53,010 nt of DNA. Source: Aurantimonas coralicida. Its GTDB lineage: Bacteria; Pseudomonadota; Alphaproteobacteria; Rhizobiales; Rhizobiaceae. Made by a program: the position numbers and the translations under genes. The notes under the pieces are model-generated. The model searched no databases. It was not told the DNA's origin and worked only from the letters and a program-made list of their open reading frames with translations. The stretch is taken from positions 1-53,010 of the forward strand of contig DRFF01000066.1 of NCBI GenBank assembly GCA_011050685.1, given 5' to 3'. Of this stretch, positions 1-53,010 are shown one piece after another; position 1 is the first letter of the stretch; every line of letters starts with the position of its first letter.

Positions 1-540
1 AACCGCCGGTTCCGGCCGCGCGACGATCTGGGTGCCGCGAAAATGATTGGCGATCTGGATCAGGCTGCGGGCGGCAATGATGTCCATGTCGCCGCTTGCC
101 CAGGCGGCTTCCGCGCCACAATCAGCCGGGCAGATCAGCCCGAGACCGATGGCGTTGGCCCCGATCGCCGCCGGCAGCGTCCCGGCCACCGCCGTCAGCA
201 TGCCGTCGAGCGAGAGTTCTCCCAGGACAACGTAGCCGGCGAGCGCGTCGGAGGGGATCGCGCCGAGCGCCGCCATCAGTCCGAGCGCGATCGGCAGGTC
301 GTAGTGGCTGCCCTCCTTGGGCAGGTCGGCCGGCGCGAGGTTGACGGTAACCTTCTTGGGCGGCATCGACAGGCCCGAGGCGTGCAGCGCCGCCTGGACT
401 CGCTCCCGGCTTTCGGCGACGGCCTTGTCGGGCAGGCCGACGATCTGGATGCCGACCTTGCCGGGGGCGACCATGACCTGGACGTCGACCGGGACGGCCT
501 CGATTCCCTGAAACGCGACGGTCTTGACGCGCGACACCAT
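1..540 (-). CDS. YifB/ComM family Mg-chelatase-like AAA+ ATPase, N-terminal part
   Basis: The gene enters from the left edge and only its first 180 codons are inside the window. The N-terminus begins MVSRVKTVAFQGIEA and continues with VQIVGLPDKAVAESRERV-like and NLAPADLPKEG segments (seen here as GIQIVGLPDKAV and VNLAPADLPKEGSHYD). These are hallmarks of the N-terminal ChlI-type domain of YifB/ComM proteins. In naturally transformable bacteria ComM is a helicase that promotes branch migration during recombination of incoming DNA; in other bacteria its role is less clear. The ATP-binding domain and C-terminus lie outside the window, so intactness cannot be judged. The start is the ATG at 540; no upstream in-frame alternative looks better. 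Confidence 0.9.
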   Translation of the reverse strand, partial: MVSRVKTVAFQGIEAVPVDVQVMVAPGKVGIQIVGLPDKAVAESRERVQAALHASGLSMPPKKVTVNLAPADLPKEGSHYDLPIALGLMAALGAIPSDALAGYVVLGELSLDGMLTAVAGTLPAAIGANAIGLGLICPADCGAEAAWASGDMDIIAARSLIQIANHFRGTQIVARPEPAV

Positions 541-816
541 GGGGTCACCCCTCGAACCGGCGGCCTGTACCCACAGCGGTGAGACGGCCGCCTTGACCAA
601 GAATGCCTCAAGGTAAGCATGGTTTTGAGAATGAAACAAGAACATCATTCGAACAAAACCGCGCCGAATCGAGTCGCGCCGTTCAACCGGATGATTCGTT
701 AAAGGCAAATTAATTCAGGATTAGCCATGTTTTCCGGCCTCGGCGGCTCACCTCGCAGGACCCGCTAACGCCACCACGGGCGCCCGACCGTCGCCTCGCT
801 TTCGCCTGTCGCCGGT

Positions 817-1437
817 TCAGCCCAGCAGGTACGGCGCAGTCTCCTGCCAGCCTTCGTAGATCATCTTCAGCGCGACATAGAGGATGATCACCAACCCGAT
901 ATAGCCGATCCAGCGATAGCGGCCGAGCAGCCGCGCGATCAGCGTCGCGGCGAGGCCCATCAGCGCGATCGACAGGATCAGGCCGAGCACCAGCACCCAG
1001 AGGTGCTCGCGGGCCGCGCCGGCGACGGCGAGCACGTTGTCGAGCGACATCGAGACGTCGGCGAGGACGATTTGCCAGATGGCTTGGCTGAGCGACTTGC
1101 GCGGTGCCAGGCTTGCGCTGTCGCCATAGAGCGCGGCTTCGGCGGCGAGGTCCGGCACCCGCAGCTCCTGCCACATCTTCCAACTCACCCAGAGCAGCAG
1201 CAGCCCGCCAGCCAAAAGCAGGCCGACGATCTCGAGCAGCTGCGTCGTGACCGTGGCGAAGCCGATGCGCAGCACCGTGGCGGCGATGATGCCGACGAGG
1301 ATCGCCTTGCCGCGTTGCGCGGCCGGCAGCCCGGCCGCGGCGAGACCGATCACCACGGCATTGTCTCCGGCGAGCACCAGATCGATCATGATGACCTGCG
1401 CCAGCGCCGTCAGGGATTCTGCCGTCAGAAATTCCAT
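817..1437 (-). CDS. TerC/YjbE family integral membrane protein (putative metal exporter)
   Basis: A 206-residue polytopic membrane protein starting MEFLTAESL. The GDN signature at about residues 24-26 in the first membrane segment, followed by VVIGLAAAGLP, is typical of the TerC superfamily, and size and pattern match the shorter YjbE-type branch. Members of the superfamily have been linked to manganese export and tellurite resistance; the substrate here is not readable from sequence. A TTG two codons upstream (1443) would also be in frame, but I prefer the ATG at 1437. It lies downstream of, and in the same direction as, the unknown membrane protein at 1581-2990, with about 140 bases between them. 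Confidence 0.82.
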   Translation of the reverse strand: MEFLTAESLTALAQVIMIDLVLAGDNAVVIGLAAAGLPAAQRGKAILVGIIAATVLRIGFATVTTQLLEIVGLLLAGGLLLLWVSWKMWQELRVPDLAAEAALYGDSASLAPRKSLSQAIWQIVLADVSMSLDNVLAVAGAAREHLWVLVLGLILSIALMGLAATLIARLLGRYRWIGYIGLVIILYVALKMIYEGWQETAPYLLG

Positions 1438-1580
1438 CGCCAAGAAAGCTTTCGGGAAAAAATGGAGCCGTTCGTCTCGACCGGAGGGTTTGGGCGTCGG
1501 CGTGAGGGACGCCGCTTGAAGTAGTGCAATCGCCGCGTGCGGGAAAGCGCTTGCCGTCTATCCGGGCCAAAGTGGAATGG

Positions 1581-2990
1581 TCACAGCATCGCCGCAACGA
1601 GCACCGACAGCGAGAGCGCCAGTCCGGCGACGAGGTTGAAGCCGCGGTTCCACACCAGGCCCACATGGAGCGCGCTGGCATGGCCAAGCCGGCCGACCAG
1701 CATGGTCGTCGCCGTGAAGGGCGACGACGCGCCGGTCAACGCCCAGCCGGCGGTCAGCGCAACGATGATGGCGTTCGGCGAGACCCCCAGGGTTTCGGCG
1801 GACGGAAGCAGCGGGGCGAGCAGAGAAACCGACAGGAGCGGGTTCATGCCGATCTGGCCGAGCAGCGGGATGATCCAGACCAATGCGACCAGGACGAGCG
1901 GGCCGGGAAGCGCGGCAAGGCCGGCGGGCTGGCTTTCCATCAATGGCTGCAGCAGCGCGCTGCCGACCGTGCCGATGAACCCTGCCATGACCAGGAGGAC
2001 GAGCTCCGAATGGTAGGATGGTACCTCAGCGATCGTGAAGGTCTGCAGATGGGTGAGCCAGCGCCGCGCGGTACCCTCCGGCCCACGCGTCTGGACGAAC
2101 AGCCAGCCGACGGCCAGCGTCGGGACCAGCAGCATGACCACCGCGATCATCCGCAGGCCGGTCAAAAGCTCGAGCGCCGCAACGCCGGAAAACAGCAGCA
2201 GCAGCAGCGCCAGCAGCGGCTTCAGGTCGCGCCAGCTGCCTATCGGCTTCGCGCGTGCCGGGCGCGGCTGCGAGAGTTTCGGCTTGTAGAGCGAATCCAG
2301 CGCCCAGCCCACGAAGGTCACCAGGACCGCGTTGAGAATGGCGAAGCCCGCCGCGCCGCTCCAGGAGGAACCCGGGATGATCGAGGTAGTGATCGCCATG
2401 GCGAAGGCGAGCGGCGACCACGCCAGGGTGGCGACGAAGCCGCGCTGGATGGCCAGAAGCATGCGCCGGTTGCGGATATCGCGAATCTCCGCGTTGGTCT
2501 CCCGATTCGCGATGCTTTCCGTCAGGCCGCCGAGCAGCGAGATCGCGCCGTAATTGAGGATGAGCGCGAACAGGTGGCCGCCGATCGTCAGGGCCAGATA
2601 GCGCTTGCCCGGCGGCTGCGTCGCCAGATACTGCCCGCAGCGCGCGATCGCCGGCGAGGTCGAGGCAGGATTGCGCAGCGAGGCGAGGGCGATGAAGAAT
2701 GCCGCGATGAACGAACCCTGGGCGAGTCCGCGAAGCGCGATGTCTTGCCAGTCGGGCCGGAAAATGACGGCGGCCGCGACAAGGCCGAGGCCGGCCGCGA
2801 CGAAAGCCTGCCGCGACGGACGCGCGCGGGGCGCGGCAAGCGCGAGAAATGCCACGATCCCTGCCGAGCCGACCATCGACGCCGTCGCGTCGCCGGTCCA
2901 TTCCCGCAGGAGAACGGCAAAGGCGGTGACGATCAGCACGACGCCGATGACACGGTCGAGCACGGGCGATGGAACTCCGAAGGGTTGCAA
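1581..2990 (-). CDS. Polytopic membrane protein of unknown function
   Basis: About 469 residues, dominated by hydrophobic stretches consistent with 10-12 membrane spans. Two halves can be made out: an N-terminal one with GSFIAAFFIALASL and GGHLFALILNYGAISLLGG, and a C-terminal one ending in PNAIIVALTAGWALTGASSP. The last stretch, GWALTGASSPFTAT, resembles the substrate-binding segments of ion-transporter superfamily permeases (inference). I do not recognise the family firmly and do not assign a substrate. The start is uncertain. The longest frame opens with TTG at 2990; a GTG at 2963 lies 11 bases after a GGAG and may be the real start. It is divergent from trhO. Confidence 0.7.
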   Translation of the reverse strand: MQPFGVPSPVLDRVIGVVLIVTAFAVLLREWTGDATASMVGSAGIVAFLALAAPRARPSRQAFVAAGLGLVAAAVIFRPDWQDIALRGLAQGSFIAAFFIALASLRNPASTSPAIARCGQYLATQPPGKRYLALTIGGHLFALILNYGAISLLGGLTESIANRETNAEIRDIRNRRMLLAIQRGFVATLAWSPLAFAMAITTSIIPGSSWSGAAGFAILNAVLVTFVGWALDSLYKPKLSQPRPARAKPIGSWRDLKPLLALLLLLFSGVAALELLTGLRMIAVVMLLVPTLAVGWLFVQTRGPEGTARRWLTHLQTFTIAEVPSYHSELVLLVMAGFIGTVGSALLQPLMESQPAGLAALPGPLVLVALVWIIPLLGQIGMNPLLSVSLLAPLLPSAETLGVSPNAIIVALTAGWALTGASSPFTATTMLVGRLGHASALHVGLVWNRGFNLVAGLALSLSVLVAAML

Positions 2991-3153
2991 GCAGGTGGCG
3001 GGATTCGTTTCCCTCTCTTATCATCTTCCCGTCAACCGTCACCGTAACGTGGGAGAAAATTCGCCGATCGCCCGGACACAGGCCGACACCGCTGGAGGAA
3101 CGCTGGTGCGACCGCGCATTTGTCAGGCGCGACCCGTGGCGCTATGAGGCGGC

Positions 3154-4041
3154 ATGCCGTTCACCGTCGCTGCCTTCTACCGGTTCGTCCCGCTCGATGA
3201 TCTGCCGTCGTTTAAGGCGGCGCTCGCCGCCTTCTGCGCCGAGCGCGAGGCACGCGGTACGATCCTGATCGCGCCCGAGGGTGTCAACGGCACCATCGCC
3301 GGAACGAAGCCGGCGATCGCCGCGATCATCGACGAGCTCGACCGCCGCTGCGGCATCCGGTGCGGCGAGGTCAAATTCTCCGAAGCCGATGCCTGGCCCT
3401 TCGCGCGGCTGAAGATCCGTATCCGGCCCGAGATCATCACCATGCGCGCGCCCGAGGCCGATCCGTCGACGCAAGTCGGCACCTATGTCGAGGCGTTGGA
3501 CTGGAACGCGCTGATTGCCGATCCGGAGGTGGTCGTCGTCGACACGCGCAACCGGTACGAGACCAGGGTCGGCGGCTTCGAGGGGGCGATCGATCCCGGC
3601 ATCGACAATTTCACCGACTTTAAGGATTTCGTCGCGGCCAGCCTCGACCCGAAGGCCCATCGCAAGGTTGCGATGTTCTGCACGGGCGGCATTCGCTGCG
3701 AAAAGGCGTCGGCCTACATGCTGTCAAAGGGGTTCGAGAGCGTTTTCCACCTCAAGGGCGGCATTTTGAAATATCTCGAGGAGGTGCCGAAAGACGACAG
3801 CCGCTGGCGGGGCGACTGCTACGTCTTCGACGGGCGGGTCGCCGTCGGCCACGGGCTGGAGGCGACCGACTGGGTCGCGTGTTTCGGCTGCGGGGCGCCG
3901 CTCTCGCCCGATGATCAGGCATCGTCGGCCTACGAGGACGGCGTCTCCTGCCCGCATTGTATCGACCGGCTCACCGGGGAGAAAGCCGCGGCGCTGCGCG
4001 AGCGCCAGCGGCAGATGACGGCGAGCGAAACCGCCGACTGA
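3154..4041 (+). CDS. trhO: tRNA uridine-34 hydroxylase, rhodanese-like (TrhO/YceA)
   Basis: A 295-residue protein with the full TrhO architecture: an N-terminal acylphosphatase-like region (PEGVNGTIAG near residues 41-50), a central rhodanese domain (VVVDTRNRYE near 127-136) and the active-site loop CTGGIRCEK at 176-184 with Cys176 and Cys182. The C-terminal tail carries CFGCG and CPHC pairs that look like a metal-binding knuckle. The family hydroxylates uridine 34 of certain tRNAs to 5-hydroxyuridine using O2, without prephenate. It is transcribed alone, divergent from the membrane protein at 1581-2990. The ATG at 3154 gives a normal family length. Confidence 0.93.
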   Translation: MPFTVAAFYRFVPLDDLPSFKAALAAFCAEREARGTILIAPEGVNGTIAGTKPAIAAIIDELDRRCGIRCGEVKFSEADAWPFARLKIRIRPEIITMRAPEADPSTQVGTYVEALDWNALIADPEVVVVDTRNRYETRVGGFEGAIDPGIDNFTDFKDFVAASLDPKAHRKVAMFCTGGIRCEKASAYMLSKGFESVFHLKGGILKYLEEVPKDDSRWRGDCYVFDGRVAVGHGLEATDWVACFGCGAPLSPDDQASSAYEDGVSCPHCIDRLTGEKAAALRERQRQMTASETAD

Positions 4042-4056
4042 CCGCTCAGCGCTGCC

Positions 4057-5172
4057 TCAGGCGGCCAGCGCCTGGTTGGCGTCGATCATCGCCCGGCCGA
4101 GCGATTCGGCGACGGCCCGGTTGGTGATCTGACCACGATGGACATTGAGCCCGTGCATCAGGTGTGGGTCGGCCGACAACGCCTCGAGCCTGCGGTTGGC
4201 CAGCGCCAGGCCGAAGGGCAGCGTCGCGTTGTTGAGCGCGTGCGCCGAGGTGATCGGCACGGCGCCCGGCATGTTGGCGACACAGTAATGCACGACGCCG
4301 TCGATCTCGAAGGTCGGTTCGGCGTGAGTCGTCGCGTGCGAAGTCTCGAAGCAGCCGCCCTGGTCGATGGCAACATCGACCAGCACCGCGCCCTTTTTCA
4401 TGCCGGAGAGCATCTCGCGGGTGACGAGCTTTGGCGCCGAGGCACCGGGGATGAGCACCGCGCCGATCACGGCGTCGGCGGCGAACACTTCTTCCTCGAT
4501 CGCCGTCTTGGTCGAATAGCGCGTATGGACGCGGCCGGCGAAGAGGTCGTCGAGGTCGCGCAGACGCTGGATCGAACGGTCGAGGATGGTGACGTCGGCG
4601 CCGAGGCCGATCGCCATCTTGGCCGCTTCCTTGCCGACGACGCCGCCACCGATGATGACGATCTTGCCGGGGGCGACGCCGGGGACGCCGCCGAGCAACA
4701 CGCCGCGCCCGCCATGGGCCTTTTCGAGAGCCCGGGCCGCGGCCTGGATCGACAGCCGGCCCGCGACCTCCGACATCGGAGCCAGCAGCGGCAGGCCGCC
4801 GCGCCCGTCGGTGACGGTCTCGTAGGCGATCGCGGTGACGCCCGAAGCGAGCAATCCCTCGGTCTGTTTCGGGTCCGGCGCGAGGTGGAGATAGGTGTAG
4901 AGGATCTGGCCCTCGCGCAGCTGCGCCCACTCGTTCGGCTGCGGCTCCTTGACCTTCACCACCATGTCGGCGGCCTTGAAGACTTCGGCGGCATCGGCGG
5001 CAATCGTCGCGCCCGCAGCCTGGTAATCGGCGTCGCTGGCGTCGATGCCCGCTCCGGCGCCGGTCTCGATGAGCACCTCATGGCCCTGGGCGACATATTC
5101 GCGGGCCGCCGACGGCGTCAGGCCGACTCGGTATTCGTGGTTCTTGATCTCTTTCGGGCAGCCGACGCGCAT
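4057..5172 (-). CDS. ald: Alanine dehydrogenase
   Basis: Starting at the ATG at 5172 ([18 protein letters not shown]) the product is 371 residues, the standard length for NAD-dependent L-alanine dehydrogenase. The pyruvate-binding lysine is at residue 75 (VKVKEPQ) and the catalytic histidine at residue 96 (YTYLHLA), the canonical positions. The NAD fold follows as [15 protein letters not shown] near 170-185. It catalyses reversible oxidative deamination of L-alanine to pyruvate and ammonia in the cytoplasm. The gene is divergent from an Lrp/AsnC regulator at 5306, a pairing common for alanine-responsive control. The open frame extends further upstream but would run into the regulator's promoter, so the shorter start is chosen. 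Confidence 0.95.
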
Positions 5173-5305
5173 GATGGTCCTCCTCTGGGCGATCTCGCAG
5201 ATTTCGCCGGAAGCGGTCGCAATGTCCTTTCGAAATTGACGCGTTTGACGGGAGGTTGCACAACGAACTTGCGTCACATTGGTGTTAGGCGCAAAAATCC
5301 CATGC

Positions 5306-5779
5306 ATGGACGCCTTGGACCGATTTGACCTTGCCATTATGCGTGCTTTGGAGCGCGAAGGGCGACTGACCAACAACACCCTCGCCGAACGGGTCGGCTT
5401 GTCGCCGTCGGCCTGTTCCCGCCGGCTCGACCGGCTGGAGGCGACCGGCGCAATTCTTAGCTATCATGCCCGGCTGTCCAATCGCGCGCTCGGCCATCCG
5501 ATCACCGTCCTCGTGCATATCGGGCTATCCGGCCAGAGCGAACGTCAACTCGCCGAGTTCGAGGCGGCGGCGAAGCGCTGTCCAAACGTGATCGTCTGCT
5601 TTTTGATGTCGGGCGAGTACGACTATCTCCTGCGGATCGCGGCCCGCGATCTCGAGGATTACGAGCGTATCCACAAGACCTATCTGTCGGCGTTTCCGTA
5701 TGTCGTGCGGATCAACTCGTCCTTCGCGTTGCGCGAAGTCCTCGATCGCTCGACGGTGCAGATCGATCCGGGGGTGTGA
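5306..5779 (+). CDS. Lrp/AsnC family transcriptional regulator, probable regulator of ald
   Basis: A 157-residue protein starting MDALDRFDLAIMRAL. The N-terminal AsnC-type helix-turn-helix covers about residues 20-45 (TNNTLAERVGLSPSACSRRL). The rest is the RAM ligand-binding domain with the SGEYDYLL and YPYVVRINSSFALREV-like strands (seen as FPYVVRINSSFALREV). Proteins of this type form octamers and sense amino acids. Divergence from ald over a 133-base gap makes alanine-responsive control of ald the likely job (inference, by analogy with AldR). An in-frame upstream start at 5279 would add nine residues not typical of the family, so 5306 is used. Confidence 0.9.
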   Translation: MDALDRFDLAIMRALEREGRLTNNTLAERVGLSPSACSRRLDRLEATGAILSYHARLSNRALGHPITVLVHIGLSGQSERQLAEFEAAAKRCPNVIVCFLMSGEYDYLLRIAARDLEDYERIHKTYLSAFPYVVRINSSFALREVLDRSTVQIDPGV

Positions 5780-5799
5780 GTCGGGAATGACGAGACAGG

Positions 5800-7320
5800 T
5801 CAGCCGGTAACTGCTTCGGCCGTGTCCTCGTCCTGGTCTGTCGCGGCGGCGCGCGCGTGCTCGGCGAACACCCGTCCGACGCCGATGAGGATCGGGCGGT
5901 CGACGCCGATCCGGGCGACGATCGCGCCGAGGCTGGCGAGCGTGCCGGCGGCCTTGGTTTCATCGTCGCGGGACAGATTCGCCGCGACCGCCACCGGCGT
6001 TGTTTCCGGCAGACCGTTGGCGATCAGCCGCGCGGCGATCTTCGGCGCCATCCGGCCACCCATATAGAAGATCGTCGTGGCGTGATCGTCGGCCAGCGCC
6101 CGCCAGTCGAGATCCTCCGGCAGGTCGCCTTGCTTGGAGTGCCCGGTGACGAAGCGCAACTGTTGGGCGCGGTCGCGGTGGGTCAGCGAGACCCCGAAGC
6201 TTGCCGCCAGCGCCGAGGCGGCAGTGATGCCCGGCACGATCGCCACCGGGATGTTCTCGCGATGCAGCTCGTCGAGCTCCTCCCCGGCCCGGCCGAACAC
6301 CGAGACATCGCCGGATTTCAGCCGCACGACGTGTTTGCCCGCCTTGGCGAACTGCACCATCATGCGGTTGATGTCCTCCTGGCGGCAGCTGTCGCGGGCG
6401 GCGCGCTTGCCGACCAGCATCCGTTTGGCCTCGCGGCGGGCCAGTTCCAGAATCTCGTCGGACACCAGATCGTCGAACAGGATGACGTCGGCCGCCTGCA
6501 GGGCGCGCACGGCCTTCAGCGTCAGGAGTTCGGCCTCGCCCGGCCCGGCGCCGACCAGGGTGACCCGGCCCCCGGCCTGCGGCGAACGGGCGAGGTCGGC
6601 GACGAATCGTTGCGCGTCGCTCTCGGCGTTTGCGTCGGGCGCCTTGGTGGTGAAGGCCTTGTCGGAAAAGCGCTCCCAGAAGGCGCGGCGCAGCGGACCC
6701 GGCGCGAGGCGGTCGACCACCTCGGCGCGGACTTTCGCCGCGAGCGCCGCCCAGCCGGCGAGGGCCGGCGGCAGCAGCGTCTCGATGCGTCGGCGGATCG
6801 CCTGGCCGAGAATCGGCGCGGCGCCGTCGGTGGAAATGCCGATGACCACCGGCGAGCGGTTGACGATCGAGCCGAAGCGGAAGTCGCAGAAGGCCGGCTT
6901 GTCGACGACATTGACCGGAATGCCCGCGGCCTTGGCCGCGCAATAAAAGGCCTGCGCCTCGGCTTCGCTCTCCACATCGCCGACGGCGATCGCCGCGCCG
7001 GCGAAGATGTCGGCCGACCACGGCCGGTCGTGATGATGGATGCGGCCCGAAACCGGCGGCATGGCCAGAAGGCCGGCCATTTCCTCGTCGAGGTCGTCGG
7101 CCGGCGCATAGAGGTCGACATGCGCCCCGGCCGAGGCCAGCAGTTCCGCCTTCCAGGCCGCGCCCGGCCCGCCGCCGGCCATGACCACCCGCTTGGCCCC
7201 GAGGTCGAAGAACACCGGCAGGCTGGCGAGTTCCCCCATGCGCGCCGGACGCAAAGGTTCGCGCGCGCCGAACCCATCGTCGGAACGGTCGTCGTCGCGG
7301 ATGAACGGGCGCTCGGCCAT
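5800..7320 (-). CDS. cysG: Siroheme synthase CysG (precorrin-2 dehydrogenase/ferrochelatase plus uroporphyrinogen-III C-methyltransferase)
   Basis: A 506-residue bifunctional protein. The N-terminal third is the NAD-dependent precorrin-2 dehydrogenase/sirohydrochlorin ferrochelatase part (VVMAGGGPGAAWKAELLASAG near residue 40; IGISTDGAAPILGQAIRRRIE). The C-terminal half is a SAM-dependent SUMT domain (TLVGAGPGEAELLTLKA, VVRLKSGDVSVFGRAGEE, VPGITAASALAA, FYMGG). Together they turn uroporphyrinogen III into siroheme, the cofactor of assimilatory sulfite and nitrite reductases. The start is the ATG at 7320, with AAGGA about nine bases upstream; the open frame continues further without a better site. 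No sulfite-reductase genes are in the window. It is convergent with the Lrp gene. Confidence 0.93.
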   Translation of the reverse strand: MAERPFIRDDDRSDDGFGAREPLRPARMGELASLPVFFDLGAKRVVMAGGGPGAAWKAELLASAGAHVDLYAPADDLDEEMAGLLAMPPVSGRIHHHDRPWSADIFAGAAIAVGDVESEAEAQAFYCAAKAAGIPVNVVDKPAFCDFRFGSIVNRSPVVIGISTDGAAPILGQAIRRRIETLLPPALAGWAALAAKVRAEVVDRLAPGPLRRAFWERFSDKAFTTKAPDANAESDAQRFVADLARSPQAGGRVTLVGAGPGEAELLTLKAVRALQAADVILFDDLVSDEILELARREAKRMLVGKRAARDSCRQEDINRMMVQFAKAGKHVVRLKSGDVSVFGRAGEELDELHRENIPVAIVPGITAASALAASFGVSLTHRDRAQQLRFVTGHSKQGDLPEDLDWRALADDHATTIFYMGGRMAPKIAARLIANGLPETTPVAVAANLSRDDETKAAGTLASLGAIVARIGVDRPILIGVGRVFAEHARAAATDQDEDTAEAVTG

Positions 7321-7655
7321 GTCGTCGTCCTTGTTGAGGTCAAGCTTGCAGTCACACTGCATAAGCCTTGGACCCGCGACAAGGCGAGGCGAAATTTTGC
7401 GCATTCGGCGGCGAAAAGAGGTTCGTGTTCGCTCGGACGGCACGGTTCAAGCATGAGGATGCAACGCGCGTTCCTCCAATGCCTTGGAATCCGGGTTCTG
7501 TCCTCTTTCTTGGAAAGCAGACGTCCCCTCAAGTTTACTTCTGAACCACTTGCGGCGGTCAGTCTGGAACATTCCTCAGAAGCTCGCGTTCTTGTCATTA
7601 CGTCACCGTGGAGGAAGACGGTGCATCGCAAAAATTACTTTTAGAGGAACAACGC
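7321..7655. other. Intergenic region between cysG and the DUF305 gene
   Basis: A 335-base gap between divergent genes. The DUF305-proximal part holds an EcfG-type promoter (listed separately). The rest, including the cysG leader, shows no convincing ORF, repeat or riboswitch to me. Confidence 0.6.
7566..7590 (+). promoter_or_regulatory. EcfG-type (general stress response) promoter upstream of the DUF305 gene
   Basis: GGAAC at 7566-7570 and CGTT at 7587-7590 are separated by exactly 16 bases. This matches the -35/-10 consensus (GGAAC, 16-17 bases, CGTT) known for the alphaproteobacterial general stress sigma factor EcfG. The elements end 65 bases before the DUF305 start codon and point towards it. 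The match is seen directly; sigma-factor use is inferred. Confidence 0.7.
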
Positions 7656-8159
7656 ATGACCGATAAGACCCGCAAAGCGCCGGCCGCTCTCATAAAAAAC
7701 GGCGAATACTCCGACGAACGGTGGATCGATATGATGGCGGCCCATCACGCGATGGCAATCGGCATGGGGGAAATCGCGAAGGAGAGAGGTGAACACCCGG
7801 AGATCCGAAACCTCGCCCAAAGCATTATTGACGATCAGATGAAAGAACGCGAGAAGTTGTCGAAGATCAAGAAGGACAACTTCGGAACGGACGAAATCGC
7901 GAACTCGCCGCATGATCATGAGCGGGGCATGCACGGCATGGTCAGCAACGCCGAGTTGAAGAAGGCAGACCCTTTCGACAAAGCTTTCATCCGTAATCAG
8001 ATTCCCCACCACGCCTCCGCCATCGAGATGGCATCGGTAGCCGCGATGGAAACCAAGATCGACGCCATCCGAATGATGGGGCGCCAGATCATTCAGGCTC
8101 AGGCCGAAGAGATCGGCAACATGATCAACTGGCACAAGGCTTGGTACGGAGACATGTAA
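7656..8159 (+). CDS. DUF305 domain-containing protein, probable stress-regulon member
   Basis: A 167-residue, highly charged, His- and Met-rich helical protein with no signal peptide. It shows the two-part DUF305 pattern: MMAAHHAMAIGMGEIA near residues 24-39 followed by LAQSIIDDQMKE, and IPHHASAIEMASVAAM near 115-130 followed by IIQAQAEEIGNM. The HH pairs and methionines recall ferritin-like helical bundles that bind metal, often linked to copper, but the function is undefined. The ATG at 7656 has AGAGGAAC just upstream. An EcfG-type promoter at 7566-7590 suggests induction by general stress (inference). Unlike many family members it lacks an export signal, so a cytoplasmic role is likely. 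Confidence 0.85.
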   Translation: MTDKTRKAPAALIKNGEYSDERWIDMMAAHHAMAIGMGEIAKERGEHPEIRNLAQSIIDDQMKEREKLSKIKKDNFGTDEIANSPHDHERGMHGMVSNAELKKADPFDKAFIRNQIPHHASAIEMASVAAMETKIDAIRMMGRQIIQAQAEEIGNMINWHKAWYGDM

Positions 8160-8203
8160 GAGCAAAGCGGCCGCGCACGTTGCCTCTCACGGATATCCTT
8201 CTT

Positions 8204-8241
8204 CTCGTTGCCGGGCCGCCCCCGGCGAGAACGGCAACGAG
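8204..8241. terminator. Stem-loop between the convergent DUF305 and pobA genes
   Basis: CTCGTTGCC (8204-8212) pairs with GGCAACGAG (8233-8241), with further GC pairing inside the loop. There is no T-run on either side, so intrinsic termination is uncertain. Its position between convergent genes fits a bidirectional 3'-end structure. Confidence 0.4.
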
Positions 8242-8372
8242 GGGCCTTGGCGAGTCGCAAGTCCTCGGTGGGTAGGCAGACTGGAGCGAGCAGCCGGACA
8301 GGGTGAAACGTCGGATGGATATGGCCGCGTTTTCCTTCACAAAATGAGTACGGAAGCGGGGCGCAGCGGCCC

Positions 8373-9856
<1,484 letters not shown>

Positions 9857-9963
9857 TGGCGCCGCATGTCTCGCAACCCGCGGTCTTCGAGACCCTTGCC
9901 GAACGCGACGGTCCGCCCGGCGCTATCCGAGGGTGCGGCTCGCCGCCCCTCGGATGGCGCCGT

Positions 9964-11076
9964 TCAGTCCTCGACCAGGATGGTGCCGGCGACCTCGATG
10001 CCGAAGCCGGTGAGGCCGACATAGGCCCGCTCATGCGTCGCCAGAACCGAAATCGACCGGATATGGAGGTCGCGCAGGATCTGGGCGCCGACGCCGATCT
10101 CGCGCCAGCGCTGCTGGCGTTTCAACGCGCTGCCGTGGCGTTCGCCGTCGGCGTGATCCGCTACAGCGTCGCCGGCTTCGAAATCGTCGACATTCGGCGT
10201 CCGGAGCAGCATCAGGACCCCGCGCCCCTGGCTCTTCAGCTGGTCGACGGCAACCTCCACCCAGGTCTTCGCCTCGCGGGTGCGGCCGAACAGGTCGAGC
10301 ACCGGCTGTTCGCGATGGATGCGGGTCGGCACCTTTTCGCCGTCGCGCACGTCGCCGAAGACGGCGACGACATGCTGCATCTGGTCGAACGGGGTTTCAT
10401 AGATACGCACCTGGGCGGCCATGCCGCCGACGGTCATCGCCTCCTCCTTGACGCAGGTGACGAAGGATTCCCGGCGGATGCGATAGGAGATGAGATCCTC
10501 GATCGAGATGATCTTCAGGCCGTGCTCGCGCGCGAAGGGGATGAGTTCGGGCAGGCGCTTGACGGTGCCGTCGTCATTGACGACCTCGGCGAGCACGCCG
10601 GCTGGCTCCAGCCCGGCAAGCTTGGCGAGATCGGTACCGGCTTCGGTATGGCCGGAGCGGGTCAAGACGCCGCCGTCCCGCGCGATCAGCGGGAAGATGT
10701 GGCCGGGCCTCAGAAAGTCGGTTCCAGCGCAATTGTCGTTGGCCAGCGCGCGGACGGTGTTGGTCCGCTCCTCGGCCGAGATGCCCGTCGTCATGCCGAC
10801 CTTGTAGTCGACCGAAACGGTGAAGGCGGTGCGCATCGGGTCGAGATTGTTGGCGACCATCGGTGGCAGGTTCAGCTTGTCGGCCCGTTCCGCGGTCATC
10901 GGCACGCAGATGATGCCGCTGGTGTGGCGTATCATGAAGGCCATTCGCTCGGGCGTGGCCTTCGACGCCGCCATGATTAAATCGCCTTCGTTCTCCCGAT
11001 CGGTGTCGTCGACGACGACGACCGGTTCGCCCGCCGCGATCGCGGCGATGGCGTCCTCGATGCTGTCCAGTTCCAT
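9964..11076 (-). CDS. ribB: 3,4-dihydroxy-2-butanone-4-phosphate synthase with degenerate GTP cyclohydrolase II domain (RibBX type)
   Basis: A 370-residue fusion. Residues 1 to about 205 form an intact DHBP synthase with DDTDRENEGDL (RENEGD at 27-32) and RSGHTEAGTDLAKLAGL, which makes the four-carbon riboflavin precursor from ribulose 5-phosphate. The C-terminal part aligns with GTP cyclohydrolase II, but the zinc-binding Cys cluster expected after the VHSE-like strand is gone (here RIHREQPVLDLFGRT). The second domain should therefore lack cyclohydrolase activity. This is the RibBX variant described in Proteobacteria. A separate ribA must exist elsewhere. I see no FMN riboswitch upstream, and the start ATG at 11076 is clear. 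Confidence 0.9.
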   Translation of the reverse strand: MELDSIEDAIAAIAAGEPVVVVDDTDRENEGDLIMAASKATPERMAFMIRHTSGIICVPMTAERADKLNLPPMVANNLDPMRTAFTVSVDYKVGMTTGISAEERTNTVRALANDNCAGTDFLRPGHIFPLIARDGGVLTRSGHTEAGTDLAKLAGLEPAGVLAEVVNDDGTVKRLPELIPFAREHGLKIISIEDLISYRIRRESFVTCVKEEAMTVGGMAAQVRIYETPFDQMQHVVAVFGDVRDGEKVPTRIHREQPVLDLFGRTREAKTWVEVAVDQLKSQGRGVLMLLRTPNVDDFEAGDAVADHADGERHGSALKRQQRWREIGVGAQILRDLHIRSISVLATHERAYVGLTGFGIEVAGTILVED

Positions 11077-11148
11077 GCTTGTCCCCGCTAAATCCCTACA
11101 GCGTCCTAAGCCGAAGCGGCGCGCCGTTCAATGGCGACGGACGCAGCG

Positions 11149-11271
11149 TCAGCCGCGGCCGCGATAGGGCGGGACACCCTGATCGGGCAAAAAGACGCCG
11201 TCGGGCGGGGGCATCCCGCCCGACCTGTGGTGGTCGAAGTGGAGGCGGCCGACGAACCTGAAGCAGTAGGG
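11149..11271 (-). pseudogene. Duplicated 3' end of queF (remnant)
   Basis: The reverse strand reads [19 protein letters not shown] followed by a stop at 11149-11151, nearly the same as the QueF C-terminus encoded at 12028-12087 ([19 protein letters not shown], stop). At DNA level I count about 50 of 60 identical positions (11149-11208 against 12028-12087), with the first 36 bases almost perfect. Further upstream the frame stays open back to the higA stop, reading residues that only loosely resemble QueF. It has no start and cannot make QueF. The two copies are direct repeats bracketing higBA, which suggests the module arrived by recombination at the end of queF. Confidence 0.75.
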
Positions 11272-11577
11272 TTACGCTGCTTTTATCGCGCGAGGAATGA
11301 TCGCCGCGATCTCAGCCTTTTTCGCTTCTGATGCGATTTTCAGATCATAGGACTTCTGGAGATTCAGCCAGAAGTCCGGAGTGGTTCCGAAATAGCGACC
11401 AAGGCGCAAGGCGGTATCGGGCGTGACCGGCGTGGTTTCGCGGGAGAGGCGTTCGATTCGTGGGCGAGATAGGTTGATCGCTTTCGCTAAGGCGTAGGGA
11501 GTAAGCCCCAGCGGCAGGAGATATTCCTCGCGAAGGATTTCGCCGGGATGGATCGGACGGGACAGATTGAGTGCCAT
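11272..11577 (-). CDS. higA: HigA-family antitoxin (XRE helix-turn-helix)
   Basis: A 101-residue protein with the standard HigA/VapI opening RPIHPGEILREEYL, a helix-turn-helix over about residues 26-44 (TPYALAKAINLSRPRIERL) and the family segment TPDTALRLGRYFGTTPDFWLNLQ. It neutralises the partner toxin HigB by direct binding and represses the operon. It follows higB in the same direction with a 42-base gap, the usual toxin-first order. The module is enclosed by direct repeats of the queF 3' end, which points to acquisition as a unit. The downstream stop is followed immediately, in the same frame, by the queF-like remnant. Confidence 0.93.
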   Translation of the reverse strand: MALNLSRPIHPGEILREEYLLPLGLTPYALAKAINLSRPRIERLSRETTPVTPDTALRLGRYFGTTPDFWLNLQKSYDLKIASEAKKAEIAAIIPRAIKAA

Positions 11578-11619
11578 CTTGCCCTCCTTGGCATGGCGGC
11601 GATCGGATAAGCTCGATCG

Positions 11620-11904
11620 TCAAGCATGGTAATCGGTGATTTCGACATCCTCTGGACCAGCCGCAGTCCAGCGAAAGCAGATTCGCCACTGATTGTTGAT
11701 ACGAACCGAGTGTTGGCCTTTGCGGTTTCCCTTGAGCGCCTCTAGCCGATTTCCCGGCGGGGAGCGAAGATCGTCCAGAACTGCAGCGTCCTCGACCATT
11801 TGTAGCTTGCGTTCGGTTGCTGGCACCAAGTCGGCGGGAAACCCTTTGGCGACCTTCCCATCGCCTATCGCTTTGGCATGCTTGCCCTTGAATGAAAGGA
11901 TCAT
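11620..11904 (-). CDS. higB: HigB-family toxin (RelE/ParE superfamily ribosome-dependent mRNase)
   Basis: A 94-residue protein with the strongly conserved HigB tail: LRSPPGNRLEALKGNRKGQHSVRINNQWRICFRW, ending in VEITDYHA (contained between residues 45 and 94). The family cleaves mRNA on the ribosome. Relative to the usual core, all conserved segments are present, so the toxin looks intact. It is the first gene of the higBA pair. A small palindrome at 11961-11975 upstream is a candidate operator. Confidence 0.93.
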   Translation of the reverse strand: MILSFKGKHAKAIGDGKVAKGFPADLVPATERKLQMVEDAAVLDDLRSPPGNRLEALKGNRKGQHSVRINNQWRICFRWTAAGPEDVEITDYHA

Positions 11905-11960
11905 GGCCGCTCCGAACGTCTCTCAACGTGACACGAATGCGCGGAGAGGTCAATCATTGG

Positions 11961-11975
11961 TATCACTGCATGATA
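11961..11975 (-). promoter_or_regulatory. Candidate HigA operator palindrome
   Basis: TATCA and TGATA arms flank a five-base spacer (TATCACTGCATGATA), 57 bases upstream of the higB start. HigA proteins repress their own operon by binding short inverted repeats in this place. On the minus strand the left arm, TATCAT, also resembles a -10 hexamer. Short arms make this tentative. Confidence 0.4.
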
Positions 11976-12027
11976 CGCCTTGTCTCGAAAGGCACCTATG
12001 ATCAGTTCAATGGCAAAGCATCCGCCG

Positions 12028-12489
12028 TCAGCCACGGCCGCGATAGGGCGGGACGCCCTGATCCGGCAGGTAGACGCCTTCCGGGGCTGGGCCGGTCTGC
12101 CAGAAGACATCGATCGGGATGCCGCCACGCGGATACCAGTAGCCGCCGATCCTGAGCCAGAGCGGCTTCGTCGCTTCGACGATGCGCCGACCGACGGCGA
12201 CGGTGCAGTCTTCGTGAAAGGCGCCGTGGTTGCGGAAGCTGGTGAGGAACAGCTTCAGCGATTTCGATTCCACCAGCCGTTCATCCGGCGCGTAGTCGAT
12301 CACCAGATGGGCGAAGTCTGGCTGTCCGGTCACCGGGCAGAGCGAGGTGAATTCCGGGCAGGTGAAGCGGACGATGGCCGGTGCGCCCTCGCCGCGCCGA
12401 TAGGGCACGGTTTCGAGAACCGCTTCGTCGGGCGATGCCGCCGGGCGGGCGTCGCGGCCGAGCTGGGAGAGATCGTCAGGCTGGACCAT
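12028..12489 (-). CDS. queF: NADPH-dependent 7-cyano-7-deazaguanine reductase QueF
   Basis: Taking the ATG at 12489 ([11 protein letters not shown]), which has GGAAG eight to twelve bases upstream, gives 153 residues, the usual size of the short unimodular QueF class. The catalytic cysteine is at residue 51 in [13 protein letters not shown] with Asp58 beyond it. The family signature ESKSLK is at 74-79 and the HED segment at 92-94. It reduces preQ0 to preQ1 on the way to queuosine in tRNA, in the cytoplasm. Its last 20 codons are repeated, with stop codon, at 11149-11208 beyond the higBA pair. No preQ1 riboswitch is apparent. Confidence 0.93.
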
Positions 12490-12722
12490 TGTGGCTTCCA
12501 ATCGGAGATGTTTGTGCGGACCGAAGCCATGTAGGTGGATCGGCCAGCGGTTGATAGAGGACGCGGGATGATCGGCGAACCCGCGTATCTGATCGCGATC
12601 GCCGCGCGCGATCGGCAAAAGAAAATTCTGCCTCCGGATCATGTGACCGTCGGGACCTGCCGGCGCGCGCCGAAAGTGGCTATCGTCCAGCCCATCGTAA
12701 CAAACATCGGAGTCTCAGCGGC

Positions 12723-14015
12723 ATGAGCGATTCGATCCTGCGTATTGATTTCAAAGGCCATTCCGGCGACGCCCTGTCGGCGCGGCTCGACCTGCCGCTC
12801 GGCCCGGTGCGGGCCTATGCGTTGTTCGCGCATTGCTTCACCTGTTCCAAGGACCTTCAGGCGGTGCGGACCATCGCCAACTGCCTCGCCGGGCAGGGCA
12901 TCGCCGTGCTGCGCTTCGATTTCACCGGCCTTGGCTCCAGCGAGGGCGAATTCGCCTCGACCAACTTTTCCTCTAACATTGCCGATCTGAAGAGCGCCGC
13001 CGATTACCTGCGAACCAATTTCGCCGCGCCGGCGATCTTGATCGGCCATTCGCTCGGCGGCGCCGCCGTCCTTGCCGTTGCCGGCGACATTCCCGAAGTA
13101 AAGGCGGTGGTCACGATCGCGGCGCCCGCCGAAGCCAGCCACGTCGAAAAACAGTTCGCGGCCCATGTCGACGCCATCGAGGCGGATGGGGCGGTTGCCG
13201 TGAAACTGGCTGGCCGTCCTTTTACCATCCGCCGGCAGTTTCTCGACGACATTCGCGGCACTCGCCTGACGGATCGCATCGCGGCGATGCGCAAGGCGCT
13301 GATGGTGATGCATTCGCCGGTCGACGAGTTCGTCGGCATCGACAATGCCAGCGCGATTTTCACCGCGGCGCGCCACCCCAAGAGCTTCGTGTCGCTGGAC
13401 GGCGCCGATCATCTGTTGACCAAGCGCGCCGACGCCGAGTTCGCGGCCGAGGTCGTCGCCGGCTGGGCGTCCCGTTACATCGGGCCGGAAAAGCCCCAGG
13501 GCGAGACGGCGATCGAGCACGTCGGCGTGCGCGAGACCCTCGGCGGCAAGTTCCAGAACGCGGTGCATGCGGGGCGTCACCGGCTTATGGCCGACGAGCC
13601 GGAAAGCGTCGGCGGCCTCGACAGCGGCCCCTCGCCCTATGATTTCCTGTCGGCAGCGCTCGCGAGTTGCACCTCGATGACGCTGCGCATGTACGCCGAT
13701 CGCAAGAAGCTCGACCTCGGCCGGATCACGGTCGATGTCGCGCATGAGAAGACACACTTCAAGGACTGTGAGGCCTGCACGGAGACGGAGCGCGGGCGCG
13801 ATGGCAAGATCGACCAGTTCACCCGCCGCATCCACATCGAGGGCGGTGTGCCGGAGGAATGGGAAGCCAAGCTCCTCGAAATCGCCGACAAATGCCCGGT
13901 TCACCGCACGCTCAAGGCGTCCTCGAATGTAGTGACGACGCTGGTCGCGTCCGACGCGGCGACGCGCGATGCAGCGGATGCGATCGATCGCCCCGAGGTC
14001 GCTGTCGGAACCTGA
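12723..14015 (+). CDS. Fused alpha/beta hydrolase - OsmC family protein
   Basis: A 430-residue two-domain protein. Residues 1 to about 255 are an alpha/beta hydrolase with the nucleophile elbow GHSLGG (Ser110), an RFDFTGLG oxyanion-side motif near 64-71 and a late ADHLL histidine. From about residue 270 to 405 there is an OsmC/Ohr-like domain with ALASCTSMTLRMYADRK and a second cysteine in the CPVHRTL motif. OsmC-type proteins detoxify organic hydroperoxides through a cysteine pair; the fusion suggests coupled ester or peroxide hydrolysis, but the substrate is unknown. The fusion is a recognised arrangement in Proteobacteria. It is divergent from queF. Confidence 0.88.
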   Translation: MSDSILRIDFKGHSGDALSARLDLPLGPVRAYALFAHCFTCSKDLQAVRTIANCLAGQGIAVLRFDFTGLGSSEGEFASTNFSSNIADLKSAADYLRTNFAAPAILIGHSLGGAAVLAVAGDIPEVKAVVTIAAPAEASHVEKQFAAHVDAIEADGAVAVKLAGRPFTIRRQFLDDIRGTRLTDRIAAMRKALMVMHSPVDEFVGIDNASAIFTAARHPKSFVSLDGADHLLTKRADAEFAAEVVAGWASRYIGPEKPQGETAIEHVGVRETLGGKFQNAVHAGRHRLMADEPESVGGLDSGPSPYDFLSAALASCTSMTLRMYADRKKLDLGRITVDVAHEKTHFKDCEACTETERGRDGKIDQFTRRIHIEGGVPEEWEAKLLEIADKCPVHRTLKASSNVVTTLVASDAATRDAADAIDRPEVAVGT

Positions 14016-14053
14016 CCCGACGGCGGCAGCAGGTATCGGCGGCTTGGTCGGCC

Positions 14054-14470
14054 TCAGCCGCCCGGCGGCAGTCGGTCCCGTACATCGCCGCCGGCCTGCC
14101 GCCAGCGCACCTCGTCCTGATAGAGGGCTTGCCATTCGTTCGCTTCCGCTGCCGTGCGGCGCAGATCGATGCGTGCCTGACGCAGGCGCAGCCGCAGCAT
14201 CATCACCACGACAGAGACGAGGACGATCGCCAGGAAGAATCCGCCGATCAGGACCTCGCGCTTGAGCGGGTCCGCGACCGGCTCCGTAACAAGGATGGCG
14301 GCAACGGCGAGGAACGCCGCGGCGATGAAAACAAACAGGCTTCGCGACAGGAGCAGCGACAGGAGGGCGAGGATCAGACCCATGATCGCGATGGAGGGAT
14401 AGGCCGCGGCGGTCGCCTCAATATCGCGCCACCACGCCTCGGCCAGCGTCAGGATTTTCTCGGACGTCAT
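14054..14470 (-). CDS. Small membrane protein of unknown function
   Basis: A 138-residue protein starting MTSEKILTLAEAWW, with GGGGAGGA eight bases before the ATG at 14470. About three hydrophobic helices span residues 20-95 (IMGLILALLSLLL, FVFIAAAFLAVAAILV, VLIGGFFLAIVLVSVVV). They are followed by a charged, helical C-terminal tail rich in Arg and Glu. I do not recognise the family. It lies downstream of the NAGGN operon in the same direction with a 122-base gap, so read-through or a role in osmotic physiology is possible but unproven. Confidence 0.7.
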   Translation of the reverse strand: MTSEKILTLAEAWWRDIEATAAAYPSIAIMGLILALLSLLLSRSLFVFIAAAFLAVAAILVTEPVADPLKREVLIGGFFLAIVLVSVVVMMLRLRLRQARIDLRRTAAEANEWQALYQDEVRWRQAGGDVRDRLPPGG

Positions 14471-14592
14471 GCCTGTCCTCCCCTGTTGTCGACGGCGCGG
14501 TGCCACACCGGACCCCGGTATTCGATATTATCGCGGCCGGGCGATCTTATGAACCGCCGGAGCTTCGACTGATCGACGGGGACGGCAGGGCG

Positions 14593-15747
14593 TTACTCGG
14601 CGAGGTCGGAATCCTCGGCGAGCTCCTGCTCCGCCTCGACCGCCGGCTGCCGGGTGAATCCTTGAATACCCGCATGCTGGTTGCGATCCCGCTCGATCTC
14701 GACCGGCGAGGTGGCGTAGGCCGTGACGAGTTCGGCGAGCGAGCGCAGCGCATGCATGTGGATGCGTTCATAGCCATGCGAGGCGTCGACGCCGAAGGTG
14801 ATCAGCGCCGTGCGCACGTCGTGCCCTGCCTCGATCGCGGAGGCGGAATCGGAACGATAGAAGCGGAAGATATCCTTCTGGTAGCGGATATCCTCTTCCT
14901 GGCAGAGCCGGACGAGTTTCTTGGTCAGGTGATAGTCGAACGGGCCCGTCTGGTCGGCCATGGCGATGGTGACGCCGAATTCGGCGGAATTCTGGCCTGG
15001 CGCCGACGTGCCGTTGTCGACCGCGATCATTGAGGCGACGTCGGGTGTCAGGATCGAGGCGGCGCCGACGCCGACCTCCTCGGCGATGGTGAACAGCCAG
15101 TGCATGTCGACGGGTGTCACAGCCTCGGTGCGCTCCATCGCCTCGATCGCGGCAAGCATGACGGCGACGCCGGCCTTGTTGTCGAGATGGCGCGAGACGA
15201 TGAAGCCGTTGTCGAGAAACTCCGGCTGCGGGTCGATCGCAACGGTATCGCCGATCTCGATACCGAGCGCCTGCAGCTCGCGCGCGTCACGGCCGAGCGC
15301 GTCGACCCGCAACTCCACGAAATCCCAACCGACCGGCATGGTGTCGATTTCGTCGTTATAGGTATGGCCGGAGGCTTTCAGCGGCAGGATCGTGCCGCGA
15401 TAGGTGCCGGAATCGGTGAACAGCGTCGCGCGCGCGCCCTCGGCGAAACGTGCCGACCAGTGGCCGATCGGCACGAGTTCGAGGCGGCCGTTCTCCTTCA
15501 GGCGTTTGACCTGGGCACCCAGCGTATCGAGATGACTGACGATCGCCCGCGCCGAGGCCCGGCGTGAGCCTTGCCGGAGCGCCGAAATCGCGCCGCGCCG
15601 GGTCAGTTCGACGGTCAGCCCGAGTCGCTCCAGTTCCTTGGCGACATGGCGAACGACGGTATCCGTGTAGCCGGTGGGGCTGGGGATATCCAGAAGCGCC
15701 TTCAGCTGGTCCGTCAGATACTGCGCATCGATGGCAAGCCTTGGCAC
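14593..15747 (-). CDS. M42-family peptidase of the NAGGN osmoprotectant system
   Basis: A 384-residue metallopeptidase-like protein. Metal-ligand motifs are visible: SHLD (His72, Asp74), RHLDNKAG near residue 185, IAEEVG near 217 and a late HGYERIHMHA. This composition and length fit the M42-type peptidase that accompanies N-acetylglutaminylglutamine amide (NAGGN) synthesis genes. It is transcribed directly after ngg: its GTG start at 15747 follows the ngg TAG without a gap, so the two are translationally coupled. A role in turnover or maturation of the dipeptide osmolyte is plausible but not shown. The C-terminal tail, rich in Glu, is variable. Confidence 0.88.
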   Translation of the reverse strand: MPRLAIDAQYLTDQLKALLDIPSPTGYTDTVVRHVAKELERLGLTVELTRRGAISALRQGSRRASARAIVSHLDTLGAQVKRLKENGRLELVPIGHWSARFAEGARATLFTDSGTYRGTILPLKASGHTYNDEIDTMPVGWDFVELRVDALGRDARELQALGIEIGDTVAIDPQPEFLDNGFIVSRHLDNKAGVAVMLAAIEAMERTEAVTPVDMHWLFTIAEEVGVGAASILTPDVASMIAVDNGTSAPGQNSAEFGVTIAMADQTGPFDYHLTKKLVRLCQEEDIRYQKDIFRFYRSDSASAIEAGHDVRTALITFGVDASHGYERIHMHALRSLAELVTAYATSPVEIERDRNQHAGIQGFTRQPAVEAEQELAEDSDLAE

Positions 15748-17556
15748 CTAGTCGTCCTTCCTGGATTTACGTTTGTGAGACCTGGCGGCGCGCACTGAAA
15801 ACGGAATCGACAGGGGAAACAAGAGGTCGATGAAGCGCTCCGCCGTCGGTTGCGGCTCGTGATTGGCCAGCCCCGGCCGTTCGTTCGCCTCGATGAAGAC
15901 GTAGTCCGGCAAGTGCGGCGCCTTGACCATCAGGTCGATCCCCGTCACCGGGATTTCGATCGCCCGGGCAGCGGCGACGGCCGCATCGACGAGAACCGGA
16001 TGCACCTCGCCAGTCACGTCGTGAATCGTGCCCCCGGTGTGAAGATTCGCGGTCTTGCGAACGGTGATCCGCTCGCCCTTCACCGGAATGTCGTCCATGC
16101 CGTGGCCGGCATTCCTGACGCAGCGCTCGGTCTCCGCGTCGAGCGGCACTCGGCTTTCGCCGGCGGTGGCCGCCGCCCTGCGTCGGGACAGATGTTCGAT
16201 CAGTTCGCGGACGCTGGAGCGACCGTCGCCGGTGATCTGCGGCGGCTTGCGCAGGGCGGCGGCGACCAGGCGATAGTCGATGACGATCAGCCTGAGATCA
16301 TGGCCCTCGAAGCAGTATTCCAGCAGCACCCGGTCCGATTGCTCGCGCGCCGCGGCAATCGCGCGCTTGGCGTCCTCGACGGTTTCGATGCCGACGGCGA
16401 TGCCACGTCCCTGTTCGCCCCGCGCCGGCTTGACGACGATCTGGCCATGCTCGGCGATGAACGCGGCAAGGGCCTCGTCGTCGATATCGGCATCGATCTG
16501 ATCGGGGACCGCGACGCCGGCGGCCTCGACCATGCGGCGGGTCACCGACTTCTCGTCGCAGATCGACATCGCTACGGCTGAGGTCAGTTCCGACAGGCTT
16601 TCGCGGCAATGGATCGTGCGGCCGCCCTGAGTCAGACGAAAGAAGCCACCGGCCGCATCGGTCACCTCGGTATGGATGCCCCGCCGCCGCGCCTCGTCGA
16701 CGATGATACGCGCGTAAGGGTTGAGGCTGTCGTAATCGGCGCCCGAGCCGGTAAACAGCTTCTCGTTGATCTCGTTCTTGCGCTTCACGGCGAAATACGG
16801 GACCCGGTAGAAGCCGAGCTTGTCATAGAGCCCGATCGCCAGTTCGTTGTCGTGCATGACCGACAGATCCATGAAGGCGCAGCCACGCGCCTGGAAATGC
16901 TCGGCCAGCCGGCGCACAAGAGCCTCGCCGATGCCCGGATGCGTGGCCTGGGGGTCGACCGCAAGGCACCAGAGCGAGGAACCGTTCTCCGGATCGGCAA
17001 AGGCGCGGCGATTGTGGACGCCGGTGACCGTGCCAAGAATTGCGCCGGTGGTTTCGTCCTCGGCGACGAAATAGGTCAACGCCCGGTTGTCGCGGTTGGA
17101 CCAGAAGAAGGACGGATGCACCTGCACCATGCCGCGGCTCTGGTAGATGCGGTTGACCTCGGTCGCGTCCTGCTCGGAGGACAGGCGGCGGATGAAGTAG
17201 CCGCGCGGCCGGCGTGGATCGCTGCGATAGGTCGAAAGATCGAGGCGGTAGGTGTGCGAGGGGTCGAGGAACAGCTCCTGCGGCGCGTGGCTCAAAAGCA
17301 CATGCGGGTCGCGCGCGTAGAACGCGATATCGCGGCGATCTGGGCCTTCCTCGCGCAGGCTGCGCACGAGTTCCGTCGGGTCCTCGAAGGTCTGGGCGAA
17401 GACCAGCCGCCCCCATCCGCAATCGAGATAGGCGTTTTTCTCGGCCGCGGGCACATTCGGATCGTGCCGGCCGATCGGCGCCTTGATGCCGTCGGTGCGC
17501 ATCCGCTTCAGCCGGTGGTCGATATTGGGCTGGGTCCTGGGCCGGTGATCTGCCAT
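15748..17556 (-). CDS. ngg: N-acetylglutaminylglutamine synthetase (GNAT/ATP-grasp fusion)
   Basis: A 602-residue fusion. The N-terminal half (about residues 110-290) is a GNAT acetyltransferase with LWCLAVDPQATHPGIGEALVRRLAEHF and a YDKLGFYRVPYF end (read in parts). The C-terminal half (about 330-595) is an ATP-grasp ligase with IVVKPARGEQGRGIAVG, LLEYCFEGHDLRLIVID and FIEANERPGL. Ngg joins acetyl groups and glutamine units to make N-acetylglutaminylglutamine, the precursor of the osmolyte NAGGN, as known from Sinorhizobium and Pseudomonas. The start at 17556 follows the asnO stop by seven bases. It is the middle gene of a tight three-gene operon. Confidence 0.94.
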   Translation of the reverse strand: MADHRPRTQPNIDHRLKRMRTDGIKAPIGRHDPNVPAAEKNAYLDCGWGRLVFAQTFEDPTELVRSLREEGPDRRDIAFYARDPHVLLSHAPQELFLDPSHTYRLDLSTYRSDPRRPRGYFIRRLSSEQDATEVNRIYQSRGMVQVHPSFFWSNRDNRALTYFVAEDETTGAILGTVTGVHNRRAFADPENGSSLWCLAVDPQATHPGIGEALVRRLAEHFQARGCAFMDLSVMHDNELAIGLYDKLGFYRVPYFAVKRKNEINEKLFTGSGADYDSLNPYARIIVDEARRRGIHTEVTDAAGGFFRLTQGGRTIHCRESLSELTSAVAMSICDEKSVTRRMVEAAGVAVPDQIDADIDDEALAAFIAEHGQIVVKPARGEQGRGIAVGIETVEDAKRAIAAAREQSDRVLLEYCFEGHDLRLIVIDYRLVAAALRKPPQITGDGRSSVRELIEHLSRRRAAATAGESRVPLDAETERCVRNAGHGMDDIPVKGERITVRKTANLHTGGTIHDVTGEVHPVLVDAAVAAARAIEIPVTGIDLMVKAPHLPDYVFIEANERPGLANHEPQPTAERFIDLLFPLSIPFSVRAARSHKRKSRKDD

Positions 17557-17563
17557 AGCGGCG

Positions 17564-19339
17564 CTAGATCCCTTGCTGCTGGAGCCACAATTCGAGAAGC
17601 GCGACCTGCCAGAGTTCCGAGCCGCGCAGCGGCGTAATGTGGGCGGCCGGATCGGCGAACAGCGTTTCGAGATAGTCGCCGCGGAACAAGCCACGCGATT
17701 TGGCGCTTTCGGAGGTCAGCGTATCACGCACCATGTCGAGATAGGGGCCGGAGATGTATTTGAGCTGCGGAACCGGGAAATAACCCTTCTTGCGGTCGAT
17801 CACCGCCGACGGGACGATCTGACGCGCGACTTCCTTGAGGACACCCTTGCCGTCCTGCTTCAGCTTTTCGGCCGCCGGCACGCGCGCCGCGAGTTCCACC
17901 AGTTCGTGGTCGAGGAAGGGCACCCGCGCTTCCAATCCCCAGGCCATGGTCATGTTGTCGACCCGCTTGACCGGATCGTCGACCAGCATGACGTGGGCGT
18001 CGATCCTCAGCGCCTTGTCGACGGGGTTTTCCGCGCCCGGCATGGCGAAATGCCGTTCGACGAATTCGCGGCTGACGTCAGTTTCGGTGTGCCATTCCGG
18101 CGAAATGTGGCTCAGCAGCCGCTCATGCGAGCGGTCGAAGAAGGCATGGCTGTAGGCGGCGAGCGAATCATTGGCGCCGACCATCGGCGGATACCAGTGA
18201 TAGCCGCCGAAGATTTCGTCGGCACCCTGGCCGGACTGGACCACCTTGATGTGCTTGGAGACCTCGCGCGACAAGAGGTAGAAGCCGACATTGTCGTAGG
18301 AGACCATCGGTTCCGACATCGCCGCGATGGTGCCGGGCAGATGCTCCATCAGTTCCGAGCCGGGCACGAAGATCTTGTGGTGCTCGGTGCCGTAGTGATT
18401 GGCGATCAGGTCGGAGAATTCGAACTCGTTGCCGACCTCGCCATTGGCGTCCTCGAAACCGATCGAGAAGGTGTTGAGATCGTTCTGCCCGGCCTCTGCC
18501 AGAAGCCCGACGATCAGCGAGGAATCGACGCCGCCCGATAAAAGCACCCCGACCGGAACGTCGGCGACCATGCGGCGGGCGACAGCGGTCTTGAGCGATT
18601 CCAGCACCATGTCGCGCCAGTCGTCGGAGGACAACTTGTCGTCGCCGGGGCGCGGTCCGAATTCGGGCGCCCAGTACATATCGTCGTCGAAGCTGCCGTC
18701 CGCCTCGATCAGCCGGGTCGTCGCCGGGGGGAGCTTGCGAACGCCCTTGAGAATAGTCAGCGGCGGCGGCACCACGGCGTGGAACGTCATGTAGTGATGC
18801 AGCGCCTCGCGGTCGATCGCGGTATCGACGTCGCCGGTCTTCAGGATCGCCGGCAACGACGAGGCGAAATAGAGGCGCCCGGCGTTCTGCGACAGGTAGA
18901 GCGGCTTGATGCCGAAACGGTCGCGAGCAAGCAGCACCCGGCCAGAGTCGCGCTCGTGGATGGCGAAGGCGAACATGCCGTGGAAGCGCTTGACGCAATC
19001 GCGTCCCCAGGCGTGATAGGCCTTGAGGATGACCTCCGTGTCGCCATGCGAGAAGAAGCGATAGCCCTTGCCTTCGAGCTCCTTGCGCAGCTCCGGATAG
19101 TTATAGATGCAGCCGTTGAAGGCGATGGTGAGCCCGAGTTCGGGGTCGACCATCGGCTGCTCGGCCTTTTCGGAAAGGTCGATGATCTTCAGCCGCCGGT
19201 GGCCGAGGCCGACCCGGCCCCGCATCACCTGACCCGACCCGTCCGGCCCGCGCGGAGCCAGGCAGTCGCCCATGCGCTGAAGCCGCTCGGCCGAGGCCTT
19301 TTGCCCGTCGAACCGGATTTCACCGCAGATGCCGCACAT
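17564..19339 (-). CDS. asnO: N-acetylglutaminylglutamine amidotransferase (asparagine synthase family, AsnO)
   Basis: A 591-residue asparagine-synthase-like enzyme. Cys2 after the initiator Met (MCGICGEI) is the class II glutamine amidotransferase nucleophile. The synthase domain carries the PP-loop LLSGGVDSSLIVGLL near residue 265 and the QGADEIFGGYHWYP segment. Its place upstream of ngg and an M42 peptidase identifies it as the amidotransferase of NAGGN synthesis rather than a housekeeping AsnB. It amidates the dipeptide using glutamine and ATP. GGAGG precedes the ATG at 19339. The operon is expected to respond to osmotic stress (family knowledge); I found no convincing EcfG promoter upstream. 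Confidence 0.93.
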   Translation of the reverse strand: MCGICGEIRFDGQKASAERLQRMGDCLAPRGPDGSGQVMRGRVGLGHRRLKIIDLSEKAEQPMVDPELGLTIAFNGCIYNYPELRKELEGKGYRFFSHGDTEVILKAYHAWGRDCVKRFHGMFAFAIHERDSGRVLLARDRFGIKPLYLSQNAGRLYFASSLPAILKTGDVDTAIDREALHHYMTFHAVVPPPLTILKGVRKLPPATTRLIEADGSFDDDMYWAPEFGPRPGDDKLSSDDWRDMVLESLKTAVARRMVADVPVGVLLSGGVDSSLIVGLLAEAGQNDLNTFSIGFEDANGEVGNEFEFSDLIANHYGTEHHKIFVPGSELMEHLPGTIAAMSEPMVSYDNVGFYLLSREVSKHIKVVQSGQGADEIFGGYHWYPPMVGANDSLAAYSHAFFDRSHERLLSHISPEWHTETDVSREFVERHFAMPGAENPVDKALRIDAHVMLVDDPVKRVDNMTMAWGLEARVPFLDHELVELAARVPAAEKLKQDGKGVLKEVARQIVPSAVIDRKKGYFPVPQLKYISGPYLDMVRDTLTSESAKSRGLFRGDYLETLFADPAAHITPLRGSELWQVALLELWLQQQGI

Positions 19340-19568
19340 TTTGCCTCCGAACCGTCATGCCCTGCGCCGCGAGCCCGAAAACGGCCTTTGGCAAAATCTC
19401 CTGATCCGAGATCATATAGGCAGCGGCCCGCAACATGAACCGCAACGGCCGAATTTCTTCCGCGCCGCAAAAAGGCCCGCGAGAGAGAATGAGGGCTCCA
19501 CGGCCGGCCGGGGGATCGGCGAGCGGGATCATGCCGCTCAAAGGCACCAGATCAACGCGGCTTGGCCA

Positions 19569-20843
19569 TCATTCTATGCCAATGGTTTCGGCTATCGCGT
19601 CGCCGACCCTGCCATATGCTTCTTCGCTGTAATGGGCGCCGACCGGCGGGAAGTCGTCCAGGCCATTCCTGTCGATGAGTGGGCGTGCGTCGAGCAGCTT
19701 GTAGTCGCGGGTTCCGGACCGCTCTTTCGCGTAGGCGGTGACGAAGTCGAGATAGGTGTCCGTGCGCCAATCCGAGCGCCAGTATTCCGAACCCGGCAGC
19801 AGTGCGATCACCGGGACGCAGGTGCCGTCGCACTGCTCGAACAGGGCGTCGATGGCCGCGCGGGTGGCGTCGGGCGTGGTGAGCGGCTCTTCTGTCTCGG
19901 ACTGCCCGATTGTCGCACGCATGCCGCGGAGCGCCCTCAGCTTGACGAGGCCGGCGATTTTCTCGCGACTGTCGATCTGCTGGACGTACTGGCTGAAGGC
20001 GCTTCCGAGTGTCGCGTTTTCCTGGGCCGAGAAATCCGCCTTCACCTGCTCCTGGATGTCCGGAAAGGTCAGGTCGACGCGGTCGCAGTCGAGCTTCGGG
20101 TTGAGGCCCGATGTCGGCTCCATCAGCGGTCGGATCGCGCGATAGAAGTCGCGCCCCTGCTGGTCGATTCCCGAACGGCTGTAATGGACTGCCGGCGCAC
20201 GATCACGCTGGCTGTAAGGGTCGTTGGCGGGAATGCGGACGTTGTCATTGGGAAAGAACACGAGCACCACGTAGGACGGCTCGACCAGCGGGACGAAGGT
20301 CTCGAGCAGCGCCCGGTAGTGATTGGGACCGTTGCTGGCCGTGCCGACATTCAGGACGTTTTCGCCGAGTCTCTCGGCGACCCGGTTCGACAGGACATAG
20401 GGTTCGCTGACGCAGGCCCCCTGGACGAAGGAATCGCCGACGAACAGGACGTCGACGGGCCGGTCCCAGTTTTCATCGTCATTGCGAAAGCCGAAGCGGT
20501 CGCTGGTGTATTGCACGAAGCCATAGCCCTCGTTGCAATAGGCCGTGGCCGTGCGCGGAATCGGGCCGAGCGGCAAAAAGCCGGTGCTCTCCGAGACCGA
20601 CCGGTATCGCTCCTGCTGCAGAAGGTCGGGATAAAAGACCTGCACATGATCCTGCGACAGGCATTGGCGGAAATAGGCGGAGTCGACCGCGCGTGCCTTC
20701 GCCTCCAGGCGCCGACGTTCCTGTTCCGGTTGCGCCCGGCGGAAATTGTCGAAGTCGAGATAGAGATTGGCAAGAAATAGGCTGCCGGCGAGCAGCACGC
20801 TATTGACGAACAGGATGGCGGCCCAGCGCTTAGTCGAGCTCAT
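19569..20843 (-). CDS. Membrane-anchored SGNH/GDSL-like hydrolase of the carbamoyltransferase cassette
   Basis: A 424-residue protein starting MSSTKRWAAILFVNSVLLAG, so one N-terminal membrane anchor with the bulk likely periplasmic. SGNH-type blocks are visible: VLFVGDSFVQGA (Asp137-Ser138), NVGTASNGPNHY (Gly and Asn of block II), FFPNDNVR near 197-203 and a late GAHYS (His404). Such enzymes hydrolyse or transfer acyl groups on carbohydrates, lipids or peptides; no substrate can be named. It is the last gene of the cassette, and its start overlaps the carbamoyltransferase stop by 14 bases, which argues for coupled expression. Related proteins are known to me only as uncharacterised neighbours of carbamoyltransferases. 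Confidence 0.8.
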   Translation of the reverse strand: MSSTKRWAAILFVNSVLLAGSLFLANLYLDFDNFRRAQPEQERRRLEAKARAVDSAYFRQCLSQDHVQVFYPDLLQQERYRSVSESTGFLPLGPIPRTATAYCNEGYGFVQYTSDRFGFRNDDENWDRPVDVLFVGDSFVQGACVSEPYVLSNRVAERLGENVLNVGTASNGPNHYRALLETFVPLVEPSYVVLVFFPNDNVRIPANDPYSQRDRAPAVHYSRSGIDQQGRDFYRAIRPLMEPTSGLNPKLDCDRVDLTFPDIQEQVKADFSAQENATLGSAFSQYVQQIDSREKIAGLVKLRALRGMRATIGQSETEEPLTTPDATRAAIDALFEQCDGTCVPVIALLPGSEYWRSDWRTDTYLDFVTAYAKERSGTRDYKLLDARPLIDRNGLDDFPPVGAHYSEEAYGRVGDAIAETIGIE

Positions 20844-22673
20844 AGGCCTCCCGATAGGAAGCGTTCCCGGCCACGGTCTGCTCTTCCTTGAACAACAGGC
20901 AATTGCCGATCGCCAGGACATCCAGACCGGTTCCCATGAAACACCGGAAGGCATCCTGCGGGGTATTGACGATCGGCTCGCCGCGGACATTGAACGAGGT
21001 GTTGACCAGGACCGGGCAGCCAGTCTGTGCGTTGAACGCGCTCAGCAAGGCGTGAAAGCGCGGATTCGTGTCGGCGCTGACGGTCTGGATGCGGGCCGAA
21101 TAGTCGACATGGGTGACGGCCGGAATCTCCGAGCGGGCGACATTCAGCTTGTCGATCCCGAACAGGCTGTTTTCGCTTTCCGACATCGCCCGCCGCCGCG
21201 ATGTGCGGACATCGGCCACCAACAGCATGTAGGGGCTGTCGCTTTCGATCTCGAACCATTCGCCGACATGTTCGCGCAGGACAGCCGGCGCGAACGGCCG
21301 GAAGCTCTCGCGAAACTTGACCTTCAGATTGAGCGTCTTCTGCATCTGCTCCGAGCGGGGGTCGGCCAGGATCGAGCGTCCGCCAAGGGCCCGCGGGCCG
21401 AATTCCATCCGCCCCTGGAACCAGCCGACCGCCTTGCCGCTGGCGAGTTCGGTTGCCACGGAGGTCGCCAAGGCATCCGATTCCGTGACCGCATAGACGG
21501 CGCCGCATGCGTCGAGAGCGGCTTCGATCGCTTCTTGCGAAAACTCCGGGCCGACATAAGCGCCGCGCATGGCGTCCGGCGTCTCCGGCTGCCGCGGCTG
21601 GCCCAGTTCGCAGTGCCAGGCGGCGAGGGCGGCCCCGACGGAGCCACCGGCGTCGCCGGCCGCCGGCTGAATCCAGATGTCGTCGAACCGGCCGTCGCGC
21701 AGGATCTTGCCATTCGCGACGCAGTTCAACGCGACCCCGCCGGCCAGGCAGAGATTGCGGATGTTGAATTCCTCCGCCAGGGAGCGGGTCATGCGCAGGA
21801 CGATCTCTTCGGTCACCGCCTGGAGCGATGCCGCGATGTCCATATGAAATTGCGTGAGACGATCGGTTTCGGGATTGCGCCTCGGCTGACCGAACAATGC
21901 CGCGAAGGCCGGGCCGGGCCGGTCATGGTCAGGCCGGTCGCGTAGGTGAAATAGCTCTGGTCGAGACGGAACGAGCCGTCCGGCTTCACGTCGACCAGCT
22001 TTTCCAGGATGAGGTCGGCGAAACGCGGTTCGCCATAGGGCGCCAGGCCCATGACCTTGTACTCGCCGCTGTTGACCTTGAAGCCGAGATAATAGGTGAA
22101 GGCGGAATAGAGCAGGCCGAGCGAATGGGGGAAATGCAGCTCCCGGATCGTTTCCAGCTTGTTACCGCGGCCGATCGAGACGCTGGTCGTTGCCCATTCG
22201 CCGACACCGTCCATGGTCAGCACCAGCGCTTCGTCGAACGGCGAGGGGAAGAAGGCGCTCGCCGCGTGGCCCTGATGATGTTCCGCGAACAGGAGCTTCT
22301 TGCGGCATGATTTGTCGGCGCCGGCGTCCTGCAACTCGTCGCCGATCATCGATTTCATGAACAGCTTCTCGCGAAGCCAGATCGGGATCGCCCGGCGAAA
22401 CGATCCGAATCCTTGCGGCGCATAGGTCAGATAGGTCTCGATCAGCCGTTCGAACTTGAGGAAGGGCTTATCGTGAAACGCGAAATGATCGACGTCGTCG
22501 ATCGATATCCCGGCCTCGGCCAGGACGTAGTCCAGGGCCCGTCGCGGAAAGCGCGGATCGTGCTTCTTGCGCGAGAAACGCTCTTCCTGGGCCGCGGCCA
22601 CCAGCCGCCCGTCCACGACGATCGCGGCGGCGCTGTCGTGGAAATAGGCCGACAGCCCTACGATGACCGTCAT
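20830..22673 (-). pseudogene. NodU/CmcH-family carbamoyltransferase split by a +5 frameshift
   Basis: Two overlapping frames encode complementary halves of one carbamoyltransferase. The N-terminal half (from ATG 22673) has GLSAYFHDSAAAIV, EERFSRKKHDPRFP and the metal-site HHQGHAASAFFPSPFDEA. The C-terminal half (from about 21897) has GGVALNCVANGKI, FGPRALGGRSIL and LVNTSFNVRGEPIV. The break lies in a tandem GGCCG triplet on the plus strand (21907-21921). Removing one five-base unit restores a continuous 612-residue protein reading TGPAFAALFGQP across the join. As it stands, the first half ends with an aberrant tail at 21813. The family transfers a carbamoyl group from carbamoyl phosphate to a hydroxyl of sugars or natural products. 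It could be an inactive allele, a phase-variable gene or a sequencing error. Confidence 0.85.
21907..21921. repeat. Three-copy pentanucleotide repeat at the carbamoyltransferase frameshift
   Basis: GGCCG occurs three times in a row (CGGCC on the coding strand). With two copies the carbamoyltransferase reads through in frame; with the three seen it shifts by five bases. Short tandem repeats of this kind are prone to slippage in replication and to errors in assembly. Confidence 0.9.
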
Positions 22674-22674
22674 C

Positions 22675-22824
22675 TTAGAACAGCGTGTAGATAAAGGGGG
22701 CAACAGCCGAGCCTTGCGTGATGACCAACAGGCCACCAAACAAGAAGAGCGTGATGAAGGCCGGAAAGAGCCAGTATTTCTTGCGCTTTCCCATGAAATG
22801 AAAAAATTCGACGATGAACGACAT
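22675..22824 (-). CDS. DUF5989-like 49-residue membrane protein of the carbamoyltransferase cassette
   Basis: A 49-codon gene: MSFIVEFFHFMGKRKKYWLF, then one hydrophobic helix (FITLFLFGGLLVI), then TQGSAVAPFIYTLF and stop. The layout of an aromatic N-terminus, a KRKKYW basic patch, one helix and a GSAVAPFIYTLF end matches the tiny DUF5989 proteins found next to NodU-type carbamoyltransferases and SxtJ-like proteins (from memory). It sits exactly between the two: nine bases after the SxtJ-like stop and one base before the carbamoyltransferase ATG. That spacing and the conserved tail support a real gene despite its size. The role is unknown; a single-pass membrane partner of the carbamoyltransferase is a reasonable guess. 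Confidence 0.85.
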   Translation of the reverse strand: MSFIVEFFHFMGKRKKYWLFPAFITLFLFGGLLVITQGSAVAPFIYTLF

Positions 22825-22833
22825 GGCTTTTCC

Positions 22834-23238
22834 TCAGAACTGGCGATCCATGGCGCCGGGTTGTTCGTCGCGTTCGATCCAGTAACTCGTCGCCGACTTG
22901 TCGAAACGCCGGTTCATCTTGTCGATCCCGGCCGCGCGCAGAAACAGTCCGGTGGGTAGCACCACGACCGCATAGAGTAGCGTCATCACCACCGGTGACA
23001 CGATATGGCCGAGCAATATGCCGAGGCGCGACCAATACCGGTTGGGCAGGGCGAAAATGGCGGGCCGAGCGAAGGCGAGGATGAAAAAACCGGCGGACAG
23101 GAACGCTGCCCACAGCCGAATGGAACCGCCGGACAGGAGCGGCCAGAGGCTGACGAGCAACAGGACGGCGCCGAAGGTGAGCGCGAAGCTCCGCTCCGAC
23201 GATACCTTGGCGTCCGCATAGCTTTGATTATCGAACAA
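22834..23238 (-). CDS. SxtJ-family small membrane protein
   Basis: About 134 residues with an N-terminal RSFALTFGAVLLLVSLWPLLSGG helix, a second helix pair (LWAAFLSAGFFILAFARPAIFALP) and a LGHIVSPVVMTLLYAVVVLPTGLFLR helix pair. The C-terminal KSATSYWIERD segment is typical of the SxtJ family, named from the saxitoxin cluster but widespread beside carbamoyltransferases (each stretch is contained within residues 10-130). Function is unknown. No ATG fits: the frame opens with TTG codons at 23304 and 23238. I chose 23238, which has GGAAAG a few bases upstream, but the start is uncertain. It is the first gene of the cassette and lies downstream of kdgK in the same direction. Confidence 0.78.
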   Translation of the reverse strand: MFDNQSYADAKVSSERSFALTFGAVLLLVSLWPLLSGGSIRLWAAFLSAGFFILAFARPAIFALPNRYWSRLGILLGHIVSPVVMTLLYAVVVLPTGLFLRAAGIDKMNRRFDKSATSYWIERDEQPGAMDRQF

Positions 23239-23354
23239 GACTGTCTTTCCGCTCAGGCCGTGACTGTCATCCGGTCTGTAGCGAACCGGGCGTCGGCAAG
23301 TCAATCTTCAGGATCCTCGCCGGTCGCCTTCCGCCGGAGTTCGGATTGCCGACC

Positions 23355-24260
23355 CTATCGCATCAAGGCGCCGTAATGCTGGACGACCTGCGCGGCCAGC
23401 GCATGACCCTTGCGCGCGGCCTCCACCGGCGGCAGGCCACCGAGGCGGGCGGCGAGATAGGCGGCGCTGAAGCTGTCGCCGGCGCCGGTCGTATCGAGCG
23501 GCTGCGTGACGGTCTCGGCGGCGACCTGTTGACGCGTATCGGCATCAGCGACGAGGGCCGGCTCAGGTCCGTCCTTGACCACCACTTCGCCGGCACCGAG
23601 GCCGAGATAACGCTCCGCCGTCTCGGCCGGCGAGGCATCGCCGAACGCGGCTTCCTCGTCGGGAAAGCTCGGCAGGCAGATCGTCGAGACACCGGCCGCC
23701 GCTTCGATCGCCCGGCGCAGCTCGGCGGGATCGGGCCAGAGGCGTGGGCGGATATTGGGGTCGAAGGCGACGGCTTTCCCGGCGGCCTTCGCCGCGCCGA
23801 GCTTTTCGAGCAGCGCGTTTCGATCCGTGGCCGGCAGGATCGCCAGGGTGATGCCGGAAAAATAGAAGGCGTCGCCGTCCGCGAACGCCGCTTCGAGGTG
23901 GCCGGGATCGGCGGCGAGTTGCTTCGCCGCGCTGGTGTCGCGCCAATAGGAGAAGCTGCGCTCGGCGCCGTCGAGATGGATCATGTAGAGCCCCGGCATG
24001 GCCCCATCGATGCGCCGCACGAGGTCCGTCTCGATATCGGCCTCGGCGAAAAATGCGAGCATCTCGTCGGATGTCGTGTCGGTGCCGAGCGCGGTCAGAT
24101 AGGCGACCCGCCAGTCCGCGCCGAGTTCACGGCGAAGATACCAGGCGGTGTTGAAGGTGTCGCCGGCAAAGCCCTTGCGGTAGAGACCCTCTCCGGCCGC
24201 GGCGAGCTCGATCATGCATTCGCCGATGGCGGCGATACGGCGGGTCGATGTGGCGGTCAC
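23355..24260 (-). CDS. kdgK: PfkB-family sugar kinase, probable 2-keto-3-deoxygluconate kinase
   Basis: A 301-residue ribokinase-fold protein beginning with a GTG that overlaps the uxuA stop (GTGA). Family marks are IGECMIEL at the N-terminus, GGxGDTFNTAxYLxR-like FAGDTFNTAWYLRR near 31-44, VAFDPNIRPRLW near 163-174 and the catalytic DTTGAGDSFSAAYLA near 260-274. The GECMIEL and DTFNTA features are typical of KdgK, which phosphorylates 2-keto-3-deoxygluconate. Being coupled to mannonate dehydratase supports that role in hexuronate breakdown, since UxuA makes KDG. The KDPG aldolase and upstream hexuronate isomerase genes are not in the window. Confidence 0.88.
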   Translation of the reverse strand: MTATSTRRIAAIGECMIELAAAGEGLYRKGFAGDTFNTAWYLRRELGADWRVAYLTALGTDTTSDEMLAFFAEADIETDLVRRIDGAMPGLYMIHLDGAERSFSYWRDTSAAKQLAADPGHLEAAFADGDAFYFSGITLAILPATDRNALLEKLGAAKAAGKAVAFDPNIRPRLWPDPAELRRAIEAAAGVSTICLPSFPDEEAAFGDASPAETAERYLGLGAGEVVVKDGPEPALVADADTRQQVAAETVTQPLDTTGAGDSFSAAYLAARLGGLPPVEAARKGHALAAQVVQHYGALMR

Positions 24261-25453
24261 GACGCGCTTCCTTCCAGGGCTTCGATGGCGGCCATGACGC
24301 CGCGCAGTTCAGCGAGACCCCGCATCCGCCCGATCACCGGATATCCGGGATGCGTGCCCCGGCCGATGTCGGAGAGAAGCTCGTGGCCGTGGTCGGGCCG
24401 CATCGGGATTTGCCAGTCGGCGCGGCCCTCGGCCCGGCGGCGGCGTTCCTCGCCCATCAGCACGCGCACCAGCGCCACCATGTCGGTGTCGCCGGCCAGA
24501 TGATCCGCCTCCTCGAAGGAGCCGTCGGCATCCTTGGCGACGTTGCGCAGATGCGCGAAATGGATCTTGTCGGCGAACCGCCTGGCGATACCCGGCACGT
24601 CGTTGGCGGGGTTGGCGCCCAGCGAACCCGAGCAGAGCGTCAGCCCGTTGGCGGGCGAGGGCACGGCGTCGAGCACGAAGGCGATGTCCTCGGCATTGGA
24701 GACGATGCGCGGCAGGCCGAAGAGTGGTCGCGGCGGATCGTCGGGATGGACGCAAAGCCGGATGCCGGCCGCCTCTGCCGTGGGGATGACGGCTTCGAGG
24801 AAGCGTTTGAAGTTGGCGCGGACGTCGTCGCGGGTCACGCCGTCGTAGCGCTTCAGGATCTCCCGGAGCCCCGGAACGTCGTAGCGCGCATAGGCACCCG
24901 GCAGGCCGGCCATGATCGCGGCGAGAAGCCGGTCGCGATCGGCTGAATCCGAGGCATCGAACCACGCCTTGGCACGGGCCAGAACGTCCGGCGAGGCCTC
25001 CTCCGCCGCGCCGGGCCGCTCCAGCATGAACACGTCGAAGGCGGCGTATTCGTGCAGGTTGAAGCGCAGGCTCGTACCGCCACCGGCCAGTGGCGCGGCC
25101 AGTTCGGTGCGGGTCCAGTCGAGCAGCGGCATGAAATTGTAGCAGACCGTTTCGATGCCGCGGGCGGCGAGATTGCGCAGCGACTGCCGGTAGGTCTCGA
25201 ACAGCGGCTCCAGATCGCCGTCGCCGAGCTTGATTCGCTCGTGCACCGGCAGGCTTTCGACGACGCGCCAGGTCAGGCCCAGCGACGTATCCGCTTCGAT
25301 CAGGGCCTGGCGGGCCGCGATCGCCTCCACGGTCCAGACCTCGCCATAGGGGATCTCGTGCAGGGCATTGACGATGCCGCGGGCCCCGGTCTGGCGGATT
25401 TCGGCCAGAGCGATCTTGTCGGCCGGCCCGAACCAGCGCCACATCTCCTGCAT
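24257..25453 (-). CDS. uxuA: Mannonate dehydratase
   Basis: A 398-residue TIM-barrel enzyme. N-terminal MWRWFGPADKIAL, the YNFMPLLDWTRTEL segment near 105-118, LCVHPDDPPRPLFGLPRIVS and the C-terminal RPDHGHELL stretch are standard UxuA motifs (His, Asp and Cys metal ligands). It dehydrates D-mannonate to 2-keto-3-deoxygluconate in the cytoplasm. AGGGGG precedes the ATG at 25453. It is co-transcribed with kdgK, whose start overlaps its stop by four bases. It is divergent from the FNR-type regulator at 25571, which need not regulate it. Confidence 0.95.
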   Translation of the reverse strand: MQEMWRWFGPADKIALAEIRQTGARGIVNALHEIPYGEVWTVEAIAARQALIEADTSLGLTWRVVESLPVHERIKLGDGDLEPLFETYRQSLRNLAARGIETVCYNFMPLLDWTRTELAAPLAGGGTSLRFNLHEYAAFDVFMLERPGAAEEASPDVLARAKAWFDASDSADRDRLLAAIMAGLPGAYARYDVPGLREILKRYDGVTRDDVRANFKRFLEAVIPTAEAAGIRLCVHPDDPPRPLFGLPRIVSNAEDIAFVLDAVPSPANGLTLCSGSLGANPANDVPGIARRFADKIHFAHLRNVAKDADGSFEEADHLAGDTDMVALVRVLMGEERRRRAEGRADWQIPMRPDHGHELLSDIGRGTHPGYPVIGRMRGLAELRGVMAAIEALEGSAS

Positions 25454-25570
25454 ATGTCCCCCTGTTGGCCGTTGGAATCAGGTGTCAGCCCGCTTGCCCG
25501 TCCGTTCGATAGCAAACAGGGTTTGAACCGCAAGCCTATCTTCTTTAACACTGCCGCTGGGAGGAATGGC

Positions 25571-26335
25571 GTGGATGATCAAATGATGGCCCAAACTTCC
25601 CCGGTCGAGCGGCTGGATATTCACAACTCGGAACTCCCAGTCCTATGCCGCGCCTGCGAAGCACGGCATCGGGGCGTCTGCGGCGCGCTGTCACCGGATC
25701 AGTTGATCACGCTCAGCAAGCACACGTCCCGGCATGCCTATGGCAGCGATGAGGAACTGGTGCCTGCCGGCGAAGGCGTGCGCCGCTATTCCAACATTCT
25801 GAGCGGCGTCGTGAAGCTAACGCGGTTGATGGCCGACGGGCGCCAGCAGATCGTCGGCCTGCAATTCGCGCCGGACTTTCTCGGTCGCCCCTTCAAGAGC
25901 CAGACGGTGGCCTCGGCCGAAGCGGCGACAGGAGTCACTGTCTGCTCCTTTCCCAAGAGTATCATCGAAGAGATGGTCGCGACGACGCCGGAGCTGGAGC
26001 ACAGACTGCACGAGCAGTCCTTGAAGGAGCTCGACGAGGCGCGCGAGTGGATTCTCACGCTCGGCCGCAAGTCGGCGGCGGAGAAGGTGGCGAGTTTTCT
26101 GTTCCTGATCGCCTCCCATATCGATCCCGAGCAGTTGGCCGCTGACGGTCCGATCCGCTTCGAATTGCCGCTCAAGCGTGCCGACATCGCCGATTTTCTC
26201 GGTCTCACCATCGAGACCGTCAGCCGCCAGATCACCAAACTGCGAAAGACCGGCACGATCGTCGTCGAGCACAACAGAACCGTCACCGTGCCCGACCTGC
26301 GCCTGCTGCAGGATTGCTGCGAAGTCGACCGCTGA
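25571..26335 (+). CDS. fnrN: FNR-type [4Fe-4S] oxygen-sensing transcriptional regulator (FnrN/FnrL)
   Basis: A 254-residue Crp/Fnr protein. Three N-terminal cysteines at 26, 29 and 37 (CRACEARHRGVC) and Cys125 (VTVCSF) form the set expected to hold an oxygen-labile [4Fe-4S] cluster. The cyclic-nucleotide-type beta barrel follows and then a helix-turn-helix with ADFLGLTIETVSRQITKL. The E-V-S-R recognition motif is the kind that reads TTGAT/ATCAA half-sites. The GTG start at 25571 is preferred because GGGAGG ends six bases upstream; an ATG four codons later is possible. It is the likely regulator of the two FNR boxes at 28316 and 32697 that control hemN, cbb3 oxidase and its assembly genes. Confidence 0.92.
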   Translation: MDDQMMAQTSPVERLDIHNSELPVLCRACEARHRGVCGALSPDQLITLSKHTSRHAYGSDEELVPAGEGVRRYSNILSGVVKLTRLMADGRQQIVGLQFAPDFLGRPFKSQTVASAEAATGVTVCSFPKSIIEEMVATTPELEHRLHEQSLKELDEAREWILTLGRKSAAEKVASFLFLIASHIDPEQLAADGPIRFELPLKRADIADFLGLTIETVSRQITKLRKTGTIVVEHNRTVTVPDLRLLQDCCEVDR

Positions 26336-26367
26336 GCCGGGCGTCTCGGCCGGCGAGGTCGCCCGCT

Positions 26368-27726
26368 TCACACCGCCTTGGAATACCGGAATGCCGACGT
26401 CTTCAGATGCGCGTCGAACCGGGCCGCGACGATGCGCGTGAACGGCCGGGCGTCGTCCGGGATCACGAAGCGGTCGGCCTCGACGCGGCAAAGCCCGTCG
26501 GCATCGCTCGTGGCGATCATGCGGGCTTCCGCGATATAGGGCGCGGCGGCTGCGCCGAATCGGGCTTCCAGATCGGCAAAGCAGACGGCGAAGTCGCACA
26601 TCAGCCGTTCGATCCAATAGGCGCGAACGCGGTCGTCATCGCTCAGCCGGTAGCCGCGCCCCACGGGGAGACGGTCGGCGTCGACGGCAGCGCGATAGGA
26701 TGCGGTCGGAACGATGTTCTGTACGTAGCCGTCGCGAAACCGTCCGATCGAAGAGGCGCCGAGCCCGATCATCGTTGCGCAGGCGTCCGTCGTATAGCCC
26801 TGAAAATTGCGGTGCAGCGTGCCTGTGCGCGCCGCTTCGGCGAGCGTGTCGTGCGGCAGCGCGAAGTGATCGATGCCGATCGCCGCGTAGCCGGCCGCAA
26901 CCAGCGCCGCCTCGGCGAGGCGCGCCTGTCGGAAGCGCTCCGTCTGATCCGGCAAATCCTCGTCCCGGATCATCGTTTGATGCTTCTTCAGCCACGGCAT
27001 GTGGGCATAACCGAACAGCGCGATGCGGTCCGGCGCGAGATCGACGACCTTCTCCAGCGTTGCGGCAAGCCGCTGTTCCGTCTGCAACGGCAGGCCGTAG
27101 AGGGCGTCGATATTCAGGGAGCCGATGCCGATCGCGCGCAGGCTTGCGATGACCTCTCGGGTCAATTCGAAGCTCTGGGGCCGGTTGATGGCGGCCTGCA
27201 CGGCGGGATCGAAATCCTGAACGCCGATGCTCGCCCGCGTCATGCCCAGCGCCGTGAGGCCGTCGAGTGTGTCGTCGGTGACGTCGGACGGGTCGATCTC
27301 GACGCTGATTTCGCTCGCCGCGTCGATCGTGAAGGCCTCATGAAGAGCGTCGGACAGGCGTTGAAAGTCGCCGGAGCGCATCAGGCTAGGGGAGCCGCCG
27401 CCGAAGTGGAGTTGCGCCACCGGTGCCGGAAAGCCGATCGCCCGCGAGACCAGCGCGACCTCGCGCAACAAGGAGGCGACGTAGTCCGCGACCGGGCCAT
27501 ACTGCCTGGTATGTTTGGTGTGGCAGCCGCAGAACCAGCACAGCCGGTCGCAATAGGGAACGTGGATATACAGTGAGACGCGCTCGCTTTGACCGATCGC
27601 GCCCAGCATCTCGGGCAGCAGCGTCGGGCCGAGATCGGTCTCGAAATGCGGCGCCGTCGGATAGCTCGTATAGCGGGGAACCGGCTCGCTGTAACGGGCC
27701 AGGATCAATGCTGGATCACGCGCCAC
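26368..27726 (-). CDS. hemN: Oxygen-independent coproporphyrinogen III dehydrogenase (radical SAM)
   Basis: A 452-residue radical SAM enzyme with the cluster motif CDRLCWFCGC (CX3CX2C plus a following Cys) near residue 60, HFGGGSPSLM near 107-116 and the EIDPSDV and LNIDALYGLP segments. It converts coproporphyrinogen III to protoporphyrinogen IX without oxygen, supplying haem for cbb3 oxidase under microaerobic conditions. It starts with GTG at 27726 inside the last codons of the hemerythrin gene (11-base overlap), so the two form an operon read from the FNR box at 28316. The convergent neighbour is fnrN, 32 bases away. Confidence 0.95.
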   Translation of the reverse strand: MARDPALILARYSEPVPRYTSYPTAPHFETDLGPTLLPEMLGAIGQSERVSLYIHVPYCDRLCWFCGCHTKHTRQYGPVADYVASLLREVALVSRAIGFPAPVAQLHFGGGSPSLMRSGDFQRLSDALHEAFTIDAASEISVEIDPSDVTDDTLDGLTALGMTRASIGVQDFDPAVQAAINRPQSFELTREVIASLRAIGIGSLNIDALYGLPLQTEQRLAATLEKVVDLAPDRIALFGYAHMPWLKKHQTMIRDEDLPDQTERFRQARLAEAALVAAGYAAIGIDHFALPHDTLAEAARTGTLHRNFQGYTTDACATMIGLGASSIGRFRDGYVQNIVPTASYRAAVDADRLPVGRGYRLSDDDRVRAYWIERLMCDFAVCFADLEARFGAAAAPYIAEARMIATSDADGLCRVEADRFVIPDDARPFTRIVAARFDAHLKTSAFRYSKAV

Positions 27727-28252
27727 GGCTCACCTCGATCTGTTTCAGCAGCGGGACGATCTGGGCCTTCTCGAAAGCGATATGGCGTCTCATGCCGCCG
27801 AAGAAGCCGCGCAGCATGTAGCCGAGGGCCTCGGGATTGCGCGGTTCGAGACCGCTGACGAAGCCGATGAGCGCTTCCGCCAGCTCTTCGGCGAACATGT
27901 CGTCCTCCCAGTGCTCGAAATGGAGGCTCTCCAGCGCTTCCTTGATGTCCGCGTCCTGGGCGAAGCGTAATTTCAGGAGCGGAAACAGTACGGATTCCTC
28001 GAAATCGTGAGCACTCATGACGGTCGCGCAAAGGCTGCGCGCGACATGCAGCGCATCCTGGCGATCGACATGGTCGGGCAGATGGTCGGCGATGTCTTCC
28101 AAGCGGTGGCACAGGTCCGACAATACTCGGAAATGACCGTTGAGCCGGCTGACGAGGCTCTCGCCGCCCTGCGAAAAAACGCCGGCACCGATCGACCGCA
28201 AGGGGGCGGCTCCACGCCCAATCGCGCGTCTTCGTTGTGCCCTGGATCGCAT
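27716..28252 (-). CDS. Hemerythrin HHE-domain protein
   Basis: A 178-residue four-helix protein with metal-ligand motifs in order: LNGHFRVLSDLCHRL, SAHDFEESVLFPLL, LHFEHWEDDMFAEEL and MRRHIAFEKAQIVPLL. These His and Glu positions fit a di-iron hemerythrin-like site able to bind O2 or NO. The ATG at 28252 is chosen because GGAG lies seven bases upstream; the ATG at 28291 has no such site and would add 13 residues. It overlaps hemN by 11 bases and is divergent from ccoN across an FNR box, so it is likely induced at low oxygen. Oxygen sensing, delivery or protection are all possible. Confidence 0.87.
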   Translation of the reverse strand: MRSRAQRRRAIGRGAAPLRSIGAGVFSQGGESLVSRLNGHFRVLSDLCHRLEDIADHLPDHVDRQDALHVARSLCATVMSAHDFEESVLFPLLKLRFAQDADIKEALESLHFEHWEDDMFAEELAEALIGFVSGLEPRNPEALGYMLRGFFGGMRRHIAFEKAQIVPLLKQIEVSRGA

Positions 28253-28315
28253 TTCTAGACTCCGGCGGCGGTCATCGGCTGGACCATTCATAGACGTCGG
28301 CAGGCACTAACCTCC

Positions 28316-28329
28316 TTGATCCAAGTCAA
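28316..28329. promoter_or_regulatory. FNR/FixK box between hemerythrin-hemN and ccoNOQP
   Basis: TTGATCCAAGTCAA is an almost perfect match to the FNR/FixK consensus (TTGAT-4-RTCAA). If centred at -41.5 it gives leaders of about 63 bases for ccoN and about 29 bases for the hemerythrin gene, so one box can serve both directions. Confidence 0.88.
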
Positions 28330-28426
28330 AGCAAAGGTTTTTGGACGCTGGCAAAGAGCAAGCGGACGTCGCGGCGTCATCAAGGCTGGCACGTCGCGCC
28401 GCGAGGGATTTTGGAGAACATTGATC

Positions 28427-30067
28427 ATGAAGAATCAGGTTGAGGCGATTCTGGTCGGCCTGGGAGCGCTGCTGGCGTTGCTCGGCGCAGCCTTCGCCAG
28501 GGATGCGCTGTTCGAGGCTCACGCCTGGGTGCTGTTTTTCGTTTTGGCCGTCGTCACCATCATCTTGCTGCGGCGGATCGAATTTTCGGCGCTGCCAATC
28601 TCCGGCGTGGGAAAGCGGGACACGTCGCAGGCCAGCGAGGCGGGCTATGCCGACGACGTCGTGCGCTACGGCGTCATCGCCACGCTCTTCTGGGGGATCG
28701 CCGGCTTTCTCGTCGGCGTGATCGTGGCGTCCCAGCTCGCCTGGCCGGAACTCAATTTCGAGCCGTGGCTGAATTTCGGTCGGCTTCGCCCGCTCCATAC
28801 CTCGGCGGTGGTCTTCGCCTTTGGTGGCAACGCGCTGATCGCGACATCGTTCTATGTTGTCCAACGCACCACACGCGCGCGTTTGTGGGGCGGCGATCTC
28901 GCCTGGTTCGTCTTCTGGGGCTATCAGCTGTTCATCGTGCTGGCCGCGACCGGGTACTTGCTCGGCATCACCCAGAGCAAGGAATACGCCGAGCCGGAAT
29001 GGTATGTGGATCTCTGGCTGACCGTCGTCTGGCTGGCCTATCTCGCGGTATTCCTCGGCACGCTGATCAAGCGTAAGGAACCGCATATCTACGTCGCCAA
29101 CTGGTTCTATTTGTCCTTCATCGTGACCGTCGCCATGCTGCACGTGGTCAACGGGCTGTCGATGCCGGTCTCGCTGCTCGGTGCCAAGAGCTATTCGGCC
29201 TTCTCGGGCGTGCAGGATGCGCTGACCCAGTGGTGGTACGGGCACAACGCCGTCGGTTTCTTCCTCACCGCCGGCTTCCTGGGGATGATGTACTATTTCA
29301 TCCCGAAGCAGGCGAACCGTCCGGTCTATTCCTACCGGCTGTCGATCATCCACTTCTGGTCGCTGATTTTCCTCTACATCTGGGCGGGGCCGCATCATCT
29401 CCATTACACGGCGTTGCCCGACTGGGCGCAGACGCTGGGCATGGTGTTCTCGGTGATGCTGTGGATGCCGTCCTGGGGCGGCATGATCAACGGTCTGATG
29501 ACGCTTCAGGGCGCCTGGGACAAACTGCGCACCGATCCGATCCTGCGGATGCTGGTGATCTCGGTCGCCTTCTACGGCATGTCGACCTTCGAAGGCCCGA
29601 TGATGTCGATCAAGGCGGTCAATTCGCTCAGCCATTACACCGATTGGACCATCGGGCATGTGCATTCCGGCGCGCTTGGGTGGAACGGCCTGATCAGTTT
29701 CGGCGCGATCTACTTCCTGGTGCCGAAGCTGTGGGGGCGCGAACGGCTTTACAGCCTGCGTCTCGTCAACTGGCACTTCTGGCTGGCCACGCTGGGCATC
29801 GTGATCTACGCGGCGGTCATGTGGGTTGCCGGCATCATGCAGGGGCTGATGTGGCGCGAATACGGGGCGGATGGCTACCTCGTCTACTCCTTTGCCGAAG
29901 TCATCGCCGCCATGCATCCCTACTACGTGCTGCGCATGCTGGGCGGGCTGCTCTACCTCAGCGGCGCGCTGGTCATGGCCTTCAACATCTACAAGACAAT
30001 CCGCGGTGACGTGCGAGTTGAGGCCCCGATGGGCCGCGCGACAGCCGCCGCGCAGCCGGCCAGCTAA
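28427..30067 (+). CDS. ccoN: cbb3-type cytochrome c oxidase subunit I
   Basis: A 546-residue, 12-plus-helix haem-copper oxidase catalytic subunit (FixN). Haem and copper ligand regions are visible: [46 protein letters not shown] and [21 protein letters not shown] (each a separate membrane segment). It reduces O2 to water with high affinity and pumps protons at low oxygen. The ATG at 28427 follows TTGGAGAAC. It heads ccoNOQP with six bases to ccoO and is driven from the FNR box at 28316-28329. Confidence 0.97.
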
Positions 30068-30072
30068 AGGGG

Positions 30073-30876
30073 ATGAGTATGAGCAAGAAAGACGACGACT
30101 CCGCGCTGAAGGGTGCTCTCCCGGAGGTCAAGGCCGATCCCATAGCCCGCGGCCTCTTGTCCCGGCACGGCGTGATCGAGCGCAACGCCACGCTGCTGCT
30201 CGTCCTGTCGCTGCTGGTGGTCAGCGTCGGCGGCATCGTCGAGATAGCGCCGCTGTTCTATCTCGAGAACACGATCGAGAAGGTGGAGGGCGTGCGGCCC
30301 TACTCCCCGCTCGAACTGGCTGGCCGCAATATCTACATCCGCGAGGGCTGCTACGCCTGTCACAGCCAGATGATCCGGCCGTTCCGCGACGAAGTGGAAC
30401 GCTATGGCCCTTACAGTCTGGCGGCGGAGTCGATGTACGATCATCCATTCCAGTGGGGCTCGAAACGTACGGGACCGGATCTGGCCCGCGTCGGCGGCCG
30501 CTATTCGGACGAATGGCAGGTCCAGCACCTGACCGATCCGCGTTCGGTCGTGCCGGAATCGGTCATGCCGACCTATGCCTTCCTGCGGAAGGAGCTGGTC
30601 GTGGAGGATCCGGCCGGGCATCTCGTTGCCAACCGCCGCGTCGGCGTGCCCTACACCGATGCGATGATCGAGAACGCCGCGACCGACCTGCGCGCCCAGG
30701 CGGACCCGGAGGCCGACACGTCGGCGCTTCTCGATCGCTACCCCAAGGCCGTCGTCAGCGATTTCGACGGCGATCGGCAAAAGCTCACCGAAATGGATGC
30801 GCTCGTCGCCTACCTGCAAATGCTCGGAACGCTGGTCGACTTTTCGGCCTACGAGCCTGAACTCAACGACCGGTAA
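30073..30876 (+). CDS. ccoO: cbb3-type cytochrome c oxidase subunit II (monohaem cytochrome c)
   Basis: A 267-residue membrane-anchored cytochrome c. One N-terminal helix (about residues 38-60) precedes the haem site CYACH at 93-97. The axial methionine is probably in the [11 protein letters not shown] segment, and [15 protein letters not shown] is the family signature. It passes electrons from CcoP to CcoN on the periplasmic side. The open frame contains two adjacent start codons (30073 and 30079); the first is used. It is the second gene of ccoNOQP. Confidence 0.96.
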
Positions 30877-30886
30877 GGGCCGAAAG

Positions 30887-31042
30887 ATGGATTTCGAATA
30901 CCAGAGCATGCGCACCTTCGCCGACAGCTGGGGTCTTTTGTACCTCGTACTGATTTTCGTCGCCGTCCTCGCCTGGGTCCTGCGACCCGGCGCACGCAAA
31001 GCGGCCGACGAGGCCGCACGCATCCCGTTCAAGGAGGACTGA
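30887..31042 (+). CDS. ccoQ: cbb3-type cytochrome c oxidase subunit CcoQ (FixQ)
   Basis: A 51-residue single-pass membrane protein starting MDFEYQSMRTFADSWGLLYL. The helix LVLIFVAVLAWVL is followed by a basic RPGARKAA stretch, the classic CcoQ layout. It stabilises the assembled cbb3 complex. It lies 10 bases after ccoO and 3 bases before ccoP, and its last codons contain the AAGGAGG that serves ccoP. Confidence 0.93.
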   Translation: MDFEYQSMRTFADSWGLLYLVLIFVAVLAWVLRPGARKAADEAARIPFKED

Positions 31043-31045
31043 TCG

Positions 31046-31918
31046 ATGGCGGACGAAAGAGAGATCGACCCGGTCACCGGTGTCGAAACGACGGGCCATT
31101 CCTGGGACGGTATCAAGGAACTGAACAATCCGATGCCGCGATGGTGGCTGTGGACGTTCTACGCGACGATCGCGTTTTCGCTGGTTTACGTTGTGCTCTA
31201 TCCGGCTTTGCCGCTGATCAATTCGGCGACGAAGGGTGTGCTGGGATGGTCGAGTCGCGCCGATCTGCGCGCCGACATCGCAAGCGCGCAAGCGCGCAAT
31301 GTCGATCGCATCGAGGCGATCAAGGCATCGTCCGTGACGGACATCGCCGCCGACGAAAATCTGCGCCAGTTCGCGATCTCCGCGGGTAACGCGGCCTTCA
31401 AGGTCAATTGCGTCCAGTGTCACGGCTCCGGCGCGGCCGGCAGCGCCGGCTATCCCAACCTCAACGACGACGCCTGGATCTGGGGTGGCGGCTTGGAGGA
31501 TATCTACACGACCATCCTTCACGGCGTGCGCTACGGCGACGATGACGAGACCCGGATATCCGAGATGCCTGCGTTCGGCCGCGACGAAATCCTCGACCGC
31601 GAACAGATCGCAGCGGTCGCAGCCTATGTGCGCAAGCTCTCCGGCCAGGAGGCGGACGCGGCAGCAGCCGAGAGCGGCGCGACCGTCTACGCTGACAATT
31701 GCGCCGCCTGCCATGGCGAGGCGGGCGAGGGGGGGCGTGAGCTCGGGGCGCCACGCCTCAATGACGCGCTCTGGCTCTATGGCGGCAGCCAAAGCGCGAT
31801 CATGGCGCAGGTAGGCACACCGCAGCACGGTGTCATGCCGGGCTGGGGCGGACGTCTGGGTGAGGTGACCGCAAAGCAGCTCGCCGTCTATGTCCACAGC
31901 CTTGGTGGCGGCGAATAG
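31046..31918 (+). CDS. ccoP: cbb3-type cytochrome c oxidase subunit III (dihaem cytochrome c)
   Basis: A 290-residue protein with an N-terminal helix at about residues 33-60 (WWLWTFYATIAFSLVYVVLY in part) and two c-type haem sites: CVQCH at 122-126 and CAACH at 219-223. Methionine ligands follow in SEMPAF and GVMPGWGG. It accepts electrons from soluble or membrane cytochrome c and hands them to CcoO. The upstream NPMPRWWLWTF segment is the family hallmark. It is the last gene of the ccoNOQP operon. Confidence 0.96.
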   Translation: MADEREIDPVTGVETTGHSWDGIKELNNPMPRWWLWTFYATIAFSLVYVVLYPALPLINSATKGVLGWSSRADLRADIASAQARNVDRIEAIKASSVTDIAADENLRQFAISAGNAAFKVNCVQCHGSGAAGSAGYPNLNDDAWIWGGGLEDIYTTILHGVRYGDDDETRISEMPAFGRDEILDREQIAAVAAYVRKLSGQEADAAAAESGATVYADNCAACHGEAGEGGRELGAPRLNDALWLYGGSQSAIMAQVGTPQHGVMPGWGGRLGEVTAKQLAVYVHSLGGGE

Positions 31919-31944
31919 GGAAGTCATATCAACCCGCGGTCGTA

Positions 31945-32628
31945 TCAACCCATCGAACTGGATGACGATCCCCGAGATCTGAATTTCGCGGCGTCGCTGC
32001 GGGCGATCCAGATCGCGATCGTCATCCAGCTCGCGACGTAGAAAACGCCGATGGCGAGCACCGCTTCTCCCGGGAAGGGGCCGATATCGGCGCGTTCGAT
32101 GAACTCTGTCAGGGAGCCGACGGCGGTGGGGTGCACCAGCAGCTTGCCGATATAGGCGGCGGTCTGGATTAGCAGGATCCAGAGGTAGTTCCTGCGAATC
32201 CGCCGGCCGATCGCCGTCATCTGACTGATATGATAGACCGGGTGCAGATAGTTGTCGGCGAGGACTTTCGTCCAGCCGTTTTCGGCGTGCAGATTGCCGT
32301 CCTTGAGCATCGGCGCGTAGAGATTGTTCTCCATCCAGCGCGCCCGAGCCCGCCAGACATTGAAATAGCGATACCGTCGCGCCTCGAGCAGCAGGAAAAA
32401 GAGGATGAGTATGCCCACCAGCACCAGCGGCAGCGGTGAGGCGTTGGGCGATGAAAACGCGATCGACAGAGCGATGCCGAGCGTCACGACAGCCCAGTTC
32501 GTCGTGGTGTCGAGCCGGGTCCGCCAGATCGTCGAGCGATAGATCTCGCCGCGATAAAGATGGGCGAGCGCGCCCATCTCGGAATTGCTGAAATCGCGTG
32601 CGGCCGCGGGTTCCCGGACGGAATCCAT
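31945..32628 (-). CDS. DUF2270 membrane protein
   Basis: A 227-residue protein starting MDSVREPAAARDF, with GGGAGGAAG before the ATG at 32628. It opens with MGALAHLYRGEIYRSTIWRTRLD, a segment conserved in DUF2270, followed by two helices (about residues 45-85), a soluble region with RARWMENNLYAPML, and two more helices near the end (motifs split for length). The function is unknown. It is divergent from ccoG, and an FNR/FixK box lies in the shared 120-base gap, so it may belong to the low-oxygen regulon. It separates the ccoNOQP and ccoGHIS operons. Confidence 0.85.
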   Translation of the reverse strand: MDSVREPAAARDFSNSEMGALAHLYRGEIYRSTIWRTRLDTTTNWAVVTLGIALSIAFSSPNASPLPLVLVGILILFFLLLEARRYRYFNVWRARARWMENNLYAPMLKDGNLHAENGWTKVLADNYLHPVYHISQMTAIGRRIRRNYLWILLIQTAAYIGKLLVHPTAVGSLTEFIERADIGPFPGEAVLAIGVFYVASWMTIAIWIARSDAAKFRSRGSSSSSMG

Positions 32629-32696
32629 TGCTTCCTCCCTGCCTCGCCGCACGCCTAAAGTGTCTCACGGGGCGGAGCGGGGGTCAAAGCGGCTGG

Positions 32697-32710
32697 TTGA
32701 TCTGGGTCAA
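32697..32710. promoter_or_regulatory. FNR/FixK box between the DUF2270 gene and ccoG
   Basis: TTGATCTGGGTCAA differs from the box at 28316 only in the spacer. Centred at -41.5 it would start a ccoG transcript near 32745 and a DUF2270 transcript near 32662. Confidence 0.87.
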
Positions 32711-32748
32711 GGATCGACGGCGCCATTACGGTGAAAAGACTTGCGATC

Positions 32749-34344
32749 ATGCCGGACAGCCCTCCGGCAATGCAGGAGTCGCAATTGGACCAACCCGCCG
32801 AAATAACGCAGATCGACGTCGAGGCCGTCAATGCCGGGGGACGCCAGCAGAGCCAGCCGCTCTATGCGCCGCGCCAGAAGATCTTTCCCAAGCGTGCCGA
32901 GGGCAATTTCCGCCGCTTGAAATGGATCGTCATGGCGATCACGCTCGGCATCTACTACGTCACGCCATGGCTGCGGTGGGACCGGGGGCCTTACGCGCCC
33001 GACCAAGCGGTCCTGATCGATCTGGCCAATCGCCGATTCTATTTCTTCTTCATCGAGATATGGCCGCAGGAATTCTTCTTCGTCGCCGGATTGCTGGTCA
33101 TGGCGGGCGTCGGCCTTTTTCTGATCACGTCCGTCGTCGGACGGGCCTGGTGCGGCTACACCTGTCCACAGACGGTCTGGACCGATCTGTTTCTCGTCGT
33201 CGAGCGTTTCTTCGAGGGCGACCGCAACGCCCGCATCCGTCTGGACAAGGCGCGGTGGAGCGCGGACAAGATCCGCAAGCGCGTCTTTAAGCACGCGACA
33301 TGGCTGGTGATCGCGGTGGCGACCGGCGGCGCCTGGATCTTCTATTTCGCCGACGCGCCGACACTGCTCACCAACTTCATCCTCGGCGAAGCTCCCTTCG
33401 TCGCCTACGCCACCGTCGGCGTTCTGACCGCCACCACTTATGTCTTCGGCGGTTTCATGCGCGAACAGGTCTGCATCTATATGTGCCCCTGGCCGCGCAT
33501 CCAGGCGGCGATGCTGGACGAGGATTCGCTGACCGTCACCTACAATGACTGGCGCGGCGAGCCGCGCACGCACGGTGCCAAGAAGGCGGCGGCGGCCGGC
33601 CTTGCGGCTGGGGACTGCGTCGACTGCAATGCCTGCGTCGCGGTCTGCCCCACCGGCATCGACATCCGCGACGGGCAACAGCTGGGCTGCATCACCTGCG
33701 CGTTGTGCATCGATGCCTGCGATTCGGTGATGGACCGGCTCGGCCGGGAGCGCGGGCTGATTTCCTACGCGACGCTGCGCGACTACGACGCCAATCTCGC
33801 GATCGCCACCGATCCGGCGAGCGGGACGATCGACCCGTCCCGGGTGCGGGACGAGAACGGGAGCTTCCGCGACGATCTTCGCCACTTCGACTGGCGGATC
33901 ATCTTCCGGGTGCGGACGCTGATCTACACCGCTATATGGGCGGCGATCGGGGCCGCCTTGCTCATCGCGCTGTTGGCGCGCGACAGGCTCGAGATCAACG
34001 TCCAGCACGACCGCAATCCGGTGGCCGTGACGCTCAGCGACGGCTCGATTCGCAACGGCTATACCGTCAAGCTGCTCAATATGATCCCGGAGCCCCGCGT
34101 GATCACGCTCGGTATCGAGGGCCTGCCCGGTGCGACGATGGAAATCAACGAGATCGCGCAACCAGCCGGCACCCACTTCGCGGTGCCGGTGGAACCTGAT
34201 AAACTGCGCACATTGCGCGTCTTCGTTGCGCAGCCGCCCGAGACCATCGCGCCGGGCGCGACCGATTTCCGCTTCGTCGTCAAGGATCAGGCGTCGGAAG
34301 CGACGAGCGCCTACAAGGCAATCTTCGAAGTTCTGGAGGAATGA
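32749..34344 (+). CDS. ccoG: Cytochrome c oxidase accessory protein CcoG (FixG/RdxA family)
   Basis: About 531 residues. Several N-terminal membrane helices are followed by ferredoxin-type motifs CVDCNACVAVCPTGID and GCITCALCIDACD, enough for two [4Fe-4S] clusters, and a C-terminal periplasmic immunoglobulin-like region. CcoG reduces copper for insertion into cbb3 oxidase. The start is uncertain. GTG 32731 lies upstream of the transcription start predicted from the FNR box, so ATG 32749 or ATG 32770 is favoured; I use 32749. Its TGA overlaps the fixH ATG (ATGA). It is the first gene of ccoG-fixH-fixI-ccoS. Confidence 0.94.
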   Translation: MPDSPPAMQESQLDQPAEITQIDVEAVNAGGRQQSQPLYAPRQKIFPKRAEGNFRRLKWIVMAITLGIYYVTPWLRWDRGPYAPDQAVLIDLANRRFYFFFIEIWPQEFFFVAGLLVMAGVGLFLITSVVGRAWCGYTCPQTVWTDLFLVVERFFEGDRNARIRLDKARWSADKIRKRVFKHATWLVIAVATGGAWIFYFADAPTLLTNFILGEAPFVAYATVGVLTATTYVFGGFMREQVCIYMCPWPRIQAAMLDEDSLTVTYNDWRGEPRTHGAKKAAAAGLAAGDCVDCNACVAVCPTGIDIRDGQQLGCITCALCIDACDSVMDRLGRERGLISYATLRDYDANLAIATDPASGTIDPSRVRDENGSFRDDLRHFDWRIIFRVRTLIYTAIWAAIGAALLIALLARDRLEINVQHDRNPVAVTLSDGSIRNGYTVKLLNMIPEPRVITLGIEGLPGATMEINEIAQPAGTHFAVPVEPDKLRTLRVFVAQPPETIAPGATDFRFVVKDQASEATSAYKAIFEVLEE

Positions 34345-34829
34345 CCATGCTGGCTCGCTTGTTTCGACCGCGCGAATTCACCGGCCGGCATATGTGGGCG
34401 GTGATGATCCTGTTCTTCGGGACGATTATTTCGGTAAACCTCGTGCTTGCCTATTTCGCCAATTCCAGCTGGAGTGGGCTCGTCGTCCAGAACTCCTACG
34501 TGGCGAGCCAGCATTTCGACACCGAGACCGCGGCGAAGCGTCGCCAGGCGGCGCTCGGCTGGACCGTGCGCACGTCTTACCAGGACGGGGTCTTCACGGT
34601 CAGTCTCGTCGACGGAATGGGGCGCGCCATCCGCGACGCTTCCGTCGAGGCGACGATCGGGCACCCGGCCTCCGAGCGGGAGGATCGCACCATCGTGCTG
34701 CAGGCTGACTCGGGCGGAACCTACGCCGCTCCAACCGAGCTCGGCGCGGGACTTTGGGAGGCCGCCATCGTCGTCACGGGGACAGGCGAGCAGCCTTGGG
34801 AAAAAGCGGTGCGTTTCGTGGTGGAGTAA
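34341..34829 (+). CDS. fixH: FixH family protein (cbb3 oxidase assembly)
   Basis: A 162-residue protein with one N-terminal membrane helix (about residues 18-40, MWAVMILFFGTIISVNLVLA) and a periplasmic beta-rich domain. The opening FTGRHMWAVMILFFG and the NSYVASQHF segment are characteristic of FixH. It is required for cbb3 oxidase assembly, probably with FixI. It overlaps ccoG by four bases and ends seven bases before fixI, so the block is one transcription unit. Confidence 0.93.
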   Translation: MTMLARLFRPREFTGRHMWAVMILFFGTIISVNLVLAYFANSSWSGLVVQNSYVASQHFDTETAAKRRQAALGWTVRTSYQDGVFTVSLVDGMGRAIRDASVEATIGHPASEREDRTIVLQADSGGTYAAPTELGAGLWEAAIVVTGTGEQPWEKAVRFVVE

Positions 34830-34836
34830 AACGGTC

Positions 34837-37146
34837 ATGAGCTGTTGTGGTGGGGCGCTGGCCACGAGCCTCGCGCTCGAAACCTTGGATCCGGCCAGCG
34901 CGCTGCGGGCCGAGGAACTGATGCGGTCGGGACGCGCCAACCAAGACGGCACGGTCCAGTATGTCTTCTCGGTTCCGGACATTTCCTGCGGCCGCTGCAT
35001 GGCCACGATCGAAACGGCGCTGGCGCCGCTCGACGGCGTCGTCTCGGCGCGCGTCAATTTGACGATGCGCCGGGTGACCGTGGTTCTCGATGCCGCCGAC
35101 CGTTCGCCACTCGTCATCAGTGATGCCCTGGAGCGCCTTGGCTATGGCGCGACGCCGGTCGACATCGGCGATCTGGACGACCTTGGCCGCCAGCGGGAAT
35201 CGGCCGGCCTGCTCAAGGCGTTGGCCGTCGCCGGCTTCGCGGCCGGCAACATCATGCTCCTGTCGGTGTCGGTCTGGTCCGGCGCCGACGCCGCGACGCG
35301 CGACCTGTTCCATCTGGTCTCGGCGCTGATCGCCTTGCCGACGGTCGCCTATTCCGGCCAGGTCTTCTTCCGTTCCGCCTTCGGCGCGCTCAGGGCCGGG
35401 CGTCTCAACATGGACGTTCCGATCTCGCTCGCCGTGGTGCTGGCGCTCGCCATGAGCGTCTTCGAGAGCATGACAGGGGGAGAAGAGGCCTATTTCGACG
35501 CGGCGGTGACGCTGCTCTTCTTCCTGCTGATCGGCCGCTATCTCGACCAGCGCATGCGCGAACGCGCGCGAACCGCCGTCATCGGTCTCAGCCGTCTGGC
35601 GGTGAAGGGGGCGAGCCGGGTCGAAGACGGCGAGCTCTCCTACGTGCCGCTCGACGAGGTCCGGCCGGGCATGATCCTGCGTGTCGCCGCCGGCGAGCGG
35701 GTTCCCGTCGACGGCGTGGTGGTGCGGGGGACGAGCGATCTCGACCGCTCCCTCGTCACCGGCGAGAGCGCGCCGTTTGCCGCGTCCGGCGGCGACCGGG
35801 TCGAGGCGGGGACGCTGAACCTGTCCGGTTCGATCGACATCGAGGCGCTGGCGACGGCGGAACACTCCTTCCTCGCCGACATCATCCGAATGATGGAAGC
35901 CGCGGAGAACGGGCGCGGAAGCTATGTGCGCGTCGCCGATCGCATGGCGCGGATCTATGCGCCGGCGGTCCATATCCTGGCCGCCGTCACCTTCGTCGGC
36001 TGGCTGGTAGCGACGGGCGGCGACTGGTACGCCGCCACTTACGCCGCCATCGCCGTCCTGATCATCACCTGTCCCTGCGCGCTCGGACTGGCGGTTCCCG
36101 TCGTTCACGTCATCGGCGCGGCGCGGCTGTTCGAGAACGGCATCCTGATGAAGGACGGCTCGGCGCTGGAGCGCCTTGCCGAGGCCGACCACGTGGTCTT
36201 CGACAAGACCGGAACGCTGACGACCGGAGTCCCCCGCGTCACGTCTTCGGATGTCGAGGGCGACGCGGCGGCGGCTGCGCGGGCGCTCGCCGCCCATTCG
36301 ACGCACCCGGCCTCCAGGGCGATCCTGGCTTTTCTCCCCGCCGCATCCGCTGGAGCGCTCACGGCAGTTCACGAGGTGCCGGGCTGCGGCGTGGAGGGCG
36401 AACTCGGCGGTCGCCGCGCCCGTCTCGGGCGCTCCGATTGGGTCGGCGCCATCGCATCCGGTGCGGGAGGGTCCGGGGCGCGGGCCGGCGGCGTCACCTT
36501 CGCGCTGGAGCGCGGTCGTCTGTTCGGCTTCCAGCTGGCGGAGACGCTGCGCGGCGACGCCGCGGCGGCGATCGACGACCTGAAGCAGGACGGCCTGGCT
36601 GTGGAGGTCCTCTCGGGCGACGCGGCTGCCCCCGTCGCCCGGATCGCCGGCGAACTCGGCGTCGCGGCAATGGCGTCGGGCCAGACGCCGGGCATGAAGA
36701 TCGCGCATTTGCGTGGCTTGCAGGCCGGCGGCGCCAAGGTTCTGATGGTCGGCGACGGCCTCAACGACGCGCCGAGCCTGGCGGCCGGCGACGTGTCGAT
36801 GGCGCCGGCGTCCGCCTGCGACGCCGGGCGGCTGGTCGCCGACTTCGTCTTCACGCGGGACAGCCTTTTGGCCGTGCCCTTCGCCCACCGGGTCGCGGTC
36901 AAGGCCCGGCGACTGGTGCAACAGAACTTCGCATTGGCGATTCTTTACAACTGCATCGCCGTTCCGCTGGCGATGGCCGGCTATATCACGCCGCTTGTCG
37001 CCGCCATCGCCATGTCCTCGTCCTCGATCGTCGTTGTCGCCAACTCCCTGCGCCTGGCCCGCGGCGGCAAGATGGGACGGCGGACCCAGGGCGCTTTCGC
37101 GCCGCGGTCACGGCCCCCGCAGCTCGTCGGGGAGGGCGTGGCATGA
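34837..37146 (+). CDS. fixI: Copper-translocating P-type ATPase of cbb3 assembly (FixI/CcoI)
   Basis: A 769-residue P1B-type ATPase. The N-terminal heavy-metal domain has SCGRC (Cys51, Cys54). The membrane CPC motif is at about 412-414 (TCPCALG). The phosphorylated aspartate is in DKTGTLTTG near 455, and the hinge is VGDGLNDAPSLAAGD. Members export copper slowly to supply the CuB site of cbb3 oxidase rather than for resistance. The start is the ATG at 34837 (MSCCGGALA), far inside a longer open frame. The stop overlaps the ccoS ATG. Confidence 0.95.
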   Translation: MSCCGGALATSLALETLDPASALRAEELMRSGRANQDGTVQYVFSVPDISCGRCMATIETALAPLDGVVSARVNLTMRRVTVVLDAADRSPLVISDALERLGYGATPVDIGDLDDLGRQRESAGLLKALAVAGFAAGNIMLLSVSVWSGADAATRDLFHLVSALIALPTVAYSGQVFFRSAFGALRAGRLNMDVPISLAVVLALAMSVFESMTGGEEAYFDAAVTLLFFLLIGRYLDQRMRERARTAVIGLSRLAVKGASRVEDGELSYVPLDEVRPGMILRVAAGERVPVDGVVVRGTSDLDRSLVTGESAPFAASGGDRVEAGTLNLSGSIDIEALATAEHSFLADIIRMMEAAENGRGSYVRVADRMARIYAPAVHILAAVTFVGWLVATGGDWYAATYAAIAVLIITCPCALGLAVPVVHVIGAARLFENGILMKDGSALERLAEADHVVFDKTGTLTTGVPRVTSSDVEGDAAAAARALAAHSTHPASRAILAFLPAASAGALTAVHEVPGCGVEGELGGRRARLGRSDWVGAIASGAGGSGARAGGVTFALERGRLFGFQLAETLRGDAAAAIDDLKQDGLAVEVLSGDAAAPVARIAGELGVAAMASGQTPGMKIAHLRGLQAGGAKVLMVGDGLNDAPSLAAGDVSMAPASACDAGRLVADFVFTRDSLLAVPFAHRVAVKARRLVQQNFALAILYNCIAVPLAMAGYITPLVAAIAMSSSSIVVVANSLRLARGGKMGRRTQGAFAPRSRPPQLVGEGVA

Positions 37147-37292
37147 ACGTCCTGATCTACCTCTTGCCGGTCGCGCTCGGGCTCGGGATGCTCGGCCTCG
37201 CCGCGTTCCTGTGGAGCCTGAAAAGCGGCCAGTACGACGATCTCGACGGCGCCGCCGAACGGATTCTTCTGGACGACGACGAAGCCGACTGA
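37143..37292 (+). CDS. ccoS: cbb3-type cytochrome oxidase assembly protein CcoS
   Basis: A 49-residue protein: MNVLIYLLPVALGLGMLGLA, one membrane helix, then FLWSLKSGQYDDLDGAAERI and an acidic end. The WSLKSGQYDDLDG stretch is the invariant CcoS signature. It is needed for cofactor insertion into cbb3 oxidase. The ATG overlaps the fixI stop (ATGA). It is the last gene of the assembly operon. Confidence 0.95.
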   Translation: MNVLIYLLPVALGLGMLGLAAFLWSLKSGQYDDLDGAAERILLDDDEAD

Positions 37293-37363
37293 GACCTGAT
37301 CCCGGCGCGCGTCGGGCCCTCCCGAGCGGCAACAGCCATTTCCGCCCCTTGTTTCCAAAGAGA

Positions 37364-37387
37364 TTATGGCCATAATTATAGCCATAA
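37364..37387 (+). promoter_or_regulatory. Inverted repeat upstream of the vapBC-type pair, probable autoregulatory operator
   Basis: TTATGGC (37364-37370) and GCCATAA (37381-37387) form perfect arms around an AT-rich ten-base spacer, 15 bases before the antitoxin ATG. Antitoxins of this class bind such palindromes to repress their operon. The AT-richness stands out against the GC-rich surroundings. Confidence 0.65.
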
Positions 37388-37402
37388 TAACGAGGTGCTT
37401 CC

Positions 37403-37630
37403 ATGGACGTGACGGTCGCTGAGATGAAGGCCAACCTGTCAGGTGTTCTGCGCAAGGCCGCCGCCGGCGCGGAGGTGCAGGTGACCCGGCATGGCAAGCC
37501 GTATGTCCGTCTCGGACCGGCCCGGCCGGAACGGCCGACATTGCCTCGCGTCGGTGCCTTCGATGGCCAGTTTCAAGTTCCGGATAACTGGGACGATATC
37601 GCGACCGGATTCGAGCCGTACATGGAATGA
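37403..37630 (+). CDS. Phd/YefM-type antitoxin (VapB partner)
   Basis: A 75-residue protein starting MDVTVAEMKANLSGVLRKAA, with the Phd/YefM-fold core VQVTRHGKPYVRLGP. The C-terminal part, which would wrap the toxin, contains DNWDDI and ends EPYME. It overlaps the toxin start by four bases (ATGA). Phd-type antitoxins paired with PIN toxins are common in alphaproteobacteria. It is likely autoregulated through the palindrome just upstream. Confidence 0.9.
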   Translation: MDVTVAEMKANLSGVLRKAAAGAEVQVTRHGKPYVRLGPARPERPTLPRVGAFDGQFQVPDNWDDIATGFEPYME

Positions 37631-38004
37631 CGGTGGACGCATATCTGCTCGATTCGCACGTGCTGCTATGGGCGCTCTACGAAAGCGCCAAGCTGCCCGA
37701 GCGCTATCGGACGGTTCTTGCCGGGAGCGCCCAGACATTCATCAGCGCCGCGACCGTCTGGGAAGTGGAGATCAAGAAGAAGAACGGCGCGCTTCCCGTG
37801 CCGGACAAGATCTGGGAACAGTGCGCGCAAACCGGCCACCAATTCCTGCCGATCGAGACGGCGCACGCGCGCGCGGCCGCCATGCTTCCGCTCCACCATC
37901 GCGATCCCTTCGACCGTATGCTGATCGCCCAGGCCCGGCTCGAAAGGCTGACGATCCTGACGGTCGACCGCGACTTCGCCAAATACGACGTGTCGCTCGC
38001 CTGA
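37627..38004 (+). CDS. vapC: PIN-domain toxin (VapC family)
   Basis: A 125-residue PIN-domain ribonuclease. Acidic metal ligands are placed as expected: Asp in YLLDSHVLLWAL near residue 9, Glu in ATVWEVEIKKKNG near 44, Asp in HHRDPFDRMLIAQA near 93-97 and Asp in LTVDRDF near 116. The family cleaves tRNA or rRNA at defined sites. It is translationally coupled to its antitoxin. The pair lies just downstream of ccoS; no mobile-element ends were found around it. Confidence 0.92.
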   Translation: MTVDAYLLDSHVLLWALYESAKLPERYRTVLAGSAQTFISAATVWEVEIKKKNGALPVPDKIWEQCAQTGHQFLPIETAHARAAAMLPLHHRDPFDRMLIAQARLERLTILTVDRDFAKYDVSLA

Positions 38005-38025
38005 CGTGATTCCCGGCGCGCCGGA

Positions 38026-39543
38026 TCAACCGGAAGCGATATTCTCGCCGGGAGTCCCCTGGCCGCCCCGCCGGCTCGCCGCCCAGACGATCAGCGGAAT
38101 GCACCAGATCGCGATGGTGAAGATGCCGAGGCCGGCGGCGATCGGCCGTTCGAAGAAGGCGAGAAAACTGCCGTCCGCCTTGATCATCGAGGTAATGAAG
38201 TTCTGCTCCAGCATGGGGCCCAGAACCAGACCGAGGATTGCCGGGGCGATCGGAATGTCGTTTTCCTCCATGAGAAAGCCGATGACGCCGAAGATCAGCA
38301 TCAAGATGACGCCGAAGATCGAGTTGTTGATCGCGAACGAACCGACGATGCAGAACATCAGAATGATCGGCATCAGGACCCGGGTCGGGATCGACAGGAT
38401 CGTCCCGGCCGCCTTGATCGCCACCCAGCCGAGCGGCAGCATGATGAGGTTGGCCAGGAAAAATACGATGAACACCGCATAGATCATCTGCGGGTTGGTG
38501 ATGAAGACCGTCGGTCCCGGATTGATCCCCTTCACGTAGAGGACTCCGATGACGATGGCGGTGATCGAGTCGCCGGGAATGCCGAAGACGAGCGCCGGTA
38601 TCCAGGCGCCGCTGACCGCGCCGTTATTGGAGGCGCCGGCCTCGACGAGCCCCTCCACATGGCCGGTGCCGAATTTGTCCTTTTGCTTCGAAAACCGCTT
38701 GCTGATCGCATAGGAGATCCAGGCGGCGATGTCGGCGCCGGCCCCCGGCAGTGCGCCGATGGCGGTGCCGACCATGCTGCCGCGCACCACCTGCACCGGA
38801 TAGCGGCGAAGGTTGATCCACTGGCCGCGAAAGATGCCGGGCTGCCCAGGCCGTTCGATCCGCGGGCGTTCCTGGCGCGCGACGACCGAGCGCAGCACCT
38901 CCGACACCGCGAACAGGCCGATCATCGCCGGAATGAACTGAACCCCTGCCAAAAGATCGACGATGCCGAAGGTGTAGCGTGGTTCGCCGGCCGGATTGTC
39001 GATGCCGACCGTCGCGGCGAACAGGCCGATGAGCAGCGAGATCAGACCGCGTGGAACGGAACCCGGCGAAACGAAGATCGCGCAGGACAGGCCGAGCACG
39101 ACCAGCCAGAAATACTCGAAGGACGAGAATTTCAGCGCGATTTCCGCCAGCGCCGGCGAGGCGGTGACGAGAACGATCGTGCCGAAGATGCCGCCGATTG
39201 CCGAGAACACCAGCGCCGCGCCCAGGGCTTCTTCCGACCGGCCTTGGCGGGTCATCCGGTAGGCATCCTCGACATAGGCCGCACTGGCCGGCGTTCCGGG
39301 CATCCGCAGGAGAGCCCCCGGAATGTCGCCGGCGAAGATCGCCATCGCCGTCGCGGTGACGATCGCCGCGATCGCCGGAACCGGGTCCATGAAGAAGGTG
39401 ACCGGCACGAGCAACGCCGTCGCCATGGTCGCGGTCAGCCCCGGAATGGCGCCGACGAACATGCCGAAGCAGGCCGAGCCGAGGACGACCAGAAGCACAT
39501 AGGGCTGGAAGACGAGGGCGAAGGCCTCGGCGACGACGGACAT
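38026..39543 (-). CDS. tctA: Tripartite tricarboxylate transporter large permease TctA
   Basis: A 505-residue permease with about 12 membrane spans. It shows FVGAIPGLTATMATALLVP, the LLRMPGTPASAAYVEDAY motif and the central GALPGAGADIAAWISYAISKRF and GIPGDSITAIVIGVLYVKG segments (motifs split here for length), all hallmarks of TctA. With TctB and the binding protein TctC it imports tricarboxylates or related carboxylates using an ion gradient. The ATG at 39543 follows the tctB stop by five bases. It is the last gene of tctCBA. Confidence 0.94.
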   Translation of the reverse strand: MSVVAEAFALVFQPYVLLVVLGSACFGMFVGAIPGLTATMATALLVPVTFFMDPVPAIAAIVTATAMAIFAGDIPGALLRMPGTPASAAYVEDAYRMTRQGRSEEALGAALVFSAIGGIFGTIVLVTASPALAEIALKFSSFEYFWLVVLGLSCAIFVSPGSVPRGLISLLIGLFAATVGIDNPAGEPRYTFGIVDLLAGVQFIPAMIGLFAVSEVLRSVVARQERPRIERPGQPGIFRGQWINLRRYPVQVVRGSMVGTAIGALPGAGADIAAWISYAISKRFSKQKDKFGTGHVEGLVEAGASNNGAVSGAWIPALVFGIPGDSITAIVIGVLYVKGINPGPTVFITNPQMIYAVFIVFFLANLIMLPLGWVAIKAAGTILSIPTRVLMPIILMFCIVGSFAINNSIFGVILMLIFGVIGFLMEENDIPIAPAILGLVLGPMLEQNFITSMIKADGSFLAFFERPIAAGLGIFTIAIWCIPLIVWAASRRGGQGTPGENIASG

Positions 39544-39548
39544 AGACC

Positions 39549-40022
39549 CTACCAGAGAAAGCCGAGAAAGGCGTTGCGCGGAAGCGGCACCAGCAAGAGC
39601 CGCCCGAAGGCCTGTTGAACGATGACGGCCGCCACGATCGAGACGAGGATCGCCGTCAGCGGCTTGACGCGGAGCGTCAGCATCAGCGCGGCCATCACGA
39701 AGACCGCCATCGGCACGAAGCCAATCAGGTCGGAGAACAGGATGTAGAAGACGATCAGCGCGAGCGAGACGGCAAGACCGATGACGGATGCGGGCGAGCG
39801 TGCCCAATCGGCGATGACGAAGGCGGGCCGCCGCGCACCGGCCGCCACGCTGCGCGCGGTCATGTATACACCGAGCCCGAAGGTCAGGAGAGCGATCGTC
39901 TTGGGCATCGTCGCGGCGCCATAGGCCTGGCCGGGAATCGCCGAGAATTGCGTCGCCGAGAGGAAAATCGCGATCGCGCCGGCCAGAAGCAGGACGCCGA
40001 GGGTGAGATCATTGAGCTTCAT
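39549..40022 (-). CDS. tctB: Tripartite tricarboxylate transporter small permease TctB
   Basis: A 157-residue membrane protein with four predicted helices, starting MKLNDLTLGVLLLAGAIAIF. This is the typical TctB pattern, including the AATMPKTIALL segment after the first helix. It is the poorly conserved small permease partner of TctA. It lies between tctC and tctA in the same direction; a stable hairpin separates it from tctC. Confidence 0.9.
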   Translation of the reverse strand: MKLNDLTLGVLLLAGAIAIFLSATQFSAIPGQAYGAATMPKTIALLTFGLGVYMTARSVAAGARRPAFVIADWARSPASVIGLAVSLALIVFYILFSDLIGFVPMAVFVMAALMLTLRVKPLTAILVSIVAAVIVQQAFGRLLLVPLPRNAFLGFLW

Positions 40023-40092
40023 CGACGCGCTCTTTTGGACCGGGAGCGGCCGGCGTGGCGGATCGCACACCGCGCGCCGGCGACAGGGGAAA

Positions 40093-40116
40093 GCGCCCGG
40101 CCTCGCGGCCGGACGC
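40093..40116 (-). promoter_or_regulatory. Hairpin in the tctC-tctB gap
   Basis: CCGGCC-TCGC-GGCCGG with flanking GCG/CGC pairs forms a strong stem, followed on the minus strand by CGCTTTCCCC. It may cap the tctC message or cause partial termination, so that the binding protein is made in excess over the permeases, as is common in such operons (inference). Confidence 0.5.
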
Positions 40117-40128
40117 ATCTTGGTCGTC

Positions 40129-41115
40129 TTAGTTCTTCGCCAAGCCGGCCTCTGTCATCACCTCGCCGAGGCTGGCGTCGTCGTCGGCGACGATCTTCGT
40201 CGCCTCATCGCCCCCCGCCCAGCGCACGCCGAACCCGCGGTCCTTCATGAAGCTCTGGTATTGGTCGCTGTTATAGGCTTTTTCGATGGCGCCGGTCAGC
40301 TTGGTCTTGACGTCGTCCGGCAGGCCCTTCGGCGCGGCGACCGAGCGCCAGACCGCCAGTGTCCAGTCGGAATCGACGCCTTCCTTGAGCGTCGGTACGT
40401 CGGGGAACATTGCCTGGCGTTCGGCGGACATGGATGCCAGCGGCCGGACCCGACCCGCCTCGATCATCGCGCGGCCCTCGGCGAGCGACGACGGTACGAT
40501 GTCGACACCGCCAGCCACCATGTCGGTAATTCCTGGAGACGCGCCCTGACTCGGAACCCAGGTCACCTGATCCGGCGGCAGATCCTCCGACAACAGCCAG
40601 CCGGCGAGACCAAGATGCCAAATGCCGCCTTGTCCGGTGCCGGACGCCTTGAAGGTGCCCTTCGGCTGCGACTTGATGGCGTCGCGCAGCTGCTCGAGCG
40701 ACTCGTATTCGGAATCAGCCGAGACCATCACACCGCCCGGATCGGCATTGACCAGGGCGAGGATGTCGAAATCCGCGTAGGTGAGGTCGGTGAGGCCCTG
40801 CCAATGCATCATGTCGATTTCGATCGTCATGATGCCCAGCGTGTAGCCGTCCGGCTCGGCATTGGCGATGGCGCTATGGCCGACGACGCCGGAGCCGCCG
40901 GTGCGGTTCACCACATTCACCGGCACGCCCAGTTCTTCCTGCAGCAGCGATGCGAGGATGCGGCCGACCGCGTCGGTGCCGCCGCCCGCGCCCCAAGGTA
41001 CAATCATCTGGATCGGCCGCTCGGGATAGGCCGATTGCGCCGAAGCGACGCCGATGCCGAGAACGCTCGATGTCATAAGCGCTGCGGCAATTGTGATAAT
41101 GGAACGTCTGCGCAT
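40129..41115 (-). CDS. tctC: Tripartite tricarboxylate transporter substrate-binding protein (TctC/Bug family)
   Basis: A 328-residue periplasmic binding protein. The signal peptide starts MRRRSIITIAAALM and probably ends at ASA before QSAYPERP. The mature start YPERPIQMIVPWGAGGGTDAVGR (in parts) is the standard Bug/TctC N-terminus. GGGAGGAAAC precedes the ATG at 41115. It captures the carboxylate for TctAB. It is the first gene of the operon. Confidence 0.94.
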   Translation of the reverse strand: MRRRSIITIAAALMTSSVLGIGVASAQSAYPERPIQMIVPWGAGGGTDAVGRILASLLQEELGVPVNVVNRTGGSGVVGHSAIANAEPDGYTLGIMTIEIDMMHWQGLTDLTYADFDILALVNADPGGVMVSADSEYESLEQLRDAIKSQPKGTFKASGTGQGGIWHLGLAGWLLSEDLPPDQVTWVPSQGASPGITDMVAGGVDIVPSSLAEGRAMIEAGRVRPLASMSAERQAMFPDVPTLKEGVDSDWTLAVWRSVAAPKGLPDDVKTKLTGAIEKAYNSDQYQSFMKDRGFGVRWAGGDEATKIVADDDASLGEVMTEAGLAKN

Positions 41116-41513
41116 GTTTCCTCCCAGATGGCTTGCTCGCAAAAGTGCGACGCGAAGACCAGCGACCGCCGGACTGCATCTCGGTGCCGCGCCAGCGATC
41201 ATGCGATCTCGTCTCCCAGGCTGACTATCAAACGCGCTAAGCGGCGTGTCAATGTATACTTTGTCAGGCACGTGCCCACGACGCCGGAGCACGCGTGTCT
41301 TACGAACCGCGACTGGAGAACCAAAAATCGACAACCCAGAGCGCGGTATTCTAGGCTGGCGGCAGGGGCACATGTTGAATTCAGTGAATGTCGTCGGGGT
41401 AGCCGTTTGCACGGTCGCCGGAAGCGCGGCAGAGACGGCTTGCGGCATGATGATACCGGCGCGACCGCGTCGGTATCGACGCGCGGGTAGCGAAATCGAA
41501 CGGAGACGATCAG
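41116..41513. other. Intergenic region between tctC and the HAD-FGGY operon
   Basis: A 398-base divergent promoter region. It holds a candidate sigma-70 promoter for tctCBA (41224-41252, listed separately) and, next to its -35, the palindrome GTATAC at 41254-41259 within ATGTATACTT, a possible GntR-type operator. No convincing small gene or RNA was found. Confidence 0.5.
41224..41252 (-). promoter_or_regulatory. Candidate sigma-70 promoter for tctCBA
   Basis: On the minus strand TTGACA (41247-41252) is followed after 17 bases by GATAGT (41224-41229). It would start transcription about 100 bases before tctC. The adjacent GTATAC palindrome could let a repressor block RNA polymerase. Confidence 0.45.
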
Positions 41514-42401
41514 TTGGACAAACACATCACTGGCCTGGAGGAGGTCGAAGATCATTTCGATGTCGTCGTGCTCGACCAATGGGGGGTGCTGCACGACGGT
41601 GACGCGCTTTATCCGGGCGTTCCGGAGGCGCTTGCCCGGCTGACCGACGCCGGCAAGACGATCGCGCTTCTGTCCAATTCGGGCAAGCGGGCGGCGCCGA
41701 ACCGCGAACGTCTTGCCGGCTTCGGCATTCCGGTCGAGGTGATGGAATGCATCATGACGTCCGGTGAAGCGCTTTGGCACGATCTGGCGAACGGTGTGGT
41801 GAAGGGCTTCGATCGCCTGTTCCCCGTCGCCGCGACCCCGGAGGATGCCATTGCCTGGGCCGACGGTCTCGACGGGATTTCGCTCGTCGACACACTAGCG
41901 ACGGCGGACGCGATCCTGATCATGGGCTTGCCGGACGACGCCGAGCTGTCGTCCTATCAGGAGCTTGTCGACGAGGCGCTGGCCCGTCGCGTGCCTGTCC
42001 TTTGCGCCAACCCCGATCGTGCATCGCCACGACCGGGCGGCAGACTGGTGGTGGCGCCGGGCGCCCTGGCGGCGCGTTACGAGGCGGCCGGCGGGCGCGT
42101 TATCTGGTACGGCAAGCCGCATGCACGGGTCTTCGAGGCGACGGCTCAGGCATTGGGCAATCCGAAGCAAGATCGCATTCTCATGGTCGGAGATTCGCTG
42201 CAACATGACGTGGCGGGCGCCAGTGCCGCCGGCTGGCGAACGCTTTTCGTTCGCGATGGCCTCCACGCGCAATCCCTTGCCGATAAGCGCGGCGGCGACC
42301 TGGATGCGCAAATCGAAAAGCTCGCGAGCGAGGACGGCGCGCCGCTGCCCGATTATACGATCCGGATACTGCAATGGGGTGTCGAGGATGCACGATCCTG
42401 A
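41514..42401 (+). CDS. HAD-superfamily IIA hydrolase-like protein (TIGR01459 type)
   Basis: A 295-residue HAD-fold protein. The nucleophile motif reads VVLDQWGVLHDG with Asp21. The position two residues later, normally an acid/base Asp, is Trp, as is usual in this DxWGVL family. Later motifs are LSNSGKR, WYGKPHARVFE and MVGDSLQHDVAGASAAGW. The fold suggests a phosphatase, but the missing second Asp makes activity uncertain. It starts with TTG at 41514, with CGGAG eight bases upstream, and overlaps the sugar kinase by 14 bases, so the two are coupled. Confidence 0.88.
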   Translation: MDKHITGLEEVEDHFDVVVLDQWGVLHDGDALYPGVPEALARLTDAGKTIALLSNSGKRAAPNRERLAGFGIPVEVMECIMTSGEALWHDLANGVVKGFDRLFPVAATPEDAIAWADGLDGISLVDTLATADAILIMGLPDDAELSSYQELVDEALARRVPVLCANPDRASPRPGGRLVVAPGALAARYEAAGGRVIWYGKPHARVFEATAQALGNPKQDRILMVGDSLQHDVAGASAAGWRTLFVRDGLHAQSLADKRGGDLDAQIEKLASEDGAPLPDYTIRILQWGVEDARS

Positions 42402-43719
42402 TTTTCTGGCGCTGTCGGGGCGTCTGGGGCGTGACCCGCTTTATCTTGGCCTCGACATCGGCACCTCCGGCGTGCGCAGCGCCGTTGTCGATTCCGATGG
42501 AAGCCTGGTCTCAATCGCACGCGAACCGATGCATCCGTCGAAGGGGGACGTGTCCGCCGAAACATGGTGGGAAACGGTCTCCGCCTGCCTCGATACCCAG
42601 GCGAGGGCGCTTGCGGACCAAGGCGGTTCGATGGCGTCGATCCGCGCCGCCGCAATTGACGGCACGTCCGGCACAATGGTTCTCGTGGACGACAACGCGC
42701 GGCCGGTGACGCCGGCGCTGATGTACGATTCGTCCGGTTTCGACGATGAGGCGAGCCGTATCGCGGCCTGTGCGCCGCAGGATTCGATCGTGCGCGGAAG
42801 CGGCTCGGCCCTTGCCCGCATGCTGCGGTTGCAGCATCATGACCCTGATCGGCGGGCGCGCCATCTTTGCCATCAGGCCGATTTCATTCTGGCGCGGCTA
42901 ACGGGGCGACCCGGATTGTCCGACGAGAACAATGTTCTGAAATTGGGCTACGACCTCGAGAGCGAATCCTGGCCGGACTGGTTCGCGGCCTGCGGCGCGC
43001 GGATGGACCTGCTCCCGGACGTCTTGCGCGTCGGGGCAGTGGCCGGGGCCGTCACGGAGGCAATGGCCGATCGGTTCGGCTTCGCGCGCGATCTCAGGCT
43101 CGTCGCCGGCACCACCGACAGCGTTGCCGCCTTTCTCGCGTCGGGCGCGACGGCAATCGGCGAAGCGGTGACGTCGCTCGGCACAACGCTGGCAATCAAG
43201 CTCTTGTCGGATGTGCGGGTGGACGACGCGGCGCGGGGTATCTACAGCCACCGACTCGGCGACCGGTGGCTGGCCGGCGGCGCGTCGAACACCGGCGGCG
43301 GCGCCCTGCTGCGTCACTTTTCCGCCGAGACGATCGCGGCGCTGTCCGAGCGGATCGATCCGGATCGGCCGACTGGACTCGACTATTATCCCCTCGCCAG
43401 GGCCGGCGAACGATTTCCCGTCAACGATCCCTCGCTCGCCCCGCGGCTTGAGCCGCGTCCCGACGACGATGCGGTGTTCCTGCAAGGCATGCTGGAGGCG
43501 ATCGCCCGGATCGAAGGCGAGGGCTACGCCGCCCTTACCGCGCTCGGGGCGCCGGCGCCGGCCCGCGTTCTGACCGCCGGCGGCGGCGCGCAAAACGACG
43601 CCTGGACGGCGATCCGGCGCCGGACCCTCGGCTGTCCGGTCGAGAAGGCGCCCGAAGCCGAAGCCTCGGTCGGCATGGCGCTGCTGGCGCGGCGCGGCGT
43701 GGAGCAGGTCGAAGCCTGA
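42388..43719 (+). CDS. FGGY-family carbohydrate kinase (possibly D-ribulokinase-like)
   Basis: A 443-residue FGGY kinase. The N-terminal ATPase motif is YLGLDIGTSGVRSAVVD near residues 18-34. AIDGTSGTMVLVD and the C-terminal ILTAGGG-like VLTAGGGAQNDAW near 398-410 are also present. The short length and the GTSGVR start recall the D-ribulose kinases of cyanobacteria and plants (inference) more than xylulokinase. The start at 42388 lies inside the HAD gene, 14 bases before its stop. The kinase and HAD protein probably act on the same sugar or its phosphate. No transporter or dehydrogenase for such a sugar is adjacent. Confidence 0.88.
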   Translation: MHDPDFLALSGRLGRDPLYLGLDIGTSGVRSAVVDSDGSLVSIAREPMHPSKGDVSAETWWETVSACLDTQARALADQGGSMASIRAAAIDGTSGTMVLVDDNARPVTPALMYDSSGFDDEASRIAACAPQDSIVRGSGSALARMLRLQHHDPDRRARHLCHQADFILARLTGRPGLSDENNVLKLGYDLESESWPDWFAACGARMDLLPDVLRVGAVAGAVTEAMADRFGFARDLRLVAGTTDSVAAFLASGATAIGEAVTSLGTTLAIKLLSDVRVDDAARGIYSHRLGDRWLAGGASNTGGGALLRHFSAETIAALSERIDPDRPTGLDYYPLARAGERFPVNDPSLAPRLEPRPDDDAVFLQGMLEAIARIEGEGYAALTALGAPAPARVLTAGGGAQNDAWTAIRRRTLGCPVEKAPEAEASVGMALLARRGVEQVEA

Positions 43720-43720
43720 C

Positions 43721-43738
43721 CGGCTGCGTCCGCAGCCG
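43721..43738. terminator. GC hairpin between convergent FGGY kinase and FAH-family genes
   Basis: CGGCTGC-GTCC-GCAGCCG forms a 7-bp stem just after the kinase stop. No T-run follows, so termination strength is doubtful. Confidence 0.35.
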
Positions 43739-43777
43739 TCGTTGCGGATGCCTCAGGCGTTCCGTCCAGTACGGTGA

Positions 43778-44794
43778 TCACCCGCGCTCATAACGCGCGA
43801 CCGCCTGCTCGATGGCGCCGAAGATCGACCGGTGCTTATCGTCGAGCATCTCGGTCCGCACCGTATCGCCGAATCGCAGGAACGGCGTTTTCGGCCCACC
43901 GCCCGCGATCGTCTCGACGGCGCGCGATTCCGCCAGGCACGCGTAGCCAACGCCGCCATCCGCAATCGATTTGCCGCGTTCGCCATCGCGCTTGTTGGAT
44001 ACCGTTCCCGAGCCGATGATCGTGCCAGCCGAGAGTGGCCGCGTCCTGGCTGCATGGGCGATCAATGTCGGGAAATCGACGCTCATGTCGATACCGGCAT
44101 TGGCCCGGCCAAACGGTTCGCCATTGTAGTCCACCGCAAGCGGCAGATGCAGCTTGTCCCCATCCCAGGCATCGCCGAGTTCGTCGGGGGTCACCGCGAC
44201 CGGCGAGAAGGCTGCGGGCGGCTTCGACTGGAAGACGCCGAAACCGTCGTCGCCTTCCGCCGGGATCAGGCCGCGCAACCAGACGTCGTTGATCAGCATG
44301 ACCAGACGGATCGCGGCGCGCGCCTCATCGACGCTCGCGCCCATCGCCACGTCGCCGAGGATCACCGCGATCCCACCCCCCATGTCGAGGCCAAAGGCCT
44401 CGTCGGCGAGCGGGATTGGGTCGCGCGGACCGAGGAAAGCATCCGAGCCGCCTTGTTGGATCGGCGGGTCGCTCCGGGTGGCCTCCGACATCTCGGCGCC
44501 GCCGGCCTTGCGTATCAATTCGATGTGGCTGCCGTAGGCCGATCCGGTCGCGAACTGAAACGCGCGGGGCAATGGGCTCATGGCGTCGTGCTCGTGAAAC
44601 CGTTCGACCGGAACCGAACCGCGCTCGAGGCTGTCGGCGAGCGCTTGCAGATGCGGGGCGACCCGCGCCCAGTCGTCGAGCGCCCGCTGCAGGCTGGGCG
44701 CGAGGAACGAGGCGTCGGTCATTTGGGTCAGGTCGCGGGACACGACGACGAGTCGCCCGTCGCGGCTGCCATCCTTAAGCGTTGCGAGTTTCAT
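43778..44794 (-). CDS. Fumarylacetoacetate hydrolase family protein
   Basis: A 338-residue protein starting MKLATLKDGSRDGRLVVVSRD, the standard opening of the FAH subfamily found in tyrosine and aromatic catabolism of Proteobacteria (motif split in use). Metal-site and core motifs include FGLDMGGGIAVILGD, VMLINDVWLR, and GTIIGSGTVSNKR near residue 255. It may hydrolyse fumarylacetoacetate or a related beta-diketone. No homogentisate or maleylacetoacetate genes are nearby, so the substrate is open. The ATG at 44794 is used rather than the start three codons upstream. Confidence 0.88.
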   Translation of the reverse strand: MKLATLKDGSRDGRLVVVSRDLTQMTDASFLAPSLQRALDDWARVAPHLQALADSLERGSVPVERFHEHDAMSPLPRAFQFATGSAYGSHIELIRKAGGAEMSEATRSDPPIQQGGSDAFLGPRDPIPLADEAFGLDMGGGIAVILGDVAMGASVDEARAAIRLVMLINDVWLRGLIPAEGDDGFGVFQSKPPAAFSPVAVTPDELGDAWDGDKLHLPLAVDYNGEPFGRANAGIDMSVDFPTLIAHAARTRPLSAGTIIGSGTVSNKRDGERGKSIADGGVGYACLAESRAVETIAGGGPKTPFLRFGDTVRTEMLDDKHRSIFGAIEQAVARYERG

Positions 44795-45116
44795 CAGTCC
44801 CACTTTCCTCGGATGCGCCGTGGAGGCGCTGTTTCGGTCCCGCTCCGCGATTCTTGTCGTTGCACTGCCGGGTATTCGTGGCAGAGCGGGTCAGATGCCG
44901 GGAAGCGGGATTTCAGCATGAAGGCCATTGTCCACCCAGCTTGACAGGCTTCGCTGCGACGGTCGAGGCCTTCTTGAAGCCGGGCGCCAACCCTATCGCG
45001 ACGGCGTCTGGCGCACGGCGAAAGCCGGGTCTTGCCTTCCTTCGCAAGAGTTCCAATTTTCCGGCGGAAGGACATCCATTCCGCCGCGAGCGGCGGCGCA
45101 GCGAAAGGCTATTTCC
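44795..45116. other. Intergenic region between FAH-family gene and small lipoprotein
   Basis: A 322-base region between divergent genes. A nine-codon frame beginning MKAIVHPA occurs at 44918-44944 but stops at once. I see no supported gene, clear promoter or repeat. Confidence 0.5.
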
Positions 45117-45329
45117 ATGACCATCAGACTTGCCACCATAACCGGACTCCTCGTCGCGACCATGAGTGTTTCGGCCTGTACCACGACGCAGAAGACGGTC
45201 GGCGGCGCCGTCGTCGGCGGTGTCGGCGGGGCGGTCTTGGGTGACGCGATCGCCGGAACCGGCGGTGCCGTGGTGGGCGGCGTCGCGGGCGCGGTCGCGG
45301 GCGGCGCGGTCGGGCGCAATCTAAAATAA
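45117..45329 (+). CDS. Small glycine-zipper lipoprotein
   Basis: A 70-residue protein with a lipoprotein signal: MTIRLATITGLLVATMSVSA then Cys21. The mature part is almost entirely a Gly/Ala/Val zipper (GGAVVGGVGGAVLGDAIAG, VVGGVAGAVAGGAVG), as in small outer-membrane glycine-zipper proteins. It probably inserts in or lines a membrane. It ends before a strong terminator at 45387 and converges on an OmpA-like lipoprotein that contains a similar zipper. Confidence 0.8.
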   Translation: MTIRLATITGLLVATMSVSACTTTQKTVGGAVVGGVGGAVLGDAIAGTGGAVVGGVAGAVAGGAVGRNLK

Positions 45330-45386
45330 TGCAGAGCCGGCGGTTGGACGAACCTCCGGCCGGTGCTTGACCGGTTGAGAACAGCG

Positions 45387-45420
45387 TGAGGGCCGCGCTC
45401 CCGTCGGAGCGCGGCCCTCA
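45387..45420. terminator. Perfect 15-bp hairpin terminator between the two lipoprotein genes
   Basis: TGAGGGCCGCGCTCC and its exact reverse complement flank a CGTC loop. A T-rich stretch (ATTTTTTG near 45434-45441) follows on the plus strand. It ends the small lipoprotein transcript and may act on the convergent one too. Confidence 0.85.
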
Positions 45421-45446
45421 TCATGTATCGGTCATTTTTTGCGGTA

Positions 45447-46109
45447 TTAGCCGGCCCGCAGCGGCGAGATCGCGATCTCGACGCGGCGGTTCTTGGCTCG
45501 GCCCTGCTCGGAGTCGTTGGTGGCGACCGGCTGGCTTTCGCCGAAGCCCTGGGTGTTGAGGCGGCGCGGGTTGACACCCTGGCTTGCCAGGAACTGGCTG
45601 ACCGAGGTAGCGCGCTGCTGCGACAACTGCAGATTGTAGGCGTCAGAGCCCTGACTGTCGGTGTGGCCGTAGACGTCGACGATCGATTTGTCGAACTCCT
45701 GCAGGACCAGCGCCACCGAGCTGAGCGTCGGATAGAAGGCCGGAAGGATCGACGACTGGTCGCTCGGGAATGTGATGTTCGACGGCATGTTGAGGATGAT
45801 GCGATCACCGGCCCGGGTGACGGAGACGCCGGTGCCCTGAAGCTGCCGGCGCAGCTTGTCTTCCTGCGAATCCATATAGGCGCCGACGCTGCCGCCAGCC
45901 AGCACACCGACGCCAGCGCCGATCAGCGCGGCGCGGCCCGAATCGGCGCCCGTCGCCTCGCCGACGAGATAGCCGCCGAGCGCGCCGACGCCGGCGCCGA
46001 TGCCGGCGCCGCCGACGGTGTTGGAGAGCTTGGCTTCACCGGTATACGGGTCGGTCGTACAACCGGCGACGGCGGCGGTCAGCGCAAGGACGAGGGCGAG
46101 CTTTTTCAT
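45447..46109 (-). CDS. OmpA-family lipoprotein with glycine-zipper domain
   Basis: A 220-residue outer-membrane lipoprotein. The lipobox VAGC places the acylated cysteine at residue 17. Residues 30-80 form a glycine zipper (GGAGIGAGVGALGGYLVG). The C-terminal 110 residues are an OmpA-type peptidoglycan-binding domain with VDVYGHTDSQGSDAYN and QLSQQRATSVSQFL, plus the NRRVEI end. It should tether the outer membrane to peptidoglycan, like YiaD-type proteins. The terminator for the upstream asd gene lies between asd and this gene. Confidence 0.93.
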   Translation of the reverse strand: MKKLALVLALTAAVAGCTTDPYTGEAKLSNTVGGAGIGAGVGALGGYLVGEATGADSGRAALIGAGVGVLAGGSVGAYMDSQEDKLRRQLQGTGVSVTRAGDRIILNMPSNITFPSDQSSILPAFYPTLSSVALVLQEFDKSIVDVYGHTDSQGSDAYNLQLSQQRATSVSQFLASQGVNPRRLNTQGFGESQPVATNDSEQGRAKNRRVEIAISPLRAG

Positions 46110-46285
46110 GAGCGATATCCAGTGTTGGCTTCGGGGCCTTCACGGCCCGCTTCGTGTCCATTCGCGGTCGGCGTTAGTTGCTACAAGTGACTGAAATACG
46201 ACTGATCAGATAGCCGCCGCAATTCCATTCCAGCGTTACCCACAGGCAACGGACAGAGCGTCCGCGTCCTTGTGGTATTCACAAA

Positions 46286-46318
46286 AGGAAAGGCCGGCCT
46301 CGCAAAGCGACACCGGCC
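46286..46318 (-). terminator. Rho-independent terminator of asd
   Basis: On the minus strand GGCCGG, an inner CGC-TTT-GCG stem and CCGGCC are followed by TTTCCTTTTG. It lies about 20 bases after the asd stop. Confidence 0.7.
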
Positions 46319-46336
46319 GTCCTGACTTGGGCTGGC

Positions 46337-47368
46337 TCAGGCCGCCCGCTGCGTTTTCAACAGGCCGCGATTGATCAGCAATTCGGCGATCTGAACGGTG
46401 TTCAACGCCGCGCCCTTGCGCAGATTGTCGGAGACGATCCAGATGTTCAGCCCGTTCTCCAGCGTCTGGTCCTCGCGGATGCGGGAAATGTAGGTGGCGT
46501 CTTCACCTGCCGATTCATACGGCGTGATGTAGCCGCCGTCCTCGTGCTTGTCGACGACGAGGCAACCCGGCGCCTCGCGCAGGATCGCGCGTGCCTCGTC
46601 GGCGGTGATCGGGTTCTCGAACTCGATGTTCACGGCCTCGGAATGGCCGATGAAGACCGGCACGCGCACGGCTGTGCAGGTAACCTTGATCTTCGGGTCG
46701 AGCATCTTCTTGGTCTCGACCATCACCTTCCACTCTTCCTTGGTGGAACCGTCCTCCATGAACACGTCGATGTGGGGAATGACGTTGAAGGCGATGCGCT
46801 TGGTGAACGTCTTGCGCTCGATCTCGTCGGCGACGAACACCGCCCGGCTCTGGGTGAACAGCTCGTCCATGCCGTTCTTGCCGGCGCCCGATACCGACTG
46901 GTAGGTGGACACGACGATACGCTTGATCTTGGCGTGGTCGTGCAGCGGCTTCAACGCGACGACGAGTTGCGCAGTCGAGCAGTTCGGGTTGGCGATGATG
47001 TTCTTCTTCGTGAAACCCGTGATGGCGTCGGCGTTCACTTCCGGAACGATGAGCGGCACGTCGGGATCGTAGCGAAACGCCGAGGAATTATCGATGACGA
47101 CGCAGCCCTTGGCCGCGATCTTCGGCGACCATTCCTTGGACACGCCGCCGCCGGCCGACATCAGGCAGATGTCGGTTCCAGTAAAGTCGTACTGGTCGAG
47201 CGGCTTCGTCTTCAGCGTCTTGTCACCGAAGGAGACCTCGGTCCCGAGGCTACGGCGCGACGCCAGCGCCACGACCTCGTCCGCGGGAAAGCCGCGTTCG
47301 GCGAGGATGCTCAGCATTTCGCGTCCGACATTGCCGGTGGCGCCGACGATGGCAACCTTGTAACCCAT
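46337..47368 (-). CDS. asd: Aspartate-semialdehyde dehydrogenase
   Basis: A 343-residue enzyme. The NADP-binding GATGNVGREML is at residues 9-19, the catalytic cysteine is Cys130 in ANPNCSTAQL, and SVSGAGKNGMDEL lies beyond. It makes aspartate semialdehyde for lysine/diaminopimelate, threonine and methionine synthesis. The ATG at 47368 (MGYKVAIVGATG) is preferred over one three codons upstream. It is transcribed separately from leuB, since a strong terminator lies between them. Confidence 0.96.
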   Translation of the reverse strand: MGYKVAIVGATGNVGREMLSILAERGFPADEVVALASRRSLGTEVSFGDKTLKTKPLDQYDFTGTDICLMSAGGGVSKEWSPKIAAKGCVVIDNSSAFRYDPDVPLIVPEVNADAITGFTKKNIIANPNCSTAQLVVALKPLHDHAKIKRIVVSTYQSVSGAGKNGMDELFTQSRAVFVADEIERKTFTKRIAFNVIPHIDVFMEDGSTKEEWKVMVETKKMLDPKIKVTCTAVRVPVFIGHSEAVNIEFENPITADEARAILREAPGCLVVDKHEDGGYITPYESAGEDATYISRIREDQTLENGLNIWIVSDNLRKGAALNTVQIAELLINRGLLKTQRAA

Positions 47369-47541
47369 GGGATACAATCCTTCGCTCTCCCCGTCTGATC
47401 ATTGCACGCTCGTCTACCGCCCCGGGGGAGACCAAGCGGGGCAGACGGCGTCAGATAATCGACGTTTTGATCGTGGAGCGCGCGAACATGGCCTGCGATA
47501 TGCGCGGAGACACCCCGCTTGTCAATCGGGCCACCAGAACG

Positions 47542-47574
47542 AAAAAAGGCCAGCCCCCGTTCGGAGGGCCGGCC
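47542..47574 (-). terminator. Rho-independent terminator after the leuB/micro-ORF unit
   Basis: On the minus strand a stem of about 11 pairs (GGCCGGCCCTCC / GGGGGCTGGCC, loop GAAC, two wobbles) is followed by TTTTTTCG. It lies about 70 bases after the 32-codon ORF stop and separates leuB from asd. Confidence 0.85.
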
Positions 47575-47641
47575 ATGCATTTCGGGGACGCAACGAGCAG
47601 GGTCGGCGGACGGCCCGCGATCCGTGGGCCGGGAACGAAAG

Positions 47642-47740
47642 CTAGACCCGACGCGGATCGCGCTTGGGCTCGCTGTCGCGGTTCAGAAACTTCTTGGCGA
47701 CCCAGCCGACAAAAACGGCTTTCAGGATACCTCTAATCAT
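47642..47740 (-). CDS. Candidate 32-residue micro-protein coupled to leuB
   Basis: A 32-codon frame: [20 protein letters not shown], then [12 protein letters not shown] and stop. An amphipathic or short membrane helix is followed by a basic tail. AAGGAG lies seven bases before the ATG, an excellent ribosome-binding site. The ATG overlaps the leuB TGA by four bases (ATGA), and a strong terminator follows. These three signals support translation. I do not recognise a family. A small membrane-associated protein is possible. Confidence 0.62.
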
Positions 47741-48918
47741 CGTGCTCTCCTTCGACTGATTGAGGATACAATGACTGATGCAGCCAAGTGGTTGCATGAC
47801 CGAGATCCGGCGGCGAGCTTCTTTCGGAAACTGTCGTGCACCGCGTCGCCCATCTCGGCCGTGCCGACCTTCCGGCAACCGTCGGCCATGATGTCGCCGG
47901 TGCGGATGCCGCTGCCGAGCACCTCGGCGATCGCGGCTTCCAGCGCGTCTGCCTCGGCGATCATCGCGAAGGAATAGCGCAGGCACATCGCCAGAGAGGC
48001 GATCATCGCCAGCGGGTTGGCGATGCCCTGGCCGGCGATGTCGGGTGCCGAGCCGTGGACCGGCTCGTAGAGCGCGCGCCGCTTGCCGGTCTTGGCGTCG
48101 ACGGCGCCGAGCGAGGCCGAGGGCAGCATGCCGAGCGAGCCGGTCAGCATCGCCGCGATGTCCGACAGCATGTCGCCGAAGAGATTGTCGGTGACGATGA
48201 CGTCGAACTGCTTGGGCGCGCGCACCAGCTGCATACCGCCGGAGTCGGCCAGCATGTGTTCCAGCTGAAGGTCGGCATATTCGTCCCGGTGAATCCGCGT
48301 GACCACCTCGTTCCAGTAGAGCCCCGACTTCATTACATTGCGCTTTTCCATCGACGTCACCTTGCCGCGGCGGGTCCGGGCGAGGTCGAAGGCGGCGCGG
48401 GCGATGCGCTCGATTTCATAGGTTTCGTAAACCTGGGTGTCGATGGCACGTTTCTGGCCATTGCCGAGATCGATGATTTCCTTCGGCTCGCCGAAATAGA
48501 CGCCGCCGGTCAGCTCGCGCACGATCAAAATGTCGAGCCCCTCGATCACCTCGCGCTTCAGCGAGGAGGAGCCGGCCAGCGCCGGATAGCAGATCGCCGG
48601 GCGCAGATTGGCGAACAGCTCCATGTCCTTGCGCAAGCGCAACAGCCCGGCCTCGGGCCGCAGGTCGTAGGCGACCCCGTCCCATTTCGACCCGCCGACC
48701 GCGCCGAACAGGATCGCGTCGGCTTGCATCGCCAGATCCATGGTCGCATCCGACACCGGCTTGCCGCAGTCGTCATAGGCCGAGCCGCCGACGAGCGCGG
48801 TCTCGGTCTCGAAACCCGCGTTGGTCGCTTCGTTCATCACGGCGACGAGCTTTACGACTTCCGCCATCGTTTCGGGGCCGATGCCGTCGCCGGGAAGCAG
48901 CAGGAGCTTGGCTGTCAT
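47737..48918 (-). CDS. leuB: 3-isopropylmalate dehydrogenase with an extended C-terminus
   Basis: A 393-residue protein. Standard IPMDH motifs include [61 protein letters not shown] and [19 protein letters not shown] (the longest overlap normal family segments). It oxidises 3-isopropylmalate in leucine synthesis. GGAGGAAGGA precedes the ATG at 48918. The usual end near GTAEMGDAV plus about 15 residues is passed here: a further 20-odd residues (ending [10 protein letters not shown]) run to a TGA that overlaps a 32-codon ORF. The tail looks like loss of the original stop. Confidence 0.95.
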
Positions 48919-49195
48919 CGAAATCCTTCCTCCAAGACCAAGATTGTCGCCTCTGCTACCTGCGGGAGGCACGCGCCGCAAGGCCGGCTGGTCACTCGGG
49001 GGAGTCGCGCTGCCGTCGCCTCGCGACGGATAATGGCGGTGCGGCCGACTGAAATACCTCGGTTTCGACATAATGTTTCAACCCCGGGTTAACCCTTCAG
49101 GATCGATAGATCGGCCATGCCAGCCACGGCGAAAGTCGCCCGCGTCCGGCCGGTCCGCCGGCCGCCGCCGTGTTGTCCTGTCGGCGGAGAGAGCC

Positions 49196-50101
49196 ATGCC
49201 ATTCGTCAGTTCCAGAGTCGCCGACAACTTGACGATCAGCCTCGGCATCCTGATCGGCGTCCTCGTTCTTCGCTGGTTGGGTGAGTGGGTCGCCACCCGC
49301 AGGGCCGATCCGATCGTCACGCGCCAACGCCGCTTCACCATTCGCGCCGTCTGCAATGCGGTCCTGGCAATCGCTCTTCTCGGCATCTGGCTGAGCGAAA
49401 TCCAGAACATCGTCTTCTCGCTCGCCGCGGTGATGGTGGCTCTGGTGGTGGCGACCAAGGAGCTGATTATGTGCGTCGCCGGCGCGGTGCTGCGCTTCAG
49501 CGGCCATCTCTTCAAGGTCGGCGATCGCATCGAGATGAGCGGCATTCATGGCGAAGTGATCGACCATGGCCTGTTCTCGACGACGATCATGGAGCTGCCA
49601 CCGCATCATCTCGGCCACGCTGGCACCGGTCGGACGGTGATGCTGCCGAACTCGATCTTGCTCACCGGCCCGGTCAGAGTGGAGCCGCAGCCGCGCCACT
49701 TCGCGCCGCATCGCTTCACCCTGACGCTGGAGACAGCAGGATCGGTGCGCAAAACGATCGCGTTGATCGAGGAAGCGGCTGGAGCGGCGCTCGCCGACGA
49801 CCTCGAGCGGGCGACCCGATTCCATCGGCTGACCGCTGGCAAAGCCGGCGCCGATATTGCCGGACCCGGCTTCGACGTGGCGGTGTCGACGTCGGAGATT
49901 GGCAAGCTGCAGTTCCATGTGATGATCTATTGCCTGGTCAAGGACGCGCGGTCGCTTGAGCAAAGGATACTGCTGGACGTCCTTTCGGCGGCGTTGCCGG
50001 GCGCCGTACGTCCGGCTCGACCCGTCGAAACTGACACTTGGGACGATATCGGGCGCCAGCTACGCGCCGCCGCCGTGCCGCAGGCCCACGTTGCGGCGTA
50101 G
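49196..50101 (+). CDS. MscS-family small-conductance mechanosensitive channel protein
   Basis: A 301-residue protein starting MPFVSSRVADNLTIS. Three N-terminal helices (about residues 12-95) include the pore-lining VMVALVVATKELIMCVAGAVLRF. The MscS beta domain follows with FKVGDRIEMSGIHGEVIDHGLF and the VMLPNSILL motif (pieces given for length). It should release solutes on sudden osmotic down-shift. The start chosen avoids an upstream extension rich in Arg/Pro. It is divergent from leuB. Confidence 0.9.
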   Translation: MPFVSSRVADNLTISLGILIGVLVLRWLGEWVATRRADPIVTRQRRFTIRAVCNAVLAIALLGIWLSEIQNIVFSLAAVMVALVVATKELIMCVAGAVLRFSGHLFKVGDRIEMSGIHGEVIDHGLFSTTIMELPPHHLGHAGTGRTVMLPNSILLTGPVRVEPQPRHFAPHRFTLTLETAGSVRKTIALIEEAAGAALADDLERATRFHRLTAGKAGADIAGPGFDVAVSTSEIGKLQFHVMIYCLVKDARSLEQRILLDVLSAALPGAVRPARPVETDTWDDIGRQLRAAAVPQAHVAA

Positions 50102-50149
50102 GCGGGACGGGCGACCAGTCCATCCGGGAAGCCAATTCAACTTCGCTTG

Positions 50150-50177
50150 AGCAGAGCCGGCTGCGGCCGGCTCTGCT
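50150..50177. terminator. Bidirectional hairpin terminator between mscS and GMC genes
   Basis: AGCAGAGCCGGC pairs with GCCGGCTCTGCT around a TGCG loop: 12 perfect base pairs between the convergent genes. T-rich sequence (TTGCTTTCG) follows on the plus strand. Confidence 0.75.
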
Positions 50178-50194
50178 TGCTTTCGTTCGGGCAC

Positions 50195-51766
50195 TTACAG
50201 CTCTCCGGAAGCCATCCGCCCGGCGATATGGTCGGCCTGGCGCAGCGCCAGCGCGACGATCGTCAGGGTCGGGTTCTCGGCGGCGCCGGTCGTGAACTGC
50301 GAGCCGTCGGAAACGAACAGGTTGGGGATGTCGTGGGTCTGGCCGAAGCGATTGACGACGCCATCCTCCGGCTTCTCGCTCATCCGGTTGGTCCCCAGAT
50401 TGTGGGTCGAGGGATAGGGCGGGGTGTGGATGGTGCGCACGGCTCCAACCGCGTCGTAGATCGCCGAGCCCTGCTGGTAGGCGTGGTTGCGCATCGCGGT
50501 GTCGTTGGGATGATCGTCGAAATTGACGTTGGCGACCGGCATGCCGAAAGCGTCCTTGTCGCTGTCCGACAGGGTGATCCGGTTATCCTCGCGCGGCATG
50601 TCCTCGCCGACGATCCACAGGCCCGCCATGTTGCGGTATTCGTCCATGGCGCTGGAGAAATCGCGCCCCCATTTGCCGGGGTCGAGAAAGGCCGCCATGA
50701 AGGGCAGGCCGAGCGACAGCGTTTCGAACTCATAGCCGCCGGCAAAGCCGCGCGAGGTGTCGTGCCTGGCCTCGTCCTGGACGATGCCGGCCATCGTCGT
50801 GCCCCGGTACATGTGCACCGGCTTGTCGAATGTGGCGTAGACCGACCCGGTCGTGTGGCGCATGTAGTTGCGGCCGACCTGGCCGGAGGAATTGGCGAGG
50901 CCGTCGGGAAACATCGAGGATTGCGAGTTGAGAAGCAGCCGTGGGCTTTCGATCGAATTGCCGGCGACGGCGACGATCCGGGCCTTCTGCACGTGCTCCT
51001 TGCCGTCCTTGTCGGCATAGACGACGCCGGTGACCTTGCCGGAGGCGTCGTGTTCGATCCTGAGGACCTGACTGTCCGGGCGGACTTCGAGCCGGCCGGT
51101 TTCCTCGCCCTTGGGTATCTCGGAGACGAGGGTCGACCATTTGGCGCCGGATTTGCAGCCCTGGAAGCAGAAACCGATCTGCAGGCATGACGCACGATCG
51201 TCGCGCGGCTCGGAATTGATGGCCATGCGGCCGGTGTGGACTTCCTTGTAGCCGATCTTCTTGGCGCCGGCTTCCAGCACCTTGAAGTTGTTGTTGCCGG
51301 GCAGGCCCGGGATGCCGTTGGTCCGGGTGACGCCCATCCGGTCCTCGGCCATGGCGTACCAGGGCTCCATCTCCTTCAGGTCGATCGGCCAGTCGAGAAG
51401 GTTGGCGCCCTCGATCGCGCCGTAGTGGGTCAGCGTCTTGAACTCGTGCTCCTGAATGCGCAGCGAGGCTCCGGCCCAGTGGGTAGTGGAACCGCCGACG
51501 GCCTTGACGATCCAGGCCGGAAGGTTCGGAAAATCCTTGGCGACCTGCCAGTCGCCGGACGTCGTGCGCTTGTCCTTCCACGCGAGCTGGCCGAAGGAAT
51601 CCCACTCGTCGTTGATGAAGTCCTCGGTCTCGTGGCGAGAGCCGGCTTCGAGGATGACGGTATCGATGCCCTTGAGGGCGAGTTGTGCGCCGAGGGTACC
51701 GCCGCCGGCTCCCGAGCCGACGATGACGGCCACGCTGTCGTCATTGAGATCATAAGGTGCGGGCAT
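50195..51766 (-). CDS. GMC-family oxidoreductase (FAD-dependent sugar/alcohol dehydrogenase large subunit)
   Basis: A 523-residue flavoprotein. The FAD Rossmann motif is VIVGSGAGGG (Gly17-Gly23), VILEAGSRHE follows, then GGSTTHWAGA. The C-terminal GMC signature includes THNLGTNRM and the ENPTLTIVALALRQADHIA active-site region. A four-cysteine stretch (CLQIGFCFQGC) near residue 195 matches the gluconate/sorbitol dehydrogenase subgroup and may bind an Fe-S cluster. It has no export signal of its own. The gene upstream encodes a Tat-targeted small subunit, so export as a complex is likely. A cytochrome c subunit is not encoded nearby. Confidence 0.92.
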   Translation of the reverse strand: MPAPYDLNDDSVAVIVGSGAGGGTLGAQLALKGIDTVILEAGSRHETEDFINDEWDSFGQLAWKDKRTTSGDWQVAKDFPNLPAWIVKAVGGSTTHWAGASLRIQEHEFKTLTHYGAIEGANLLDWPIDLKEMEPWYAMAEDRMGVTRTNGIPGLPGNNNFKVLEAGAKKIGYKEVHTGRMAINSEPRDDRASCLQIGFCFQGCKSGAKWSTLVSEIPKGEETGRLEVRPDSQVLRIEHDASGKVTGVVYADKDGKEHVQKARIVAVAGNSIESPRLLLNSQSSMFPDGLANSSGQVGRNYMRHTTGSVYATFDKPVHMYRGTTMAGIVQDEARHDTSRGFAGGYEFETLSLGLPFMAAFLDPGKWGRDFSSAMDEYRNMAGLWIVGEDMPREDNRITLSDSDKDAFGMPVANVNFDDHPNDTAMRNHAYQQGSAIYDAVGAVRTIHTPPYPSTHNLGTNRMSEKPEDGVVNRFGQTHDIPNLFVSDGSQFTTGAAENPTLTIVALALRQADHIAGRMASGEL

Positions 51767-51861
51767 GGTGCGTTTCCTCCCGGAGTTTTCGATGCCATCG
51801 CCTCCTCGCGGCGCATCGAACTCCCATTGTCGAATGCTGGATCTGTTTCCCGGCGCGGCTC

Positions 51862-52395
51862 TCAGAGCCAGTCGATGTCGTCGAAGCCGCGCTCGATGTA
51901 GCCGCCCTTGTCGGCCGAGGCGCCCTCATAGCCGAACATCGGCCAAAGCTCCTTCTGGTTGTAGAGCCCGACGACGAGGTTCGAGCGCACCTTCTGGAAG
52001 AACGGATCGCTCTCCATCTCCTTCAGGATCGCGGTACGATCGTCATCGCTCACCACCGCCGCGTAGTCCGTGTCGTGCTTGGTTCGGGCAGCATCGTTCA
52101 ACTTGGCGACGCCGTCCTCGAGCATCGCGAGATCGCCTTTCGAGGCGCGGGCCGCCTGATCGAGAATGTCGACGGCAATCGCGTAACATTTGTCCTCGAT
52201 CATGGCGTGCGGATAGGTGTCCCGCGACATCTGGACGAGGGTCGCAAAGGTCTCTGGCTTCGTTGCCTGCGGCATCTGACTCCAGGCCTGCCCGACGATC
52301 AGACCCGAAGGCATGATCGTCATGGCCAGAAGTCCGGCTCCGCCTTTCAGAAAGCTGCGCCGGCTCGGCGCGGCGCGTCCCATTACCTCTGCCAT
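51862..52395 (-). CDS. Gluconate 2-dehydrogenase subunit 3 family protein (Tat-exported small subunit)
   Basis: A 177-residue protein with a twin-arginine signal, SRRSFLKGG at residues 11-19, followed by a hydrophobic stretch. The rest fits the gamma subunit of gluconate/glucose dehydrogenases, with LVQMSRDTYPHAMIED and SDPFFQKVRSNLVVGLYNQKELWPMFGYEG (in parts). It carries the flavin subunit through the Tat system as a hitch-hiker and stabilises it in the periplasm. It precedes the GMC gene by 95 bases and follows gloA in the same direction. Confidence 0.9.
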   Translation of the reverse strand: MAEVMGRAAPSRRSFLKGGAGLLAMTIMPSGLIVGQAWSQMPQATKPETFATLVQMSRDTYPHAMIEDKCYAIAVDILDQAARASKGDLAMLEDGVAKLNDAARTKHDTDYAAVVSDDDRTAILKEMESDPFFQKVRSNLVVGLYNQKELWPMFGYEGASADKGGYIERGFDDIDWL

Positions 52396-52475
52396 TTTGG
52401 TTCCTCCCGATGGCGTGGTTCGTCTGTCTCGACTCGTCCCATTCTCCCGCTGGGCCGCGCCAGGAGCGCGCGGCG

Positions 52476-52871
52476 CTATTTAAAGCGCCCGCCCCGTTCC
52501 AGTACCTCGATCTTGTAGCCGTCCGGATCATCGATGAAGAAGAAGCGGCCGAGCTTCGTGCCTTGGTGTGAAATTTCCTTGATGTCCTTGGGCGCCAGTC
52601 CCGCCGCGCGCATGCGCTCGTGCTCGGCGCCAAGATCGCCGACCGAGACGGCGACGTGGCCGTAGCCGTTGCCAAGATCGTAGGGCGTCGTCTCGCCCTT
52701 GTTGATCGTCAGTTCGACCTCGTGCTCGCTCTCCGGATTGGAGAGGTAGACAAGCGTGAAGGAGTCGAAATCGTAGCGATCGGCGACTTTCAGGCCGAAG
52801 GCTTTGTCGTAGAACGCGACCGAGCGCGCTTCGTCGAGCACCCGCAGCATCGTGTGTATCGTCTTGGACAA
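52476..52871 (-). CDS. gloA: Lactoylglutathione lyase (glyoxalase I)
   Basis: A 131-residue VOC-superfamily protein. HTMLRVLDEARSVAFYDKAFG, VYLSNPE, GYGHVAVSV and the late DPDGYKIEVLERG (ligand Glu) match GloA (first motif split: HTMLRVLDE). It isomerises the methylglyoxal-glutathione hemithioacetal to lactoylglutathione. The frame opens with TTG at 52871, preceded by GAGGGTGG; an ATG at 52850 would be too short at the N-terminus. It appears to head the transcription unit with the Tat subunit and GMC genes, which is an unusual pairing. Confidence 0.93.
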   Translation of the reverse strand: MSKTIHTMLRVLDEARSVAFYDKAFGLKVADRYDFDSFTLVYLSNPESEHEVELTINKGETTPYDLGNGYGHVAVSVGDLGAEHERMRAAGLAPKDIKEISHQGTKLGRFFFIDDPDGYKIEVLERGGRFK

Positions 52872-53010
52872 ACCACCCTCGTCATGGTTGCGACGCGCCG
52901 GCTGGCGGCGTCGGAATTCATGCGGCGAATGCAGTCGGCTGAGGGCGTGGAAACGAGCGTAAATCGCCGCGCGGCGACTGCGATATTCCTCTCAGAGCCG
53001 GCTCGACCCG

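Follow-up and report, generated by a model that had tools for sequence, protein, structure and literature searches.

The closest described counterpart of the locus analyzed here lies in the cyanobacterial saxitoxin cluster, for which the available text of PMC2679770 gives a carbamoyltransferase (CT) gene, sxtI, of 1839 bp together with sxtJ (405 bp), sxtK (165 bp) and sxtL (1281 bp), the latter being annotated as a GDSL-lipase (PMC2684587, in its available part). According to the accessible portions of PMC2679770 and PMC2885083, SxtI has been proposed to work together with SxtJ and SxtK, and removal of the carbamoyl group has been put forward as a possible task of SxtL. Genes similar to sxtJ, sxtK and sxtL also cluster together in the suomilide cluster, and the sugar of suomilides and banyasides is esterified with carbamic acid (both in the available text of PMC10157211), while a related suomilide cluster holds a carbamoyltransferase (ORF17) and an MBOAT gene (PMC8609519, available text).

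In the window, i.e., the whole stretch of 53,010 nucleotides of Aurantimonas coralicida DNA that was analyzed, four minus-strand genes at 19569-23238 encode an SxtJ-family protein, a DUF5989 protein, a CT and an SGNH protein. A preceding sequence-only reading had placed these genes correctly, and the 9- and 1-base gaps and the 14-base overlap (between the SGNH start and the CT end) that it described were confirmed. With 1844 bp for the CT, 405 bp for SxtJ, 150 bp for DUF5989 and 1275 bp for the SGNH gene, the sizes are close to those of sxtI, sxtJ, sxtK and sxtL, and, as in that cluster, an SxtJ-family protein (PF19588, over cut-off) is encoded next to the CT. However, the order SxtJ-DUF5989-CT-SGNH differs from sxtI-sxtJ-sxtK-sxtL, and the likeness of DUF5989 to SxtK and of the SGNH protein to SxtL is one of size, order and family name. 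No other sxt biosynthesis gene was detected among the 20 window proteins scanned, nor was an MBOAT gene found beside the SGNH gene; the next genes outside the cassette are a NAGGN amidotransferase gene and kdgK, and profile scans of the window proteins identified the flanking genes as sugar-acid and osmolyte genes. The cassette also adjoins NAGGN genes on pSymB of Sinorhizobium meliloti. A role in NAGGN osmolyte metabolism was considered and rejected: the synthetase and M42 proteins had no match at E <1e-30 in the other loci searched, and the adjacency was judged a regional coincidence.

The observation made in the sequence-only reading was partly confirmed, since all four families had been assigned but the splitting of the CT over two frames had been overlooked. 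If the break is bridged, the CT extends over 20830-22673 (minus strand), its start and stop included. Its N-terminal frame (21813..22673, minus strand, from the ORF list) matched Carbam_trans_N with 237 bits over profile positions 2-247 of 346, its homologous part covering 21930-22673, after which it runs out of frame until a stop at 21813. The C-terminal frame (20830..21897, minus strand, 355 aa) matched Carbam_trans_C with 255 bits (20833-21897) and also comprises the end of Carbam_trans_N. Three-frame reading of 21880-21960 located the frame-change zone in a GC-only run at 21897..21935, where both ORFs overlap; as assembled, the CT thus lacks a single continuous reading frame, and the frames switch at about 21.90-21.93 kb. 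Both domains scored over their cut-offs, which places the protein, in two frames, among the class III O-carbamoyltransferases (TobZ/NodU/SxtI superfamily). Of 213 columns conserved at ≥95% in CTs linked to SxtJ and DUF5989, 210 were kept across both pieces, and the three departures were mild. Split CTs occurred in three more of 80 DUF5989 contigs (L105, L139 and L164), at other gene positions; in L094 and L163, the contig ends within the CT gene, and these were not counted as split.

Comparison with congeners by blastn indicated how the cassette may have arrived. In G002, window positions 12005-19490 and 23348-23729 matched stretches 11 bases apart (L205), and the block in between (19491..23347), which contains the cassette and little else, was absent at the homologous place. 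In G005, positions 12023-19485 and 25488-33044 matched stretches 58 bases apart (L206), a larger block being absent there (19486..25487, cassette plus kdgK and uxuA). DUF5989 was found in none of the seven congeners (0/7). Because the ~3.9-kb block is lacking at the homologous place of a congener, the cassette was probably acquired. The absence of the block from two congeners, the CT spread over two frames and the fact that the genome carries one CT C-domain match, the window's own, so that no intact second copy was found, would also be expected if the cassette were, in this genome, a decaying transfer remnant without function. The frameshift implies that the module is off in this genome, unless the break is a sequencing error. 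Against decay stand the few and mild departures of the CT, the 12 of 12 columns conserved at ≥95% in the DUF5989 family that are all kept in the window protein, and the fact that the frames switch within GC-only sequence of a draft in 202 contigs, a setting that makes an error of assembly or sequencing plausible. We consider a functionless remnant somewhat improbable, although it retains appreciable weight.

Beyond this genome, a survey of 398 genomes of the phylum, in which only matches over cut-off were counted, revealed a CT in 56 of 56 genomes with DUF5989, while the sample of 398 as a whole included 135 genomes with a CT (Fisher p ≈ 4e-31). All 44 genomes with SxtJ had a CT, and 43 of them had DUF5989. 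Linkage was analyzed in 151 DUF5989 loci, made up of 80 genome contigs and 71 other loci: SxtJ and CT lay within 2.7 kb of DUF5989 on the same strand in 132 of them, window included, and the neighborhood whose lack of conservation the sequence-only reading had named as fatal to a cassette is thus conserved. Broken down, the set was present in 77/80 genome contigs, with a CT present in the remaining three, and in 55/71 other loci, where several misses fell at contig ends. L024 (G016) was left out as sub-cut-off, as were DUF5989 matches in G058:C7, G157 and G182, and two pairs (L063/L149 and L040/L145) are apparently the same contigs present in both locus sets. The same partners appeared in two gene orders, CT-SxtJ-DUF5989 being seen in other loci, and in-frame CT-SxtJ fusions were found in two genomes (L081 and L083); a search for DUF5989 in phages gave no match. 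SxtJ and SxtK/DUF5989, called uncharacterised in the available text of published accounts, are tightly tied here to one kind of CT across several phyla.

This kind of CT is marked by an additional segment. The C piece of the window CT carries a segment of ~20 residues typical of SxtJ/DUF5989-linked enzymes: the corresponding C-domain stretch measured 39-41 residues in 138/138 linked CTs long enough to be measured (those with <300 residues over the C part being omitted), compared with 21 residues in 15/22 others, a proportion that is not a random rate since six long unlinked CTs were picked on purpose. In the sequence alignment, the extra ~20 residues were absent from solved NovN. In a CT tree that included the segment columns, insertion-bearing and short CTs separated with a support of 93; as this support dropped to 18 in a tree from another draw of rows without these columns, no clade of insertion-bearing CTs is claimed. 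The segment on the enzyme, along with the natural fusions, makes a docking model testable.

With regard to the membrane proteins, SxtJ, DUF5989 and the SGNH protein are all predicted by hydropathy to contain membrane segments, which bears out the membrane link suggested previously. SxtJ (22834..23238, minus strand, 134 aa, TTG start; PF19588 33.3 bits, cut-off 24.4) has three such segments, and its AF2 model (mean pLDDT 88) comprises helices at residues 15-36, 42-57 and 59-102, followed by a tail of lower confidence. A fold search with this model yielded 28 matches, none meaningful (best E 1.5), and the window protein deviates at one of three columns conserved at 95%. The CT-SxtJ fusions lead us to expect a cytosolic N-terminal end; with three segments this would put the C-terminal tail outside, which conflicts with the tail being the most positive part. 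DUF5989 (22675..22824, minus strand, 49 aa; PF19451 81.8 bits, cut-off 27) is an SxtK-like small membrane protein.

The reading that we favor, with about equal weight for and against, is that the cassette is one copy, probably acquired, of a widespread and membrane-docked module for O-carbamoylation, of the same kind as sxtI-J-K(-L), that acts on a surface glycan or glycolipid. The CT would be a cytosolic enzyme that uses ATP and carbamoyl phosphate to form carbamoyl-AMP, following the class III chemistry described in the available text of PMC9633730, and SxtJ and DUF5989 would serve as its dock at the inner membrane, with the extra ~20-residue segment perhaps providing the contact. There, the enzyme would transfer the carbamoyl group to a hydroxyl on a membrane-borne acceptor, which is most likely either a glycolipid or the lipid-linked sugar unit of a surface polysaccharide. 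The SGNH protein would be anchored so that its catalytic domain lies beyond the inner membrane, and would edit the exported product, in the simplest case as an esterase removing a carbamoyl or acyl group.

The gene context of the set was also evaluated. Nearest ORFs outside Pelagibacteraceae loci were compared with ORFs five places away, on longest-ORF gene calls, which are noisy; SGNHs and ORFs of <~150 aa or >900 aa were excluded, leaving 210 near and 105 distant candidates, from which 92 and 91 were drawn and, after omission of one and two from the window itself, 91 and 89 were scanned. Among the 91 nearest non-SGNH neighbors, no family of glycosyltransferases was matched twice or more, though Glycos_transf_2 matched 3/89 distant ORFs, while a methyltransferase family was found in 9/91 nearest neighbors, with none at ≥2/89 distant, and MBOAT in 2/91 near neighbors. 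This tally speaks against a simple polysaccharide reading. It is compatible with a different role, in which the substrate of CT, SxtJ and DUF5989 would be a diffusible natural product or a glycosylated metabolite rather than a structural surface glycan, with the SGNH protein trimming or acylating it. Methyltransferases next to the set would suit such tailoring, and the counterparts with known products, i.e., those of saxitoxin and suomilide, act on small molecules, which also counts against a surface-glycan module; in suomilides, carbamic acid and short acyl esters are attached to the sugar itself (available text of PMC10157211). However, no NRPS or PKS was present among the 25 of 111 and 25 of 102 neighbor families listed, and a complete set sits inside a polysaccharide cluster of Ensifer canadensis. 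Moreover, 33 of the 80 DUF5989 contigs belong to Pelagibacteraceae, whose genomes are streamlined and which are an unlikely place for a small-molecule pathway. Tailoring of a small molecule appears rather unlikely to us. The surface-glycan setting put forward in the sequence-only reading, for its part, is backed by the polysaccharide cluster of one relative and weakened by the glycosyltransferase counts. Overall, the interpretation given in that reading is partly supported.

A complete set is also present on S. meliloti pSymB, and its CT is most likely SM_b20472, described in print as a symbiosis gene on the strength of TnSeq and read there as an extra ornithine carbamoyltransferase. We tentatively propose, as a doubtful extension, that a distinct, segment-marked CT works on a dedicated membrane platform made up of SxtJ and DUF5989, that the rhizobial module decorates a surface polysaccharide needed in nodules, and that SM_b20472 is its CT. 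Such an assignment would put the published arginine-pathway reading of SM_b20472 in doubt, and the complete set in a workable laboratory organism offers a route to the acceptor.

The SGNH protein (19569..20843, minus strand), with one N-terminal membrane segment, scored 20.9 bits against GDSL_2, under the cut-off of 32.9, and its single match among PDB sequences (E 0.29) was not meaningful. Its AF2 model (mean pLDDT 67; residues 243-321, a long extra region, mostly <50) nevertheless matched solved GDSL esterases (best E 8e-5 at probability 1.00, with 15 PDB chains reaching E ≤0.001), and the assignment therefore holds. The matched folds include EstL5, Axe2, TesA and DltD (E 1.5e-3), with identities of 8-15% among the best 50 of 731 structure matches; the window protein also differs from these proteins by its long low-confidence region. 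The catalytic Ser138, in a GDS motif, and His404 are in place; Ser and His were present in 39/39 aligned SGNHs, while the Asp at H-2 or H-3, found in 28/39, is absent from the window protein. The model's closeness to GDSL esterases, including the acetylxylan esterase Axe2, lends support to the predicted esterase step. Of the 282 slots flanking the cassette, 55 contained an SGNH gene, whereas at a distance of three to six genes this was the case for 6 of 834. The protein proposed earlier as a fixed fourth member is thus a strongly enriched yet optional neighbor, directly adjacent in just 52/151 loci. Within 1.5 kb of the cassette, 64/68 SGNHs have a membrane segment, and the N flank was more positive in 45 of those 64. 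Identities of SGNHs from other loci to the window protein were as low as 10-23% in alignments, and these partners may represent several separate recruitments.

Alginate O-acetylation is thought to use a membrane acyltransferase and an SGNH protein, and, on this model, SxtJ and DUF5989 might move either the carbamoyl group or a carrier bearing it across the inner membrane to the SGNH protein, for transfer to a periplasmic glycan. The adjacency and predicted outside location of the SGNH protein would agree with such a relay, as would the strongly conserved C-terminal end of DUF5989, which lies away from the positive side, a locus (L017) in which a DUF5989 gene lacking CT and SxtJ precedes three SGNH-type ORFs, and DltD, a membrane-linked SGNH transferase, at rank 25 of the structure matches. 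However, the best structure matches are hydrolases, AlgX, AlgJ and PatB, expected under a relay, were absent from the best 50 of 731, and 99/151 loci have no directly adjacent SGNH gene. In L165, an SGNH is joined to a degenerate CT; by hydropathy, no membrane segment precedes or separates the two parts, and both are thereby placed on the same side. We know of no carbamoyl-group relay across membranes, and regard this route as quite improbable. Finally, low similarity among SGNH proteins is all that speaks for unrelated genes standing together by chance, a reading that co-occurrence, linkage, two gene orders with the same partners and CT-SxtJ fusions refute for SxtJ, DUF5989 and CT.

Among known enzymes, TobZ, GdmN and NovN share the two-domain architecture of the window CT; TobZ and GdmN match it over similar spans, and the segment comparison covers NovN only. 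The available text of PMC9633730 makes no mention of SxtJ or DUF5989 partners for CTs of this type. The NodU/NolO nodulation carbamoyltransferases belong to the same superfamily, and the NCBIfam NodU model (NF041651) gave 151.9 bits (cut-off 1000) with the C piece alone, a partial comparison, the pieces not being joined. For WapO, a CT of the Pseudomonas LPS core, the available text of PMC8005017 proposes a surface glycan as target, and WapO resembles the window CT by this proposed role. In a family inferred to be Pseudomonadaceae (f65), one genome without a DUF5989 match (G117) has a short CT with the 21-residue segment (L184), and another (G188) has a long unlinked CT (L167). The suomilide and banyaside clusters differ in belonging to a cyanobacterial NRPS pathway, and the available text of PMC8609519 gives the CT to another moiety (Abn). 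It is the saxitoxin cluster that comes closest: the sequence-only reading had held that no function was assigned to the genes as a unit, but since sxtI, sxtJ, sxtK and sxtL match them in kind and size, with roles already proposed, this kind of cassette is already known as a unit.

The cassette at 19569–23238 of the window is real, conserved, of a known kind and of wide reach, and its enzyme gene is broken in this Aurantimonas coralicida genome as assembled. The four same-direction genes described in the sequence-only reading, with their gaps and overlap, were all found on the minus strand. Pfam agreed with the families proposed there for SxtJ (33.3 bits; cut-off 24.4), DUF5989 (81.8 bits) and the carbamoyltransferase (CT), and the window's own CT was the one hit that the CT C domain gave across the genome. 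With regard to the fourth protein, proposed to be of the SGNH/GDSL type (SGNH), the Pfam sequence match was weak (20.9 bits, under the cut-off of 32.9), yet its structural model, with a mean pLDDT of 67, matched solved GDSL esterases at a probability of 1.00. The 15 PDB chains retrieved at E ≤0.001 were all GDSL or related esterases or thioesterases, and the transferase DltD came next (E 1.5e-3).

Both parts of the CT are present, but in two frames, a change that had been missed. Homology of the N part ended near 21930 and that of the C part began near 21897, with a GC-only run in between. The two pieces keep 210 of the 213 columns conserved at ≥95% in the family, the three changes all being mild, so that little beyond the frame change points to decay. 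The split may reflect either an assembly error or a fresh frameshift, both of which fit; relatives carry unbroken copies. Two-frame CTs, with break sites unlike that of the window, were also seen in three other contigs (L105, L139 and L164).

Co-occurrence of the families, a search for which had been suggested together with the cassette, was assessed by counting domain matches over the cut-off across 398 genomes from the phylum. Of these, 56 had DUF5989, 135 the CT C domain and 44 SxtJ; CT was present in 56/56 DUF5989 genomes (p ~4e-31) and in 44/44 SxtJ genomes (p ~9e-24), and 43 of these 44 also harbored DUF5989. A first neighbourhood set comprised the window and 70 loci from other genomes. 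SxtJ and CT were both located on the same strand and within 2.7 kb of DUF5989 in 55 of these 71, and the remainder showed CT alone (8), SxtJ alone (2) or neither (6), several lying at contig ends. A GTDB contig scan with a DUF5989 alignment yielded at least 539 relatives, the best 80 of which were kept, a choice made by DUF5989 and independent of the presence of CT or SxtJ. Both partners were found in 77 of these 80 contigs, and CT alone in 3. Judged by record title, Alphaproteobacteria predominate in this best-80 set, with 33 Pelagibacteraceae, and Nitrospira, Desulfobulbaceae, Geobacter, Acidimicrobiia and others are also included. Two gene orders were observed across loci, SxtJ-DUF5989-CT and CT-SxtJ-DUF5989. 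L081 and L083, two loci of one genus, carry CT and SxtJ fused into a single open frame; the Pfam SxtJ model matched the fused frame of genome G171 (27.9 bits), and no match was reported on the L081 fusion at E 0.01. In four genomes of family f63 (G089, G120, G085 and G112), the SxtJ match was on a separate contig from DUF5989 and CT.

CTs lying beside SxtJ or DUF5989 (linked CTs) were also distinguished by a segment in the C domain. The distance from SPYML to THVD was 39–41 residues in 138/138 linked CTs long enough to measure, and 21 residues in 15 of 22 other CTs, among which six long unlinked ones were deliberately picked and one is a degenerate fusion. DUF5989 showed one membrane segment in 147 of 152 proteins, and its N side was more positive in 150 of 152. 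The SxtJ model comprised confident helices at residues 15–36, 42–57 and 59–102 and a conserved tail of lower confidence, and its fold search gave no fold match; the tail, conserved yet predicted to be disordered by itself, suggests a binding partner.

SGNH partners were searched with an HMM iterated over every ORF of the loci. They filled 55 of 282 gene slots next to the cassette, 15/269 two away and 6/834 three to six away, and were directly adjacent in 52 of 151 loci. As a control, 14 short-type CT loci gave an SGNH hit in one alone, 1.4 kb distant. These proteins are highly diverse (10–23% identity to that of the window in alignments); Ser and His were present in 39/39 aligned, and an Asp at position −2 or −3 relative to the His in 28/39, being absent from the window's protein. 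A membrane segment ahead of the active site was found in 64 of the 68 SGNHs located ≤1.5 kb away, and the charge pattern favoured an outside domain in 45 of those 64. At 7142–10393 of contig L165, an SGNH domain and a CT read as degenerate are combined in a single protein of 1083 aa, encoded opposite an intact CT and SxtJ. Two further arrangements were observed. At 9117–13932 of L017, a DUF5989 gene without nearby CT or SxtJ is followed by three SGNH-type ORFs identified by HMM, two of them matched by Pfam GDSL, one under the cut-off. An SGNH gene comes after the cassette in L129, L132 and L134 (Ruegeria, Leisingera and a Rhodobacteraceae record), and the next ORF matches the HMM of the CT C part.

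The window is contig 66 in a draft of 202 contigs, from a genome 98.8% complete, and the cassette is flanked by kdgK and uxuA upstream and by NAGGN osmolyte genes downstream. In the search of relatives, none of 7 congeners gave a DUF5989 match; 10 of 60 relatives did, with 9 matches over the cut-off. The sequences flanking 19491–23347 sit 11 bases apart in the congener G002, next to a 3' remnant of kdgK, the absent block being the cassette and little more, and those flanking 19486–25487 sit 58 bases apart in the congener G005. In a first CT tree, the window CT grouped with those of Roseobacteraceae, Stappia, Minwuia and Pelagibacteraceae (a starred set of 15 rows), apart from its own family's two other CTs in the tree (L015 and L051); a second tree gave no starred set around it. 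The simplest explanation is acquisition by transfer, although this falls short of proof. At the corresponding site in G002 (L205:9368–9750), only the 3' part of kdgK is left, and a complete kdgK-uxuA pair is found at another place. The NAGGN genes adjoining the cassette in the window occupy 14593–19339; in Sinorhizobium meliloti pSymB (stretch L214, 10029–11048 and 26394–30086), the cassette has the NAGGN M42 peptidase gene on one side and the amidotransferase-synthetase pair on the other. Searches with the NAGGN synthetase and M42 peptidase against the other loci gave 0 matches at E < 1e-30.

DUF5989 matched 45 plasmid records, 38 of them from Sinorhizobium or Ensifer, and all four families were present in 5/5 plasmid stretches fetched. 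A Rhodobacteraceae plasmid (L215) shares the gene order of the window, its SGNH being 28% identical over 427 positions. The order in Ensifer canadensis is GDSL-SxtJ-DUF5989-CT, within a cluster encoding an O-antigen ligase, exopolysaccharide transport, a flippase, an export protein and glycosyltransferases. In S. meliloti, the four-gene set is located at ~482–486 kb of pSymB. A TnSeq study lists SM_b20472 as essential for symbiosis, under the name arcB2, ornithine carbamoyltransferase (PMC7268258). The ornithine-carbamoyltransferase domains PF00185 and PF02729 gave 0 matches on pSymB (controls 14/14), which carries one NodU-type CT, at 484583. Counting genes downward from ngg, the tag of which we take to be SMb20482, reaches this CT, assuming one gene per unlisted gap. 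From these observations we infer that SM_b20472 is the CT of the pSymB cassette, placed by position and not by locus tag. The S. meliloti copy makes the cassette testable.

Class III CTs are described as converting ATP and carbamoyl phosphate to carbamoyl-AMP, the carbamoyl then being passed on (PMC9633730). The linkage, the fusions and the membrane segments suggest that the linked CT would be located at the inner membrane, in which case the acceptor would likely be membrane-borne, and the Ensifer canadensis context favours a surface polysaccharide. Given the methyltransferase neighbours and the cyanobacterial clusters, a small molecule is also a possible acceptor. The SGNH may act as an outside esterase, the simplest reading of the predicted fold, yet the least certain step.

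In the portions of the literature covered, the word 'DUF5989' was not found, and those on SxtJ gave no description of a general spread as a module; the set itself is already known there from toxin and peptide clusters. The suomilide pathway has clustered sxtJ,K,L-like genes, and its sugar carries short acyl esters as well as carbamic acid (PMC10157211); a related cluster contains an MBOAT and a carbamoyltransferase, the latter assigned to another moiety (PMC8609519). The saxitoxin cluster comprises the CT gene sxtI (1839 bp), sxtJ (405), sxtK (165) and the GDSL-like sxtL (1281) (PMC2679770, PMC2684587). In published proposals, SxtI has SxtJ and SxtK as working partners, removal of the carbamoyl group is tentatively ascribed to SxtL, and an alphaproteobacterium is the most likely source of sxtI; J and K were labelled uncharacterised as of 2010 (PMC2679770, PMC2885083). 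In the one alignment inspected, NovN differed from the linked CTs by being without the extra stretch. The order sxtI-J-K is the CT-SxtJ-DUF5989 order of some of our loci.
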